NCBI GenBank assembly: GCA_015178975.1
Contig: WHVD01000018.1
Span: 536,001 to 600,000 of the forward strand
Reading direction: 5' to 3'
Length of the DNA: 64,000 nt
Origin: Hysterangium stoloniferum
Taxonomy: Eukaryota; Basidiomycota; Agaricomycetes; Hysterangiales; Hysterangiaceae
The notes under the pieces are model-generated. The model was not told the origin of the DNA. It saw only the letters and a program-made list of their open reading frames with translations, and made no database searches. Shown here in pieces: positions 1 through 64,000 of this stretch. The translations under genes and the position numbers were made by a program. Position 1 is the first letter of the stretch; each line of letters starts with the position of its first letter.

Positions 1-601
1 AAAACATACTCACTTTAAGGCTCAATGGCCCAGCTTCTTCCCCTTCTAGTGCTGTGGCTTTTCACTGTTGTTCTATTATCAACAGAAAGTCTATGGAAGA
101 TACATAATTGGTTCACTTACATTCTGCTTCTCTTCTCCTTGGCCATCTTCCACCTACTGTCCACCAGTTTCTCTAGTGCTTCCTTTCTCCATTCTTCCTT
201 TTCCACCTATAAACTCTCCTCTTCTACTTTTTTTTCTGCATCCTCCGCCTCTTTCAACTCCTGAATTAATTGCCACATCTCCTCTTCCTGTTGGAGCCTC
301 AACTCCTCCATATGTTGTCATTTCAACTTGAGCTCTTCTACCTTTGATATTGTGGGAGTTTTGGTATCCAAAAGTTCTGGCATCATGGTATGTAAAAAAT
401 GGATGATGAATGGATGTGATGGTTTGGATTAAAGAAAGAAAAATCACTAATTGATATTTGGAAGTTTTTATACTCAGAACTGGCCTCCAAAACTCTCTAC
501 TTCCAGGCACATGTTATTTTCATGACACATAATGGATAACTGACAGATCAGAGCTCAGTATCTAATCACCTCTATGGGACTTCAGCCTAACAGGGGAGTA
601 C
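1..601 (+). mobile_element. Internal 3' remnant of an LTR retroelement with an antisense coiled-coil relic
   Basis: A purine-rich tract (about 590-600, ending GGGGAGTAC) lies directly before the LTR that starts at 602, as expected just inside a 3' LTR, so this stretch is read as the 3' end of an element whose body lies left of the window. On the minus strand, about 150-400, the sequence codes for a Glu/Lys/Gln-rich coiled coil (a stretch like EELRLQQEEEMWQLIQ). This has the same position and composition as the antisense gene in the Gypsy element at 14877-22173. The copy is a broken fossil. Family assignment rests on that shared layout. Confidence 0.55.
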
Positions 602-1871
602 TGTTACACTCTGTTCCCAGATACTTCAATCCTCCATAACATCCATGGAACATTATTAGATCCCATACTTCCAGACCTCATCCTTTGTTCCATATTTGGT
701 AATTTGTAACTATTATTCACAAGTTTCCTTATTATGTTCCCATTTTGGAATACTCATTCCTAATTTCATATTATTGTGATCCTAGTTTGTAGTACAATAG
801 TGTTATGACCATGTCATAACCATGTCACAACCCGACGGTCCCCGAGGATACTACCGTCTATCAATGTTCCAAGTTATTGATCAAATCATCATTTCGGCAA
901 CCGTCGGAACACCAACACTGACATATACCTTCATGGCAATCAAACCCTATTTATGCCCCTGTCAAAATATACTCGTACCATCTGGTTATGCTTTGATATG
1001 TCCCCTTTCATTATGATGATCCATTTTACTCTATTTTTCACATATGCCTGTATATACTTGTAGCCTGTGGACTATTCCCTTTCCTCGTAATCCCACTCTC
1101 GGCTCATCACGGCTTCCAAAAATATCATAACCTTCTGGTTCCTAGTCAAGTTTATTTGTCAATAGTATTTTCCGCTCTTCCTTTAGTTAGTAGTTTCTAG
1201 ATGCCAATAACTTGTATATAGACCTGTTGTAGTGTAGCTACTAGGCAATCAGAATATCGACTTAGATACCCCTCTAATTTCTGACTCCATTATCTATTCA
1301 TGACCACCACATTCCGACTCCATCTGATTTACAATTCAACTTACATTTACAACTTCAACCTCTAGTCTCCGACTCTCCGACCCAACCCTCGACTTATCCT
1401 TCGGTTTCCAATCAGTAGCTGAGAGGTTTACTCAACAGGACTAGTTTCTGCCCACCCGAAATTTAAGGACACCTGACAGTTACTTGTGAGGGCACAGCAC
1501 ATAAGCTGAAGCCAAGTCCTTCCGTTTGGTCCCCATCGGTCTACCAACATCAGTCAGTTTTCTGTTCTTAACAAATAGCAATAACATCTGTATTAGCCCA
1601 GCACATTTGTATTTACATCTCAGATCTGATATTGACTTAGTTTCTTATTCCTTCCATATTTCTGTACACTTCATATTTGGAACTGTTTGGAACTCTGAAT
1701 ATCCATAATATTCTGGTGTAAGTCCCTTCTCTGAAATTAAGGACATTCCAAGCATTTGGGTAGGGGCACAGCACATAAGCTGAAGCCAATGTCCTGACCC
1801 CATTTAGAAGTTTTCAAGTCCCAGTTATTTCCCAATAGTTCTGGAATGAGTTCCTGGCCCAACACTTAACA
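602..1871 (+). mobile_element. LTR of an old element (family B), split by a younger solo LTR
   Basis: It begins TGTTACAC and ends CACTTAACA, the TG...CA ends of an LTR. Without the insertion at 801-1573 it is about 490 bp. Its 3' part carries the GCACATAAGCTGAAGCC block shared by most LTRs in this window (about 1770-1790). Related fragments are found at 2508-3095, 12154-14791, 32494-32926 and 33816-34401. No 5-bp duplication can be checked because the other end lies outside the window. Confidence 0.7.
801..1573 (+). mobile_element. Solo LTR, family A, with AATAG target duplication
   Basis: A 773-bp LTR starting TGTTATGACC and ending TTCTTAACA, flanked by perfect 5-bp copies of AATAG (796-800 and 1574-1578). 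It is inserted into the family B LTR, so it is younger. It belongs to the same family as the LTRs of the Gypsy element at 14877-22173 and the solo LTR at 22403-23143. No internal sequence remains, which fits LTR-LTR recombination. Confidence 0.9.
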
Positions 1872-2507
1872 CATATGTGGTAATTCTCTGCTTTTAATTC
1901 TTTTTCTTTTTTTCACATTCATTGTGTCATTTGAAAATTCTACAGTATGTTTTGATGATAAATATGAAGATTGTCATACTATGAGTGCTGACTATCCCAG
2001 TTTTAATCCAGATGGTGGTATGTTAAATGCAGCTTCCTCTTATCTCAAATTACTGATATATTATGTACAAAAACACAACCAGCAATTGTTCCAACTTTTA
2101 CAAAAGGTTTGGCCACCATTCATGACCCATTACTGTGAAGATCTGTTTTCAGAGACTCCACAGGGTATTTACCAGATATCATATCAGGTTCTGAACCATC
2201 TTCCATCCCTCAAGTACCTTTCAACTCAAATCCCATTCTGGTATTCTGCCCTCAACTAGACACTTCCTGTTATGACCTAGAACCCATTGGACTCCACCCT
2301 TTGATAGTTGACTTCTCCACATGTCCCTAGTCATTTCCCAGCCTGAACTTCTGGTCAGACTCCCAGTGTTTGTTCTAGATACTTTGGTCCATGGCCCAAC
2401 CTTCACCAGATCATCTTCATCAACCCTTCTCACCTTCTCTATGCCAATGTTCTGACTTACCTGGAACCTGTGGCTTTCCCAAAAATATACTCCCCTAATC
2501 ATTATAG
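1872..2507. other. Unassigned sequence between two LTRs
   Basis: No recognisable gene. A 111-codon open stretch (1924-2259, +) has no motif I recognise. The composition is AT-rich and degenerate, most likely old transposon-derived DNA. Confidence 0.35.
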
Positions 2508-3095
2508 TGTTAGGATCCATTTCTGGATAGTATCAGATATCTGTGGATATTCTGACTGCCTTCCTTTGTTCTGCATTTGGTAACTGACTGGTTGACAGAT
2601 GCTCATTCATTTGTTTATTGTTCTTGCCCTTATTCCCTAATATGTCCTCATCCTTGTTTATGCTTAGTTTGGAAATGATTCCAAATAGGTCTTATTATAC
2701 TCCCAGACTTGTAGTACAATTATTAGAACATCTACTGTATATAGTCTTCCATAGTCATGTACTTACTCCTCAGTTTTAATCTTGAATTAATCTTGATCTA
2801 ATCTGCTCCTTTGTTCTTTCTGTACACTTGATATCCAGAACTCTCCAGAACTCTTGAGTATCTGTAAACACTCCAGCATATATCTGCCCTCTGAAATATG
2901 GACACCCAAATGAGTGCATGAGGGTGCAGCACATAAGCTGAAGTCAAGTCCATACCAAACTCTGGTAATATTCCAATATTCCCCAGACTAATCCCTGGAA
3001 ACTCCTGGACTAATTCTCCAGAACTCTGTGGACACATTCCAGGAAGTGTCTGAATATCCCACCAGAAATTCCACCCAGAGATCCAGAACTTAACA
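2508..3095 (+). mobile_element. LTR, family C (about 588 bp)
   Basis: It starts TGTTAGGATCC and ends CAGAACTTAACA. It contains the shared LTR block GCAGCACATAAGCTGAAG near 2927-2945. A reversed relative occupies 12154-12574 plus 14670-14791. Flanks (TATAG / ATTAC) do not match, so no target duplication is visible and the copy is old. Confidence 0.7.
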
Positions 3096-4021
3096 ATTAC
3101 ACTGCAACTGCCAAGCTAGGGAATTCCAGTCTGATTTTCATGAAGTTTAATATTTATTTGCAACAAAGGTTTTAAACTAATATGTGTAGTACATAGTAAC
3201 CCCATAGAGAGCCCCTCCAGCACAGATGTCTTCAAGCCTGCCCTCTGTCTCATAACTCATTTCCAACCTCAGTTGTCACAAACCATTATCATCTGCCTCA
3301 TCCCAACCCAACTGTTTCATGTCAGCAGATTCCATGAGCTCCTCACTAGCAGCTGTAGTCATGTCTGGGTCAAGTGTGTCCTCTTCTTCCTCTTTTGAAG
3401 GTGCCATGGATGTGGAGGATTTGTGCAGGTACTTGTATTGTGATGATTGCAAAGCAGCATACCCTGATGATGGGACCCACCATTGTCACCATCAGCACCA
3501 ACAGCAATTTAGCAAATAATTTCTCATTCTCCCACAAATCATTTCTTTGCTATATTAATTATAGATATATACTTTTAATTCTTGAGGGCTAATTTTCATA
3601 CTGATGGCAGTTTTCAACATTACCAGGAGGTTTTCCTTCTAATTTTCTTAATGCTTGTGTTCTTGCTAGACTGTGGCCGGGATGCCGAGTTGTAACAATC
3701 GACTGAGTCCTCCTTCATCCCACGGTTTTCTAGCCTCGGGTGACGTCACAGGGGGTTCAATGAGATTGAGACTTAGATTTTACAACACCTAAGGGTTTCG
3801 TTCACGTGGAGCGGAACGCCGAAGCACACAGGTGGCAGTGATGGATATGTGCGTGCCAGTCGTGTTCTAAATGAAGCATTGAAGGCATCTGATTTTTGCT
3901 GAACCTTGAAGGTTAATGGTCTGGAGAAATCAATGACAAGGCTATACGAGGGATTGAAAGCCTCCGACTACGATTATAGAGATTTTTTGCCCTCCACCTC
4001 GAGAGCGAATCTTTCCTGGGC
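3096..4021. other. Intergenic; one short Cys/His-rich open frame
   Basis: No confident gene. A 66-codon frame at 3319-3519 (+) is Ser-rich and then has clustered Cys and His residues (CDDCKAAYPDDGTHHCHHQH). It has no supporting neighbour and could be a chance or captured fragment. From about 3660 the composition becomes GC-balanced, and this part is probably the 3' flank of the minus-strand SET gene. Confidence 0.3.
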
Positions 4022-5524
4022 TCAGGCTGCCTTCTGCAACGCACTATTTCGTCTATCTTCAGCAAAAGCAATCAATGATTCAAGAATGCTATTTTGGCCT
4101 AAATGTCACATGGCCAAATCAACGATGCTGAAATACGAATCATAAGAGCACAGATACGCAACCCACCTTCAACATAATGCCGAATCATCCCTAAAACATC
4201 CTTTCTCACATTCTGCGGCGGGATATCGGGTACAACAGGTAGAGCCGACACCTTATTTTCTAGCATATCCGTCAAGGTATCAGCCGTCTCAATCTCCAAC
4301 TCCCATTCCATCGGTTCCTCTTCCTCCTCGTCCCCACTTGCAATAACTCCCCGGATAATCGCCTTCATCTCTTCCCACATTCCTTCGATTCCTTTCGCAT
4401 ATCTTCCCACTTCCCAGCTGGCACGTGCCGAATGTAGATTGGGTACACCTCCGATTTTTAATACGATCGTATCGTCGGGATTTTCAGGGAGGGAGAAGCC
4501 ATAGCCTAGGATAAGCTCCGAGTTGGGTTTAAGACCATAGTTATTGAATACTTCGTTACCAGCTAATGTTGACACACGAACGACGAGCGATACCTGATTG
4601 ATTGTCGGCATAGAATGCAATGATGTGATTTCCCATGAGACAGGATGTCCGCGAGAATGATTTAGACTGTCTACACCTGGAAGAAGGACGGGGTGTGATG
4701 AGTCTGTGGTGATCAGGGATGGATTTTGGGAAAGAAGGGTGGATGGAAATGCACGGGAAGATAGGTACGTTGCCGCGATGAGATACCGCTCCCTTCTGAT
4801 GCTTAGAGGATAATTTGTTTTAACAAATAAATGGGCGTACCACGTGAAACCTTCCTCCCACTGCGGATAAACGCTAGATATAAATTTTCTACATCGAATC
4901 CACTCCGTTTCTCTCTCGGCTTTGCGATCTAGGGTTGCACCGTATAGGTTGGTGCCGCAAAGAAGAGAGAACTCTTCATTCGTAAAATAAAGTGGGGTCC
5001 GTAACGCAGAGACGGGGGGGAGCAATTTTATATAGGGGAGGTGTATGAAAAATGAAGCAACATTACTGAATCAAAGTGTGAGTTCTTGGTATGCTGTGGA
5101 AAACGACAAAATTATACGTGACTTGAAATTATGCGGAATTTCTTCGAAGAGGAGGTGCACTATTAAGTAGGTACATATCAGCTCGCGTTCAGATAATAAT
5201 TCCAAGCCTTTAATGGCATCCGCTCTAAGAGTCGACAATGCTTTTTTGGACGACTCCGGGGTGATGGCTAGCGGAATTGGGCATGAGATTATCGTAGAAC
5301 CACTAGATAAATTTTCGGCAGCGTGAACCGCTAATCCATAAGGATCTAAAACAAATATAAGTATATATTGTTTTTTTATTCCTTTCTTTAAAGACGAATG
5401 TCTAATCAAACTCACTTTTGACGAATCGGATGTTTGGATGTACAAACCCGTCATTTTGTTGTAACCAGTTTCGAAATAGCTCCACGGCAGAAGACAGTTG
5501 GTCATTCACAAGCATAGATGCCAT
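4022..5524 (-). CDS. SET-domain protein of the RKM/SETD6/LSMT class
   Basis: Probable protein-lysine methyltransferase of the class that modifies non-histone substrates such as ribosomal proteins. The start ATG at 5522-5524 opens a short exon ending at 5416. A 70-nt intron (5346-5415, GTGAGT...TTTTAG) leads into the N-terminal SET part (VHPNIRF, PYGLAVHAAENL, PIPLAIT). The SET core is in 4170-5025: GVDSLNHSRGHPVSWE, then NEVFNNYGLKPNSELILGYGF, carrying the N-H-S and NNYG signatures of the S-adenosylmethionine pocket. A last intron (4099-4166, GTGGGT...TTTAG) joins in frame to a C-terminal exon ending NSALQKAA. The join near 5040-5110 is not settled: no donor/acceptor pair I tried keeps an obvious frame, so there is either an unusual splice or a lesion. 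Substrate unknown. Confidence 0.82.
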
Positions 5525-6698
5525 TTTTAATTATGACTTCTGAGGTAGCTTTACAGTCTCCCGTGGCCTTTGTCACGGTTTCGATGCTCCCGCAAACCTT
5601 ATTGACTGTGAGCACAAATAGCGACAAACAACACATCAGAGACTCAGCCTCTACTTGCTATTTAGGGCTTCACTCCCTACCCAATCGAACAGAAATATTT
5701 TTAGCTCAGTATAGCTCTTAAAGATGGGAATACGTGTTCAAGCTATGGTCGACTCAGCGGATGAGCGTGGTTGAAGTTCAGAAATTTTCATTGTGGAACT
5801 TGCAGGCGGTCGTCTGTAAGATAGAGATGGTTTGTTGCATTGCTTTATTAATATATTTGTTAGTCACAATTTTTCAACGCGCCATATACTAGTGGTTAAA
5901 TCACTTCATTGTGGTCTCATCCGCATCATCTGAAGAGCCCGACGTTCAACCCACTGTAGGCACAATGCCTGTTGTGTTTGTAAACATATCTTTGGCGGTG
6001 CTGGTAAGTTTCAGAGCACTGTATTTCTCATTCACCAGGCGAGCGTTGTCTGTGCGATTCACCAGATGCTTGCTTGCTTGTCTCTTCTACCTTCTACGCC
6101 CAATGTCTTCGGCGGTGATCGAATTTTGAGAGAGAAACATAGTTTGGAACATAATACTCAATTTATTCCCTTTTTGGATGAAAATAACATACACAGAGTT
6201 CTTAAGTGTCTATTGTCAAAATAACAGAGTACTTATGAAGGAACTGGGGCTTGACTTAGGCGGCCATAATGTCAATGCTCGTTTTCCTAATCCAACCAAC
6301 CGTCCAGCATGCTGCACCGTTAAAGCGGTTTTGATATCGAATGCTGCTGGTGGAGGCCGAAGCATCCTGGACATCTTAGAGGGCCTGGAGCCTCGTGAGG
6401 TCCCATCGCTTAACCATTTAGCCATTTAACTGATGTTGTCAACGCTGGTCGACGATTCCCACACTACAGCATTTTATATCCTATGAAGTCTCTCTGTTCA
6501 ATTATGTATGTAATCCGACGTCATGTCCTTACGGACGAGGCTGACAGGTATTCAGCCCGAGAATCAATGTATAATACTGATCAGCAACTGTAACAGTCGT
6601 GATACAAATCCTAAATATCACTAGGAAAAATATTCCGAATGACCTGATACCAATGGCCAACAATAAACGGAAAGAAACTACAGACCGTCGAGAATCAA
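5525..6698. other. Intergenic region between two minus-strand genes
   Basis: No gene I can defend. Short open stretches exist: 5911-6129 (+), 6178-6429 (+), and on the minus strand 6216-6425, which reads MLRPPPAAFDIKTALTVQ. The last could be an exon of a small basic protein, but I find no matching splice partners. The 3' part (6440-6698) is the downstream flank of the next gene. Confidence 0.35.
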
Positions 6699-7734
6699 TC
6701 ACAAAGTCTCTTTAATCTCATTCAGACACCTTGCCACAGCTGTACACCCCTCCACAACCGCCTGCCGCTGGCTCTCCTCGACCCGTGCCAATAGTAGCGC
6801 AGTCTTGTCTGGATGGAACCGGAGCAAAGCCTGTCGGACGGTAGTTTTGAGCAAGCAACTCGAAGTCCCGGCCAATGCGGGAACTCGGAGGAATTCCCGT
6901 ATGTTACGCATATTGATATCGAGGACAGCGGCTGGGGGCGGATATTGCGGCCAAGGGATCGAATGGAAAGTGAGGTCTTTTCGAGAAAATAAGGTTGTCC
7001 ACTGCTGCTCATAGAGAATGAAGGCTTCCCGGAGTTTAAGTGGGGTAGGAGGAGGTACGTTATTCCAACGAGGTGGCGGCGACGACCACTTCTCCCCCTC
7101 GCTTTCTGAACCTGAATCATAGTCCGACGAATCCGAATCCGAATCCGAATCAGAGTTTGGGTCGGTGCTGTGTCCAGGTGTGGGATTCGAAGCAAATCGA
7201 GGGCGATTCCACCAACCCCATTTCGCGTCTGAGGTAGACTCGATATCAGAGTCCTCGTACTCTGATAAGTACGGTTCGGGAGTAGGCTCGCGGTGAGTAG
7301 TCGAATTGGAGTTAAAGCTGGAATGTGTGGTGGTTGTATGATCGGTGGATCCGTCGTCAGATGAAGGAACACCAATGTTTTGAGCAGTCCGTTGGGGAAA
7401 ATCCGATGCTCGAGATACAGGACGGTCAGGGTGAGGGGGGTCCACCTCGTTGATAAACGCTGAATAATTAAAATCATCGTCTACGCTACTCTCATCCTCA
7501 TAGTCATCTTCCTCCTCACTCGTTATGATCGCCTCATAATCTGGCCTAGGCATTTCTTGTGTCGGAAGTTCGGCTGAACCTCTATAACGGTCTGCTGATG
7601 GGTCAACTGCGCTGCGGTCGATAAACATTAATCGAAATGACAGAAAGAGAAGGTCAGCAACAGGGTAAATGGTAAAGTAGAGAAGCACTACTTGTCATAT
7701 TGTAGTGACTCGAGGTGTAGGGCAGTTGTCGCAT
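6699..7734 (-). CDS. Acidic/Ser-rich protein with C-terminal HPD-containing module
   Basis: Model: exon 1 7692-7734 (ATG at 7732-7734), an 85-nt intron 7607-7691 (GTAGTG...CGCAG), then exon 2 to the stop at 6699-6701; 316 residues. The middle is low-complexity, Asp/Ser/Glu-rich (a run of SDSDSDSD around 7120-7150) and probably disordered. The C-terminal about 110 residues are ordered: aromatic IPWPQYPPP, then RQALLRFHPDKTALLL, ending CLNEIKETL. Proteins with this tail (a WHPDK-like motif followed by a conserved LNE.. end) are common, unnamed basidiomycete proteins; the motif resembles the C-terminus of NFKBIL1-like proteins and the HPD of J domains, but homology is not proven. Function unknown. 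Confidence 0.72.
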
Positions 7735-9024
7735 GTTGGCACGAGGAATTAATGTGAGGTATAGGAGATGCACGTGACCCACCAATACATTCACCATCAC
7801 TATCAGTGCTGCAACCACACTTTTGTTAGAACTTCTTGTTACTGGTGTTGTATAGCCGTTGAGGACGCATGTGGTTTTACTATGTGCGGTTACTGTTTTT
7901 TTTTCCAAAGACCGGAGTATTTATATTGGAAATTGGGTATTTAGGTAGCAGTAGTTACATAATTATAATCTATAAGGGAATTTATGGTCGATTTTGGGTA
8001 AATTATCAAATTTTGGGACCTGGAAACCTGTTTACGCTGTTAATGGGAATATGATCGAAATTGAGGCGCTCTATGGTATCGCGAGTTTACATAAGCGAGG
8101 TAAGTGCTTAGAAGTTAGACACTTTACATTATGATTCCTGGCCTCTGAAAATATTCGCGTCATAGAGTTTCCTTGGAAGCTTTGTGTAACTATTTTTACT
8201 GCTTGTCTAGCCTTGTCCGATGAGGGTATTTAATTTTCATTCAACGATATGTACTTACTACATTCGAAACACTGTTTTTTTTGCATTGGATCTCACAATT
8301 CCACCAACTTATAACTAATTGGGAAGTAATAATTTCTCTCTGACTCAGAATCTGTAGTCCGAGCCCCATTCTCCTACCTCTTGAGAGAGTAAACGTGTCA
8401 CTGCGAATTCACCGCGAATCCTCTGAGTGCTTGAGTATTTGAACAAACAAGTCATACGATGCAGCAACATGTTGTAACAAACAATCATGACACATCTAGG
8501 GTACAATTTGAACTTATGACATGCTCTGAGTCGAGGATGGTAAACCACAGGTTATGGGGGTATACTGAGGGTGATAAAGCATAAAGCATACTATCAGAAG
8601 AGGATTAAAGTAGACAAGATCAGGCTAAGTTTTGTGGATTTAGAATAGACATTGTGTTCAGTAATGGGGATAGAGTAAATTTCCCGAGAATGAGAAAGAG
8701 ACTTTGTAGACATCAATGAATGGAGTGGGAGGGACAGGCTACAGGTGTACAATAAAGCTTGAAAGACACAGGATCAAAAGAGGGTTAACTTTAAAGTAGA
8801 CAAGATTGGGTGAAGTTCTACCTCCAATGGATCTCTAGACTTACTTGTTTTCATCCTCACTGGCAAACGTGTAATTTGGCTCCTCACTCTCTGTGCATTG
8901 TTGAACAGGAGATCATGCATCCCCTGAGGTATCCTCCTATGGTCACTTGGTCTTCTGTCCCAAGTCATTCAGTTCTTTTTCTCTTCTCTTTGTTGTGTGC
9001 CCTCTGTGCTCTTGGTTTGATGGT
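7735..9024. other. Intergenic; contains a dispersed repeat, no gene
   Basis: Upstream flank of the 6699-7734 gene followed by non-coding sequence. It contains the repeat copy at 8070-8343. The part 8600-8830 holds a local imperfect duplication of AAAGTAGACAAGAT-type sequence. No coding signal. Confidence 0.5.
8070..8343 (+). repeat. Dispersed repeat M, copy 1
   Basis: About 275 bp shared with 27763-28035 in the same orientation: both run from TTTACATAAG through TTCATTCAA to GGGAAGT followed by CATAATTT or AATAATTT. Identity is roughly 75-80% by eye with small indels. Non-coding. The second copy is cut by the LTR element at 28041. Confidence 0.65.
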
Positions 9025-9618
9025 CACATGTTCAACAATGTTCACATGTTCAACAATGTTCACATGTTCAACAATGTTCACATGTTCAACAATGTTCACA
9101 TGTTCAACAATGTTCACATGTTCAACAATGTTCACATGTTCAACAATGTTCACATGTTCAACAATGTTCACATGTTCAACAATGTTCACATGTTCAACAA
9201 TGTTCACATGTTCAACAATGTTCACATGTTCAACAATGTTCACATGTTCAACAATGTTCACATGTTCAACAATGTTCACATGTTCAACAATGTTCACATG
9301 TTCAACAATGTTCACATGTTCAACAATGTTCACATGTTCAACAATGTTCACATGTTCAACAATGTTCACATGTTCAACAATGTTCACATGTTCAACAATG
9401 TTCACATGTTCAACAATGTTCACATGTTCAACAATGTTCACATGTTCAACAATGTTCACATGTTCAACAATGTTCACATGTTCAACAATGTTCACATGTT
9501 CAACAATGTTCACATGTTCAACAATGTTCACATGTTCAACAATGTTCACATGTTCAACAATGTTCACATGTTCAACAATGTTCACATGTTCAACAATGTT
9601 CACATGTTCAACAATGTT
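9025..9618. repeat. Minisatellite: 33 identical copies of an 18-bp unit
   Basis: The unit CACATGTTCAACAATGTT is repeated head to tail without a visible substitution for 594 bp (33 units). The unit contains the palindrome ACATGT and the inverted pair AACA/TGTT, so single strands can pair with themselves. Because 18 is a multiple of three and no frame of the unit has a stop, several long open frames cross it on both strands; these are not genes. Confidence 0.97.
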
Positions 9619-9861
9619 CACAGATCTTGTGTTCACCATCCAGGGGTAGGCAGCATTTGCACCAAGCCTTCAAGCATTTCTTGTGGCTGTGGGATCATTC
9701 ATTAGGTTGTTGGTGATTCAACATTCAATGATGCATTTGATATGCTCAAATACACTATAACCTGCTTGTTTAATCACATGTGATCACTATTTTTAATTCT
9801 ATTTGTCATCATGTCTTTTTATGGCAATGTCAATGTGGGGGAGAAGTCGACCTGCCCAACA

Positions 9862-10038
9862 TGATGTTGTTGGAAATAATCATGAAACACCCTTCCCCTA
9901 GGAGTTTACCTATTCCTTCAACTTTTTATATGAAAATGCAAATTGTGGACCATGTTGTTGGAGGCTAATGATTTTACCCATGTACATTTAAACTAGCACC
10001 AAACCTATCATGTCAGAAGATGATTCACTAACTCACAC
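9862..10038 (+). repeat. Short interspersed repeat N, copy 1
   Basis: About 180 bp. It shares a core (CTAATTGTGGACCATG-like, then CTATCATGTCAGAAG and a GATTCACTAACT end) with 10203-10386 and, reversed, 26919-27082. No coding capacity and no clear target duplication. It could be a MITE or SINE-like element. Confidence 0.6.
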
Positions 10039-10202
10039 ATTGATTGTGTTAGGACTGGGAAACCCACTGGGACCTGGTTCCTACCATATCAGCACCTACC
10101 TGTGTTTACAAGATGATCCACCAACCAGACCCTGACTGGGTATCCTGGACCCCTTAACTGCTTGAATATCTCTTCCCCAATCTGTTCCTGAGTAGGTTTG
10201 TT

Positions 10203-10386
10203 GTTGGAATTGGTGATGAAACCATCCTTTTCCTAGGGGCGGTTTACCTATTTCTTCACTTTTTCATAGGAGGATGCTAATTGTGGACCATGTTTTCTGA
10301 GGTTAATGCATGCCAGAACCAGTGTACACCTAAACTAGCATCCTACCTATCATGTCAGAAGGTGATTCACTAACTGACACATTGAT
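10203..10386 (+). repeat. Short interspersed repeat N, copy 2
   Basis: Same repeat as 9862-10038, in the same orientation and only about 165 bp away. It lies inside the LTR that starts at 10047. Confidence 0.6.
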
Positions 10387-10622
10387 TGACAAACAAGTAC
10401 TATTATTACAAGTCTATTACCCACTTGTAGATTGTGTATTACAATAAGCCAACTCATACTATTTTTAATATTTGTCCTCTGGTTTATTATGCTCCTGAAT
10501 TTGTTCCTGTTCCATCCTGACCCTTGCTCTTAGTATGGTTGATGCTGCCTTGTTTCTTGTTTACCCATTTTGTCTTTTATCTCACCAGATTAGTAGTACA
10601 ATAATCTTTAATGCTATACATA

Positions 10623-11876
10623 CAGTGAGGGACAAAACCCTTCCAATGATTTTTAGTTGTGCAAGGATTCTTGAATAACTCAAGAACTATTGTAGATACA
10701 GACCTGAAATTTGAAGGTTGGTTAGGTCTATATGTTATCTATATGCCCTTAAAGTATTATGAAATAAGCATTAATATTTCCCACGCTATAAATAAAACAC
10801 TAATAAAATCACATTGGAAGGGTTTTGTCCCTGGTATAAAAGAAATACAAATTAAACAATCTAGTACTTGGTATAGCCTCCCTTGGCCTTCAAAACAGCC
10901 TCAACCCTTCTAGGCATACTCTCTATCAAGTTCTGACAAGTAGAGGCAGGGATCTTCTCCCACTCTGTCTGAACCCTCTCCCACAACTCATGAATACTCT
11001 TGGGTGCCACCCAGCCTCCTATTGAGGTAATACCAGAGGTGTTCAATTGGATTAAGGTCAGCAGACTGAGGTGGCCATACCATGACCACAAATCCATTGT
11101 CTTTAAACCAAATGGTGGTTTTTTTGCTCTTGTGTTTGGGGTCATTGTCTTGCTGAAAGACCACATCTCCTGTGTTCTTGCCATAATACTCCATGATTTC
11201 TTGAAGTTCATCTTCCATAATGTTAACTCTATGAACAGTCTTCACTGAAGTGGACTGTCCAGTCATATTTTGAAGGATTTTGGTCACCTCAGTGACATGT
11301 TCTGCCTTCTGAGAAGTGATTTGTTAGAGGGAATAATGAATATCTGAAGGAGAAAGCTTGCATGGATGGCCACCAGGTGCTTTGGCAAGTGATGGGCAAT
11401 GGGTATAGTGAATTCTGGATATAGTAAACAGATCTCTGCCAGTGATTGCAAAGATCTGAGAAGTAGACTTGCCCTTATTGAGCAAAATGAGAATGTGGCT
11501 AACCTGAGGAGGAGTAAGAGCTTTCATGGTGTAGAATGTTGAGTTGTGGGGATGTTGTTGAACTAGAAAGTGAACAGCTATATATATATCTAATTTTGAC
11601 AGGTCACATGATTAAACAAAACCTTATTTTCTGATAATCAATAAGGTTTTGTGTTAATCATGTGACTGGGACAAAACCCTTCCAATGTGATTTTATTATT
11701 ATTTTATTTATAGCGTGGGAAATACTAATGCTTATGTCATAATATTTTAAGGCCATATAGATAACATGTAGACCTAACCAACTACCAAATTTCAGGTCTA
11801 TATCTACAGTGGTTCTTGAGTTATTCAAGAATCTTTGCACAACTAAAAATCACTGGAAGGGTTTTGTCCCTCACTG
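10623..11876 (-). mobile_element. Tc1/mariner element, internally deleted
   Basis: 1254 bp, flanked by TA (10621-10622 and 11877-11878), with terminal inverted repeats of about 210 bp ending CAGTGAGGGACAAAACCC. On the minus strand it keeps the N-terminal helix-turn-helix part of a Tc1 transposase (11324-11527, MKALTPPQVSHILILLNKGK) and the C-terminal catalytic part (10861-11287: FQQDNDPKHKSK and ADLNPIEHLWYYL, ending GGYTKY). The stretch between them, which should carry the first catalytic Asp, is missing, and the C-terminal half is split between two frames. Not autonomous, but the ends look usable. Confidence 0.9.
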
Positions 11877-12574
11877 TATATGTAGTCAAGTAAATATTTA
11901 TACTTACAATCCAGTCAGAAAATTGACTTAGCACCCATCTAATATTCTACCTATTTGTCCTAGTAAACTCTACACCAGCATATTCCCAGAACCCACTGGT
12001 CCTCCAACCACACATAACTTACTCTTGGAAGCCCCAGGTTTCCCATGCCTTTGCATGATCCCAGACCCCAGGGGTCTCCCATATTCTCCTGTCTGAAATT
12101 GGATTCAACAATCATGCAAGAGCCCAGCACATGAGTTGAAACCAAGTCCTATCTGTTAAGTTCCAGATATCTGGGTGGAATTTCTGGTGGATATTCTGGA
12201 CACTTCCCAAAATGTGTCCATGGAGTTCCAGAGAATTAGTCTGGGAGTTTCCAGGGATTAGTCTGGAGAGTATCAGAATATTACCAGAGTACAGGATGGA
12301 CTTGGCTTCAGTTTACATATGTGCTGCACCTTCATGCACTCACTCAGGTGTCCATATTTCAGAGGGCAGATATTTGCCAGAGTGTTTACAGATACTTGAA
12401 GTTCTGGAGAGTTCTGGATGTCCAGAGTCCAGAGAGTTCCAGATATTAAGTATACAGAAAGACAGAAGGGATAAGAAACTAAGTTGAGATACAAACTAAT
12501 TTGAGATTAAAACTGAGGAGTAAGTACATGACTATGGAAGACTATATAGATGTTATCGCTATTGTACTACAAAC

Positions 12575-14664
12575 TGTTACAACCAGAAAACCTGCTGGGA
12601 CCCAGACCCTATTCTATGTGTGCCAACTCTCTGTATCATACAAACATTGCACTGGACCCACCTGGACATTCCAGACCACCCTGTTCTCAATCCATCTTTG
12701 CCTGTTTGACATCTGGTTTAGTTTACCACCACATTTCCCTATTTGTTTGACATCTGGTTTATTGTCTTATTGTACTCTTGATATGTCCTTTTGTATGTCT
12801 AAGTTAGTAGTACAGTGGCTTCCAAAACTGTCCCAGTGTTTTGGTAGTTCTCAATAAATGCTTTATAACCTACCAAATAAATTTTTTAAAATAGTAACAT
12901 TATTCTCACATATACCTTAACATACTAGCGTTGATATACCCAAATATTACATAATATAGATGGATATTGGTGTCACAGTGAATATTTAAAAATGACCAAT
13001 CATTGGGACAGTTTTGCAACCCTCTCTTTTCACACATTTCATTATATTATATTATATTCTAGAGGCCAGGAAAATTACAGGAAAATTCACATGATATCTA
13101 TTTGATGTTATAATTAATATGTGACATGAAACATCACATTTTAACTATCATTCTTATCATGAAAGCTATTTCCCCTCTCGAAAGAGAACAAGCCATCTCC
13201 CTCCTACAAAATGGACTCTCTAATAGGAATGTAGCCTCTACAACAGGTCTTAGCAAATCTACTATCAGTAGAATTGCTCAGGAGATAGAGATAGACAAAG
13301 AAAACCTGAAAGGAGGATGTCCATCCAAGCTTTCTCCTACTGACCAAAGGAGGTTCATATATCAAATCACCTCTGGCAAACTACATAATGCTGTCCAGGC
13401 CACACACTACATTAATTCCATCAATAAATATCATGTCTCACCCAAAATAGTCAGAAGGATCTTGAAACAGAATGGTTTCAAAACTGTAGTCAATGCAAAA
13501 AGACCTTTGCTCAAGGCTCAACATAGAAAGGCCAGGTTAAGCTTTGCCCTCAAGTACCAAAACTGGACTGTGGATGATCAGAAAAGGGTCTTGTGGTCTG
13601 ATGAGACCAATATCAATAATATTGGGTCAGATGGACATCAATATGTGTTGAAGAAAGCTGGAGAACCACTTTCTGATAGGAAAACCCAACTTACAGTCAA
13701 GTATGGAGGTGGAGATATCATGGTGTAGGGCTGTATGGGTTGGAATGGAGTGGGAATGCTTGCAGAGATTGAAGGAAGGATGGATTCTGCACAATATGTG
13801 GAGATCCTGGCTCAGCATTTGTCCCAGAGCATTGAAGATTTGGATATTCCAGCAGATGAGGCCATTTTCCAGCAGGATAATAACCTAAACACATATCCAA
13901 GATGGCACAAAAATGGTTTTTTGAAAATCATATTCAGGTGTTAGACTGGACAGCACAGTCTCCTGACCTCAATCCCATAGAACATCTTTGATTACACCTG
14001 AAGAAACTGCTCCAGAAATATCCTTCACCATTAAAGGGAGTTTAGGGGGTTATAGGAGAGGGTGGAAGTGGAATGGGCAAAGATTGAGCCTCAGAAGTGT
14101 CAGAAACTGATCAAAAATATGCCCAGAAGACTTGATGCTGTAATAAAGCCTAAGGGAGGCCATACAAAGTACTAGAATAACAAGATATCTGATTCAAAAA
14201 GGGTGGTTGCAAAACTGTCCCAATGATTGGTCATTTTTAAATATTCACTGTGACACCAATATTGATCTATATTATGTAATATTTGGATATATCAAAGCTA
14301 GTATGCTAAGCTATATGTGAGAATAATTTCACTATTTTAGAAAATTTATTTGGTAGGTTATAAAGCATTTATTGAGAATTACCAAAACATTGGGACAGTT
14401 TTGGAAGCCACTGTACAATAATCTACTAGTCTATATAGTCCAGTAGTTATTTGTACATACAATCCAATCAGAAATTTGACTTAGTTTCTACTTGTCTCTT
14501 GTACTTTGTGTATTCTCAGAACCCATGGGTTTCCTGTCCACTCCTGTTTGAAATTGGACAATGCAATCTCCAAAGGTGCAGCACATACATAAGCTGGAGC
14601 CATGTCCTTCCTGGAACTTCCACAGGTTTCCCCAGAGACCCACCCATGAGCCCCACACTTAACA
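12575..14664 (+). mobile_element. Solo LTR, family D, with CAAAC target duplication and a Tc1 insertion
   Basis: Starts TGTTACAACC and ends CACACTTAACA, flanked by perfect CAAAC (12570-12574 and 14665-14669). Without the Tc1 element it is about 490 bp. It carries the shared LTR block near 14576-14600. It inserted into the reversed LTR of 12154-14791 and later received the Tc1 element. Confidence 0.88.
12813..14413 (+). mobile_element. Tc1/mariner element with a nearly complete transposase gene
   Basis: 1601 bp, TA duplication (12811-12812, 14414-14415), inverted repeats of about 210 bp starting CAGTGGCTTCCAAAACTGTC. The transposase gene starts about 13126 or at the second ATG 13159 (MKAISPLEREQAISLLQNGL, helix-turn-helix). 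Catalytic motifs follow: WSDET around 13595, FQQDN around 13868 and PDLNPIEHL around 13965, then the typical tail (13990-14175). Three lesions are visible: a TAG where the family has Trp (GGGDIMV-stop-GCMGW, 13726-13728), a one-base shift near 13885, and a stop in the NPIEHLW motif. Dead, but not old. Confidence 0.93.
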
Positions 14665-14876
14665 CAAACTAGGATCACAATAAGATGGGATTAGGAATGA
14701 GGATTCCAAAATGGGAATATAATAAGGAAACAGGTGAACAATAGTTAATGGACAAATTACCAAATACAGAACAAAGGATGAGGTCTGGAAGTGTTAAGAA
14801 CTGAAAACTGACTAATGTCGGTAGGCCGACAGGGACCGATCAGAAGGACTTGGCTTCAGCTTATATGCTGCACCCT

Positions 14877-15599
14877 TGTTACGACTGTGTCGTAACCCTT
14901 TGCAAGCCGACGGCCCCCGATGGAATACCCTCGTTATACGTCTCCGACAATACAAAACCTCGGAAGCCGTCGGACCCCCGACGCTGACGTATGCTCTCCG
15001 GTCAATCAAACCCGACTACGCCTTTCTGTCTGGTTATGTTTTGATATGTCCCTTTCATCATGTTGATCCGTCTCACCTTATGTTCCACATATGTCTAACT
15101 ATATTTGTAGTCCTCGAACTATTTCCTTTTATCGTAATTTCCATTCTCGGTTATCATCGGCCTCTGAACTAATCATAAACTTCCTGTTCCTAGTCAAGCT
15201 TATTGTTAATGCCATTTTCCGCCCTCCTCCCCATTAGTACTTTCTAGACGCCTGTTACTTGTATATGTACTCGCTGTAATTGTAGTTACTAGGCAATCAG
15301 AATATCGACTCAGAATACCCTCATACGTCTGTAGCAGTCTCATACTAGAAGAATCTCCCTTCCGCCTTCGCGTGCGCTCGCCCACTCTCGGCCCCGACCC
15401 CTTGGCCTGACACTTGACTTGTCCTTCAGTTCCGATCGGTATCTTGCCGAAAAGTTCTTCTTAGGATTTAGTCTTCACCTGTCCGAAATTTAAGGACAAC
15501 CTACGGATATTTGCGAGGGCGCAGCACATAAGCTGAAGCCAAGTCCTCCCGATCAGTCCCCGTCGGCCACCGACATTAGTCAGTTTCTAGTTCTTAACA
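14877..15599 (+). repeat. 5' LTR of the Gypsy element
   Basis: 723 bp, TGTTACGACTG...TTCTTAACA. It carries the shared block GCGCAGCACATAAGCTGAAG at about 15520-15538 and should supply promoter and polyadenylation signals. Confidence 0.95.
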
Positions 15600-18500
15600 G
15601 TATATTCTGATTTTACACTCGCATTTTCCGTCTAATCATGCCTCCGAGGAAAAATGCCAAGCCTAGCGGCGAAGCAGAATCTTCCACTCTCAAGTCTCCT
15701 TTCCTGTATACAGCCTGAGCTACTCAGAGAACCCCGCTACCAGAAACCTCCGAAGAATCTCGCTTTGTGGAGATTACCGGTGATGCTGAAGAAGTAACCG
15801 AAGCAACTGACCCCGAAGCAACTGAGGAAATTAACAATCAACCAGTTTCGGAACACGAACCCGAGGATGGCGACCAACCTCAAGCTAGTGGCTCCAAGAA
15901 GTCCGCGAAAAAGAAACCGGCCCTCGACCCTGAAGAGACATGGGAATTGTTTTCAGGTACTCTGGGATCCCTTAACGAATTCCTTAAAAGCAATATCAAG
16001 GAAAAGGAACCTGGGCAAACCTGAGTCAACAAACCCGAGCCATTCACTGGCTCAAACCCGAAGAAATTGCCGACATTTCTTATGCAATGTCGATTCAACT
16101 TTCAGGACCGCCCGGCTGCATTCGCAACAGATGACCGAAAGGTAAACTTCGCACTCTCTTACCTTAAGGATTCCGCAGCAGCCTGGTTCGAACCCGCATT
16201 TTCTGGCCTCACCTCTGAAGACCCCGATTGGCTCCACGATTGGGATGCCTTTGTCGAGGAACTCGAAACCAACTTCGGCCCCTACGACCAAACCGGCAAT
16301 GCAGAAACCGTGCTTTCTAATCTCAAAATGAAAGACACTCAGCGCATCACCGATTATATCGTCCAGTTCAACAACCTCGCCGTGCGTTGCGACTGGGGCG
16401 ATTCGGCCCTCCGATACCAGTTTTACTCCGGCCTTCCGTCTCGCCTCAAAGACGAAGTTTCCAAAGGAGAGACCAGCAAGCCGAAAACCCTCCCTCTCAT
16501 GCGCCTGAAAGCCCAAAACGCAGACGCTCGATACTGGGAACGACGTTCAGAAATCAGTCGCGAAAACCCGTCGGACAGAAAATCATTGGACAACAAGAAT
16601 GCCAACAAGTCTGGTAATCAAAACACCAATAACACTGGCAACTCGACTTCTGATAAAAAGTCCGAAAACAAAGGGGCTAACGACAAAAAAGGCAAGGGCA
16701 AACAGTCAAATAAGTCTCAAGACAAAGACAAACCCAACCTAACTGGCAAACTTGGCTCTGATGGCAAGCTCCTACCACAGGAAAAGCAACGCCGAATGGA
16801 CAACAACCTTTGTTTGTTGTGTGCAGATCCCGGACACTGAGTCGCCACATGCCCAAAAGCCACAAAAGCCCGATCGGCCAATACGGCCACGACCTCACAA
16901 CCAGCCAAGCCGGCTGCCGAGTCGAAAAAAGATTAAGCAACTCTCTGGATTCCGTGCGGTTGGAGAGTTGCGTTGAATCTCCTCGCACACCGGAAAATTG
17001 TCATCTTAATGCATCCGCCTTGTATGATCCTAATTCTTTGTTCATAAATCTTACTTCGGAACCTCTCGGGAGTTTCACTTTTTGAGCTCTCATAGATTCA
17101 GGTTCAACCCATTGTTTTATAGATACAAGTTTTTCCAGAAAAAATCAGTTAAAAACCTATACAATAGATCCGATTCTGCTCCGACTCTTTGATGGTACCT
17201 CAAACTCCGCAATCTCGCAAACCTGCGAACTCCGACTTCGGTTCCCGTGTGGAACCTTTCAGACAGTTACGTTTTTTGTAACACAGTTGGACTCGAGTTG
17301 CTCCGTGGTTCTAGGACATAACTGGCTCACCCGCTATAATCCGTTGATTGATTGGGTATTGGGCAGTATCCATTTCCGAACCCCGTCGGCGCCCGATACG
17401 ACTGGTCCTTTTCCACCTGTTTCGGCAAATATGGCCTCTACAGCACCTCCGGCCCCCGTGGCAAATCCGAGCTCTCCGCCGCTCGTCTCTCTAATAAACG
17501 CCGCAGCTTTTATGAGAGCCATCAAATTGGATGGCTCCCGAGCATTTACAGTCAATCTTAAAGTTGATGAAGCCACCGGTCGCTTTGCATCCCCGGTGAC
17601 CGAACCGATTGCAGATTTAGAAGGTGTTCCTAAAAAATACCATGAATTTGCAGATGTCTTCAGTAAACAAAAAGCCGATTGACTTGCCCCTCACAGGCCT
17701 TACGATTTGAAAATTGATATTGAAGATGGTTCACATCCGCCCCTAGGCCCGGTTCCTACACTTCATGATGAACACGTCCGTGAAGTCCTCCGAAGACTCC
17801 GAAAACATGGTCTTTTTGTGAATGGTAAAAAATGTTCTTTTGATGTCGACACGGTTGAATATTTAGGCTTCATGATGGAACCCGATGGTATCCGCATGGA
17901 CGACTCTAAAATTCAAGTCATTCAAGATTGGCCGGAACCCCGAAAGGTTAAAGATATTCAGTCCTTTTTAGGCTTCGCCAATTTTTACCATCGTTTCATT
18001 CACAATTACTCGAAAATTACCGTTCCGCTCACTCGTCTTACTCGCAAAGACACCCCGTGGATTTTCTCCGAAGAATGCCGATCGGCATTTCAGGAATTGA
18101 AAAGTGCCTTTACGTCTGCCCCTATTTTGTCGCACTGGAAACCCGACGTTCAACTCATTGTGGAAACCGATGCCTCGGACTATGCGCTTGCTGTGATATT
18201 GTCCATTCTGGACACCGATGGTGAAGTACACCCAGTAGCTTTTCTGTCTCGCACATTTTCGGCGCCCGAACTCAACTATGATGTTCACGATAAGGAACTA
18301 CTTGCAATATTTGAAGCTTTCAAGACATGGCGACATTATTTGGAAGGCTCGGCCCACCCGGTAGATGTTATTACAGACCACAAAAATTTAGTTTACTTTT
18401 CAACCACAAAACTTCTCACCCGTCGACAAGCTTGATGGTCCGAATACCTCTCCGCTTTCAACATGGTAATTCGCTTCCGTCCCGGCCACCTTGGTGGAAA

Positions 18501-20646
18501 ACCCGACGCTATGACTAAACGATGGGACGTCTATCCTAAAGAGGGGAGTAGCGACTATGCCACAGTTAACCCGCATAATTTCAAGCCTATGTTTTCATCA
18601 GAACAACTGTCCGCGTCTATCCGAGCCACTTACCTCATTCATCCAGTCTTGCGAAGTGTTATCCTTATGGATACCGAAAAGTTACATCAAGACATACTAT
18701 CAGCAATTCCATTAGACCCAGTCACCAAAGCACACTTCGATAACCCGTCCAACCCCGATCAACCCCGATGGTCATTAGACTCACAAGGTTTCATTAGACT
18801 TGACAATCGTATTTATGTACCGGATTCCGACACCCTTCGGCTGCGAATCCTACAACATAAGCACGACCACCCAATCTCGGGACACTTCGGCCTCAATAAG
18901 ACCCTCTCACTCATCAGAAGAGAATATACATGGCCCGGCATCCGAGATTTCGTCAAGCACTATTGTAAATCTTGTACTACATGTCTACGCTCTAAATCAC
19001 AGCGACACAAACCATATGGCCTACTCAAACAATTACCGATACCGGAAAAACCCTGGAACTCGATTTCGATGGATTTTATTGAGCACCTACTGGCATCCGA
19101 AGGTCACACAGCAATCCTAGTTGTTGTGGATCGGCTCTCAAAGCAAAGTATTTTCATCCCAACATATGACACGATAACATCTGTACAGTTAGCTGAATTA
19201 TTCGTCACCCACGTATTCTCCAAGCATGGCGTTCCGTCGCATGTCACATCCGATTGCGGATCCGAGTTTGTCTCTCACTTCTTTAGGTCACTCGGAAAAG
19301 CACTAGACATGAAGCTACATTTCACTTCGGGCTATCACCCAGAAGGCGATGGACAAACCGAACGCATGAATCAAACTTTGGAGCAATACATCCGTGTCTA
19401 TTGCAACTATCAACAGGACAATTGGAAATCACTACTACCGCTGGCCGAATTTGCATACAACAACGCACCAAATGCCACTACTGGCATTTCGCCTTTCTTC
19501 GCAAATAAAGGTTACAACCCCAACATCGCAATCCACCTGGAACGCGATCTCGCATCTGCCCGTGCTCAAGACTTTGTTACAAACCTTGACGAGCTACATC
19601 AAGAACTTCGTAAAACTATCGCAATGGCTCAAGAACGATACCAACGGTCTGCAGATAAAAACCGACTTCCACCTCCTGATTTCAAAATCGGGGACCGAGT
19701 ATTCGTTAAAGCCGAGTTTTTCCGAACTACTAGACCTTCTAAGAAGCTCTCTGAAAAATATTTAGGTCCTTTTGAAGTTATAGCACAAGCTGGCACGCTT
19801 TCATGGACGCTTCGGCTCCCCAACAACATGCGTGCAGTGCACCCGGTATTTCATGTATCCATGTTAGAACCTTGTGTTGCTAACAGTATACCCAATCGCA
19901 TACAACCACCACCCCCACCCATGATCATCGACGGGGAACCCGAATTTGAAATATCGGAAATCCTAGACTCCAAGATCGACAATCGCAGGCGATCGTGCAA
20001 GTTACTTTATTTGGTCAAATGGACTGGCTATGAAGGTACAGATGAAGAAACTTCCTGGATTCTAGCCACTGAACTTGGCAATGCATCGGAAATTGTTTTA
20101 GTTTTCCATCAAACGTATCCGAACAAACCCGGTCCTTTAGACTCTCTTTAGTCCTCGCACAGTAACCGACGGCCTCCGGTTCTTCAAACATCAAGTCTCA
20201 CTAGTCGATGCTTTCAATTTTCAATTTTCAATTCACGTTTCAAAAAAAAAAGGATAAAATCAATTATTATTTTGCTAACTACCCAAAGTACCCTCTACTA
20301 CTTCCCCTTCCTCCTCGGCCTCCGAAGCTCTTGCTTCACCGACGGCAACCGATATTCCCTTCCCTCCAGTTTCCTCCAAGGCCCTAACCGGCTCAACTTC
20401 GTCCGAACTAGGCAGCTCGAGATACTGCTCGAGCTGCCCCCCGACCCACTGTAACATGGCCGTCTGTTCTCCAATAGCCACCCCCAGCAGTCGCATTTGC
20501 TCTTGTAGGAGCCCCTGCTGTCACAGAGACTCGTTTCACCACCAAGTGGTCTCCGAGAAGTACAACCACATAAGGCGGTTCTGTTCCTCCATCGCGTCTG
20601 TCTGGCGCTCTCCGTAGATCACACCCACGTCGGCCCCCGGGTAGGT

Positions 20647-20742
20647 ACAACCAAGTTTTTGACTCGCACACTCTTGACATGTGCGGCCCCGACCATTCGC
20701 CTGAGGATGGCAAGCTCGGTTCTGAGCAGTGCAGCGGTTACA
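20647..20742 (-). other. Zn2Cys6-type cysteine cluster encoded antisense in the Gypsy element
   Basis: One minus-strand frame reads six cysteines spaced C-X2-C-X6-C-X10-C-X2-C-X6-C (first Cys codon 20740-20742, last 20647-20649), beginning CNRCTAQNRAC and ending CASQKLGC. This matches the fungal Zn(2)-Cys(6) binuclear cluster spacing, a DNA-binding fold of fungal transcription factors. It lies about 220 bp downstream of the coiled-coil segment on the same strand. Whether both are one spliced gene is likely but not shown. Confidence 0.65.
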
Positions 20743-20960
20743 CCTAGGATCGTTTTCAGGCCCCGCCTTGGGGACTCCTTTTTGTCTCTATCACTAAAAG
20801 TCAGTAACAGCAAAAAAATATATATGCATAAATACCTTCGGGCTCGAAGGCCCCGCAGCCTCATCCTCATCTTCCTCGTCCTCTTCATCGGAGACTGATG
20901 GTGATACTGCCTTTCGCTGAGAAGAAAACATTAGTAGAGATTCGCAGTGCGGTATTTCTC

Positions 20961-21278
20961 CTAACTTACCTTCCCTTCTCGTTTCTTTCTCGCCTCCTCC
21001 TCTCGGGCCCGACTGGCCTCCTGCTGTTTTTTCCTCGCAAGATCAGCCTCCCGACGCTTGCGCATAGCTTCCACCTCCGCCCGTCTCTTCTCCTCTGCCT
21101 CGGCCACCTCAATCGCTTTCAGCTCCTCCATCTCCTTTCGTTCCTCCTCCTCGTGTGCCTTTTTCCTCGCCTCAAGTTGGCGACGACGTTCTTGTGCATT
21201 CAGCGTCCCACTCGGACCCGACACAGGAGTTACCGTCAGCCTCACAGGGATGGTCTTCGCCCCAGTGTTCATTGACAT
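20961..21278 (-). CDS. Antisense coiled-coil protein, first coding segment, inside the Gypsy element
   Basis: Open minus-strand frame of 105 codons from ATG 21276-21278 (MSMNTGAKTIPVRL). After a short Pro/Ser/Gly leader it is a long charged helix with heptad-like Glu/Lys/Arg/Ala (e.g. ERRRQLEARKKAHEEEERKE), predicted coiled coil to the end. It lies opposite the sense genes, between the chromodomain and the 3' LTR. A GTAAG donor-like site closes the frame, so the gene may be spliced onto further minus-strand coding segments, including the cysteine cluster at 20647-20742 and an acidic C-terminal stretch near 20275-20500. Agaricomycete genomes hold many unnamed proteins of this make-up; a role in regulating the element or binding DNA is inference. 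Confidence 0.7.
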   Translation of the reverse strand: MSMNTGAKTIPVRLTVTPVSGPSGTLNAQERRRQLEARKKAHEEEERKEMEELKAIEVAEAEEKRRAEVEAMRKRREADLARKKQQEASRAREEEARKKREGKVS

Positions 21279-21451
21279 TGTGTTTTGGAGGAAAGATTGA
21301 AGAGTAAAGCGCCTTGCAACCTCCCATTTCTTATATGCGAAAATTTTACCGGTCACATGACGTTCTGACACACAACCCGTAACCGACGTTGTTTTACGTA
21401 CACGATCTAGATTTTCGGCCTCCTTGGGATTTCGGCCAAATGAGGGGATAC

Positions 21452-22173
21452 TGTTATGACTGTGTCGTAACCCTTCGCAAGCCGATGGCCCCCGATGGAA
21501 TACCCTCGTTATACGTCTCCGACAATACAAAACCTCAGAAGCCATCGGACCCCGACGCTGACGTATGCTCTCCGGTCAATCAAACCTGACTACGCCTTTC
21601 TGTCTGGTTATGTTTTGATATGTCCCTTTCATCATGTTGATCCGTCTCACCTTATGTTCCACATATGTCTAACTATATTTGTAGTCCTCGAACTATTTCC
21701 TTTTATCGTAATTTCCATTCTCGGTTATCATCGGCCTCCGAACTAATCATAAACTTCCTGTTCCTAGTCAAGCTTATTGTTAATGCCGTTTTCCGCCCTC
21801 CTCCCCATTAGTACTTTCTAGATGCCTGTTACTTGTATATGTACTCGCTGTAATTGTAGTTACTAGGCAATCAGAATATCGACTCAGAATACCCTCATAC
21901 GTCTGTAGCAGTCTCATACTAGAAGAATCTCCCTTCCGCCTTCGCGTGTGCTCGCCCACTCTCGGCCCCGACCCCTTGGCCCGACACTTGACTTGTCCTT
22001 CAGTTCCGATCGGTATCTTTCCGAAAAGTTCTTCTTAGGATTTAGTCTTCGCCTGTCCGAAATTTAAGGACAACCTACGGATATTTGCAAGGGCGCAGCA
22101 CATAAGCTGAAGCCAAGTCCTCCCGATCGGTCCCCGTCGGCCACCGACATTAGTCAGTTTCTAGTTCTTAACA
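21452..22173 (+). repeat. 3' LTR of the Gypsy element
   Basis: 722 bp, nearly identical to 14877-15599. It is preceded by the purine tract AAATGAGGGGATAC. The minus-strand accessory gene starts about 170 bp upstream, so its promoter may lie in or beside this LTR. Confidence 0.95.
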
Positions 22174-22402
22174 GCCCTCACAAATATCCGTCAGGTGTCC
22201 TTAAATTTCGGACGGGAGAAGACTAGTCCTAATGAGTACCTCACAGTAAGTCACCGATTGGGACCGAAGGATAAGTCGAGTGTTGGGCCAAGGGGTTGGG
22301 GACCGAGAGTGGGAAAGCACATGTGTAGGCGGAGAGTGGGATACTTAGTATAAGACTTCTAGAGATGAATGTGGGTGTTCTGAGTTGATATTCTGATTGA
22401 CT

Positions 22403-23143
22403 GTTATGACCGTGTCGCAACCCGATGGTCCCGGAGGTTATTGCCACCTATCAACATTTCAAGTTAGCATTCAAGTCACTGCATCGGAAACTGTCAGACT
22501 CCCGACACTGATGTATGCTTTTGCGGTGATCAAACTCTGTTTATGCCCCCATCAAAATATACTCGTACTATCTGGTTAAACTCTGATACATCCCTTTTTA
22601 TTATGATGATCCGTTCTACTCTATGTTTCACATATGTCTATATATACTTGTAACCCTCAGACTATTTCCGTTTCTCGTAATCCCACTCTCCGTTATTTCA
22701 TGGCCTCTGAACTAATCGTAACCTTCCCATTCCTAGTCAAGTTTATTTGTCAATACCGTTTTCCACTCTTCTCCTAGTTAGTATTTTCTAGATGCCGAAT
22801 ACTTGTATATGAACCCGCTGTAGTTGTAGTTACTAGGTAATCAGAATATCAACTCAGAATACCCTCTTACACCTCTAGAAGTCTTATACCAAGTATTCCA
22901 CTATCTGCCTTCACATGTGCTTGCCCACTCTTGGTCCCTGACCCCTTGGCCTGACACTCGACTTATCCTTCAGTCCCAATTGGTAACTAACCGAGAGGTA
23001 CTCATTAGGACTAGTCTTCACCTGTCTGAAATTTAAGGACACCCGACGGATATTTGCGAGGGTGCAGCACATAAGCTGAAGCCAAGTCCTTCCAATTGGT
23101 CCCTGTCGGCCTACCAACATTAGTCAGTTTTCAGTTCTTAACA
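22403..23143 (+). mobile_element. Solo LTR, family A, with TTGAC target duplication
   Basis: 741 bp, TGTTATGACC...CAGTTCTTAACA, flanked by perfect TTGAC (22398-22402 and 23144-23148). It is inserted into the reversed family A LTR in opposite orientation, so the two form an imperfect inverted repeat with the flanking pieces. Confidence 0.93.
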
Positions 23144-23579
23144 TTGACTAGTAACTACAACTACAGCGGATTCATATACAAGTATTTGGCGTCTAGAAAA
23201 TACTAACTAAGGGAAGAGCGGAAACATTACTGACAAATAAACTTGACTAGGAATGGGAGGGTTATGATAAGTTCAGAGGCCGTGATTAACCGAGAGCGGA
23301 ATTACAAGAAAAGGAAATAGTCTGAGGGTTACAAGTATATATAGGCATATGTGAAACATAGAGTAGAACAGATCTTCATAATAAAAAAGGTCATATCAGA
23401 GTATAACCAGATAGTACAAGTATATTTTGATGGGGGCGTAAATGGGGTTTGATCACCGTGAAAGCATATGTCAGCATTGGGTGACTGACGGTTTCTGATG
23501 TGATGACTTGAACAATAACTTGAAACATCAATAGGCAGCGATAACCTCGGGGACTGTCAGGTTGCGACATGGTCGTAAT

Positions 23580-24059
23580 GTTAGAATATAAGAAGCTCAT
23601 TAATGTAATCTCATATCTCATCTTGAATTGGTCTTCAACGTCAGCGCCAAGGGTGTGGCTTTGAGTTCAGAGGTGTTCATTAACTACAAAATAAAAATAG
23701 GTAACTGTTCGGATCTGCAAGCCTGGGGGACCACAGTGCGATGACTCTCAACACTTGGAGCGAATGCCACTAAGAGTTGAGCAGGTAGAAGTTAACCGGT
23801 GATATAGCTAGGTTTCCAGATGAGGTCCTACTCTCATCTGGATGTAACTATATACTAAGATATATGGTCTGTGCACTTGGTTTGACGGAACTAAGGGAAC
23901 ACTAAACTAAATATAGCTAATCACATGTGTGAACCAGACCGGAAACATACATTCACAATACGAGGTATGATATAATACTAATCGTAATCATCATACTCTA
24001 ACAGTAACGTCGACCTCAGGTGCGGATTTGAACTACAAATAGGGTACATTGTGGAATGG
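23580..24059. other. Non-coding sequence, no feature recognised
   Basis: About 480 bp with no open frame or repeat shared with the rest of the window. A TGTTCGG start near 23706 hints at another LTR, but no matching end was found. Confidence 0.4.
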
Positions 24060-24627
24060 ACACTGTTCTCATTTATGTAAGCGTTGGCCCGAGCCGCCTG
24101 TCGTCAATGGAAAAGTGCTCAACACGTGGGTGGCTGTGCGCGTATGATGTTTTATTTATTTATTGCCCCCTACGATGGGCGATGATGATTCTGACAGATT
24201 AGCGTCTATTAAAGGCTAAGGGCCGGAATCACGAGGAGATAAGGAAAACATGACTGAAGGTGGGTCTGTCATTCAGAGGACAGGTCTCACCGTCTCGCCC
24301 CCCAGTCTACTCAGGTACCTCTATCTTATATAGTCGTCCACAAGGTAAGAGCAAGAAAATGACTTTGTAAAGAGATTTCAATGGCAATCACCCACATTGA
24401 TAAGCCTCGTGTGGGCACACTGCTGAGCTACCATTTTTGAACTACAGCTTGAGGCTCTGAGCTGCATAGCACTTTGAATCGGAACTTGTTGGTTCCTGAC
24501 GTGCTGAGCTCTTTATGGGTAATTATCTCTCACCTAGTGTATCATCTCAGGAGTCACATTGAGAGTTTATAAGGCAATGAGTGTGGCTAGAAGTGGCGAC
24601 CTGTTCAACCTGAGGGCTGAAGGCGAC
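24060..24627 (+). repeat. Conserved upstream block of membrane-protein gene copy 1
   Basis: About 570 bp upstream of the ATG, matched at 30355-30897 and 62785-63262. Landmarks in order: GTGGCTGTG, ACAGATTAGCGT..TTAAA, GATAAGGAAA.CATGACTGAA, GGTAAGAGCAAGAAAA, CACATTGATAAGCCTC and TTGTTGGTTCCTGA. It probably contains the promoter. Its conservation shows that the gene was duplicated together with its flank. Confidence 0.7.
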
Positions 24628-26280
24628 ATGACCACCCTGAGACGTATGTGTTTCTTCACGGTAATCGTGGTGGAATTGTTGGTGTATGTAAAATCCCAGA
24701 ATGTGCGTGCAAGAAACCCCCTCAATTTTCTTTGGCTTTAATCTATACCTGTTATTCCACTGTAGTTTCCCACTTGCTTCCAAGCCAGCTGGGTAGGTGA
24801 CTGGTACGAGACCTTCACAGAATGTCATTGTCATATTTTTGAAAACAGACATTTAATATGAAAGGACAGAGTCCCTGTTTAGGTAATTTTGTAGCAGTGC
24901 ACTCTCGTATGTCGTCACTGAGGAAACACTCCAGTCGCCTCCGTCCTTGAGAATGCATGTGGGGGGGGCCGTATGTCGTCCTACATTCTCCGTCATTAAA
25001 TGTTTTTAATATGGGACATCTTTAGCCTTTAATATTGACCCCCTCCAACCTAACCAACCCTACGCCCCACCGGCAGTCGATTCCGCCAATCCATGCACAT
25101 GCAATAGCGTCATATATTCTATGCTGTCCGCTTGTGCTATCTGTCAGGATGGTGAGATCACTCCGTGAGTATTACAGACGACTTTATATATATAATCGCT
25201 CTATAACACTGTCATCGTAGATGGCCAACTTTCATTGAGTTTTGTACACCCAGCATTGTGACTAATAAACAGTAAAACAACATACTGGTATATGATGCTT
25301 CCAACAATACTAATGAGATGTAAGATATCCCATGCCTCTTCCCAGTGGAATTTCCGTTCCTGCTTGGGCATACATGGATGTCGCTGTAATTCTGGACTCC
25401 TACATCTACGAAAGACTAGGGACTCATATGACCTACATAGGGCCACGGGATTTTCGACGAAGTCGCTGCTGAGGCACAGTCTGGACAAGCCCCTGATTCT
25501 TCTGCCGGCCCAGGCCCGACATCGTCCTTTGTCTTCCCAACCACTCCCGGGGTGGGCTCTCCGCTGCCAACCACACCCTTGATGGATTCTAATTCACACC
25601 ATAATAATGTCGGAGAAATAGTGGGCGGGGTTCTTGGCGGTATCGTGGACCTTTGTGCCATAGTGATTGTTGTGATTTATGTCGTTCGTATACCCCAAAA
25701 AATCAGGAGGGAGGATGGAAGACCTCAACAGGTTGTGCTGCTTCACCCCCCTGCAGCCCCGCCGACGCCAGGTGAAAAGCTTCAAATGAGGTCTTCTGTC
25801 TCCCCAACCGGACCTCCTCCGCCCGCCCCCCTCAAGTTATATGTAAGTAATCTCGACAACCACTTCACTAGTTGCGTCTTTTTATGTTACAATATACCAC
25901 ATTTAGGACCCTTCTGATCCGTTGTAAGCCTGGCGCCCCAGTCTTACTCATTGTCCTTTTGTTCCACTCCTTTGTTCTCATTGTCCTTTTGTTCCACTCC
26001 CTTGTTCCACTCCCTTTGTTCTACCACGTGATCACAGCATATAAAGCCTAGGTAGTTTTCCTTCTCTTTCCTTACTGTACGCTGCACTTGCCTGTATCCT
26101 GTCTTGTTCTGGACAATACACCGTGGTCCTGTCAACTCGTGTGACCGCCAGTGATCCCAATTGACGATGGGATTACATCCGTCCACCTTTCCACCGTCCA
26201 TTGCCCACATTCCCCCCCAAGGCCTCACTGGTGCCCAGGATGTGCCTAGCTCATTTATTCCACCTCCTGATAATTATAAT
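24628..26280 (+). pseudogene. Secreted/single-pass membrane protein, copy 1, last exon split by a solo LTR
   Basis: Agaricomycete family with a Cys-rich ectodomain, one transmembrane helix and a Pro-rich tail; function unknown, cell surface. Exons: signal peptide MTTLRRMCFFTVIVVELLVY (24628 on), short exon FPTCFQASW, exon TFNMKGQSPCL, exon with ENACGGG, exon CTCNSVIYSMLSACAICQDG (about 25085-25165), exon WPTFIEFCTPSIVTN, exon with the transmembrane helix (VGGVLGGIVDLCAIVIVVIY, about 25618-25680) and tail. The ENACGGG exon seems to be one base out of step with its paralogues (a longer G run near 24960). The final exon (DPSD...) is interrupted by the LTR at 25923-26177. Probably no longer functional. 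Confidence 0.72.
25923..26177 (-). mobile_element. Solo LTR, family G (255 bp), with TCCGT target duplication
   Basis: It has TG...CA ends on the plus strand (TGTAAGCC...GATTACA) and is flanked by TCCGT (25918-25922, 26178-26182). In its own orientation it contains a TATA-like TTTATATGCTGTGATCACG and ends GGCGCCAGGCTTACA, matching the LTRs at 28041-28260 and 30062-30295. A 33-34-bp sub-repeat (TTGTTCCACTCC...) is duplicated inside. Confidence 0.9.
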
Positions 26281-27762
26281 TCAAGAGTACAGCAAGTTTA
26301 AATCATGCAGGGTTTTGGTGTAGTTGAGACCTGTATTACTATTCTATGACAGCTTTCTACATTTTTTGAGCTACCATTTCCGCACACTACGGCTTAAGCT
26401 GTACCCAGTGCACAATGTGCGGCCGTGGAGCTTGCGAATTAGTGCAACTCGGGATGGCTGACTAAGTATACACTGGAAAAAGCTCCGAATTGTGGATCTT
26501 TGCGCAGGGCTGAGGAAGTATGATGCAACCCCGCCACTTAGTTGACATCAGTTAAGGATCCATAAACCCTGAAGCCTTGAAGTTTTAGATCTTTAACCGA
26601 GTTAAAGTCATAGTTAAGTATCCATAACCCTGAAACCATTAGATGCTTAGCCGACTTCAACCGGTTAAGGATCCGATGTGTATTTTGCCGGTTTTATGTC
26701 ACACTCAGTTGAATGTCTGGATCTGGGCCAATTTCCGGTGATGCAATAGGACTTAAAAACCACTGCCAATTGTTGCTCTATCTATAAAATAGTAAGCACA
26801 GTAGTTGTTAATCCATAAAATATTAAAAATAGTTGACTCTATTGCAATACACAATATACAAGGGTTTAATAAGCTTGTAATAAAAGTACTTGTATCTCAA
26901 TATCTTGTGTCAGTTAGTGTAGCACCTCCTGACAATATAGGTTGGATGCTCTGGGAGGTGTATGGTGGTTCTGACACACATTAACCTCCAAATGCATGGT
27001 CCACAATTAGCATCTTCATATGAAAAGTTGCAATAATTGGTGGACTCCCCCTATAAAAAGGTGTGTTTCATCATCAAATTTAACATAAAATGTGTTCCTA
27101 TTGAAAAAAAAAGAAGAAAAAGACAAAGGATATTGGAGGGAAGGAAATTTGTCTGCTGCACTCTACACTGTCGGCAGTATCAAGATTGGAAGAGCTAGCG
27201 AAACAAAAGAGGAAAAACTCCAATGTGATATCCAGGTTCTACTGAACAACTTGACATCTGTTCATTCGTACAATTTTCGAGTCCGAGACTCTCACAAATA
27301 ACACGAAGAGAATGCAATTCGGATCATTGAAATCAGGTCTTTAGGGGAGCGGGAAATAAAAGTGCTATCGCGAATTTCTTTGTGATAGGTTCTTATAACG
27401 TTATGTGAGGGAGACCATTTTACTTTACTTCCCAAACGGGACTGAATCTCCTGTGGTAGATTGGGGCAGCCGCTCGTTGGACAATAATAAGAGTGTGCAA
27501 CCTGTTGTCCAAATGTGAGTGCCGAACACTGCTTATCATGGCAGTAAATTATATCTAGACGGAGGATCGATAGCGTCTGCTACTTTACCAAAAAAAGACG
27601 CAAAATGGACCTCCAAAAGTCATTTTTGATTTGCTAGCTCTGATCAAAGTCGACCACTTTGTACTTATGTGTGTGAATATTTCGGTTTATTTGCACCGAA
27701 CGCACTCTAGCCTTGCCGATCGACGTGCTGCCCACCTAATCAATCTGCCCGCCCAGCCCGGG
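26281..27762. other. Non-coding gap; gene flank, repeat N copy 3, no gene
   Basis: 26281-26450 matches the sequence beside the other membrane-protein copies (AGTACAGCAAG...GGTTTTG, then GCTACCATTTCC), resembling also the upstream block near 24430. At 26530-26700 short GTTAAGGATCC-type repeats occur. Repeat N lies reversed at 26919-27082. A 69-codon frame at 27092-27301 (+) has no recognisable motif. Confidence 0.45.
26919..27082 (-). repeat. Short interspersed repeat N, copy 3
   Basis: Reverse complement of the repeat at 9862-10038 and 10203-10386 (GATGATGAAACAC, CTAATTGTGGACCATG, ACTAACTGACACA on the minus strand). Confidence 0.6.
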
Positions 27763-28035
27763 TTTACATAAGTGAGGTCAATGGCTTTGCGATGATTGCG
27801 TAGATGTTAGACTACTTGACATTATGATTCTTGACCTCTGCAAACATAGGCGTCCTTTCATAGAGTTCCATTATATTTTTTGTGTAAAACAATTGTTTTT
27901 AATGTTGTCTTCCCTTTTTATGCAGTGTATCTAATTTTCATTCAAAGATAAGTATTTATTACATTCGAAACACTGTTCTTTGCTTTGGATCTCATGATTC
28001 TACCAACACCAACTTATTGGGAAGTCATAATTTAC
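27763..28035 (+). repeat. Dispersed repeat M, copy 2
   Basis: Homologous to 8070-8343 in the same orientation. Its right end is cut by the insertion of the small LTR element at 28041. Confidence 0.65.
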
Positions 28036-28040
28036 ACCTC

Positions 28041-30295
28041 TGGAAGCCTGTCGTCAAATAGGCTCACTGGGTCCGGGTCACACGGTTGATAGGACCACGG
28101 TGTATTGGATGAACTAGCGAACAGTCTGCATGGCAGGCAGTGTATGGTAAGGAAGGAAAAGGCAAACTACCTAGGCTAATCACGTGCCAAGAACAAAAGG
28201 GACAGAACAATAAGAGTGGAACAAAAAGAGAATGTGTAAGACTGGGGCACCAGGCTTACACCCCTCCCCACACAAAAACAAACCTACTACTCCAAATAAC
28301 TAAAACTAAAAGTTCATGCATGCAAGGCTGGATTGTCACACTCATGACCCTTGTTACGACCGGACAATCCCACTGGACTCCGGGCACTAACTCGTACACC
28401 CCCACACGCTACAAGCACCAATCGTCTGTTTATAGGATTTCCTGCCCAGACTCGTTACGTTCGACCTCATTAAGACACATCAGTCACCGGACTTCCCCTG
28501 GACCCCGTCTCTGTCTATGTCCGTCTTCATCCCACGCATCAGTCACCGGTCCCCGCTTAGAATCCCGTCACCGCTCTAATCGAGCCCCGTTCCCGTTTTA
28601 GTCAAATGACCTGTCACGATTTAGGACTCCGCTCCGTTCCGTCCTGTTCCTAACACCAATTTGGTGTTTACTATTCCCGTTTTATGTTTTGCTCGTTTCG
28701 TCTCATTATTACTGGATTCAGTATGTCATGCATTCCACGGTCTATATAAACTGGCAGATGTTGTACATACAATCCAGTCAGAAAATTAGCTTAGATTCCC
28801 CCCAGTAATCTAATACATTTTCCTCTCTAAACCCTACTCTTATCAGACCGCTCGCACTAGTCGGAGCCCACGGGCTCTGGCGTATCTATCTCTCTCGACT
28901 ATCTCGATTCACGACTCACGACTCACGACCTACGACTCACGACCCACAAACCCCTGCCTGGACTCCCCGGGATTCCCGTCTGCCTGTCTGAAATTGGACA
29001 ACACGATCTAGCGAGGGCGCAGCCTATAAGCTGAAGCCAAGTCCTACCAGATATCCCGCGGGTTTCTCCAGAAACCTGCCCTGTCTGTGTATCCTAACAA
29101 CCCTCCCCACACAAAAGCCGACCCACTACCTCAAATTCAACCCTGGTGGACCTCCTTCACAAGTATGGAACTTCAGGCAGCAGAGTCCATGAAACCGGTC
29201 CAAAAAAACGTGCAATGATGACGGAAATTGATATGGCACCAAAAAAAAAAACAAAAAAAAACAAGGGGACCCAAAATAATGGCTTCTAATTGTCAATTCT
29301 TCACATAAAACATTTCTCCAAAATGCAGGTGAGTCTTTGGAAAATGAGGGATCCAATGGTCCAAGAACCAATGGTTGCAGCATCAATCCTGGTACACAAA
29401 AGGGAACTGGTAGCGGCACTAACCACAAGAAGGGAAACAATTGCCACTTGACAGCAAAGGGTGCAATGTGCGACAATTGTGGGAGCAGGCTACATAGGAG
29501 TTGAGTGTGTTGGTGTATGGAATAGGACTTGAACAGTGGAATGGCAGCAATCATCATGGTAATGGTGACACAGTGATGTGCAATGGTGAGGACCTTCCAG
29601 CACCTCCGATTTTCATTCTGGGTTGGTGGTGCTTACACAGGGGGGTGCTCGACGATGGTGCAGGGTGTGCGGGGGTGCGTGTATGTGTGCAGTGTGCAAG
29701 GGTGCACGGCAGCACAGATGTGTGTGTGTGCACGCATATGTGTGGGGGTGCACATGCAAGGGTGCGCAGCAGTGCATATGTGCATGGGGAGCACATGCAA
29801 GGGTGCACAGTGGCACGGTATACATGAGGTTGCAGCACATGGATGGGACAAGGGAGTGTGGAGCCCTAGGGAATGTGAACGAGTGGTCTGACGAGTGAAT
29901 GGTGGTGATGTAGATCAGGTTTGACCAGGAAGGTAAGAAGTTGGTTTCTTTTGGAAGGAATGAATGAGATCCAGTGGAACGAAAGAGACAAGGGTCTGGA
30001 GGGCCAAACACAACAAAGTGCTGGATGAGAAATAACAAATGGCCGGTATCAAAAAAAAAAGTGGAAGCCTGTCATCAAATAGGCTTACTGGGTCTGGATC
30101 ACACGGTTGATAGGACCACAGTGTATTGCTCGATGAACTAGCAAACAGTCTACATGGCAGGCAGTGTATGGTAAGGAAAGAGAAGGCAAACTACCTAGGC
30201 TATATATGCTGTGATCACATGCCAAGAACAAAAGGGACAGAACAATAAGAGTGGAACAAAAAGAGAATTCATAAGACTGGGGCGCCAGGCTTACA
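28041..30295 (+). mobile_element. Small non-coding LTR element (TRIM-like) with ACCTC target duplication
   Basis: Two direct LTRs of family G, 28041-28260 (220 bp) and 30062-30295 (234 bp), start TGGAAGCCTG and end AGGCTTACA. Perfect ACCTC flanks (28036-28040 and 30296-30300). An A-rich purine tract lies directly before the 3' LTR (30047-30061). After removing the solo LTR at 28352-29099 the interior is only about 1.05 kb and shows no gag or pol signal, so it would depend on another element. A degenerate GTGCACATGCAAGG-type minisatellite occupies 29640-29820. Confidence 0.85.
28352..29099 (+). mobile_element. Solo LTR, family F, with ACCCT target duplication
   Basis: 748 bp, TGTTACGACCGG...TATCCTAACA, flanked by perfect ACCCT (28347-28351 and 29100-29104). 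It lies in the interior of the small LTR element. Same family as 37887-38691. It carries the shared LTR block as GCAGCCTATAAGCTGAAGCC near 29019-29038. Confidence 0.92.
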
Positions 30296-30354
30296 ACCTC
30301 ACTATTTGAGCCTCATGCTAGAGTAAGGGATAGACGGTGGTACTTGTGCTTCAT

Positions 30355-30897
30355 AATTAGCACAGTTCTTATTTAAGTGTTGACTTGAGCCGCTCTGCTG
30401 GCAAGGTATTCCCAAACACACGGGTGGCTGTGTGCATTTTTACTGTATGCGTGTGACAAATTCTGACAGATTGGCATCCATTAAAAGCTATGAGGTCTGG
30501 GTCCACGAAGATGTGAGGAAAGCATGACTAAAGGTAGTTCTGTCATTCAGAGGACCAGTCCATCCCTTGGGGTATTAGGAGTACTCAGGCAACTCTATCT
30601 TTACTCATAAATAGTGGCCCTCGAGGTAAGAGCAAGAAAACAACTTTAGAAAGATATTGCTATGATAATGACCCACATTGCTAATCCTCATGTGGTGTGT
30701 ACACTGCTGACCTACCATGGTTGCAGCTTGAGCTGCATAGCACTTGTGAATCAGAATTTGTTGGTTCCTGGCATCACAAGCACTTATGTGTCATTATCTC
30801 CCACCTCTTGTCTTAAAATTCCTGTTGATAGTTTATATATAAGGGAATGTGCATGGTTAGAAGTAACGATCCGTTCAACCTGAAGGCTGAAGGTGAC
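30355..30897 (+). repeat. Conserved upstream block of membrane-protein gene copy 2
   Basis: Matches 24060-24627 and 62785-63262 through the whole 540 bp (GTGGCTGTGTG, TCTGACAGATTGGC, GGAAAGCATGACTAAAG, GGTAAGAGCAAGAAAA, TTGTTGGTTCCTGG). Probable promoter region. Confidence 0.68.
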
Positions 30898-32362
30898 ATG
30901 ATCACCATAGGATGTGCGATCCTCTTTACAGGAACTGTGGCGGCATTGTTGGAGTATGTCAAATCTCAGAATGTGTGTGTGCAATCCTCCCTCAATCATC
31001 TTTTTGAGTTTAATCTATGCTGGCTATTCCACTGTAGTTTCCCACTTGTCTCCAACTGAACTGGGTAGGCGAATGGGTGCAATACCATCACAGAATGTTC
31101 ATTTAATGCTTTGAAAACAGACATTCAATATGAAAGGACAGAGTCCCTGTTTAGGTAACTTTGTAGCAGTGCATTCCCGTATGTTGCGACTGAGGAAACA
31201 AGCCAGTCACCTCTATCCTTGAAAATGCATGTGCGGGGGGCCGTGTATCGTCTTACATTCTTTTATATTATAGGTTTTTGATGCGAGACATCTTTAGCCT
31301 TTAATATTGACCCTCTCAAGCCTCACCAGCAGTCCGCTGCACCAAAAGCCAGTGCCACCAATCAATGCATATGCAGTAGCATCACGTATTCCATGGCATC
31401 CGCTTGTGCTGTCTGCCAGGATGGTGAGATTACTCCGTGAGTATAACAGACGACTCTATATATAATCACTATAATACTGCTATCGTAGATGGGCGCTTAC
31501 ATTGGCTTTTATGCACCTAGTAATGTGACTAATAAACAGTAAGACAACATACTCGTATACAGTGCCTCCTCCATACTCACATATGTATGATATGAGATAT
31601 CCTATGCCTCTCCCCAGTGGAATTTCGGTTCCTGCTTGGGCTTACATGGATGTTGCTGTTTATGAACTCCTTCATCGGCTTGAGGCCAAGGATTCATATG
31701 ACCTACATAGGCCCACGGGAATTTCGACAATATCGCTGTAGAGGCTCAGTCTAGACAAACTCCTGATTCCTTTGCTGGTTCAGCTCCAACATCCTCACGA
31801 CCATCCCTTTCATCTGGGATTTTCAGTACTTCTATAACTACTACTCCTAGTATTTCAATAATGACCAGTCCAGGAACTTTAACAACAACTGTCTTTCTCC
31901 CATCGCCTCCGATGGGTAGCTTTCCACTACAAACCACGCCTGCCATGGATTCTAATTTGCAACATAGCAGTACCGGAGCAATAGTGGGAGGGGTTCTGGG
32001 GTATTGTTGGCATCGGTGGCATAATTCTAGCCATAATTTATGTCCATTGCAAGTCCAGACACATCAGGAAGGAGGCGGTGAAGGATGAAAGACCTCAATA
32101 GCTTGTGCCACTTCAACCCCACACAGTCCCACTGATGCCGGGCGAAAAGCTTCAGATGAGGTCCTCTATCTCCCCGAGTGGACCTCCATCTATCCCTCCT
32201 AAATTATATGTAAGTAACTTAATCCACGACCTCACCAGTTGCACTTTGCAAGTTCCAATAATTGCCTTCAGGACCCTTCTGACCCATCCACCTTTCCGCC
32301 ACCAATTGGCCAGCTTCCATCCCAAGGCCTCACTACCATGCCATATGCATTCGGGTACACTG
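30898..32362 (+). pseudogene. Secreted/single-pass membrane protein, copy 2, truncated by an LTR
   Basis: Same family and intron positions as 24628-26280: signal peptide exon MITIGCAILFTGTVAALLEY; exon FPTCLQLNW; exon TFNMKGQSPCL; exon ICSSITYSMASACAVCQDG (about 31370-31430); Thr/Ser/Pro-rich stalk (about 31790-31930); transmembrane exon (GAIVGGVLG then GIGGIILAIIYVHC, about 31975-32045); Pro-rich tail and a final exon DPSDPSTFPPPIGQLPSQGL (from about 32270). There is a frame change inside the transmembrane exon and a TAG near 32098 where copy 1 has Gln, and the end is cut by the LTR at 32363. Pseudogene. Confidence 0.75.
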
Positions 32363-32493
32363 TGTTGGATTTTGGGAATCTGATATGTGAGCAACAAGGA
32401 GCATGGACCATACACCTATATTAGTAAGCAGTTACTGGGCATATAGATATAAGGACAATACATGTATTGTAGTCCTTATCTGTTTGTAACAAG
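32363..32493 (+). mobile_element. LTR fragment, family J
   Basis: Starts TGTTGGATTTTGGG and matches 57240-57355 closely. It is cut by the next LTR at 32494. Inserted in the last exon of membrane-protein copy 2. Confidence 0.7.
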
Positions 32494-32926
32494 TGTTATG
32501 ACCCATTCCCGGATGTTTCAATATCTGACTCCCAATCTCCAACTACGGAACATCATAGTTACCATATCTTCCGCATTCTTCCCTTGTTCCACATTTGGTA
32601 ATTTGTCCGTTGACAAGTATTCACTTGTTTGTCTATTATATTCCCATTTCGGAATATTGTCTCCCCGATATGTCTTATTGTATTTCCATTTTAAGAATAC
32701 TCCCGTTTCCATCTTATTATGGTCTTAGTTTGTAGTACAATAATGAGAAGACTTATATTAGTTTCCGCAAATTTGTACTTTACCTTAGATCTGATATCGA
32801 CTTAGTTTCTTATTCCCTCTCCCGTCTTTCTGTATGCTCGATATTCAGAACTCTTCGGAACTCTGAATATCCACATCTTCCATCATAAGTCTCACCTCTA
32901 AAATTAAGTACTTTGAGCTAATGCGT
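32494..32926 (+). mobile_element. LTR fragment, family K
   Basis: Starts TGTTATGACCCATTCCCGG and aligns with the reverse of 34401-33970. Its last part is missing where family L sequence begins at about 32927. Confidence 0.75.
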
Positions 32927-33383
32927 GATTATTTCACATCGCATTTTGTCATTGTTGGAGTTTGAAATGTCATGTGAATATCATGTGATTTCTCACACAT
33001 TGTGAATAAGCACTGAGTCACCAGTAAATGACACATTAATTAAAAAAGAATAAAAAATAGAAATTTCATAGCTCTCCCAGTTTATAAGATAAAATTACGA
33101 AATAAATTGCATAATTTTAAGATAAATCAGGAGAATATTGTACAATTTTATCGTCACGATATAAATACATTTAAACTTTCTTTTTTCACAATTTGTTAGG
33201 GGAGATTGGTTAAAAATTAAAAACTTAGAAATACATAACAACTCTACCTGACTCTACAACCTTTCGACAACTCAACTATCAATCACCACTCTGGACTCCC
33301 CAGGTTTCCTGTCTGTCAGTCTGAAATTGGACACAACAGTCTTGCGAGAGCACAACCTGTAAGTTGAAGCCACAGCCTTGTGA
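32927..33383 (+). mobile_element. Family L fragment followed by an LTR tail
   Basis: 32927-33240 matches 39100-39430 and the reverse of 50262-50560 (AAAAAAGAATAAAA, AATATTGTACAATTTTAT, CAATTTGTTAGGGGA). 33270-33380 is the 3' part of a family F-like LTR carrying the variant block CAACCTGTAAGTTGAAGCC (33353-33371). Confidence 0.6.
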
Positions 33384-33815
33384 TGTATCAGTCTTATTTT
33401 AATAATATTTCACTAGAAAAGTATAAGCTATGCTTTTCTGTTAAAACAACTTCTTAAAATAGGAATAAAAATTCACTGATTCAGAATCTAGATTCAACTT
33501 CGATTCTAGCTAGTTTTTATATATTTTATACTATTTATCAAATAGTAAAAATATTTATAAACAGGTCAAAAGATTAGATATAGAATAAAACACTATTTGG
33601 CTAATATATGCTTTATTTACACTAACCTACAGAATCTACTGTAATACTAACTTATCAGGATCTTAATGTAGGCTTAAGGATCTTGCAAAGATATTCTCAG
33701 CATTTATTTATGCTCAAAACTGGGTAGAAATTAGAAATGTATTCCTAATCTCAACAATGATAACCAAAATTGTTTATTACTTTAATTGATAGCCAACTAC
33801 TCAACTAAGAGGTGG

Positions 33816-34401
33816 TGTTAAGTGCCGTGTCAGGAACTTATTCCGGAACTATCGGGAAGTCACCGGGAAGTCGGGAACTACTAGATAGGGTCAGGACGTC
33901 GGCTTCAGCTTATGTGCTGCGCCTCTACGCAAACGCTCAATGTCCTTAATTTCGGAGGTGAGACTTATGATGGGAGTTACGGATATTCAGAGTTCCGAAG
34001 AGTTCCGAATATCGAGCGTACAGAAAGACGGGAGAAGGAATAAGAAACTAAGTCGATATCAGATCTAAGGTAAAGTACAAATTCGCGGAAACTAATATAA
34101 GTCTGCTCGTTATTGTACTACAAACTAAGACCATAATAAGACGGAAACGGAAGTGTTCTTAAAATGGAAATACAATAAGACATATTAGGAAGGCAATATT
34201 CCGTAACGGGAATATAACAAACAAACGAGTGAATACTTGTCAATGCACAAATTACCAAATGCGGAACAAGGGAAGAATGTGGATGATACGGTAACTATGA
34301 TGTTCCGTAGTCGGAGGTCGAAAGTCGGAAGTCGGGGATCGGAAGTCGGGAGTGGGAGACCGGAAGTCGGATATTGGAACATCCGGGAACGGGTCGTAAC
34401 A
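33816..34401 (-). mobile_element. Solo LTR, family K, with GGTGG target duplication
   Basis: 586 bp, TGTTAAGTGCC...GGGTCGTAACA on the plus strand, flanked by perfect GGTGG (33811-33815 and 34402-34406). The reversed shared block (TCGGCTTCAGCTTATGTGCTG) is near 33898-33918. A short GTCGGAAGTCGG-type repeat lies at 34308-34375. Inserted in family L copy 2. Confidence 0.93.
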
Positions 34402-35490
34402 GGTGGCAAGGATGAACAAATAAAAGTCAACAAGTCAAATTGAGGACAGCAGATCAGTCAACAACTCAGATTGAGGTGACAAGGGATCTGATTGGACCAC
34501 AACTCTGATAGAGGTAGCAAGGGTTTCCAACAACTCTGATAGAGGTGGAATTAGATGTCCAACTGTCCAGATTGGGGTGGAATAGGCTGCTTGCTGCAGT
34601 GACACACAGATGTGGTGATAATTGTTGATAATAAGTTATATTTCACAGCTGGAGCAGAGCTCCTTATATACATTTTAATCTGAGACATTTTAGAAGGTTC
34701 TAGAAGATTAACTAATGTCATTCTGAGACAAATGATGTCATTTAGAATTTTCTAGAATTTTCTAGAATTTTCTAAAAGATTACAGAAGAATCTAACTACT
34801 TCTAAGACATTATAGAATGTTCTTGGCATAATAGAATATTCTACAATATTCTATCTACTTGTATATACCTATTTCCTTCTGAAATACTGCAGGAGTCTTC
34901 ACTACTTTTATTGTAGCATACATGCTGATGTAATATTCCCACGCATCATGCACATGTCACGTATGTGGTAATGTAGGCGTCACTTTAGTTCAGCACCTGT
35001 TTATGTAAGCAAAAAAGTGACCTACTCGCACTCCTTTCTGTGCTTCCACAACATAGATAATCTGTAATTAAAGCCCAGGGAAGTGGAGTTGGGATCCATT
35101 CCTCCAGTTCTCAGGTTTAAAACTTGAAAAATAATTCACCCTTGCCAACTAGTAGGACTTACAAATTTTAACTTTTTTTTTGAGTCTCTGAATGCTTAAA
35201 AACTCGTTTCCATGTGATTCTGAGATTTTCAAAATTTCACAAGTGTCAGTATTGGCTGCTTACATAATCATCATGTGATATATTGGGCAGCCTTGTTTTA
35301 AAGGCCTAAAATTGGGAAAGAAAACTGTATTAAATTCAAATATATGTACTTATCTTACTTACATAAAAATTCTCCTAAGAAAAAGAGGGTATAGCTGCAC
35401 ATGTACTTGTACAGTAAGCTGTACACTTGATCACAGGCCACATTACATAAGCAGCACAGTGGCAAACACATGGTTGCACAGTTCTACTAC

Positions 35491-37886
35491 CATGCCTCAG
35501 AAGTCTAAAGCTGCACAATCTCGCATCAAAAACCTTGGATCCAAGGCACAATAAAAGCCCTCAGTGACAATCAAGGATGTCCCAGATGATGATGACTTCA
35601 ATTGCAAACCAGTTTCTCTCAATCTAGATCAAAGCAATGAAAGGATGTATGAGGAAGCATTTATTGTGGATGAAGAAGATGGATCTCTCACCTTGGTAGG
35701 CTTTCTTGATGACTTTGAGGAAGAACCTCTACTAGATCTTGTTCATGATTTGGACTCGGATGATGAAAAATGATGAAAATCCTAGAGATAATTATCCAGG
35801 GATTCAAGAACTCTCTGACCTGGAACAGTTCTCAAGGATACTTGCTGAGGCACAGAGGATAGCAGTTGAGGCTGAATATGAGAGGTCAAAGGAAAACAGG
35901 CGACCAAAGAAATATCTCAAAAACTCTGCACGAACAAAACAAAGGCATAAACAGATTGGAAAGGACCTAGAGAAGCAAGGTTACCTTTCCATTAGGACAT
36001 GTTTTGCAAAAGCTAATGCTGCAGAGAGTGAGGTTAATGAGGTTGCTAGGGGGCAGAATTCTGAGTCAGATGTGGAAATGGCCACCCTTGACAAAGATCA
36101 AGAGAACATATCTGCTGGAAAAAGTGACTCAATGAGCTTGATCTTATGGACTGCTGTGGTTATTGTTCTACTGACCAAATATTATCAGTCAATTGAAGAA
36201 ATTGAAAGACTGGTTAACACTGAAATATATCCACCTTCCAAAGCTCATGAAAAGGTTGAAGAGCTCCTTCAGGCGCTACAAGAAGGCCAAAAACCTGGGG
36301 ACAACACTCTATCCACAGAATCCGATATCATACTGGATCAATTAAATTACAAGGACTTCGGCAAGCCTGTGCAGCACTGACTGTGAAGAGCAAAGATAAG
36401 AAAATTGATGTTCTCTTTCAAGGACGGCTTACTGGGATGGTTGGGACATTGAACCTTTATCTTGACCCACAGCTCTCATATACCTGGCACGAGGCTTCTC
36501 TTATTGCATCAAAATCACAAGGCCATGGAGTTAGCCATGCACACAATCTGCAAACATGGATACATCAGTTCCTGGGTTCTGGAAAATTACCTCTTCACAG
36601 ATATGGAAAGCTATGGGGTACCCTTCTTGATGATAAGGACTTTTCACAAGCAATACAGATTCACCTGTCTGGAATTGCCAAGAACAACTATATCCAAGCT
36701 CAGGATATTGTTGATTTCATGCAGACACCAGAAATGCAAGAAAGGCTTGAGGAGATTGGTTCCAAGAAAAAGAAGATATCAATATGTACCACACAACAGT
36801 GGCTCCACAGGATGGGATGGCAATATAGGAGGAAAAGGAATGGTATGTATGTTGATGGCCATGAGAGGGAAGATGTTGTCAAATACTGGATGGAATTTAT
36901 TGAATGGTGGAAAGTCTATGACAAGCGGATGTATTCATATGATAATGATGGAAACCGTGAAGGTGAACTCACTGGATTGCCTGTCCCATCTGGCCAACAT
37001 TTCCAGCTCATTCTTATCACCCATGATGAATCAACATTTTATGAGACTGACCATCAGAAAACCATGTAGGCCCATCAATCAGTGCCATTAAAGAAGGGGG
37101 AAGGTGTTTCTCTCATGGTCTTGGATTTTTTGACCGTTGAATGGGGAAAATTGCAAAGTGAGGATGGCATGTAGTGAGTTAATCCTGCACTCTAAATTTT
37201 GAATTACTATTTAATCTATGAAATGCAGGTCAGCACGCATTGTCTTCAAAGCAGGAAAAAATCGTGATGGCTACTTCTCATCTAATGACTTGATCACACA
37301 AGTTGACACAGCCATCGATATTTTTGAAGGATGGACAAATGGGTTTGCAACAGGCCTGTTCATTTTGGATAATGCACCGAGCCATCAGAAGCATGCAGAT
37401 GATGCACTTTCTGCAAGAAAGATGCCAAAGTATCCATCTGCAATCTGGGTTCATCGCAAAGGAGGCTCTCGCATGCGAAATACTGTGTTACCAAATGGAG
37501 ACACCCAGTCCTTTTATTTCAAAGAGGACCACCCTACAATGCCTGGATGGTTTAAAGGCATGGAACAAATCATCTGGGAACGAGGCCTATGGAGGGAAAG
37601 TGGCTTACTTGCACAATGTGAAGGTTTTAAATGTGTACAAGGAAAAACTGACTGTTGCTGCCGTCGCCTTCTTTTTACCCAACCAGACTTTGTGGCACAA
37701 AAATCTCAACTTGAAGAGTTCATCACATTGTGGGGTCACATCTGTGACTTCTACCCAAAATATCACTGCGAGCTTAATTTTATTGAGCAGTATTGGGGTG
37801 CAGCAAAGTTCCATTACCGAAACACCGCCAAAACCAATAACATTGTTGAGATAGAAAAGAATATGCTTACATGCTTGGATGATATC
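35491..37886 (+). pseudogene. DDE transposase of the 4-kb element
   Basis: Begins MPQKSKAAQSRIKNLGSKAQ at 35491, then an acidic region, a basic/coiled region (35800-36000), a CENPB/HTH-like middle (36383-36900) and the catalytic core: LITHDESTFYETD (about 37010-37045, first Asp), LFILDNAPSHQ (about 37360-37390, second Asp) and CELNFIEQYWG (about 37770-37800, Glu). A Cys-rich CCCRRLLFTQPDF stretch (37655-37690) is typical of this group. One intron fits in frame (37170-37229, GTAGTG...GCAG). Lesions: a stop after GSKAQ, frame changes near 35770 and 36380, a TAG replacing Trp in the KTM-W motif near 37067, and the LTR insertion. Confidence 0.82.
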
Positions 37887-38691
37887 TGTTACGACCGGAC
37901 AATCCCACCGGACTCCGGGCACTAACCCGTACACCCCCACGCGCTACAAGCACCAATTGTCTGTTTATAGGATTTCCCGCCCGGACTCCATTACGTCAAG
38001 ACTAGTTACGTTCGACCTCATTACGACACATATCAGTCACCGGACTTCCCCCAGACCCCATCTCTGTCTATGTCCGTCTTCATCCCACGCATCAGTCACC
38101 GGATCCCGCTTAGAATCCCGTCACCACTCTAATCGAGCCCCGTTCCCATTTTAGTCAAATGACCTGTCACGATTTAGGACTCCGCTCCCGCTCCATTTCC
38201 CGTTATGGGTTATGCTTTGTCAGATTTGGACTCTGCTCCGTTCCGTCCCATTCCTAACACCAAACTTGGTGTTTACTATTCCCATTTTATGTTCTGTTAG
38301 TTTCATTTCGTTATTACTGGATTTGGTATGTCATTCACTCCATGGCCTATATAAACTGGAAGTTGTTGTACATACAATCCAGTCAGAAAATTAGCTTAGA
38401 TTCCCCCCAGTAATCTAATATATTTTCCGCTCTAAAAACCCTACTCTTATCAGACCGCTCACACTAGTCGGAGCCCACGGGCTCCAGCGCATCTATCTCT
38501 CTCAACCATCTCAACTCACGACCCACAACCTCCGACCCATGACCCCTGCCTGGACTCCCCAGGATTCCCGTCCGCCTGTTTGAAATTGGACAATATGATC
38601 TAGCGAGGGTGCAGCCTATAAGCTGAAGCCAAGTCCTACCGGATATCCCGCGGGTTTCTCTGGAGACCCAGCCTGTGTGTGTATCCTAACA
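37887..38691 (+). mobile_element. Solo LTR, family F, with ATATC target duplication
   Basis: 805 bp, TGTTACGACCGGAC...TATCCTAACA, flanked by perfect ATATC (37882-37886 and 38692-38696). It closely resembles 28352-29099 but is 57 bp longer, mainly a CCGTTATGGGTT-type segment near 38200. It sits in the transposase gene, so it is younger than that transposon. Confidence 0.93.
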
Positions 38692-39430
38692 ATATCCCTT
38701 TGCTTCAAATCAGAAGGTATTTCTCTTATTCTTCTGCCCACTATCTGATCTCATTGTTTTCCCATGCTAGATGGGAAAAAAAAAAATAGGTCTGCCTGGT
38801 TCATATCAGGTTATGATCTCGGACTGTCAGGAGTGGAGACTGCATGGGTCAACAAAAGATACCATGGCCATCGTACATTACCTCCAATCATCCTTGCACA
38901 AGTACAGCAAGCTCAAATTAATATGCCTGTACCATTATAGTGACTCCAATTCATTTTTTGACTTCATAATAAATTTTTCAAAAATTTGATTCGCAAATTT
39001 GGCCACTCTTGGCACTTAGTAATATGATTACATAAGGTGCTGAACTAAAGTGACGCCTACCTTACTTGTGACTGTCAGCCGTTTGTGATGGCTTGTCGCA
39101 TGTGTGACAGCTATCGGGTTTGTGACACATGTCGGGTTTGTGACAAATGTTTGTAACAATTGTCATGTTTCGTGACAATATTCTCGTGCATCATGCATAA
39201 GCGCTGAGTCATTGACATGTTAATCAAAAAAGAATAAAAGATAGAAATTCCGTAGCTTGCTCAACTTATAAGATAAAAATACAAAATAAATTGCATAAAT
39301 TCAGGATAAATCAAGACAATATTGTACAATTTTATTGGCACAATATAAATACATTTAGTTGTTAATTTCCGCAATTTGTTAGGGGAAGTTGGTTAAAAAA
39401 AAGAATAACCTAGAAGTACATCACAGTCCT

Positions 39431-40502
39431 ACTGGTATCTGTGGGTTTCTCCGGAAACCATTTGATAAGCCAGAATTCACCTCTTAACAATTCACTAACT
39501 TGAGGTATGGGCCTTGAATAATCCAGGTGTTGGCAGGGATTTCAGCAAGAGATTTGTTAGAATTATTAAGTGTTTAATAAGCCTAAAGAGTAGCTGAGAG
39601 GCTGATAAAACTTAGATGATTAGCTAAGTTCAAGAGTGATGACAAAAAATTCCAAAATCTGCAAGTGTAGGTGCTTGCAGTTAATATATCAGACTAAGGC
39701 TATTTTTGTCCTTAGGATGATGAGATAAGCTCAATGCTGGTGCAGTAAAATATGTGTGATAAGATGATTTTTATTGGAACCTTGGCCCACCTTATACACA
39801 TTTTGATAACTAAATAATTAACTATTTATTTATTTCATGAGCTCATTATTTAGATTATAATGATCTCATGTTTTACTTATTTTTACCCATTATTTTTGTT
39901 ATGACTCCCCTGCTGAGACAAGGGTTCCAACCTTCTGCTTGAACATGAAGATTCAAGGCCACTTGTGAGGGGTATGCCTTTACCATGGTTTCATTACAGT
40001 GAAATACTTCTTTCTTTTCATTTATATTTTACACATTTTATTCATATTTTTCTATCCTTTATATTCTTTGACTATGGCACCATTTCATTAGTTCGAAGCC
40101 TGTGTATACTTGTGGGTGCACTTGAATATTATTCTCCCCAAGTTTCAAACTGAAAAAGGGTGTAATTGTGGCAGAGGAGCTGATTCTTTGACAGAGGTCT
40201 GAATGTTAAATAGCAGGAAATAAGAAATTCTGAGTATAGGAATAGCTTGCCTCATATATATATATATATGGTGAATACAAAATATTATATCTTACTTCCT
40301 CGCCTGTTATGGAGTTACATGGCAATTTATTTTTGGGACCAAAGCGGAATTTTTTTATTGATTTTCAAACTCCGCACTATGTACCTGAAATAGCTGTAAA
40401 TAACGCGCGCTACCACGCCAGCCGGGTTTCGGGCGCCTATTGAAATGGAGCACATTTACGTCGACCGTTGTTGGCGTTTGAAGCCCCCAACTGACTCAGG
40501 CC
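39431..40502. other. Intergenic; LTR-like debris, then promoter region of the DUF6535 gene
   Basis: 39470-40340 is AT-rich with no open frame of note. A TGTTATGACTCC start near 39897 and TGTATACTTGTGGGTGCAC near 40103 resemble LTR/leader sequence also seen at 53360-53395. From about 40340 composition shifts to that of host genes (GGGTTTCGGGCGCC), marking the likely promoter. Confidence 0.4.
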
Positions 40503-43500
40503 ATGACTCCGCAGTTTGCACAAGATCTTAGTTACGCCGAATCACAGAGACCGTTTGTCTCAGGTATTAAATCGCAGTTTACACTTATTCTAAACTGAGG
40601 CACGCAAACAGAACAAGGGACGACTAACCGTCGAGCTTCGTCTACTAAGATTCCCTCCAGTCGCGATAATGGCTTAGAAAGCGAAGATGATAACCCTCAT
40701 AGCAAGCACGTTAGATCTGATTCAATCATATGGTCATTATATCTGAAGGAAACGGAAAAAGAGGATAAAGAACTTGCCAACTCATTGCAAGTTGGTGTCG
40801 ACCAGCTTCTCATATTTGTATGTTGAATACGATTTCTTTTCTCTATTACCATTCTACTAATTCAGAGTTTTTCAGGCGGGTTTGTTTGGGGCGATTCTTT
40901 CCGCCTTCCTGGTCGAAAGTAAGAAAGATTTGCAGGTAGATCCTGTTCAGGAAATCCTTCAGGCACTTCAAAATCACTTCGCTGTAACTGCCTCTCAGCC
41001 TTTTGAAGTCTCCAAATCATCCCTTATTGTCAACTATTTATGGTTCGCGAGTCTGGGTCTGACTCTCTTTAGTGCTCTTTGTGCTGTACTTGCAAGAGAA
41101 TGGCTGGCGAAGTATATTCCTGTATCACCCGGACGTCACTCAAGTGATGCATGCCAACGTCTCCTTCGTGTTAAGAGAGCACAGCAATGGCGCCTCGAGT
41201 CAGTTGTTGCTGGAATCCCGCTTTTCATTCAACTGGCTCTCTTCCTTTTCTTTGCAGGTCTCGTCTTATTCACCTGGAATACAAATGTGGCTTTAGGCGT
41301 TCTTATGCTGTTTTTGACCATATTTGCAATCGTGCTATATATACTTGGCACCGTTTTTCCTTTGTTATCCCCCGCTTGTCCCTTTCAGACAACAGCGTCG
41401 CGGTTTTTTCCAGTCATCTCTGCAAATGCCAAGTATGACGCGTCCACATCAAACTATTGTGGGTCTTTGCCACGGACAGGAACCTATACATTCAGAATTT
41501 CACAATGGTCAAAAAGCCTTTCTCGGTTCTTCGCCGAATTGTATGGTAAGCCTCCACGGGCCGAACTTGAAGCTGATGTCCTGGCATCGACGATTGCAAA
41601 ATCCACATCAGAGGAGGCAGTTAACGAGGCACTTAGGGCTGTGGCAGGTGCTAAACAATGTGAACGGTTGCGAGTTGCCTTGTGTCAACTAGCCGTCGCG
41701 GAGAAATTATGCAAAATTTTAGAGAACTGCTTTCACCGCCCCGCAGGCGTTGTCACTGTATGTGATGCAGCGCTTGCAGAAGTTTCTCTCCTTGCAATGT
41801 CACGAGTCCTATCACCGCCAACAGACAAACTCATGAACAAAGAGTACCTTACGCCCTTCAAAACACTCTTACAGGTTGGGGGGCCATTACATCGGTTGGA
41901 CAATTTAGATCCTTGTGTGAAGACATTGGGGTGGGCGGTTCATATTGGGATTCGGGTAAACATGGATGATGATGATCTAGAGGTGCCGACAGCCTCACAC
42001 ATTGAAACAGTCGCCACTATGGGTTCAGCACCATACGAGCGAAGGACGTTAATGACGGCGACTATTGATGGAGCACTGTCAGAAAAGAGGGGTTTACTTA
42101 TAACCTGCGAACGGTTAATATTAGGATATTGGCATCTTCGTAGGGTTTTTTCCATGGCTCAGTGAAGAAACTAATTGATGACCAGCGGATTGCCGGGAAA
42201 TGCTGAAAAAAAGGGGGTTAATAGCAGGTAAACTGTACCTATCCCATGAGTCGAAATACATATACCCAATTATTAGCACAACAGGAAAAGAAGAAGAGTG
42301 GCTGAGGAAAGTGGCTGAAAAAGAACATCATAGCGAGGAACGATTACTATTGGAATGTGGTAAGAAAACGCCAAGTAGAGGACGAGTACGATTTAATATG
42401 CACCGGTGTGCAGCTAGGTCCCCAACTGGCGTCGTAGGTGCCATTCCCAAAATTGTGGGACTTTTGAAGAATTCCAACTATTCGGTTCGATCAAGGACAA
42501 TATCGACCCTGGAGGAGGTTTCAGGACAAGGTTTGGTGTGTGATAATGTAGTGTGAATACAGCTGACATTTGACCACAGCCGAATTTCGAGCCGTCATTG
42601 CGGATGTCATTCCCTATATTATTGCACTGTTGAAGGATTCTGACTCTGGCATTCAATCAAGCACACTATCGGTCCTGGGGAAGGTTTCAGAGCAAGGTGC
42701 GTTGTGTGATGATGGGATGGGAATCCGGCTGACACTTGATCATAGCCGAATTTCGAGCCGCCATTGCACCTGCCATCCCCTCCATTGTTGCACTGTTGAA
42801 GGAGTCTGAGTTTAACGTTCGATCAAGCGCACTATCGGTCCTAAAGAAGGTTTTAGAGAAAGGCGCGGTGTGCTATACTGGGATGGGAATCTAGCTGACA
42901 TTTGGCCACAGCCGAATTTCGAGCCACCATTGCGGGGGTCATTCCCGACATTGTTGCACTGCTGAAGCACTCTGACTCCGACCTTCGATTACGCGCAGTA
43001 TCGGTCCTGGGGAAGGTCTCAGAGCAAGGTGCGGTGTGTGATACTGGGATGAGAATCCAGCTAACACTTGACCACAGCCGAATTTCGACTTGCCATTGCA
43101 CCTGCCATTCCCCACATTGTTGCACTGTTGAAGGACTCTGACTCTGACGTCCGATTAAACGCATTATCAGCCCTGGAGCACGTTACAGAGGAAGGTGCGG
43201 TGTGGTAATAGAATGTGAATCCACCTGACATTTGACCACAGCCGAATTTCGGGCCGCCATTGCGGGTGTCATTCCCGACTTTATTGCCATGTGGAAGGAT
43301 TCTGGCTGGCGCGTTCCAGAAGGTACAGTATCGGTCCTGGGGAAGATGTCAGAGCAAGGTGCGGGGTGTGATCATGGGATATGAATCCAGCTGACATTTG
43401 ACCACAGCCGAATTTCGAGCCGCCACTGCGGGTGTCATTCCTGGCATTGTTGCACTGTTGAAGCACTCTGCCTTTGACGTTCGATCAGGCGCAGTATCGG

Positions 43501-46500
43501 TCCTGGGGAGGGTTTCGGAGCAAAGTACGGTGCGGGATACTGGAATGAGAATCCAGCTGACATTTGACCACAGCGCAATTTCGAGCCCTTATTGCGGGTG
43601 TCATTCCCGACATTGTTGCACTGTTGAAGGACTCTGACTGGCGCGTTCGGTCAATCACAGTATCCTTCCTGGGGAAAGTTTCAGAGACAAGTGCGGTCTG
43701 TGATACTGGGATGAGAATCCAGTTAACACTTGACCACAGCTGAATTTCGGGCCCCCATTGCGGGTGTTATTCCCGACATTGTTGTACTGTTAAAGGACTC
43801 TGACTGGCGCGTTCGATTAAGCGTACTATTGGTCCTGGGGAAGGTCTCAGAGCAAGGCGCGGTGTGTGCTACTGGGATGGGAAACCAGCTGACATTTGAC
43901 CACAGCCGAATTTCGGGCCGCCATTGCACCTGCTATCCCCTCCATTGTTGCACTGTCGAAGGACTCTGAGTCTGACGTTCGATCAAACGCACTATCGGTC
44001 CTGGGGAAGGTCTCAGAGCAAGGCGCGGTGTGTGATAATGGGATGGGAATCCAGCTAACACATGACCACAGCCGAATTTCGAGCTGCCATTGCGCCTGCC
44101 CTTCCCGACATTATTGTACTGTTGAAGGACTCTGACTGGCGCGTTCGCTCAAACACAGTATCTTTCCTGGGGAAGGTTTCAGAGCCAAGTGCGGTTTGTG
44201 ATACTGGGATGAGAATCCAGTTGACATTTGACCACAGCCGAATTTCGAGCCCCTATTGCGGGTGTCATTCCTGACATTGTTGCACTGTTGAAGGACTCTG
44301 ACGGGCGCGTTCGATTAAGCGTACTATCAGTCCTGGGGACGGTCTCAGAGCAAGGCGCGGTGTGTGATACTGGGATGGGAACCAGCTGACATTTGACCAT
44401 AGCCGAATTTCGGGTCGCCATTGCGGGTGTCATTCTCGACATTGTTGCGCTGTTGAAGGACTCTGACTCTATGGTTCGATCAAGCGCACTATTGACCATG
44501 GAGAAGATTTCAGAGCAATGTGCGGTCTGTGATACTAGGATGAGAATCCAGCTGACATTTGACCACAGCCGAATTTCGAGCCGCTATTGTACCTGCCATT
44601 CTCGACTTTGTTGTACTGTTGAAGGATCCTCATGATCACGTTAGGTCAAGCGCAGCATCGGCCCTAGTGAAATTTTCAGAACAAGGTGATCCTGATTCAT
44701 TAAATCTTGTTGAAGGATTTGTCTTAAGACTCCATAGGAGAGTTTCTCCCTCTCCTCAGGGTTGACATACTTGCGGCGGTAGGATTATCAGATAAAATGC
44801 AACCGACGCTGCTTGATTCTGGTGCAATCGCACTTCAAACCATTTCCATTCCCTCTGTTTTTCCTTCTCATTCTGCGCGATATCGCGGTAATCTCACAAA
44901 TGTGCCCGATAAACGAGACCTTTCCGGATTGCCTGCCCGTCGTCTATCGTCAATTGTCGATCTCTTGCACAGTACTGATAGTATTTCGCGTCATGAAGCC
45001 ATTAGGATTATTCGATGTGTAAAAGTTACATGTATGTGAAGAGAGGTCATATATTATTCATTGACTAATTTCCATACCACTTATAAAGCGCTAAATTTTT
45101 ACCTTTCCTTATCCAAATTCGACCTCAGAGCCCAAGAGGGAAAGATTACTCTGCTTGAGGTGGTCACTGCTCTGCATATGTTTGGTATGTGCACAAATTC
45201 TCCTTCAACTGCCACGATTCATGGACTTGCAGACGCATTTGGACCCGCCATTACACACGCCATTGCCAACATTGGTGCACTGTTGAAGGACACTGACTCT
45301 AACGTTCGATCAAGCGCAGTATCGATCCTCGAGAAGGTTTCAGAACAAGGTGCGTTGTTTGATACTGGAATGGGAACCCAGCTGACATTTCACCACAGTC
45401 AAATTTCGAGCCCCCATTGCAGGTGTCATTCCCGACATTCTTGCACTGTTGCAGGACTCTGACCGGAGGGTTCGATCAAGCGCAGTATCCGCCCTGGGGA
45501 AACTTTCACAGCCAAGTGCGGTCCGTGCTACTGGGATGATAATCCAGCTAACATTTGACCACAGCCGAATTTAGAGCTGCCACTGCGGGTGTCATTCCCG
45601 ACATTGTTGCACTGTTGAAGCACTCTGACTCTGGCCTTCGATCAAGCGCAATATCGGTCCTGGAGAAAGTTTCAGAGCAACGTGCGGTGTGTGATAATGA
45701 AATGGGAATCCAGCTGACATTTGACCGCAGCAGAATTTCGAGCCCCCATTGCGGGTCTAATTCCCGACATTGTTGCACTGTTGAAGCACTCTGACTCTGG
45801 CATTCGATCAAGCACACTATTGGCCCTGGAGAAGGTTTCAGAGCAAGGTGCGATGTATAATAATGGAACGGGAATCCAGCTGACATTTGGCGACAGCCCA
45901 CTTTCGAGCCGCCATTGCGGATATCAATCCCGACAATGTTGCACTGTTGAAGCACTCTTACTCTGACGTTCAATCAGGAGAAGTATCGGTCCCGGGGAAG
46001 GTTTCAGAGCCAAGTGCGGTCTGTGATACTGGAATGAGAATCTAGCTGACATTTGACCACAGCCGAATTTCGAGCCCCCATTTTAGGTGTCATTCCCGAC
46101 ATTGTTGCCCTGTTGAAGGACTCTGACTGGCACATTCGATCAAGCGCAGTATCCGTCCTGGGAAAACTTTCACAGCCAAGTGCGGTCTATGATCCTGGGA
46201 TGAGAATCCAGCTGACATTTGACTACAGCCGAATTTCGAGCTGCCATTGCGGGTGTCATTCCCGACATTGTTGCATTGTTGAAGCACTCTGACTCTGGTC
46301 TTCGATCAAGCGCACTATTGGCCCTGGAGAAGGTTTCAGAGCCCAGTGCGGTCTGTGATATTAGGATGCGAATCCCGCTGACATTTGACCACAGCCGAAT
46401 TTCAAGCCGTCATTGCTGGTGTCATTCCCGACATTGTTGCACTGTTGAATGACTCTGATTGGCGCGTTCGATCAAGCGCAGTATCTGTTCTGGGGAAAGT

Positions 46501-48742
46501 TTCAGAGCCAAGTGCAGTCCGTGATATTGGGATGAGACTCCAGCTGACATTTGACCACAGCCGAATTTCGAGCCGTCATTGCGGATGTCATTCCCAACAT
46601 TGTTGCACTGTTGAAGCACTCTGACTCTGGCCTTCGATCAAGCGCAGTATCGGTCCTAGGGAAAGTTTCAGAGCCACGTGCGGTTTGTGATAGTGGGATG
46701 GGAATCCAGCTGACATTTGACCGCAGCCGAATTTCGAGCCGTCATTGCGGGTGTCATTCCCGACATTGTTGCACTGTTGAAGGACTCTGACAATGACGTT
46801 CGATTAAGCTCACGATTGGCCCTGGAAAAGGTTTCAGAGCAAGGTACGGTGTGTGATACTGGGATGATAATCCAGTTAACATTTGGGCACAGCCAAATTT
46901 CGAGTCGCCATTGCCGGTGTTATTCCCGACATTGTTGCACTGTTGAAGGACCCTGACTGGCGCGTTCGATCAGCCGCAGTATCCGTCCTGGGGAAGGTTT
47001 CAGAGCAATGTGCGGTCTGTGATACTGGGATGAGAATCCTGCTGACATTTGACCTCGGCTGAATTTCAAGCCGCCATTGCTGGTGTCATTCCCGACATTG
47101 TTGCATTGTTGAATGACTCTGACTGGCGCGTTCAAACAACGGCAGTCTCCGTCCTGAAGAATATTTCAGAGCTAAGTGCGGTCTGTGATACTGGGATGAG
47201 AATCCAGCTGACATTTGACCACAGCCGAATTTCGAGCCGCGATGGCAGGTGTCATTCCCGACATTGTTGCCATGTGGAAGGGTTTTGACTCGCGTGTTCG
47301 ATCAAGCGTAGTATCCCTTCTGGGGAAACTTTCACAGCCGAGTGCGGTCTCTGACACGGATGAGAATCCAGCTAACATTTGACCATAGCCGAATTTCGAG
47401 CCGTCATTGTTGGTGTCATTCCCGACATTGTTGCACTGTTGAAGCACTTTGACTCTGGCATTCGATCCAGCGCAATATCGGTCCTGGAGAAGGTTTCAGA
47501 GCAATGTGCGCTGTGTGATGATGGGATGGGAATCCCGCTGACATTTGACCACAGCCGAATTTCAAGCCGCCATTGCTGGTGTCATTCCCGACATTGTTGC
47601 ACTGTTGAATGACTCTGATTGGCGCGTTCGATCAAGTACAGTATCCGTCCTGGGGAAGGTTTCAGATCCAAGTGCGGTTTGTGATACTGGGATGAGAATC
47701 CAGTTGACATTTGACCACAGCCGAATTTCGAGCCCCTATTGCGGGTGTCATTCCTGACATTGTTGCACTGTTGAAGGACTCTGACGGGCGCGTTCGATTA
47801 AGCGTACTATCAGTCCTGGGGAAGGTCTCAGAGCAAGGCGCGGTGTGTGATACTGGGATGGGAACCAGCTGACATTTGACCATAGCCGAATTTCGGGTCG
47901 CCATTGCGGGTGTCATTCTCGACATTGTTGCGCTGTTGAAGGACTCTGACTCTATGGTTCGATCAAGCGCACTATTGACCCTGGAGAAGATTTCAGAGCA
48001 ATGTGCGGTCTGTGATACTAGGATAAGAATCCAGCTGACATTTGACTACAGCCAGATTTCGAGCCGCCATTGCGGGTCTCATTCCCGACATTGTTGCACT
48101 GTTGAAGCACTCTAACTCCGGCGTTCGATCAAGCGCACTATTGGCCCTAGAGAATTTTTCAGGGCAATGTGCGGTCTGCGATACTGGGATGAGTATCCAG
48201 CTGACATTTGACTACAGCCGAACTTCGATCCGCCATTGCCATTGTCATTCCCGACATTGTTGCACTGTTGGAAAATACAAATTTCCAAACTCAAACAACA
48301 GCTGTTGACCTGCTCCTTAAACTAGCGGCTTATGGTGTGTGCCTTGACACGCAATTCAACACGCTCCCCTCACCCATGTTTTCAAAGATTGCCTTCGTAA
48401 AGTTATTATTGGCTGTAACCTCGAGCATTATTGTATATCCCTTGTTGCCGCCGAAAAGGATATAGTCGTTTCGGCTGGTGGAAAATTGTTTGTAGCTTTT
48501 GCTCAATATGGTAAGCTTTGATTCTTTGCACCATTGACTTCTTTTATTGTCTTGCAGGTTATCTTCCAAACATTAAGCTGTGGATAGTTCTGTCTGCACT
48601 GTGCCACCTATATTTCCCTATATCACCTCTAAAACATCGTTGTACACTGATTGTCATCCTCTTGAAATCTTGTAAGTGTTTGTATCCTCTAGTTGTCATA
48701 AATCCTGATCTTCGTAGCTTGTGTAAGCCACACTGTTCTTGA
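40503..48742 (+). CDS. DUF6535 membrane module fused to a 33-unit HEAT-repeat solenoid
   Basis: My model has about 43 exons and about 2,000 residues. N-terminal exons: 40503-40563, 40612-40817, 40876-42139, 42186-42227 and 42285-42359, with introns of 46-58 nt that all keep frame. They encode DUF6535 (IIWSLYLKETEKEDKELANS, LLIFAGLFGAILSAFLVES, SLIVNYLWFASLGLTLFSAL, then two more helices GIPLFIQLALFLFFAGLVLF and LMLFLTIFAIVLYILGTVF): a four-helix membrane anchor widespread in agaricomycetes. Then come 33 single-exon HEAT repeats in two blocks (42414-44685, 45233-48334) joined by a non-repeat linker. The C-terminal exons are 48388-48510 and 48558-48742. No stop was found in any exon. One splice acceptor (before 47059) reads CGG instead of AG. 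Function unknown; surface-variable repeats behind a membrane anchor suggest a sensor or scaffold (inference). Confidence 0.85.
42414..44685 (+). repeat. HEAT exon-intron tandem array, block 1 (14 units, 166-bp period)
   Basis: Exon starts: 42414, 42580, 42746, 42912, 43078, 43242, 43408, 43574, 43740, 43906, 44072, 44238, 44403 and 44569. Each exon is 117 nt, phase 1, coding 39 residues of the type EFRAAIAGVIPDIVALLKDS followed by a variable turn and VRSSALSVLGKVSEQ. Introns are 47-49 nt, begin GTGCGGT or GCGCGGT, contain the branch-like CAGCTGACA and end CCACAG. Introns are as conserved as exons, so the duplicated unit is genomic. Confidence 0.95.
45233..48334 (+). repeat. HEAT exon-intron tandem array, block 2 (19 units)
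   Basis: Exon starts: 45233, 45399, 45565, 45731, 45897, 46063, 46229, 46395, 46561, 46727, 46893, 47059, 47225, 47389, 47555, 47721, 47886, 48052 and 48218. Same unit as block 1. The first (DAFGPAITHAIANIGALL) and last (ELRSAIAIVIPDIVALLENT) are the most diverged, as usual for capping repeats. The intron before 47059 lacks the AG. Confidence 0.95.
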
Positions 48743-49251
48743 AGTTGCTCATATTGTATCCTTCATCATACATTTCATGGAGGATATTTCTTTTGAGTGC
48801 ATTCAGGCTTTGATTCTGCAAATGGATAGACATGGACTATTAACAACATTGTAGTTTCACAAATGTAGTTTATGAGTGGATGAATGGTGAAAACTTTACC
48901 TACTGTCACATATCATTCATATCAGATCCACATGTACATATTTGCTACTTTGTGCCACTTGTTGTTATCCCTTCTGTCAGATGTTACAATTCAGCATACT
49001 AGATACATGTTGTGTACTACTGTGGTCCCATAGTTAATGTTCCAGTAATTCTCACTACTTCATTGTCAGAGTGGGTTGCTATAATTCAGTGATTTGGACT
49101 GGAAAAGTTGAATTTGCATCTCTAACAATATGTATGATTAACCTGATCTTTAACCTTATACATGATAATCCCTTTGAAGGAGTGTATGTGGGAGGTGTTA
49201 GGATCCACACCTTTTTGGACCTCCAATCATCTGTTTTACTTGGTATAGATA
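48743..49251. other. Downstream flank of the DUF6535-HEAT gene, no gene
   Basis: About 500 bp of non-coding sequence. A TGTTAGGATCC start at about 49196 may be the beginning of an LTR into which the Tc1 composite at 49252 inserted. Confidence 0.4.
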
Positions 49252-52200
49252 CAGTAGGGGACAAAACTGTCCCAATGTTTTGTTAATTCTGATTAAATGG
49301 TTTATTACTAGTCAAATAAATTTCCTAACATTGTGGAAATATTCTCAGATATACCTGAACATACTAACCCTCACATATCCAAAGATGATGTAATTCGGAT
49401 GGGAATTGGTATCACAGTGAATATTTAAAAATAACCAATCATTGGAACAGTTTTGTCCCCTGCTCTTTTCACTGATTTTACTCTATCATAACATCCACTA
49501 GAGGAATGGAAAATTTCCAAAATAAATCATGTGACATATATTCAATGTTCTAATTGATATGTGACTGTGACAGTCACATTTCAACTATTACTCTCATCAT
49601 GAAAGCTATTTCTCCTCTCAAAAGAGGATAGGCCATCTCTCTCCTCCAAAATAGACTCTCCAATAGGAATGTGGCCTCTATAATAGGTCTTATCAAGTCT
49701 CCTAATAAGTGAAATTGGTCAGGAGATGAACATAGACAAATAAAACCTGAAAGGAGGATGTTCTTCCAAGCTTTCCCCTATTAATTAAAGGAGGATTATA
49801 CATCAAATCACCTCTAGCAAGTTAGATACTGTAATGCTGTCCAGGCCATATATTATGCAGAATTCATCCTTCCTTCAATCTCTGTAAGCATTCCCACTCC
49901 ATTCCAACCCATACAACCCCACACCATGATATTTCCACCTCCATACTTGACTGTAGGTTAGGTTGTCCTATCAGAAAGTGGTTCTCCAGCTTTCTTCCAC
50001 ATATATTGATGTCTGTCTGATCCAATCTTATTTATATTGGTCTCATCAGACTACAAGACCCTTTTCCAATCATCCACAGTCCAGTTTTGGTATGTACTTG
50101 AAGACAAAGCTTAACCTGCCTTTCTATATTGAGCCTTGAGCAAAGGCCTTTTTGCTTTGACTACAGGGGTTAAAACTGTGCTGTTTCAAGGTCCTCCTGA
50201 CTGTTTTGGATGAGACATGGGATTCATTGATGGAATTGATGAAGTATGTGGCCTGGACAGTTGTTATGTATTTCTAAGTTTTTTCCGATTTTTTAAACAA
50301 TTTCCCCTAACAAATTGCAAAAACAAATATTTAAATGTAATTATATTGCGACAATAAAATTGTACAATATTGTTTTGATTTATCTTGAATTTATACAATT
50401 TATTTTGTATTTTTATCTTATAAATTGAGCAAGTTATTGAGTTTCTACCTTTTATTCTTTTTTGATTAATATGTCGATGACTCAGCACTTATGCACAACG
50501 CACAAAAAGATCATGTGATATTCACATGACATTTCAAACTCCGATGCTGACAAAATGCAATTTGAAATACTTGCATTATCAAGGCGAAATATATATATTA
50601 TATTATTATAATAAAATATTATTATATTTATAACTAACTAAAAATAAATATAGTAATTATAATAATATAAAGCCGACCACCTGTGTTTATTACACGGTGC
50701 ACGGGAAAATCGTTACAACAAGTGACAGCCATCACAACAGGTGACAGTTGTCACAAGGTGCGATGGTCACAGAGGCGTGTGATGGTCATACAGGCGTGTG
50801 ACAGTCACAAGACACGAAGGGTGTCATGCACGTGGCGCACACAGGTCCGAGAGCATTATGTCATCATATATGCTACTATAGCAAAAACCGGAAATTCCCT
50901 GGAATATTCCAGTGACTGCCAAAGGAATGGTAGTTAATAGGTACTAATAATAGATAGAATATTGTAGAATATTCTGTAAGTTTCCAGAATGTTCTATTAT
51001 GCCAAGAATATTCTATAGTGTCTTAGAAGTAGTTAGAACCTTCCACAATGCTCTAGAAAATTCTAGAAAATTCTAAATGACATCATTCCTTCTAGAATGA
51101 CATCACTCAATCTTCTAGAATCTTCTAAATGTCTCAGAATAAAATGTACATAAGGAGCTCAGCTCCAGCCCTGAATATAATCTTAATCTTAATAAATCAA
51201 TCTTATCATCACATCAACCTACCACATCTGTGTGTGTCACTGCAGCAAGCAGGCTACTCCACCCCTATCTGGGCAGTTGGACATCTCATTCCACCTCTAT
51301 CAGAGCTGTTGGAAACCCTTGCCACCTCTATCAGAGTTGTTGGAAACCCTTGCCACCTCTATCAGAGTTGTTGGCCAATCAGATCCCTTGTCACCTCAAT
51401 CTGAGTTGTTGACTTTTATTTGTTCCCCTTGCCACTTCTTAATTGAATAGCTGGCTATCTTTTATATATTATTTCCACCTCAGTTAGAATTGTTGGTTAT
51501 CAATCAATAATATATAAATAATCTCATACTATAGTCATCTCTTAATTGAGTACTGATTATTAGTTTTCTCTACATTGTTATTTGTAGTCTAAGACTTCAG
51601 TCACCTCTAGTTGAGTAATTTGACTGTTTATTGCATTACAAATAATCCCTGTTCTATTGTTCATTCATTGTGAATCAGCAAAGCATATTCACATAAATAA
51701 ATACTGAGAATATCCTTGCAAGATCCTAAGACTACATTAAGATCCTGATAAGTTAATATCACAGTAGACCTTGTAGATTAGTGTAAATAAAGCATATATT
51801 AGCCAAATAGTGTTTTATTCTATATCTAATCTTTTGACCTGTTTATAAATATTTTTACTGTTTGATAAATAGTATAAAATATATATAAACTAGCTAGTAT
51901 TGAAGTTAAATCTAGCTTCAAAATCAGTAAATTGTTATTCTTATTTTAATAGTTGTTGTCACAGAAAAAGAACAAGCTTGCACAAGCAGCTCTCAAAACC
52001 TTCTTTGCAAAGTAGGGTGCATATATTCAAGTAAACTCTTGACTTCAGGGATTCTAAGTCTATTTAGGCTGCCACTGATTAATATCAAATACTTAAATTA
52101 TTTTACCTTGCAGTGAATTGAGTATTTGCACATCTTGAAGAGCATTGGACTCCTTTTTTGGAAAATAGTATTAAAATAAGGCTAATACATTACAACAGTA

Positions 52201-52774
52201 TTATCTAACTTGCCAGAGGTGATTTGATATATAATCCTCCTTTAATTAATAGGAAAAAGCTTGGAAGAACATCCTCCTTTCAGGTTTTATTTGTCCATGT
52301 CCATCTCCTGACCAATTCTACTTATTAATAGACTTGATAAGACCTATTATAGAGACCACATTCCTATTGGAGAGTCCATTTTGGAGGAGATGGCCTATCC
52401 TCTTTTGAGAGGAGAAATAGCTTTCATGATGAAAGTAATAGTTGAAATGTGACTGTCACAGTCACATATCAATTAGAACATTGAATATATGTCACCTGAT
52501 CTATTTTGGAAATTTTCCATTCCTCTAATGGATGTTATGATAGAGTAAAATCAGTGAAAAGAGCAGGGGACAAAACTCTCCCAATGATTGGTTATTTTTA
52601 AATATTCACTGTGATACCAATTCCCATCCGAATTAGATCATCTTTGGATATGTGAGGGCTAGTATATCCAGGTATATCTGAGAATATTTCCACAATGTTA
52701 GGAAATTTATTTGACCAGTAATAAACCATTTAATCAGAATTAACAAAACATTGGGACAGTTTTGTCCCCTACTG
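49252..52774. mobile_element. Fold-back Tc1/mariner composite made of two head-to-head 5' halves
   Basis: TA-flanked (49250-49251, 52775-52776) with Tc1 terminal repeats at both ends, same family as 12813-14413. The left part (49252 to about 49860, +) runs from the terminal repeat through the N-terminal transposase coding region (MKAISPL.., 49599 on). The right part is the same 5' region on the minus strand (52774 back to about 52200), interrupted by the family L element, and continues on the minus strand at 50261-49863 into the catalytic middle (WSDETNIN.., GCMGWNGVG). The two meet near 49860, so arms of about 575-600 bp form a long inverted repeat and the transposase C-terminus is absent. 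Both coding copies are broken. Confidence 0.85.
50262..52197 (-). mobile_element. Family L element, copy 1
   Basis: About 1.9 kb. On the minus strand it starts TGTTGTAATG and ends ATACATAACA. It lies in the right half of the Tc1 composite, between GATAATAC and CTGTCCAGG on the minus strand. No gene. It contains TTCTAGAA-type clusters (51000-51125), a TATA-like segment (ACATAAGGAGCTCAGCTCC, about 51149) and a tandem CACCTCTATCAGAG repeat (51290-51370, about three units of 31 bp). Order of parts matches the reverse of 33384-39430. Confidence 0.6.
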
Positions 52775-52776
52775 TA

Positions 52777-54030
52777 GTTCCCATGTATATTACAAATTCT
52801 TTAGTTCAAAAATCAGCTTAGATTAGCTCTTTCAACTTAGGAAACCCTCCTAATCTCTATCCTCAAATATCCCTAGAAACTCTCTTCAGCATTGTATTAA
52901 GCTGCATGTAACTTATGGGAGGTTTCCAGAGAAACCTGTGGATAATCTGGTAAGACTTGGCTTCAGCTTATAGGCTGCACTCTCATGAGATTGTGGTGTC
53001 CAATTTCAAGGAGGCAGATAGGGAACCTGTGGGTTCCATGATGGGTCAGAAAGTCAAGGTCAAGTGGTCAAGAGGTTAGGAGGCCTGCAGAAGGTAGTAG
53101 GTTGGAAGGTGAGTTGGACAGTCCACAGGCTCTGAGAGGATGATGTTGTTGTTCAGAGATGAGAGTTGGGAATTGAGTGGGGTATATGCTGAGTTAATGG
53201 GGGTGCTTAGAGTCACTAGGTGTGAAGGTAGTAGTCAATACTGGATGGCCTCTAGTACTAATACCGGTCTTTCCTTTATTCTATATTTTGTTTTATATTT
53301 TCTATATTTTTTCCTTATATTTTTCTTCACTTTAAACACTAGCTACACCTTGCATTTAATAGTTGAAGATCTATGTATACACATGGGCGCCTAAGTGCCC
53401 ACCACCATGTATTTACTATGCAGTCACACTCATGTGACACTACACATTTTTAACCCAACGACCACCACCTGTAACAGATGCAAGTGTTGGCCAGGGTTTC
53501 ATCTTGACTCTCAATGTCACTTATGTACTCTTAGATTTACTCTTCATAAGGCTTCACACTGTACAGTAACAGTCGAAGCCCTCTCTCTCTCTCTCAATTT
53601 CACAACCTCTTGGTACTCACAATCATCTTGACTCTCAACTTTACTCACTCTCAGGTAGGCTTCGTACTATAATAGTTGAAGCCTCCCTTCTCTCAACCCT
53701 GTGACCTCTCGATATTCACTCATAAGTTGATAATGACTTCTTCACTACTTTAGTTTCCTGTCACTGTATTACCCTAGATTGCATCTTAGAGGTCAATCTA
53801 TCTTTCTTCACTACCTGTGTGCTGTTGATTGGATCTCAGTGGTCAATCTCAAGCACTATAGTATCTTACAGATCATACCTCTAAGGTCGGTCTAAGATCA
53901 CTCATGTTGCATTACTTAGACTTCTATTATCGCTCCCTTATTGTATCTACATCTATTATCAATACCAGGTTTGCACTGTTCATAGTCAAACTAGCTCATA
54001 CATTGAGTGATAATCTACCCAACTCTTCAC
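52777..54030. other. LTR and leader-like debris, no gene
   Basis: 52890-53250 resembles the reverse of family F LTRs (shared block CTTGGCTTCAGCTTATAGGC near 52957). 53270-53370 is very T-rich. 53360-54030 is CT-rich with CTCTCTCTC runs and three spaced copies of CTTGACTCTCAA-type sequence. It ends in CTCTTCACA, directly before a primer-binding-like TGGTGATCTGGGC (about 54033), so it is probably the right end of a 5' LTR. Confidence 0.4.
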
Positions 54031-57000
54031 AGTGGTGATCTGGGCTGGACCCTCATTCCCTGTGAGCTAAAACTTGATTGATTATGACTGTGGGCGGTGC
54101 AGGAGTCTCTAGAATTCCTACACCTACTGGTAAACCCAAAACAAGAACAGGATCAGTTGGAATCAGACTTGCTAGTAATGTTACAGCAAGAAAACCCTCT
54201 CTGATGATGCAAGAGACTGATACTGGTCAAGGAGTCCTGCTGAACCCCTCCAAATTTGCAACCACTGATGCTGCCAAGGAAGGTGAGGAAGGTTCTTACT
54301 TCACACTGTCAGATAGTCTTGGAATCTATACCCACAATGAATAAAAGCATTTTCACCCTGACCTTCCTGCCACAACAGGTCATATTACAAAACATGTATA
54401 AGGGTCAAATCTATTACACTGAACTCACGAATGAAAAGTGGAAATCCTTTTACTCCAAGGAAATCAATGATGACAAAGTTACTGCGGTTGTACACAAGAC
54501 TACCATACTAGGTTCCCCAGAATGTCGAAGGAAGTGTCCATTTGGTTGAGTAGACTTCACCATATAGCATTGGCGGACACACTTCTCCCTCACGAAAGAA
54601 CTATCGACCAGCTCTCAGAGCAACTTCCTGAGTGGTCTGAGCAAATAGTCACCATGGAGGTCAAAGGTGGTAAAGGTATAAAACACACTCTATTCAAATG
54701 GGTAATCAGTCTAGTAGCCATGCACAATGTCATGCTACAAATCCTATACACAATTCAGAGCAAAGGGGGATCAGTACCTAAGGTTGACTATCATTATCTC
54801 TACACCCAGACCTTGGAAAGATCACTATATGAATTCGCCCCAAACCTACCATTCACCTACCACAGTCTACGTCTAAGGCTCATCCGCAGTTGGGAGAAAT
54901 GAGACAAGATGTTCATGGAAATCCTTCACTCGTATGATAACCACACGGTAGTGCCCCTCTCCCCAGCTCATACTTCTGACACTTTCATTCAGGGTCTTCA
55001 AGGATCCCTGAATACCAGATTCCTTCACTCACTAAACTGTGACTACATTTTGGAGAGCTTCTCAGGACATGAGGGAAGAGATATTAGGATGGCTACAAGA
55101 GAAGACTATTCCCCCCGTATCTCAAGCCTATCAAGCCAGGTTATCATGCTTCGCCCTGTCAGCGCACTTCTGCACATTTGAAATGTCAACTTCACAAAAC
55201 ACAAATGGATCATGGTTAGCTACCGTTCACCAAAGCTAGGTGCTGTTGTAGACCACCTTTAATCCCATTGCACAAACCAGCATTCCACGCATTGTCATTA
55301 ACTGTGTGAACTTCACTCATCACATACTACCACTAATTCTACAGTCATTACCATAACAAGAATTTACACTCAAAACTGTAATACCCTGCACACACTCCCA
55401 ATAACATTGCGACAATCTGGCTGACTGAGGTGCCGAAAATCCCAGACCCATTGAGCCTGAGGATGGCTAACCTGACAGGTCGATTGTGAGCTGGAAAGAC
55501 AAGCTGTCTTCACCAGAGGGAATGCTATGACTATCATGTCTTGGAGAGATATGTATGGTGCATCAGGATGAAGTCGCAGTGAGGAAAAATTGGACTGGGA
55601 AAATTGGATGGTATGGATTTATCATTTGAGGGAGTGGGAATGGGCACTGCGAGTCCCTCATGCTTGAGGGAGTGCATTAGATTTGGGATAGCAAGGGATA
55701 GCAAGTATTAGGACTCACATCACAACATGCAGGACTGCACAGCCAGGAACAGCTGTCAATGTCACACGCATCACAGATGGCTCCCGTTAACCACAGCTGA
55801 ACTGTGAACAATCAAGACCTCAAATTGAGATGACTCAATGTACAAAGACCCGTGGGCAGTTTTGGGCATCGAACAAAGTCCTCACCTTTTAGAGGCACCA
55901 CCAATCACAACTACTGCCAATATTATAATCAACAACAGCTGCGATAGAGATGGATGCAGAAGTATGGCACACGGGAAACCCAGCAGATGACTGAGGTAGT
56001 GGCCAACTGCAGTCTCATCATGAGCCTGAGGGATGGAAGAGCCCTACTGGAGGGAACACTGAACCGGGTGATTAGCTAGACAGGCAAAGGAACATTGGTG
56101 ATAGGGTGATGAATTGGAAGAAGAAAACCAAGAATTTTACTTCAAGGCATACCACACAGGGCAAGGTGTGGCAACGACAACCAAATGCTCAAGGACAACC
56201 TCGACGACTAGGTCTAGTCGACTTGAATGACATACAGGCTGAGGGAAGGAATAAACCCACGGACACCCAGTACGTCATGCAAGACAACATGCTCATCACA
56301 CTGCAATCACCATCTGCAGTACAAGAAGCGAAAGATGTCACCAAGACAAGTCGACGATCAATGCACCTGCATGGACCTGCTCGAAGATTTTGAGGAGTCC
56401 ACACACACTGGAATCGGAACCATCAGGTCGAGGCCATCATGTATGCAAACCGTTAGCATATACCTGCATATTCAATCAGCAGCAATGAAGGCATGACTAA
56501 AAGGGATGCCAGTGTCCTAGCACTGCCCCAGAACAACTTGCCACGAGATGTTGCTGCCATTGCAGCCTTGCTACACATAGATGATCAGCCCAGGACAGGA
56601 TGGATGAGAACTTACCTGGAATCTCAACATCATTCAAAAATGCAATGGCAATGGCCATATAGGACCTCAATGATCCACTGCAAATGCTATGGAGGCGAAA
56701 TGATGAAGGACTGGCCAACGAGAAAGTGTAACACCATGTCAATACCAGCATGTGGGAGATTTGCATCAACATCAAATGCACTGAGCATACCAGTGTCAAA
56801 TGTTCAATCGAACTGCCACATATCAAGAAAGTGACTGCCCCCCTTTTAACGTCACACCATTTATTGCTTACTGCACATCACATTGGCACTACAACACTCA
56901 TTCATGTCTACACTCACACAGCGACAATTCTTACAATCCACATTTATCATTGCACACCCATGGAAAGGGCTGAATCACCATTTTACTATGTAACAAGTTT

Positions 57001-57239
57001 ATCCTGGATCGCTATCGAACATCACCACTTGCCATTATCGCTTGTAGATAGGATTTGCAATTGGATTGGGAGTGGGAGTCAAAGTGATGGACAACTATGT
57101 GTGGATTCAAGGAGCATATTCGAGAGGGAGATTGTTGTGGTTGTCTCAAGGAGTTCAGGCAGGTGAACTCGGGGATAGGATTAAGGGAGTGCTCTTATTT
57201 AGTGTCATCTCCTTGTGCTCGAGGGAGTGTGTTGGATTT
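54031..57239 (+). mobile_element. Internal region of an LTR retroelement (family J), degenerate
   Basis: Starts with a primer-binding-like site (TGGTGATCTGGGCTGG) and runs to a purine tract (GCTCGAGGGAGTG) before the LTR at 57240. A gag-like region lies at 54084-55180: a Ser/Thr/Lys-rich N-terminus (MTVGGAGVSRIPTPTGKPKT) followed by helical sequence (WLSRLHHIALADTLLPHERT). No pol motif was recognised. Superfamily uncertain; Copia is suggested only by layout. An old fossil with many breaks. Confidence 0.5.
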
Positions 57240-57745
57240 TGGGAATCTGATATGCAAGCAACAAGGAGCACAGACCATACGCCTATATTAGTAAGCAGTT
57301 ACTGGGCATATAGATATAAAGACGATACATGTATTGTAGTCCTTATCTGTTTATAATGAGACTCATTTCGTATTACAATACACTGGTGGTGGTCCAACTG
57401 CTCAGGCTCTTCTGGGCTCATTCATTCCTCTTCCTAACAATCATCCTTCTGGGCATATAGATATAAAGATGATACATGTATTGTAGTCCTTATCCGTTTA
57501 TAATGAGACTCATTTCGTATTACAATACACTGGTGGTGGTCCAACCACTCAGGCTCTTCCAGGCTCATTCATTCCTCTTCCTAACAATCATCCTTCTGGG
57601 CATATAGATATAAAGATGATACATGTATTGTAGTCCTTATCCGTTTATAATGAGACTCATTTCGTATTACAATACACTGGTGGTGGTCCAACCACTCAGG
57701 CTCTTCCAGGCTCATTCATTCCTCTTCCTAACAATCATCCTTCAG
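57240..57745 (+). mobile_element. 3' LTR of family J with an internal triplication
   Basis: Starts TGTTGGATTTTGGGAATCTG after a purine tract. The second half consists of three tandem 147-bp units (57302-57742). It matches the LTR fragment at 32363-32493. The right flank (57746-57850) resembles the 3' flank of the membrane-protein gene copies. Confidence 0.7.
57302..57742 (+). repeat. Tandem repeat, three units of 147 bp, inside the family J LTR
   Basis: Units start at 57302, 57449 and 57596 with CTGGGCATATAGATATAAAG. Units two and three differ at very few sites; unit one is slightly more diverged (GACG for GATG, CTGCTCAGG for CCACTCAGG). Confidence 0.92.
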
Positions 57746-57856
57746 GAGTATGGCAAGTTTCCTGCGGGGTTTTGATGTAATTGAAACAACCTGTATCACC
57801 ATGACAGTTGTCTAATAGCATTTTCCAAGCTACCATTTCCCCACTGCACCTTGTAG

Positions 57857-58010
57857 GTCGCGGCCTGGCGGCCCGGCTTGGGCTTAAAATATCCCAGGCC
57901 GGGCCCAGAGCGGACGGCTAAGTACTACTCGGCCCAGGTCGGCTTGGACTTTTCAGGGCCCGGCTCAGCCCGCCCACGGCCTGAGGCTGGGCCTTGCCAA
58001 TCACTACTCT
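57857..58010 (+). repeat. GC-rich hAT-like terminal/MITE repeat
   Basis: Rich in GGCCCGG / CCGGGCC, able to form several hairpins, and ending GGCCTTGCCAATCACTA. The same end occurs at 62440-62456. GGCCCGG-rich subterminal sequence with an AGTGATTGGCAAGG end is typical of hAT elements; assignment by resemblance only. Confidence 0.5.
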
Positions 58011-58160
58011 GGGCAATTCTTAAGTTGAGCTATATATATAGGAAAGTATATATTTCTAATATACCGCACAATTTCAAAAATTTGTACATTCTCGAGAAAA
58101 TTTTATTCTTCTGAGAACTTTAATGGATATTTTAAGATGGAGAATTTGAACATGTGAATG

Positions 58161-58246
58161 TGTTGTATTATTGTTGTATGCAGTAATTGTTGTATGTGGT
58201 ATTATTGTTGTATGCAGTACTATTGTTGTATGCATTGTTGCCAGTT
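58161..58246 (+). repeat. Short tandem repeat around TTGTTGTATG
   Basis: Four to five imperfect units of 18-25 bp (TGTTGTATGCAGTAATTG-like). Likely slippage product. Confidence 0.75.
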
Positions 58247-58555
58247 GGTAATTTGAAAATCGTATTAGCGTAAATTTCCTATCTAGCCGCTTCTATTCAT
58301 TTGGGAACTCAAAGACTGTGGGTACGCATGCCTTTACATAGGCAGGTGAGATCGTATTATTACCGCCAATCTAGTAGCAGTAACGGCTCTTCGCATCCCA
58401 CCAGTATATCGTAATGACGGGTACACCGTGTTATGTAAAGGCCAACATCATAGCATACTAGTAGTAATACAGCTCGGCCTTATGTACATCCAAACACTTG
58501 CAAAATTTAAACTTATTGTACTCCAGAAGGATTGTCCGTGGGCCCCGAATGCACA

Positions 58556-59853
58556 TTATGGCATGAGATCTTCATATCGGGACAAAATAGGGGAAGTTGG
58601 CCGCAGAAACGTGGACGAATCGGAAGGGTCCTGAATTAATTACTGAGAATTGCGACACGCCACAGTGAGGGATATATTGAGACTACTTACATATGACTTG
58701 GGGGGAGGAAGCAACGCAAATTATGACCTTCTTCCACGCGTCACTGCCGTTTTTATCTTCCCCATCCAAATCTGACCGAAACGAGAAATGCCTACAATCA
58801 CGCCAACGCCACCAATAGCGATGCCAAAATTGGTATTATTATTGTATGTTCTTTTGAACTAGAACCCTTCGGAGGCGTAGTTATAAATCCGGTTGCTGTT
58901 GCTGTTGTGCTTTTTGTTGGCGTCGCCACAGTTAATGTGAAGGTATGGGATATTGATATTCCAGTCGGAGCTGGGCCGGAAGAAGAATCGGGAGCTTCTT
59001 CAGACTGGATCTCAGCAGCCATAACGTCGAAACTCCCGAGGGCCTATATAGGTCATCAGTTTCCGGCCTCACAGATGTAGAAGTTCAGAATTACAGCGAC
59101 ATCCATGTAAGCCCAAGAAGGAACCGAAATCCCGCTGGGGATGGGCATGGGATATCTTGTGTCTCGTGTTAGTATTAATGGAAACATCGTATACGAGGAT
59201 GTTGTCTTACTGTCTATCAGTCACAATACTTGGTGTACAAGATTGATTCCATGAAGACCACCTACGATAGCAGTGTTATAAAGCAATTATATATAAGGTA
59301 GTCAGTAATATTCACGAAGAAACCAAGCCACCCTGACAGACAGCACAAGCGGACACCATGGAATACGTGACACTGCTGCATGTACATAAATTGGCGGCAG
59401 CAACTATTGGTCCATTGTAGCGACCACCAGGGTGAATAGTGTCAATATAAAAGGCTAAAGATGCTTTGCATCAGAGACCTTCAAATAACGAGGAATATTG
59501 GATAACGCACGACCCCCGGCGCATACATTCTCAAGGGCGATGGCCACTGGATTGTTTTCTCAGTGATGAAAGAAGGGAATTCGCTGCTACAAACTTACCG
59601 AAACAGGGACTCTGTCCTTTCGTATTAAACGTCTTTCCATAGCGTGAGAACAACGTTCTGTGAAGGTGTTTCACCAGTCACCTACCCAGTTCGCTTGGGT
59701 GCAAGTGGGGAATGATGACTACAGTGGAACGGTGGGCATACGTCAATGTCGAAGATTGATCCAGTGTCTTGTACGCACCGTTTGGGCTTTGACGTACTCC
59801 AAGAATGGGACCACACTTGCCGCGAGGAAAAACGCATGTCTTAGGGTGGTCAT
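58556..59853 (-). CDS. Secreted/single-pass membrane protein, copy 3 (best preserved paralogue)
   Basis: Same family and intron pattern as 24628-26280, more diverged. Exons on the minus strand: signal peptide MTTLRHAFFLAASVVPFLEY from 59853 to 59779; SSFPTCTQANW (from 59718), then TFNTKGQSPCF; ALENVCAGGRALSNIPRYLK; a Cys exon with YNGP and CTCSSVTYSMVSACAVCQGG (about 59330-59400); WSSWNQSCTPSIVTD; YPMPIPSGISVPSWAYMDVA (about 59105-59165); a Thr/Ser stalk followed by the transmembrane helix IIIPILASLLVALAGVGVIV (about 58785-58850); and a last exon DPSDSSTFLRPTSPILSRY ending at 58556. All exons are open, but the acceptor before the YNGP exon is not obvious. Likely cell-surface protein of unknown role. 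Confidence 0.68.
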
Positions 59854-62142
59854 TTTGGGTTCAAGTTGAACAGACCACCATTCCCCCACCTCACCATGCA
59901 CATAGCTTAATATAAACTTTCAGCGCGAGTATCGAGATGAGACCTGGGAAATAATAAATGAAGAGCCTTCGCCAACAAGTTCCGATGAATGTGACATGAC
60001 ATTAGTTCTTGGCAAGAATTTCTGCCAGTCGATAGTCGATATTGTTTGACATCGGAAAGAGATTAATTCCCTCGAATTTATACACCTGATCATTCCGACA
60101 TGCCTGCTTCCGACGAACGGCTGTCTCGTGCGTCGCGTTTGTTTCACACACTTCGAGAATTTTGGAGTTAATTTGCGGCAATAAGTCCTAGCACCTTTCC
60201 CTCACCCCAATCATACCCAATACACTGGGATCCCCCATCAATCGGCGTTGGTGCCTGTTGCTCTTCAGGAGCCTGGCGATTGGAAAACCGTGTGAACGCT
60301 CTTAGGAGACATTGCACGTGTTAAAGAACTGGTCTGCAACGATGAATTATGGTGAGTACTCCCTATTGTTAGTACGATATATCATTATTCAATCCTGGTT
60401 AGCGACGATGAACCACTGTGGAAATGCTGCATAGTATTCGATACCGTTAAAGTGACGTATACAGTGCGTACGTACCACGTAGGCAGTACCAAAATATACG
60501 ATAGGTCCAAAACAATGTCAAATGGTGTGACTTGGAGATGGTCAATGTATAACAATGAAGCAAAACGGGGGAGGTGACAGGATCAGCATCAAGAAAGAGT
60601 CAATAGACTGTTGAAAGGCTGCTGTCTAATGCAGCCTTACATTGGCATCGGTCCAGACGTTGATAGGACCAAACTGTATTCCTCGAGAACGGCGAGTACG
60701 ATACACGATGATGACGGTAAGTAAAACGATATGAAAAAACTACTATGCGCGTCTGTGATAACGTAATCAGTATGTCGTAAGCCACCAGGCTTACAACTGT
60801 CGCCCTGTTGACGATAAAATTGTTTGACTATTCCTATGCCACATGAGAGTGCCATTCCCGAATACTCCGTTGCACGCCATGTTTCCTCGTTGTGTAGCTG
60901 AATTGATTCTCGGCGAGCCGTCCGGCCACTTCTTTTGTCCCTCTCCCCAGCATAGCCTCAGCGACCTTGCTCAGTTAAAATCCACTTGACCTCTTTCTTC
61001 CATGCCTGATAATTATCGACATTGAGTGGATCGATAAAATGCAGAGAATTTGACTGGCTGGTAAGTGAAATTATTGACGACTGTTGTTTGATTGGCAATT
61101 TAGAGGCTATTCGTTTTGTTGGCTGCTAGCACGAGGCCCGATAACCTGTTGAAAGGCTGTTGGTATCAGCCTCACTCAGTCAGCAACGGACAGGACAAAG
61201 TTCTCTTTGTTGATCATAGGGGGAGAACATGATAGCTATCTGGTAGGGGGGTGGAATAACTAACTACCCTCGGAAAGGACTATTGTCAATCTAATATATC
61301 TGAATTAACAATGGGATGATGGAAATAAGGTTTAAGGAATTATAAATAGAACAAAAGGATGATCAAGGCAGAGAGATAAAATAATAGATCTTGATCGGGT
61401 CAGAATAATGTAGCCAATGTGTGGTAAGACGGGCAGGATTACACCTGTCGTCTAAATGGAGTGAAGACAAAGGATAATATATTATTCAGGTAGCTCTGCC
61501 CACTATTTATACTATTCTACATGTGGCAGTTCCGTGTAAATGCTGATTAATATTCCCGTTAATATCCTATTTACAACATGACCTACCTTGAGAAAGTCAC
61601 ACTCCATTAATAATGAGGCAACTTCAAGGTCTAGGATGAATGGCTCATTTTATGCTGCATAGCTGGCCTAAAAGAAGAGGAGGAGAAGCAAAATACAAAA
61701 GGGGGAAAGGAATGCTAGATTCTGGTAGGTCAATTGTGTTGAGTTAGTCCACACATGTGTCCCCAAGTAGCAACCATGAGCTTTGTAAATGCTCAGGTTG
61801 TAAGAGTGCACTGTATTGTATGCACTGTTAATCATAAATTAGAAAATTAAATGTGCTCTTCTTCGTCTCTACTACTACTACTATGTCTCATTATCAAGGT
61901 CAGATGACCCAATCTCTTCCGAGTCATCCTTTTCCACCCTTTTAGCACGCTTCCTCCGAGCCCACTCCTTTGTCTGCACATACTTTGGTTTCACCACCTT
62001 CGCCTTTTACTTGCCCTCACCCTTCTCCTTAACATGCTCATCTAAGCTACTGCCAACAGAACTCGAACTAGTTTCTGAACTTGAGCTAGACAAGGTACCG
62101 CATGGTCAAGGATGGTCAGATTTTCTTCTGTATATAATCTAA
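59854..62142. other. Long gap without a confident gene; two LTR-G-like repeats
   Basis: The first 300 bp should hold the promoter of the minus-strand gene. Minus-strand open stretches at 59920-60147 and 60637-60855 have no recognisable motif. Sequence with family G LTR features (TGTTGAAAGGCTG start, CCAGGCTTACAAC end) lies at 60611-60798, and a similar start recurs at 61148. 61870-62095 is, on the minus strand, Ser/Lys-rich (YVQTKEWARRKRAKRVEKDD), perhaps a transposon-encoded tail. Confidence 0.4.
60611..60798 (+). repeat. Family G-like LTR relative
   Basis: Shares TGTTGAAAGGCTG, GTTGATAGGACCA.ACTGTATT and CACCAGGCTTACAAC in order with the LTRs at 28041-28260 and 30062-30295, with much divergence between. 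Probably an old related LTR. Confidence 0.5.
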
Positions 62143-62456
62143 GTGCTTTGTACACAATGCCGCCAAAGTCAAAATCTTGCCTGGGACGGCCAAGTAAGTC
62201 CCCAGGGGGATATTGAGAGTGACGAAGAAATCGAAACAAGTTCGCGGTGGGAAATTTTGGCTAGCGGGGATTCAGAGGCTGCATTACTTGAAGTTGAGCT
62301 ATCCTCTGATGAAGAGGAAATTTATGCGTAATATACATTCATAATATTTTTGAGAATTTTATTTTATTTTATTGGTAGACTATGCCATCTTGTACCGCGG
62401 CCTGGGTCCAAGCCGGGACTTTCAGGCCGGGCCGGGCCTTGCCAATCACTAGCCCA
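62143..62456 (+). pseudogene. C-terminal end of a hAT-like element
   Basis: An open frame to 62331 ends in an acidic tail (SDEEIETSSRWEILASGDSE ... SSDEEEIYA). About 60 bp further the GC-rich end sequence (62393-62456, GGCCGGGCCGGGCCTTGCC, CAATCACTA) closes the element. An acidic hAT C-terminus followed by such an end is typical, but no catalytic motif is present, so only a remnant is called. Confidence 0.45.
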
Positions 62457-62784
62457 GAGATATCGGGTCACCGAGATTTCTTCAAAATACATAAAATATT
62501 CTGGGATTGAGAATTTGTTCAGTGGCCGTGTCTCCCAGTGGTGTAAATCAATTAAAGCATCATATGCTGTAGCATTTCTGTAACGATTTATATATTTGTC
62601 ATATCGAGGACTGTTCGCATCGTTGGATAGAAAGAATTGGCATCCTATGTATACATCTGAAGTGAAAAAAATGCAAGACTATACGGGAAAAGTTGGTTTT
62701 TCAGCTTTCTAGTAGCATACCAATACCGGTAGTTGACTCAGTAAAAGCCGGCCAAATCCTGAGGCTGGATGCCGATCACTAACG

Positions 62785-63262
62785 TCGGTGTGGCTGTGTG
62801 CGTATGGTGTTTATTTTATTTTACGGTGTGCGTGTGATCAATTCTCACAGATTGACGTTTATTAAAAGCCATAGGGGCCATATTCACGAGGGGATAAGGA
62901 AAGCATGACTGAAAGTGACCGTTTTATCATTTAGTCTCGCCACTCAGGCTACTCAAGTAACTCTATCTTCACTCATAGATAGTCGCTGTCGAGGTAAGAG
63001 TAAGAAAACGAAGTTATGAAGAACATTCCATGGTAATGACCCACGTTGATAAGTCTCGTGTGGTGTGCACCCCGCTAAGCTACCATTGTGTACTACAGTT
63101 TGAGTTGCATAGCACCTGTGAATCGGAACTTGTTGGTTCCTGACTGCAGGCTCTTTATGTGTAATACTTTCCCACAACTTTTCTCAGCACTACTCGTATT
63201 TACATTTTATATAAGGCAATCTGCATGGTTAGGAAAAGCTATCTGTTCAAGCTGAAGGTGAC
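62785..63262 (+). repeat. Conserved upstream block of membrane-protein gene copy 4
   Basis: Homologous to 24060-24627 and 30355-30897 (GTGGCTGTGTGCGTATGGTG, GAGGGGATAAGGAAAGC, GAGGTAAGAGTAAGAAAACG, AATCGGAACTTGTTGG). It starts just after a GC-rich hAT-like end (62740-62780). Confidence 0.7.
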
Positions 63263-64000
63263 ATGACCACCCTGAGACGTGCGTTTTGCTTCACGGCAAC
63301 TGTGGCTGGATTGTTGGGGCATATCAAAGCTCAGAGTGTGCGTGAATAAAACCTCTTCAATATTATTTTGATATTAAAAATGTATGCCCGCCATTCCATT
63401 GTAGCCGTCATTCCCCACTTGTCTCCAAGCGAATTGGGTAGGCGACTGGTGCGACACTTGATAGAATGTTGTTCTCATATGTTGAAAAAAAGACATTTAA
63501 TGAAAAAGGCCAGAGTCCCTGTTTAGGTAATTTTGCATTAGGGCACTCCCGTATGTTGTCACTACTGAGGGAACAATTCAGTCGCCTCCGCCCTTGAGAA
63601 TGCATGTGGAGGGGGTCGTACGTTATCCTACATTCCTCACCATTTAAAGGTTTTTAATGCAAAACATATTTAGCCTTTAATATTGACCCTCTCCAACCTC
63701 ACAATCAGTACGATGGTCCGGCTGCCAATGCTGCCAATCCATGCACATGCAGCAGTGTCACTTATTCCATGGTGTCTGCTTGTGCTGTCTGTCAGGATGG
63801 CGATGTCACTCTGTGAGTATCATAGACGAATCTCTATATAATGGCTTTATAACGCTGCTATTGTAGATGGTCGCTCTCGTGGATTGAGTTTTGTACACCT
63901 AGTATTGTGACTAATAAACAGTAGGACAACATACTCGCATACGATGCTTCCATCAATACTAATGAGACACAAGATATCCCATGCCCATCCCCAGTGGGAT
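63263..64000 (+). CDS. Secreted/single-pass membrane protein, copy 4 (runs off the window)
   Basis: Same family. Exons: signal peptide MTTLRRAFCFTATVAGLLGH; PSFPTCLQANW; TFNEKGQSPCL; ASALENACGGGRTLSYIPHH; YDGPAANAANPCTCSSVTYS followed by MVSACAVCQDG (about 63710-63800); then GT-AG bounded exons matching WxxF..C and IPSG. Introns of about 50-60 nt are at the same positions as in the other three copies. Every exon seen is open, so this copy may be functional. The transmembrane part lies beyond position 64000. Confidence 0.72.

Follow-up and report, generated by a model that had tools for sequence, protein, structure and literature searches.

A fungal gene model joining a DUF6535 module, a predicted membrane anchor, to 33 HEAT repeats, each encoded by one frame-neutral exon

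The window, as we call the whole 64-kb stretch of DNA that was analysed, carries on its forward strand a gene whose 41-exon splice model (40503-48742) gives one stop-free reading frame of 2087 aa. The same model joins a full-length DUF6535 domain to 33 HEAT repeats (Table 1); such a stop-free link had been proposed from the letters alone, in what we call the sequence-only reading, and it was recovered here at exactly these limits. The intron at 42140-42185 is the single splice required to bring the DUF6535 frame into the repeat frame, and the frame from 42186 continues without a stop into HEAT unit 1. Another candidate intron ahead of unit 1 introduced stops, and 42140-42185 was taken after path enumeration. 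At the 3' end, a spliced tail finishing at 48742 was preferred to an unspliced run from unit 33 into a stop. Elsewhere in the 64-kb window, tblastn (E up to 1) found no more HEAT or DUF6535 copies.

Table 1 Features of the DUF6535-HEAT gene, in window positions
Feature	Position	Strand	Basis or remark
Exons 1-2: N-terminal part, ~85 residues ahead of first hydrophobic segment	40503-40563, 40612-40817	+	splice model
Exon 3: the greater part of DUF6535, with its four hydrophobic segments, and the region after it, without Pfam match	40876-42139	+	Pfam, hydropathy
46-nt intron GTAGGG...ACTAAT...CAG	42140-42185	+	best of 52 enumerated paths
Exon 4: linker	42186-42359	+	splice model
HEAT units 1-14, one 117-nt exon apiece	42414-44685	+	splice model, TRF period 166, Pfam HEAT
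Exon starts, HEAT units 1-7	42414, 42580, 42746, 42912, 43078, 43242, 43408	+	
Exon starts, HEAT units 8-14	43574, 43740, 43906, 44072, 44238, 44403, 44569	+	
Exchanged tract	44185-44564	+	4 mismatches in 380 bp against 47668-48047
Two divergent exons breaking the array	44738-45031, 45089-45184	+	least secure part of the model
HEAT units 15-33, one 117-nt exon apiece	45233-48334 (first 45233, last 48218-48334)	+	splice model
Intron with GG instead of AG acceptor, ahead of unit 26	47010-47058	+	1 of 31 inter-unit introns
Partner of exchanged tract	47668-48047	+	sequence comparison with 44185-44564
C-terminal exons, without Pfam match	48388-48510, 48558-48742	+	splice model, Pfam

The profile searches bore out both domain assignments of the sequence-only reading. 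DUF6535 (Pfam PF20153, InterPro IPR045338) was matched over positions 1-177 of its 177-position profile, beginning at residue 61 of the predicted protein, with E 1.6e-44 and 152.4 bits against a curated cut-off of 23.9. Hydropathy analysis, run on an earlier version of the model with an N-terminus identical to the final one, placed the four strongest hydrophobic segments (residues 86-104, 144-162, 203-221 and 227-245) all inside this domain, in agreement with the four-helix module that had been described; weaker windows over the same threshold lay at 379-397, within some HEAT units and in the tail of the earlier version. DUF6535 may thus be the membrane holder of the protein, with a topology predicted from these segments. 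The DUF6535 exon had no match at E up to 1 in the PDB or in PADLOC and no relatives in a collection of viral contigs, and an AlphaFold prediction of this exon alone from a single sequence was poor (mean pLDDT 46.2, pTM 0.28). No function for the DUF6535 family was found in the literature searched, in which a DUF6535 gene is listed among the down-regulated transcripts of Flammulina (PMC12387923).

The remainder of the protein is dominated by tandem units of ~39 residues, together ~1290 residues, which matched HEAT_2 with E 2.5e-101 (332.6 bits; cut-off 27.7) and HEAT with 307.8 bits (cut-off 23.5); an isolated two-unit piece also cleared both cut-offs. Each of the 33 repeat exons measures 117 nt and is in phase 1 on entry and exit, with a GT or GC donor precisely 117 nt past the acceptor in every case. 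The 31 inter-unit introns within the two runs of repeats measure 47-49 nt, and 4 of them depart from their common length, compared with none of the 33 repeat exons. Phase 1 is found in 39 of the 40 introns of the model. Loss of one such 117-nt phase 1-1 exon keeps the frame, and retention of a single intron gave a premature stop for 33 of the 34 array-region introns tested. This makes the gene an array of frame-neutral exon-intron cassettes, a point that the sequence-only reading had left unstated. Read unspliced, the 166-bp unit shifts the frame, and a non-coding satellite was ruled out by the one open frame, the profile matches and the constant exon length. A search with seven joined repeats returned no relatives from the viral contigs and, from a collection of genome contigs, one bacterial HEAT-type match (L001) at 24% identity.

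The description of the repeats as near-identical in the sequence-only reading was overstated. Mean pairwise identity was 77% for unit exon DNA (33 units) and 64% for protein (30 units, leaving out the divergent units 1, 15 and 33). In the same 30 units, 8 of 435 pairs reached at least 85% protein identity. The largest set with all pairs at this level consisted of the three non-adjacent units 9, 12 and 30, and no run of 3-5 adjacent units had a mean identity as high as 80%.

Confidence in the splice model is lowest at 44686-45232, where ~130 divergent residues in two exons interrupt the array after unit 14; a piece taken from these exons, together with unit 15, gave only HEAT/ARM-type matches below cut-off in Pfam. 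The intron at 44686-44737, chosen by reading the sequence and absent from the enumerated paths shown, replaced an earlier choice, 44686-44782, which lengthens the exon and leaves its frame unchanged. Its donor (GTGATC) is weak and it lacks a YTRAY branch motif, 242 alternative splice paths were enumerated for this middle region, and if this intron is left unspliced the frame past unit 14 meets a stop at 44765. These features would suit two adjoining genes, the first encoding DUF6535 and 14 HEAT units and ending at 44765, the second encoding 19 units and starting from within 44738-45232. The joined frame, however, is open and keeps to a consistent phase 1, and the first ATG past 44765 would put the two genes just a few tens of bases apart. 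We therefore regard two genes as unlikely, and either way DUF6535 remains fused to 14 units.

The repeats are under constraint at the protein level. Across the 33 repeat exons the coding frame contains no stop codon, compared with 48 and 47 in the other forward frames and 51, 84 and 13 in the reverse frames. From the inferred substitutions ~11.3 stops were expected in the units and none was observed. Radical changes at hydrophobic positions were depleted (14, against 21.9 +/- 3.2 in simulations; p 0.011). The divergent units 1, 15 and 33 were excluded from the substitution counts, from this simulation and from the codon fit below. In the reconstruction, 1 of 273 inferred changes is routed through a stop codon, the units themselves being stop-free in the coding frame, and 1 of 155 variants would be a stop if placed alone on the consensus.

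A further possibility is a formerly functional gene in early decay, with splice sites and amino-acid constraint being lost. GC donors occur in 5 of 31 inter-unit introns, the GG acceptor ahead of unit 26 in 1 of 31, and omega is ~1. Decay is, however, difficult to square with 33 repeat exons free of stops and length changes where ~11 stops were expected, or with radical changes being depleted where residues are hydrophobic. Introns of the GC-AG type form a minor class that can be spliced, and the frame would survive either skipping of unit 26 or use of an AG 12 nt downstream of the GG acceptor. We consider early decay improbable.

The codon-model refit of the units (several starts, wide steps) did not support positive selection. 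Omega across units was 1.07, not different from 1 (2dlnL 0.24). A site class with omega >1 improved on its own null by 2dlnL 5.71, and plain rate variation with omega 1 fitted better than sites >1 (lnL -1410.28 vs -1411.16); the test has little power because recombination among the units would make the tree unreliable. Replacements at non-hydrophobic positions exceeded expectation (68 vs 58.3, p 0.013). Silent changes at these positions were raised alike (24 vs 20.8 expected), so that the replacement/silent ratio of 2.8 was as expected.

Variation within the unit is concentrated at the turn, as the sequence-only reading had indicated. With units 1, 15 and 33 excluded, the A-B turn (residues 20-24) was the most variable part of the unit, above the remainder (permutation p 0.018), and residues 24 and 23 were the two most variable positions of the whole unit. 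Variability was also high at six other residues (6, 29, 30, 32, 34 and 39), among which positions 29, 30 and 32 resemble core residues. Sequence has also been exchanged between units: the 380-bp tract in Table 1 is flanked by 242 bp of 85% identity and 126 bp of 73% identity, which shows a recent gene conversion or segmental duplication inside the array. Within-unit correlations were low in the 25 units compared (units 1, 14, 15, 33 and those with an intron other than 49 nt were dropped), and in the recombination simulation only one of the three correlations lay clearly below expectation at matched divergence.

We compared the array with solved proteins. The closest PDB sequences were PP2A scaffold A chains (E 1.2e-14), and the relatives among the best 60 of 78 matches included PP2A-A, Vac8, importin and transportin. 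From the profiles and the PP2A-A alignment, the array probably folds as an alpha-solenoid. The likeness to PR65 is that HEAT units align over most of the 273-residue query; within a weaker stretch of the alignment (18.4 bits), unit residue 23 is aligned with the W of the 'SWRVR' turn. PR65 repeats are more diverged than these, and PR65 is not known to have a membrane anchor. Unlike PR65, the present protein combines 33 repeats, on average 64% identical in protein sequence (30 units), with four hydrophobic segments; PR65 is described with 15 repeats (PMC6558005). The same source reports that intra-repeat loops of the PP2A scaffold contact the B and C subunits, and that S256, in HEAT 7, is a hotspot for mutations (PMC6558005).

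These relatives raise the possibility that the protein is a housekeeping scaffold at the membrane, similar to PR65, adaptin or Vac8, and that its repeats are loosely constrained; the cassettes would then be a by-product of array growth and the ridge variation tolerated drift. Omega of 1.07, the lack of support for sites >1 once rate variation is allowed, the scaffolds and adaptors among the best 60 of 78 solved matches, and an array short of the 85% internal conservation that marks recognition repeats are all consistent with it. A fixed partner, however, predicts that the binding face is under purifying selection, whereas it is the turn that varies most. We judge a housekeeping scaffold doubtful, while giving it appreciable weight.

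Fungal NLRs carry WD40, ANK, TPR or HEAT repeats of high internal conservation (HIC; PMC4986451, PMC12222747), for which the mark is >85% identity across at least 100 residues (PMC4986451). The likeness to such repeats suggested by the sequence-only reading stands in part. As in fungal NLR HIC repeats, related repeats exchange inside the array, here by one 380-bp tract of the kind expected under concerted evolution, and variation peaks at the presumed binding turn. On the other side, the array falls short of the 85% mark, and diversifying selection at ridge residues, a further HIC property, was not detected in the low-powered codon test described above. Unlike fungal NLRs, the protein has an N-terminal membrane module and no NOD was detected: a Pfam search of protein pieces found no NACHT or NB-ARC domain, the mark of fungal NLR and STAND proteins. 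This result covers residues 1-568 (DUF6535 alone at E up to 1), the middle piece (HEAT/ARM-type families only), the C-terminal piece (nothing), the remainder through its repeat content, and the best 25 of 41 families for the whole protein. The present gene has one intron per repeat, whereas the word 'intron' is absent from the main text of PMC4986451 and PMC12222747, and no one-exon-per-repeat HEAT gene in fungi was apparent in the titles of the literature searched (repeats, exons, fungal recognition).

We tentatively favour one fungal gene encoding a HEAT-solenoid binding protein that is tethered to a membrane and in which the number of repeats and the binding face can change freely. The membrane-tethered binding scaffold of the sequence-only reading fits the four hydrophobic segments, the long HEAT array and the signs of protein-level constraint. 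DUF6535 would anchor the protein in the membrane through these segments, and the PR65-like repeats would build a long superhelix whose turn/B-helix ridge contacts a partner. Because each repeat occupies one 117-nt phase 1-1 exon beside a near-fixed intron, whole repeats can change without frame damage; unequal crossing-over, gene conversion or exon skipping may add, remove or swap them in frame. The ridge would be free to vary while the hydrophobic core is held. Such a ridge might bind a changing or nonself ligand, the protein then acting as a receptor-like sensor or adaptor. A bolder proposal, which we think unlikely, is a NOD-less class of fungal membrane receptor, in which DUF6535 would replace the NLR engine and a cassette-built HEAT sensor could draw a repertoire from cassette recombination and from skipping of any of the 33 symmetric exons.

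If the model holds, a repeat protein can change its length and binding face without damage to its frame, and one symmetric exon per repeat together with small, near-fixed introns is what permits such change. The uncharacterised DUF6535 family would then gain a concrete setting as the predicted membrane anchor of a binding solenoid, and the gene is a testable candidate for recognition outside NLRs.

The gene model at 40503-48742 on the forward strand comprised 41 exons and 6264 nt with the stop codon, and encoded 2087 residues with no internal stop. Residues 61-224 matched the whole Pfam profile of DUF6535, an agaricomycete family (E = 1.6e-44). Between this module and the HEAT units lay ~340 residues that matched no Pfam family at E up to 1. 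Two exons encoding ~130 divergent residues, placed after unit 14, form the only break in the run of 33 units. The repeats were identical in an earlier splice version, in which only the middle and tail differed and which scored E = 2.5e-101 for HEAT_2 and 1.1e-96 for HEAT. A hydropathy scan of that version (threshold 1.5) placed the four strongest hydrophobic segments within the DUF6535 part (residues 86-104, 144-162, 203-221 and 227-245), and some HEAT units, the tail of that version and residues 379-397 also held weaker windows over threshold. The stop-free model, the full DUF6535 match and the 33 units indicate that the fusion proposed in the sequence-only reading is real.

The junction between DUF6535 and the array needs one splice only, at intron 42140-42185 (donor GTAGGG, branch ACTAAT, end CAG), part of the best of 52 enumerated paths; from 42186 the frame reaches unit 1 whether intron 42360-42413 is spliced or kept. 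The weak point of the model is its middle, for which many alternative splice paths were enumerated: past unit 14 the frame hits a stop at 44765 unless intron 44686-44737, whose donor is poor and which lacks a clear branch motif, is spliced out. If the remainder belonged to a separate gene, DUF6535 and the first 14 units would still hold together.

Tandem Repeats Finder gave a 166-bp period across 42485-48270, and this length, which is not a multiple of three, is explained by splicing, each period holding one exon of 117 nt and one intron of 47-49 nt. GT or GC was found exactly 117 nt past the acceptor in all 33 units, with phase 1 in and out throughout; in the whole model, 39 of 40 introns were in phase 1. 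The 31 inter-unit introns measured 49 nt (27), 48 nt (2) or 47 nt (2). Among the model's 40 introns, donors were GT (35) or GC (5), acceptors were AG (39) or GG (1), and a YTRAY branch motif lay close to the acceptor in 36. Retention of a single intron led to a premature stop for 33 of the 34 array-region introns tested, and loss of a whole repeat exon would leave the frame intact, a structural property of the sequence. Five of the 31 inter-unit introns had GC donors: those after units 3, 9, 10, 12 and 30, within 42863-47885.

Exchange within the array was evident at 44185-44564 and 47668-48047, which differed by 4 mismatches in 380 bases, with flanks of 85% (left, 242 bp) and 73% (right, 126 bp) identity; this marks recent conversion or duplication involving units separated by 18 places. 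The GC-donor introns after units 12 and 30 both lie inside this tract and share a 48-nt length. Across 25 units, distances in the exon halves and the intron hardly correlated (r = 0.17, -0.03 and 0.02); a tree-like simulation gave r of ~0.3 with a wide spread, and only one of the three correlations was clearly below it at matched divergence. Distance between units rose slightly with separation (r = 0.115, P = 0.074; 25 units).

Parsimony reconstruction in 30 units inferred 273 changes; replacements (190) outnumbered silent changes (83) by 2.29 to 1, versus 2.13 expected (omega ~1.07). The refitted codon model gave the same omega of 1.07, not different from 1 (2dlnL = 0.24), and fourfold sites had a nucleotide diversity of 0.207, second codon positions 0.206 and introns 0.15. 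No stop was observed in the units versus ~11 expected, and the coding frame is thus shown to be under constraint. Radical changes were depleted at hydrophobic positions (14 versus 21.9 ± 3.2 simulated, P = 0.011), indicating some constraint on the core. At other positions replacements exceeded simulation (68 versus 58.3, P = 0.013), as did silent changes (24 versus 20.8), with the replacement/silent ratio as expected; this excess and the hydrophobic depletion are not independent, the change total being held fixed. Allowing some sites an omega over 1 (1.72, at 37% of sites) gained 2dlnL = 5.71 over its null, but plain rate variation at omega 1 fitted better (lnL -1410.28 versus -1411.16), and positive selection was not supported.

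Variability peaked in the turn joining helices A and B, at residues 24 and 23. Turn residues 20-24 were more variable than the remainder (P = 0.018), and mean heterozygosity, with helix limits assigned from the HEAT pattern, rose from 0.22 in helix A, the most conserved part, to 0.41 in helix B and 0.51 in the turn. Residues 29, 30 and 32 varied too, for the most part between small or hydrophobic amino acids, so the variation extends beyond an exposed ridge. Among the matches listed (60 of 78), PP2A scaffold A chains were the closest solved sequences (E = 1.2e-14); next came designed alphaRep proteins, Vac8, importins, transportins and others. Along a lower-scoring part of the top match (18.4 bits), 'DSDWRVR' of the array aligned with 'DKSWRVR' of the A chain. 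Array residues 22 and 23 are thereby paired with a serine and a tryptophan, which by position in the aligned chain we number as alpha-isoform S256 and W257. S256, in HEAT 7, is reported to be a hotspot, and the B and C subunits to contact the intra-repeat loops (PMC6558005). The alignment therefore places the most variable residues at a PR65-type partner-contact site, and by this analogy the variable turn would suit a binding face free to change.

The sequence-only reading had likened the repeats to those of fungal NLR sensors, and HEAT is mentioned as one of the high-internal-conservation (HIC) fungal repeats (PMC12222747). Against the 85% identity over at least 100 residues that marks HIC repeats (PMC4986451), the array averaged 64% at the protein level and 8 of 435 pairs reached that value, including the non-adjacent units 9, 12 and 30 mutually; profile searches of the gene product found no NACHT or NB-ARC. 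On these two grounds we class the gene as neither an NLR nor a HIC repeat; its protein may nevertheless work like one. The DUF6535 exon had no relative in viral contigs, and the only relative of the joined repeats in viral and prokaryote contigs was a bacterial HEAT-type sequence with 24% identity. In Flammulina velutipes, one DUF6535 gene is listed as a down-regulated transcript (PMC12387923). The distribution of the family and the small introns suggest that the window is fungal.

Other repeated and mobile features of the window are tabulated. The minisatellite looks recent in origin, and the four related stretches are perhaps a local multi-exon gene family. A hydrophobic segment that includes glycine is present in ORF 25441-25914, which matched nothing in Pfam at E up to 0.01. 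The inverted pair is 79% identical to 12823-13402, whose ORF matches a Tc3-type transposase HTH; the DUF6535-HEAT gene is flanked by a transposon-like element. Segment 57228-57356, overlapping the start of the 147-bp repeat, has a second copy at 32361-32489 (94%).

Features of the window outside the DUF6535-HEAT gene
Feature	Position	Description
18-bp minisatellite (ATGTTCACATGTTCAACA)	9020-9622	33.5 copies, 99% identity; open in several frames
Ty3/gypsy-type retroelement pieces	16025-20148	gag, integrase, chromodomain in ORFs 16025-16837 and 18436-20148
Four related stretches	24130-25526, 30438-31796, 58964-59986 (-), 62790-64000	~0.9-1.4 kb, 71-76% identity
Inverted pair	49250-49828, 52202-52776	95% identical, just downstream of DUF6535-HEAT gene
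147-bp tandem repeat	57302-57743	3 copies, 97%

The architecture is a frame-neutral exon-cassette array with a membrane module, more orderly than the sequence-only reading described. That reading also proposed a scaffold or surveillance protein. Sensor-type readings are rated slightly lower following the codon-model refit, and a sensor role is possible; the gene product is likely to be a scaffold.
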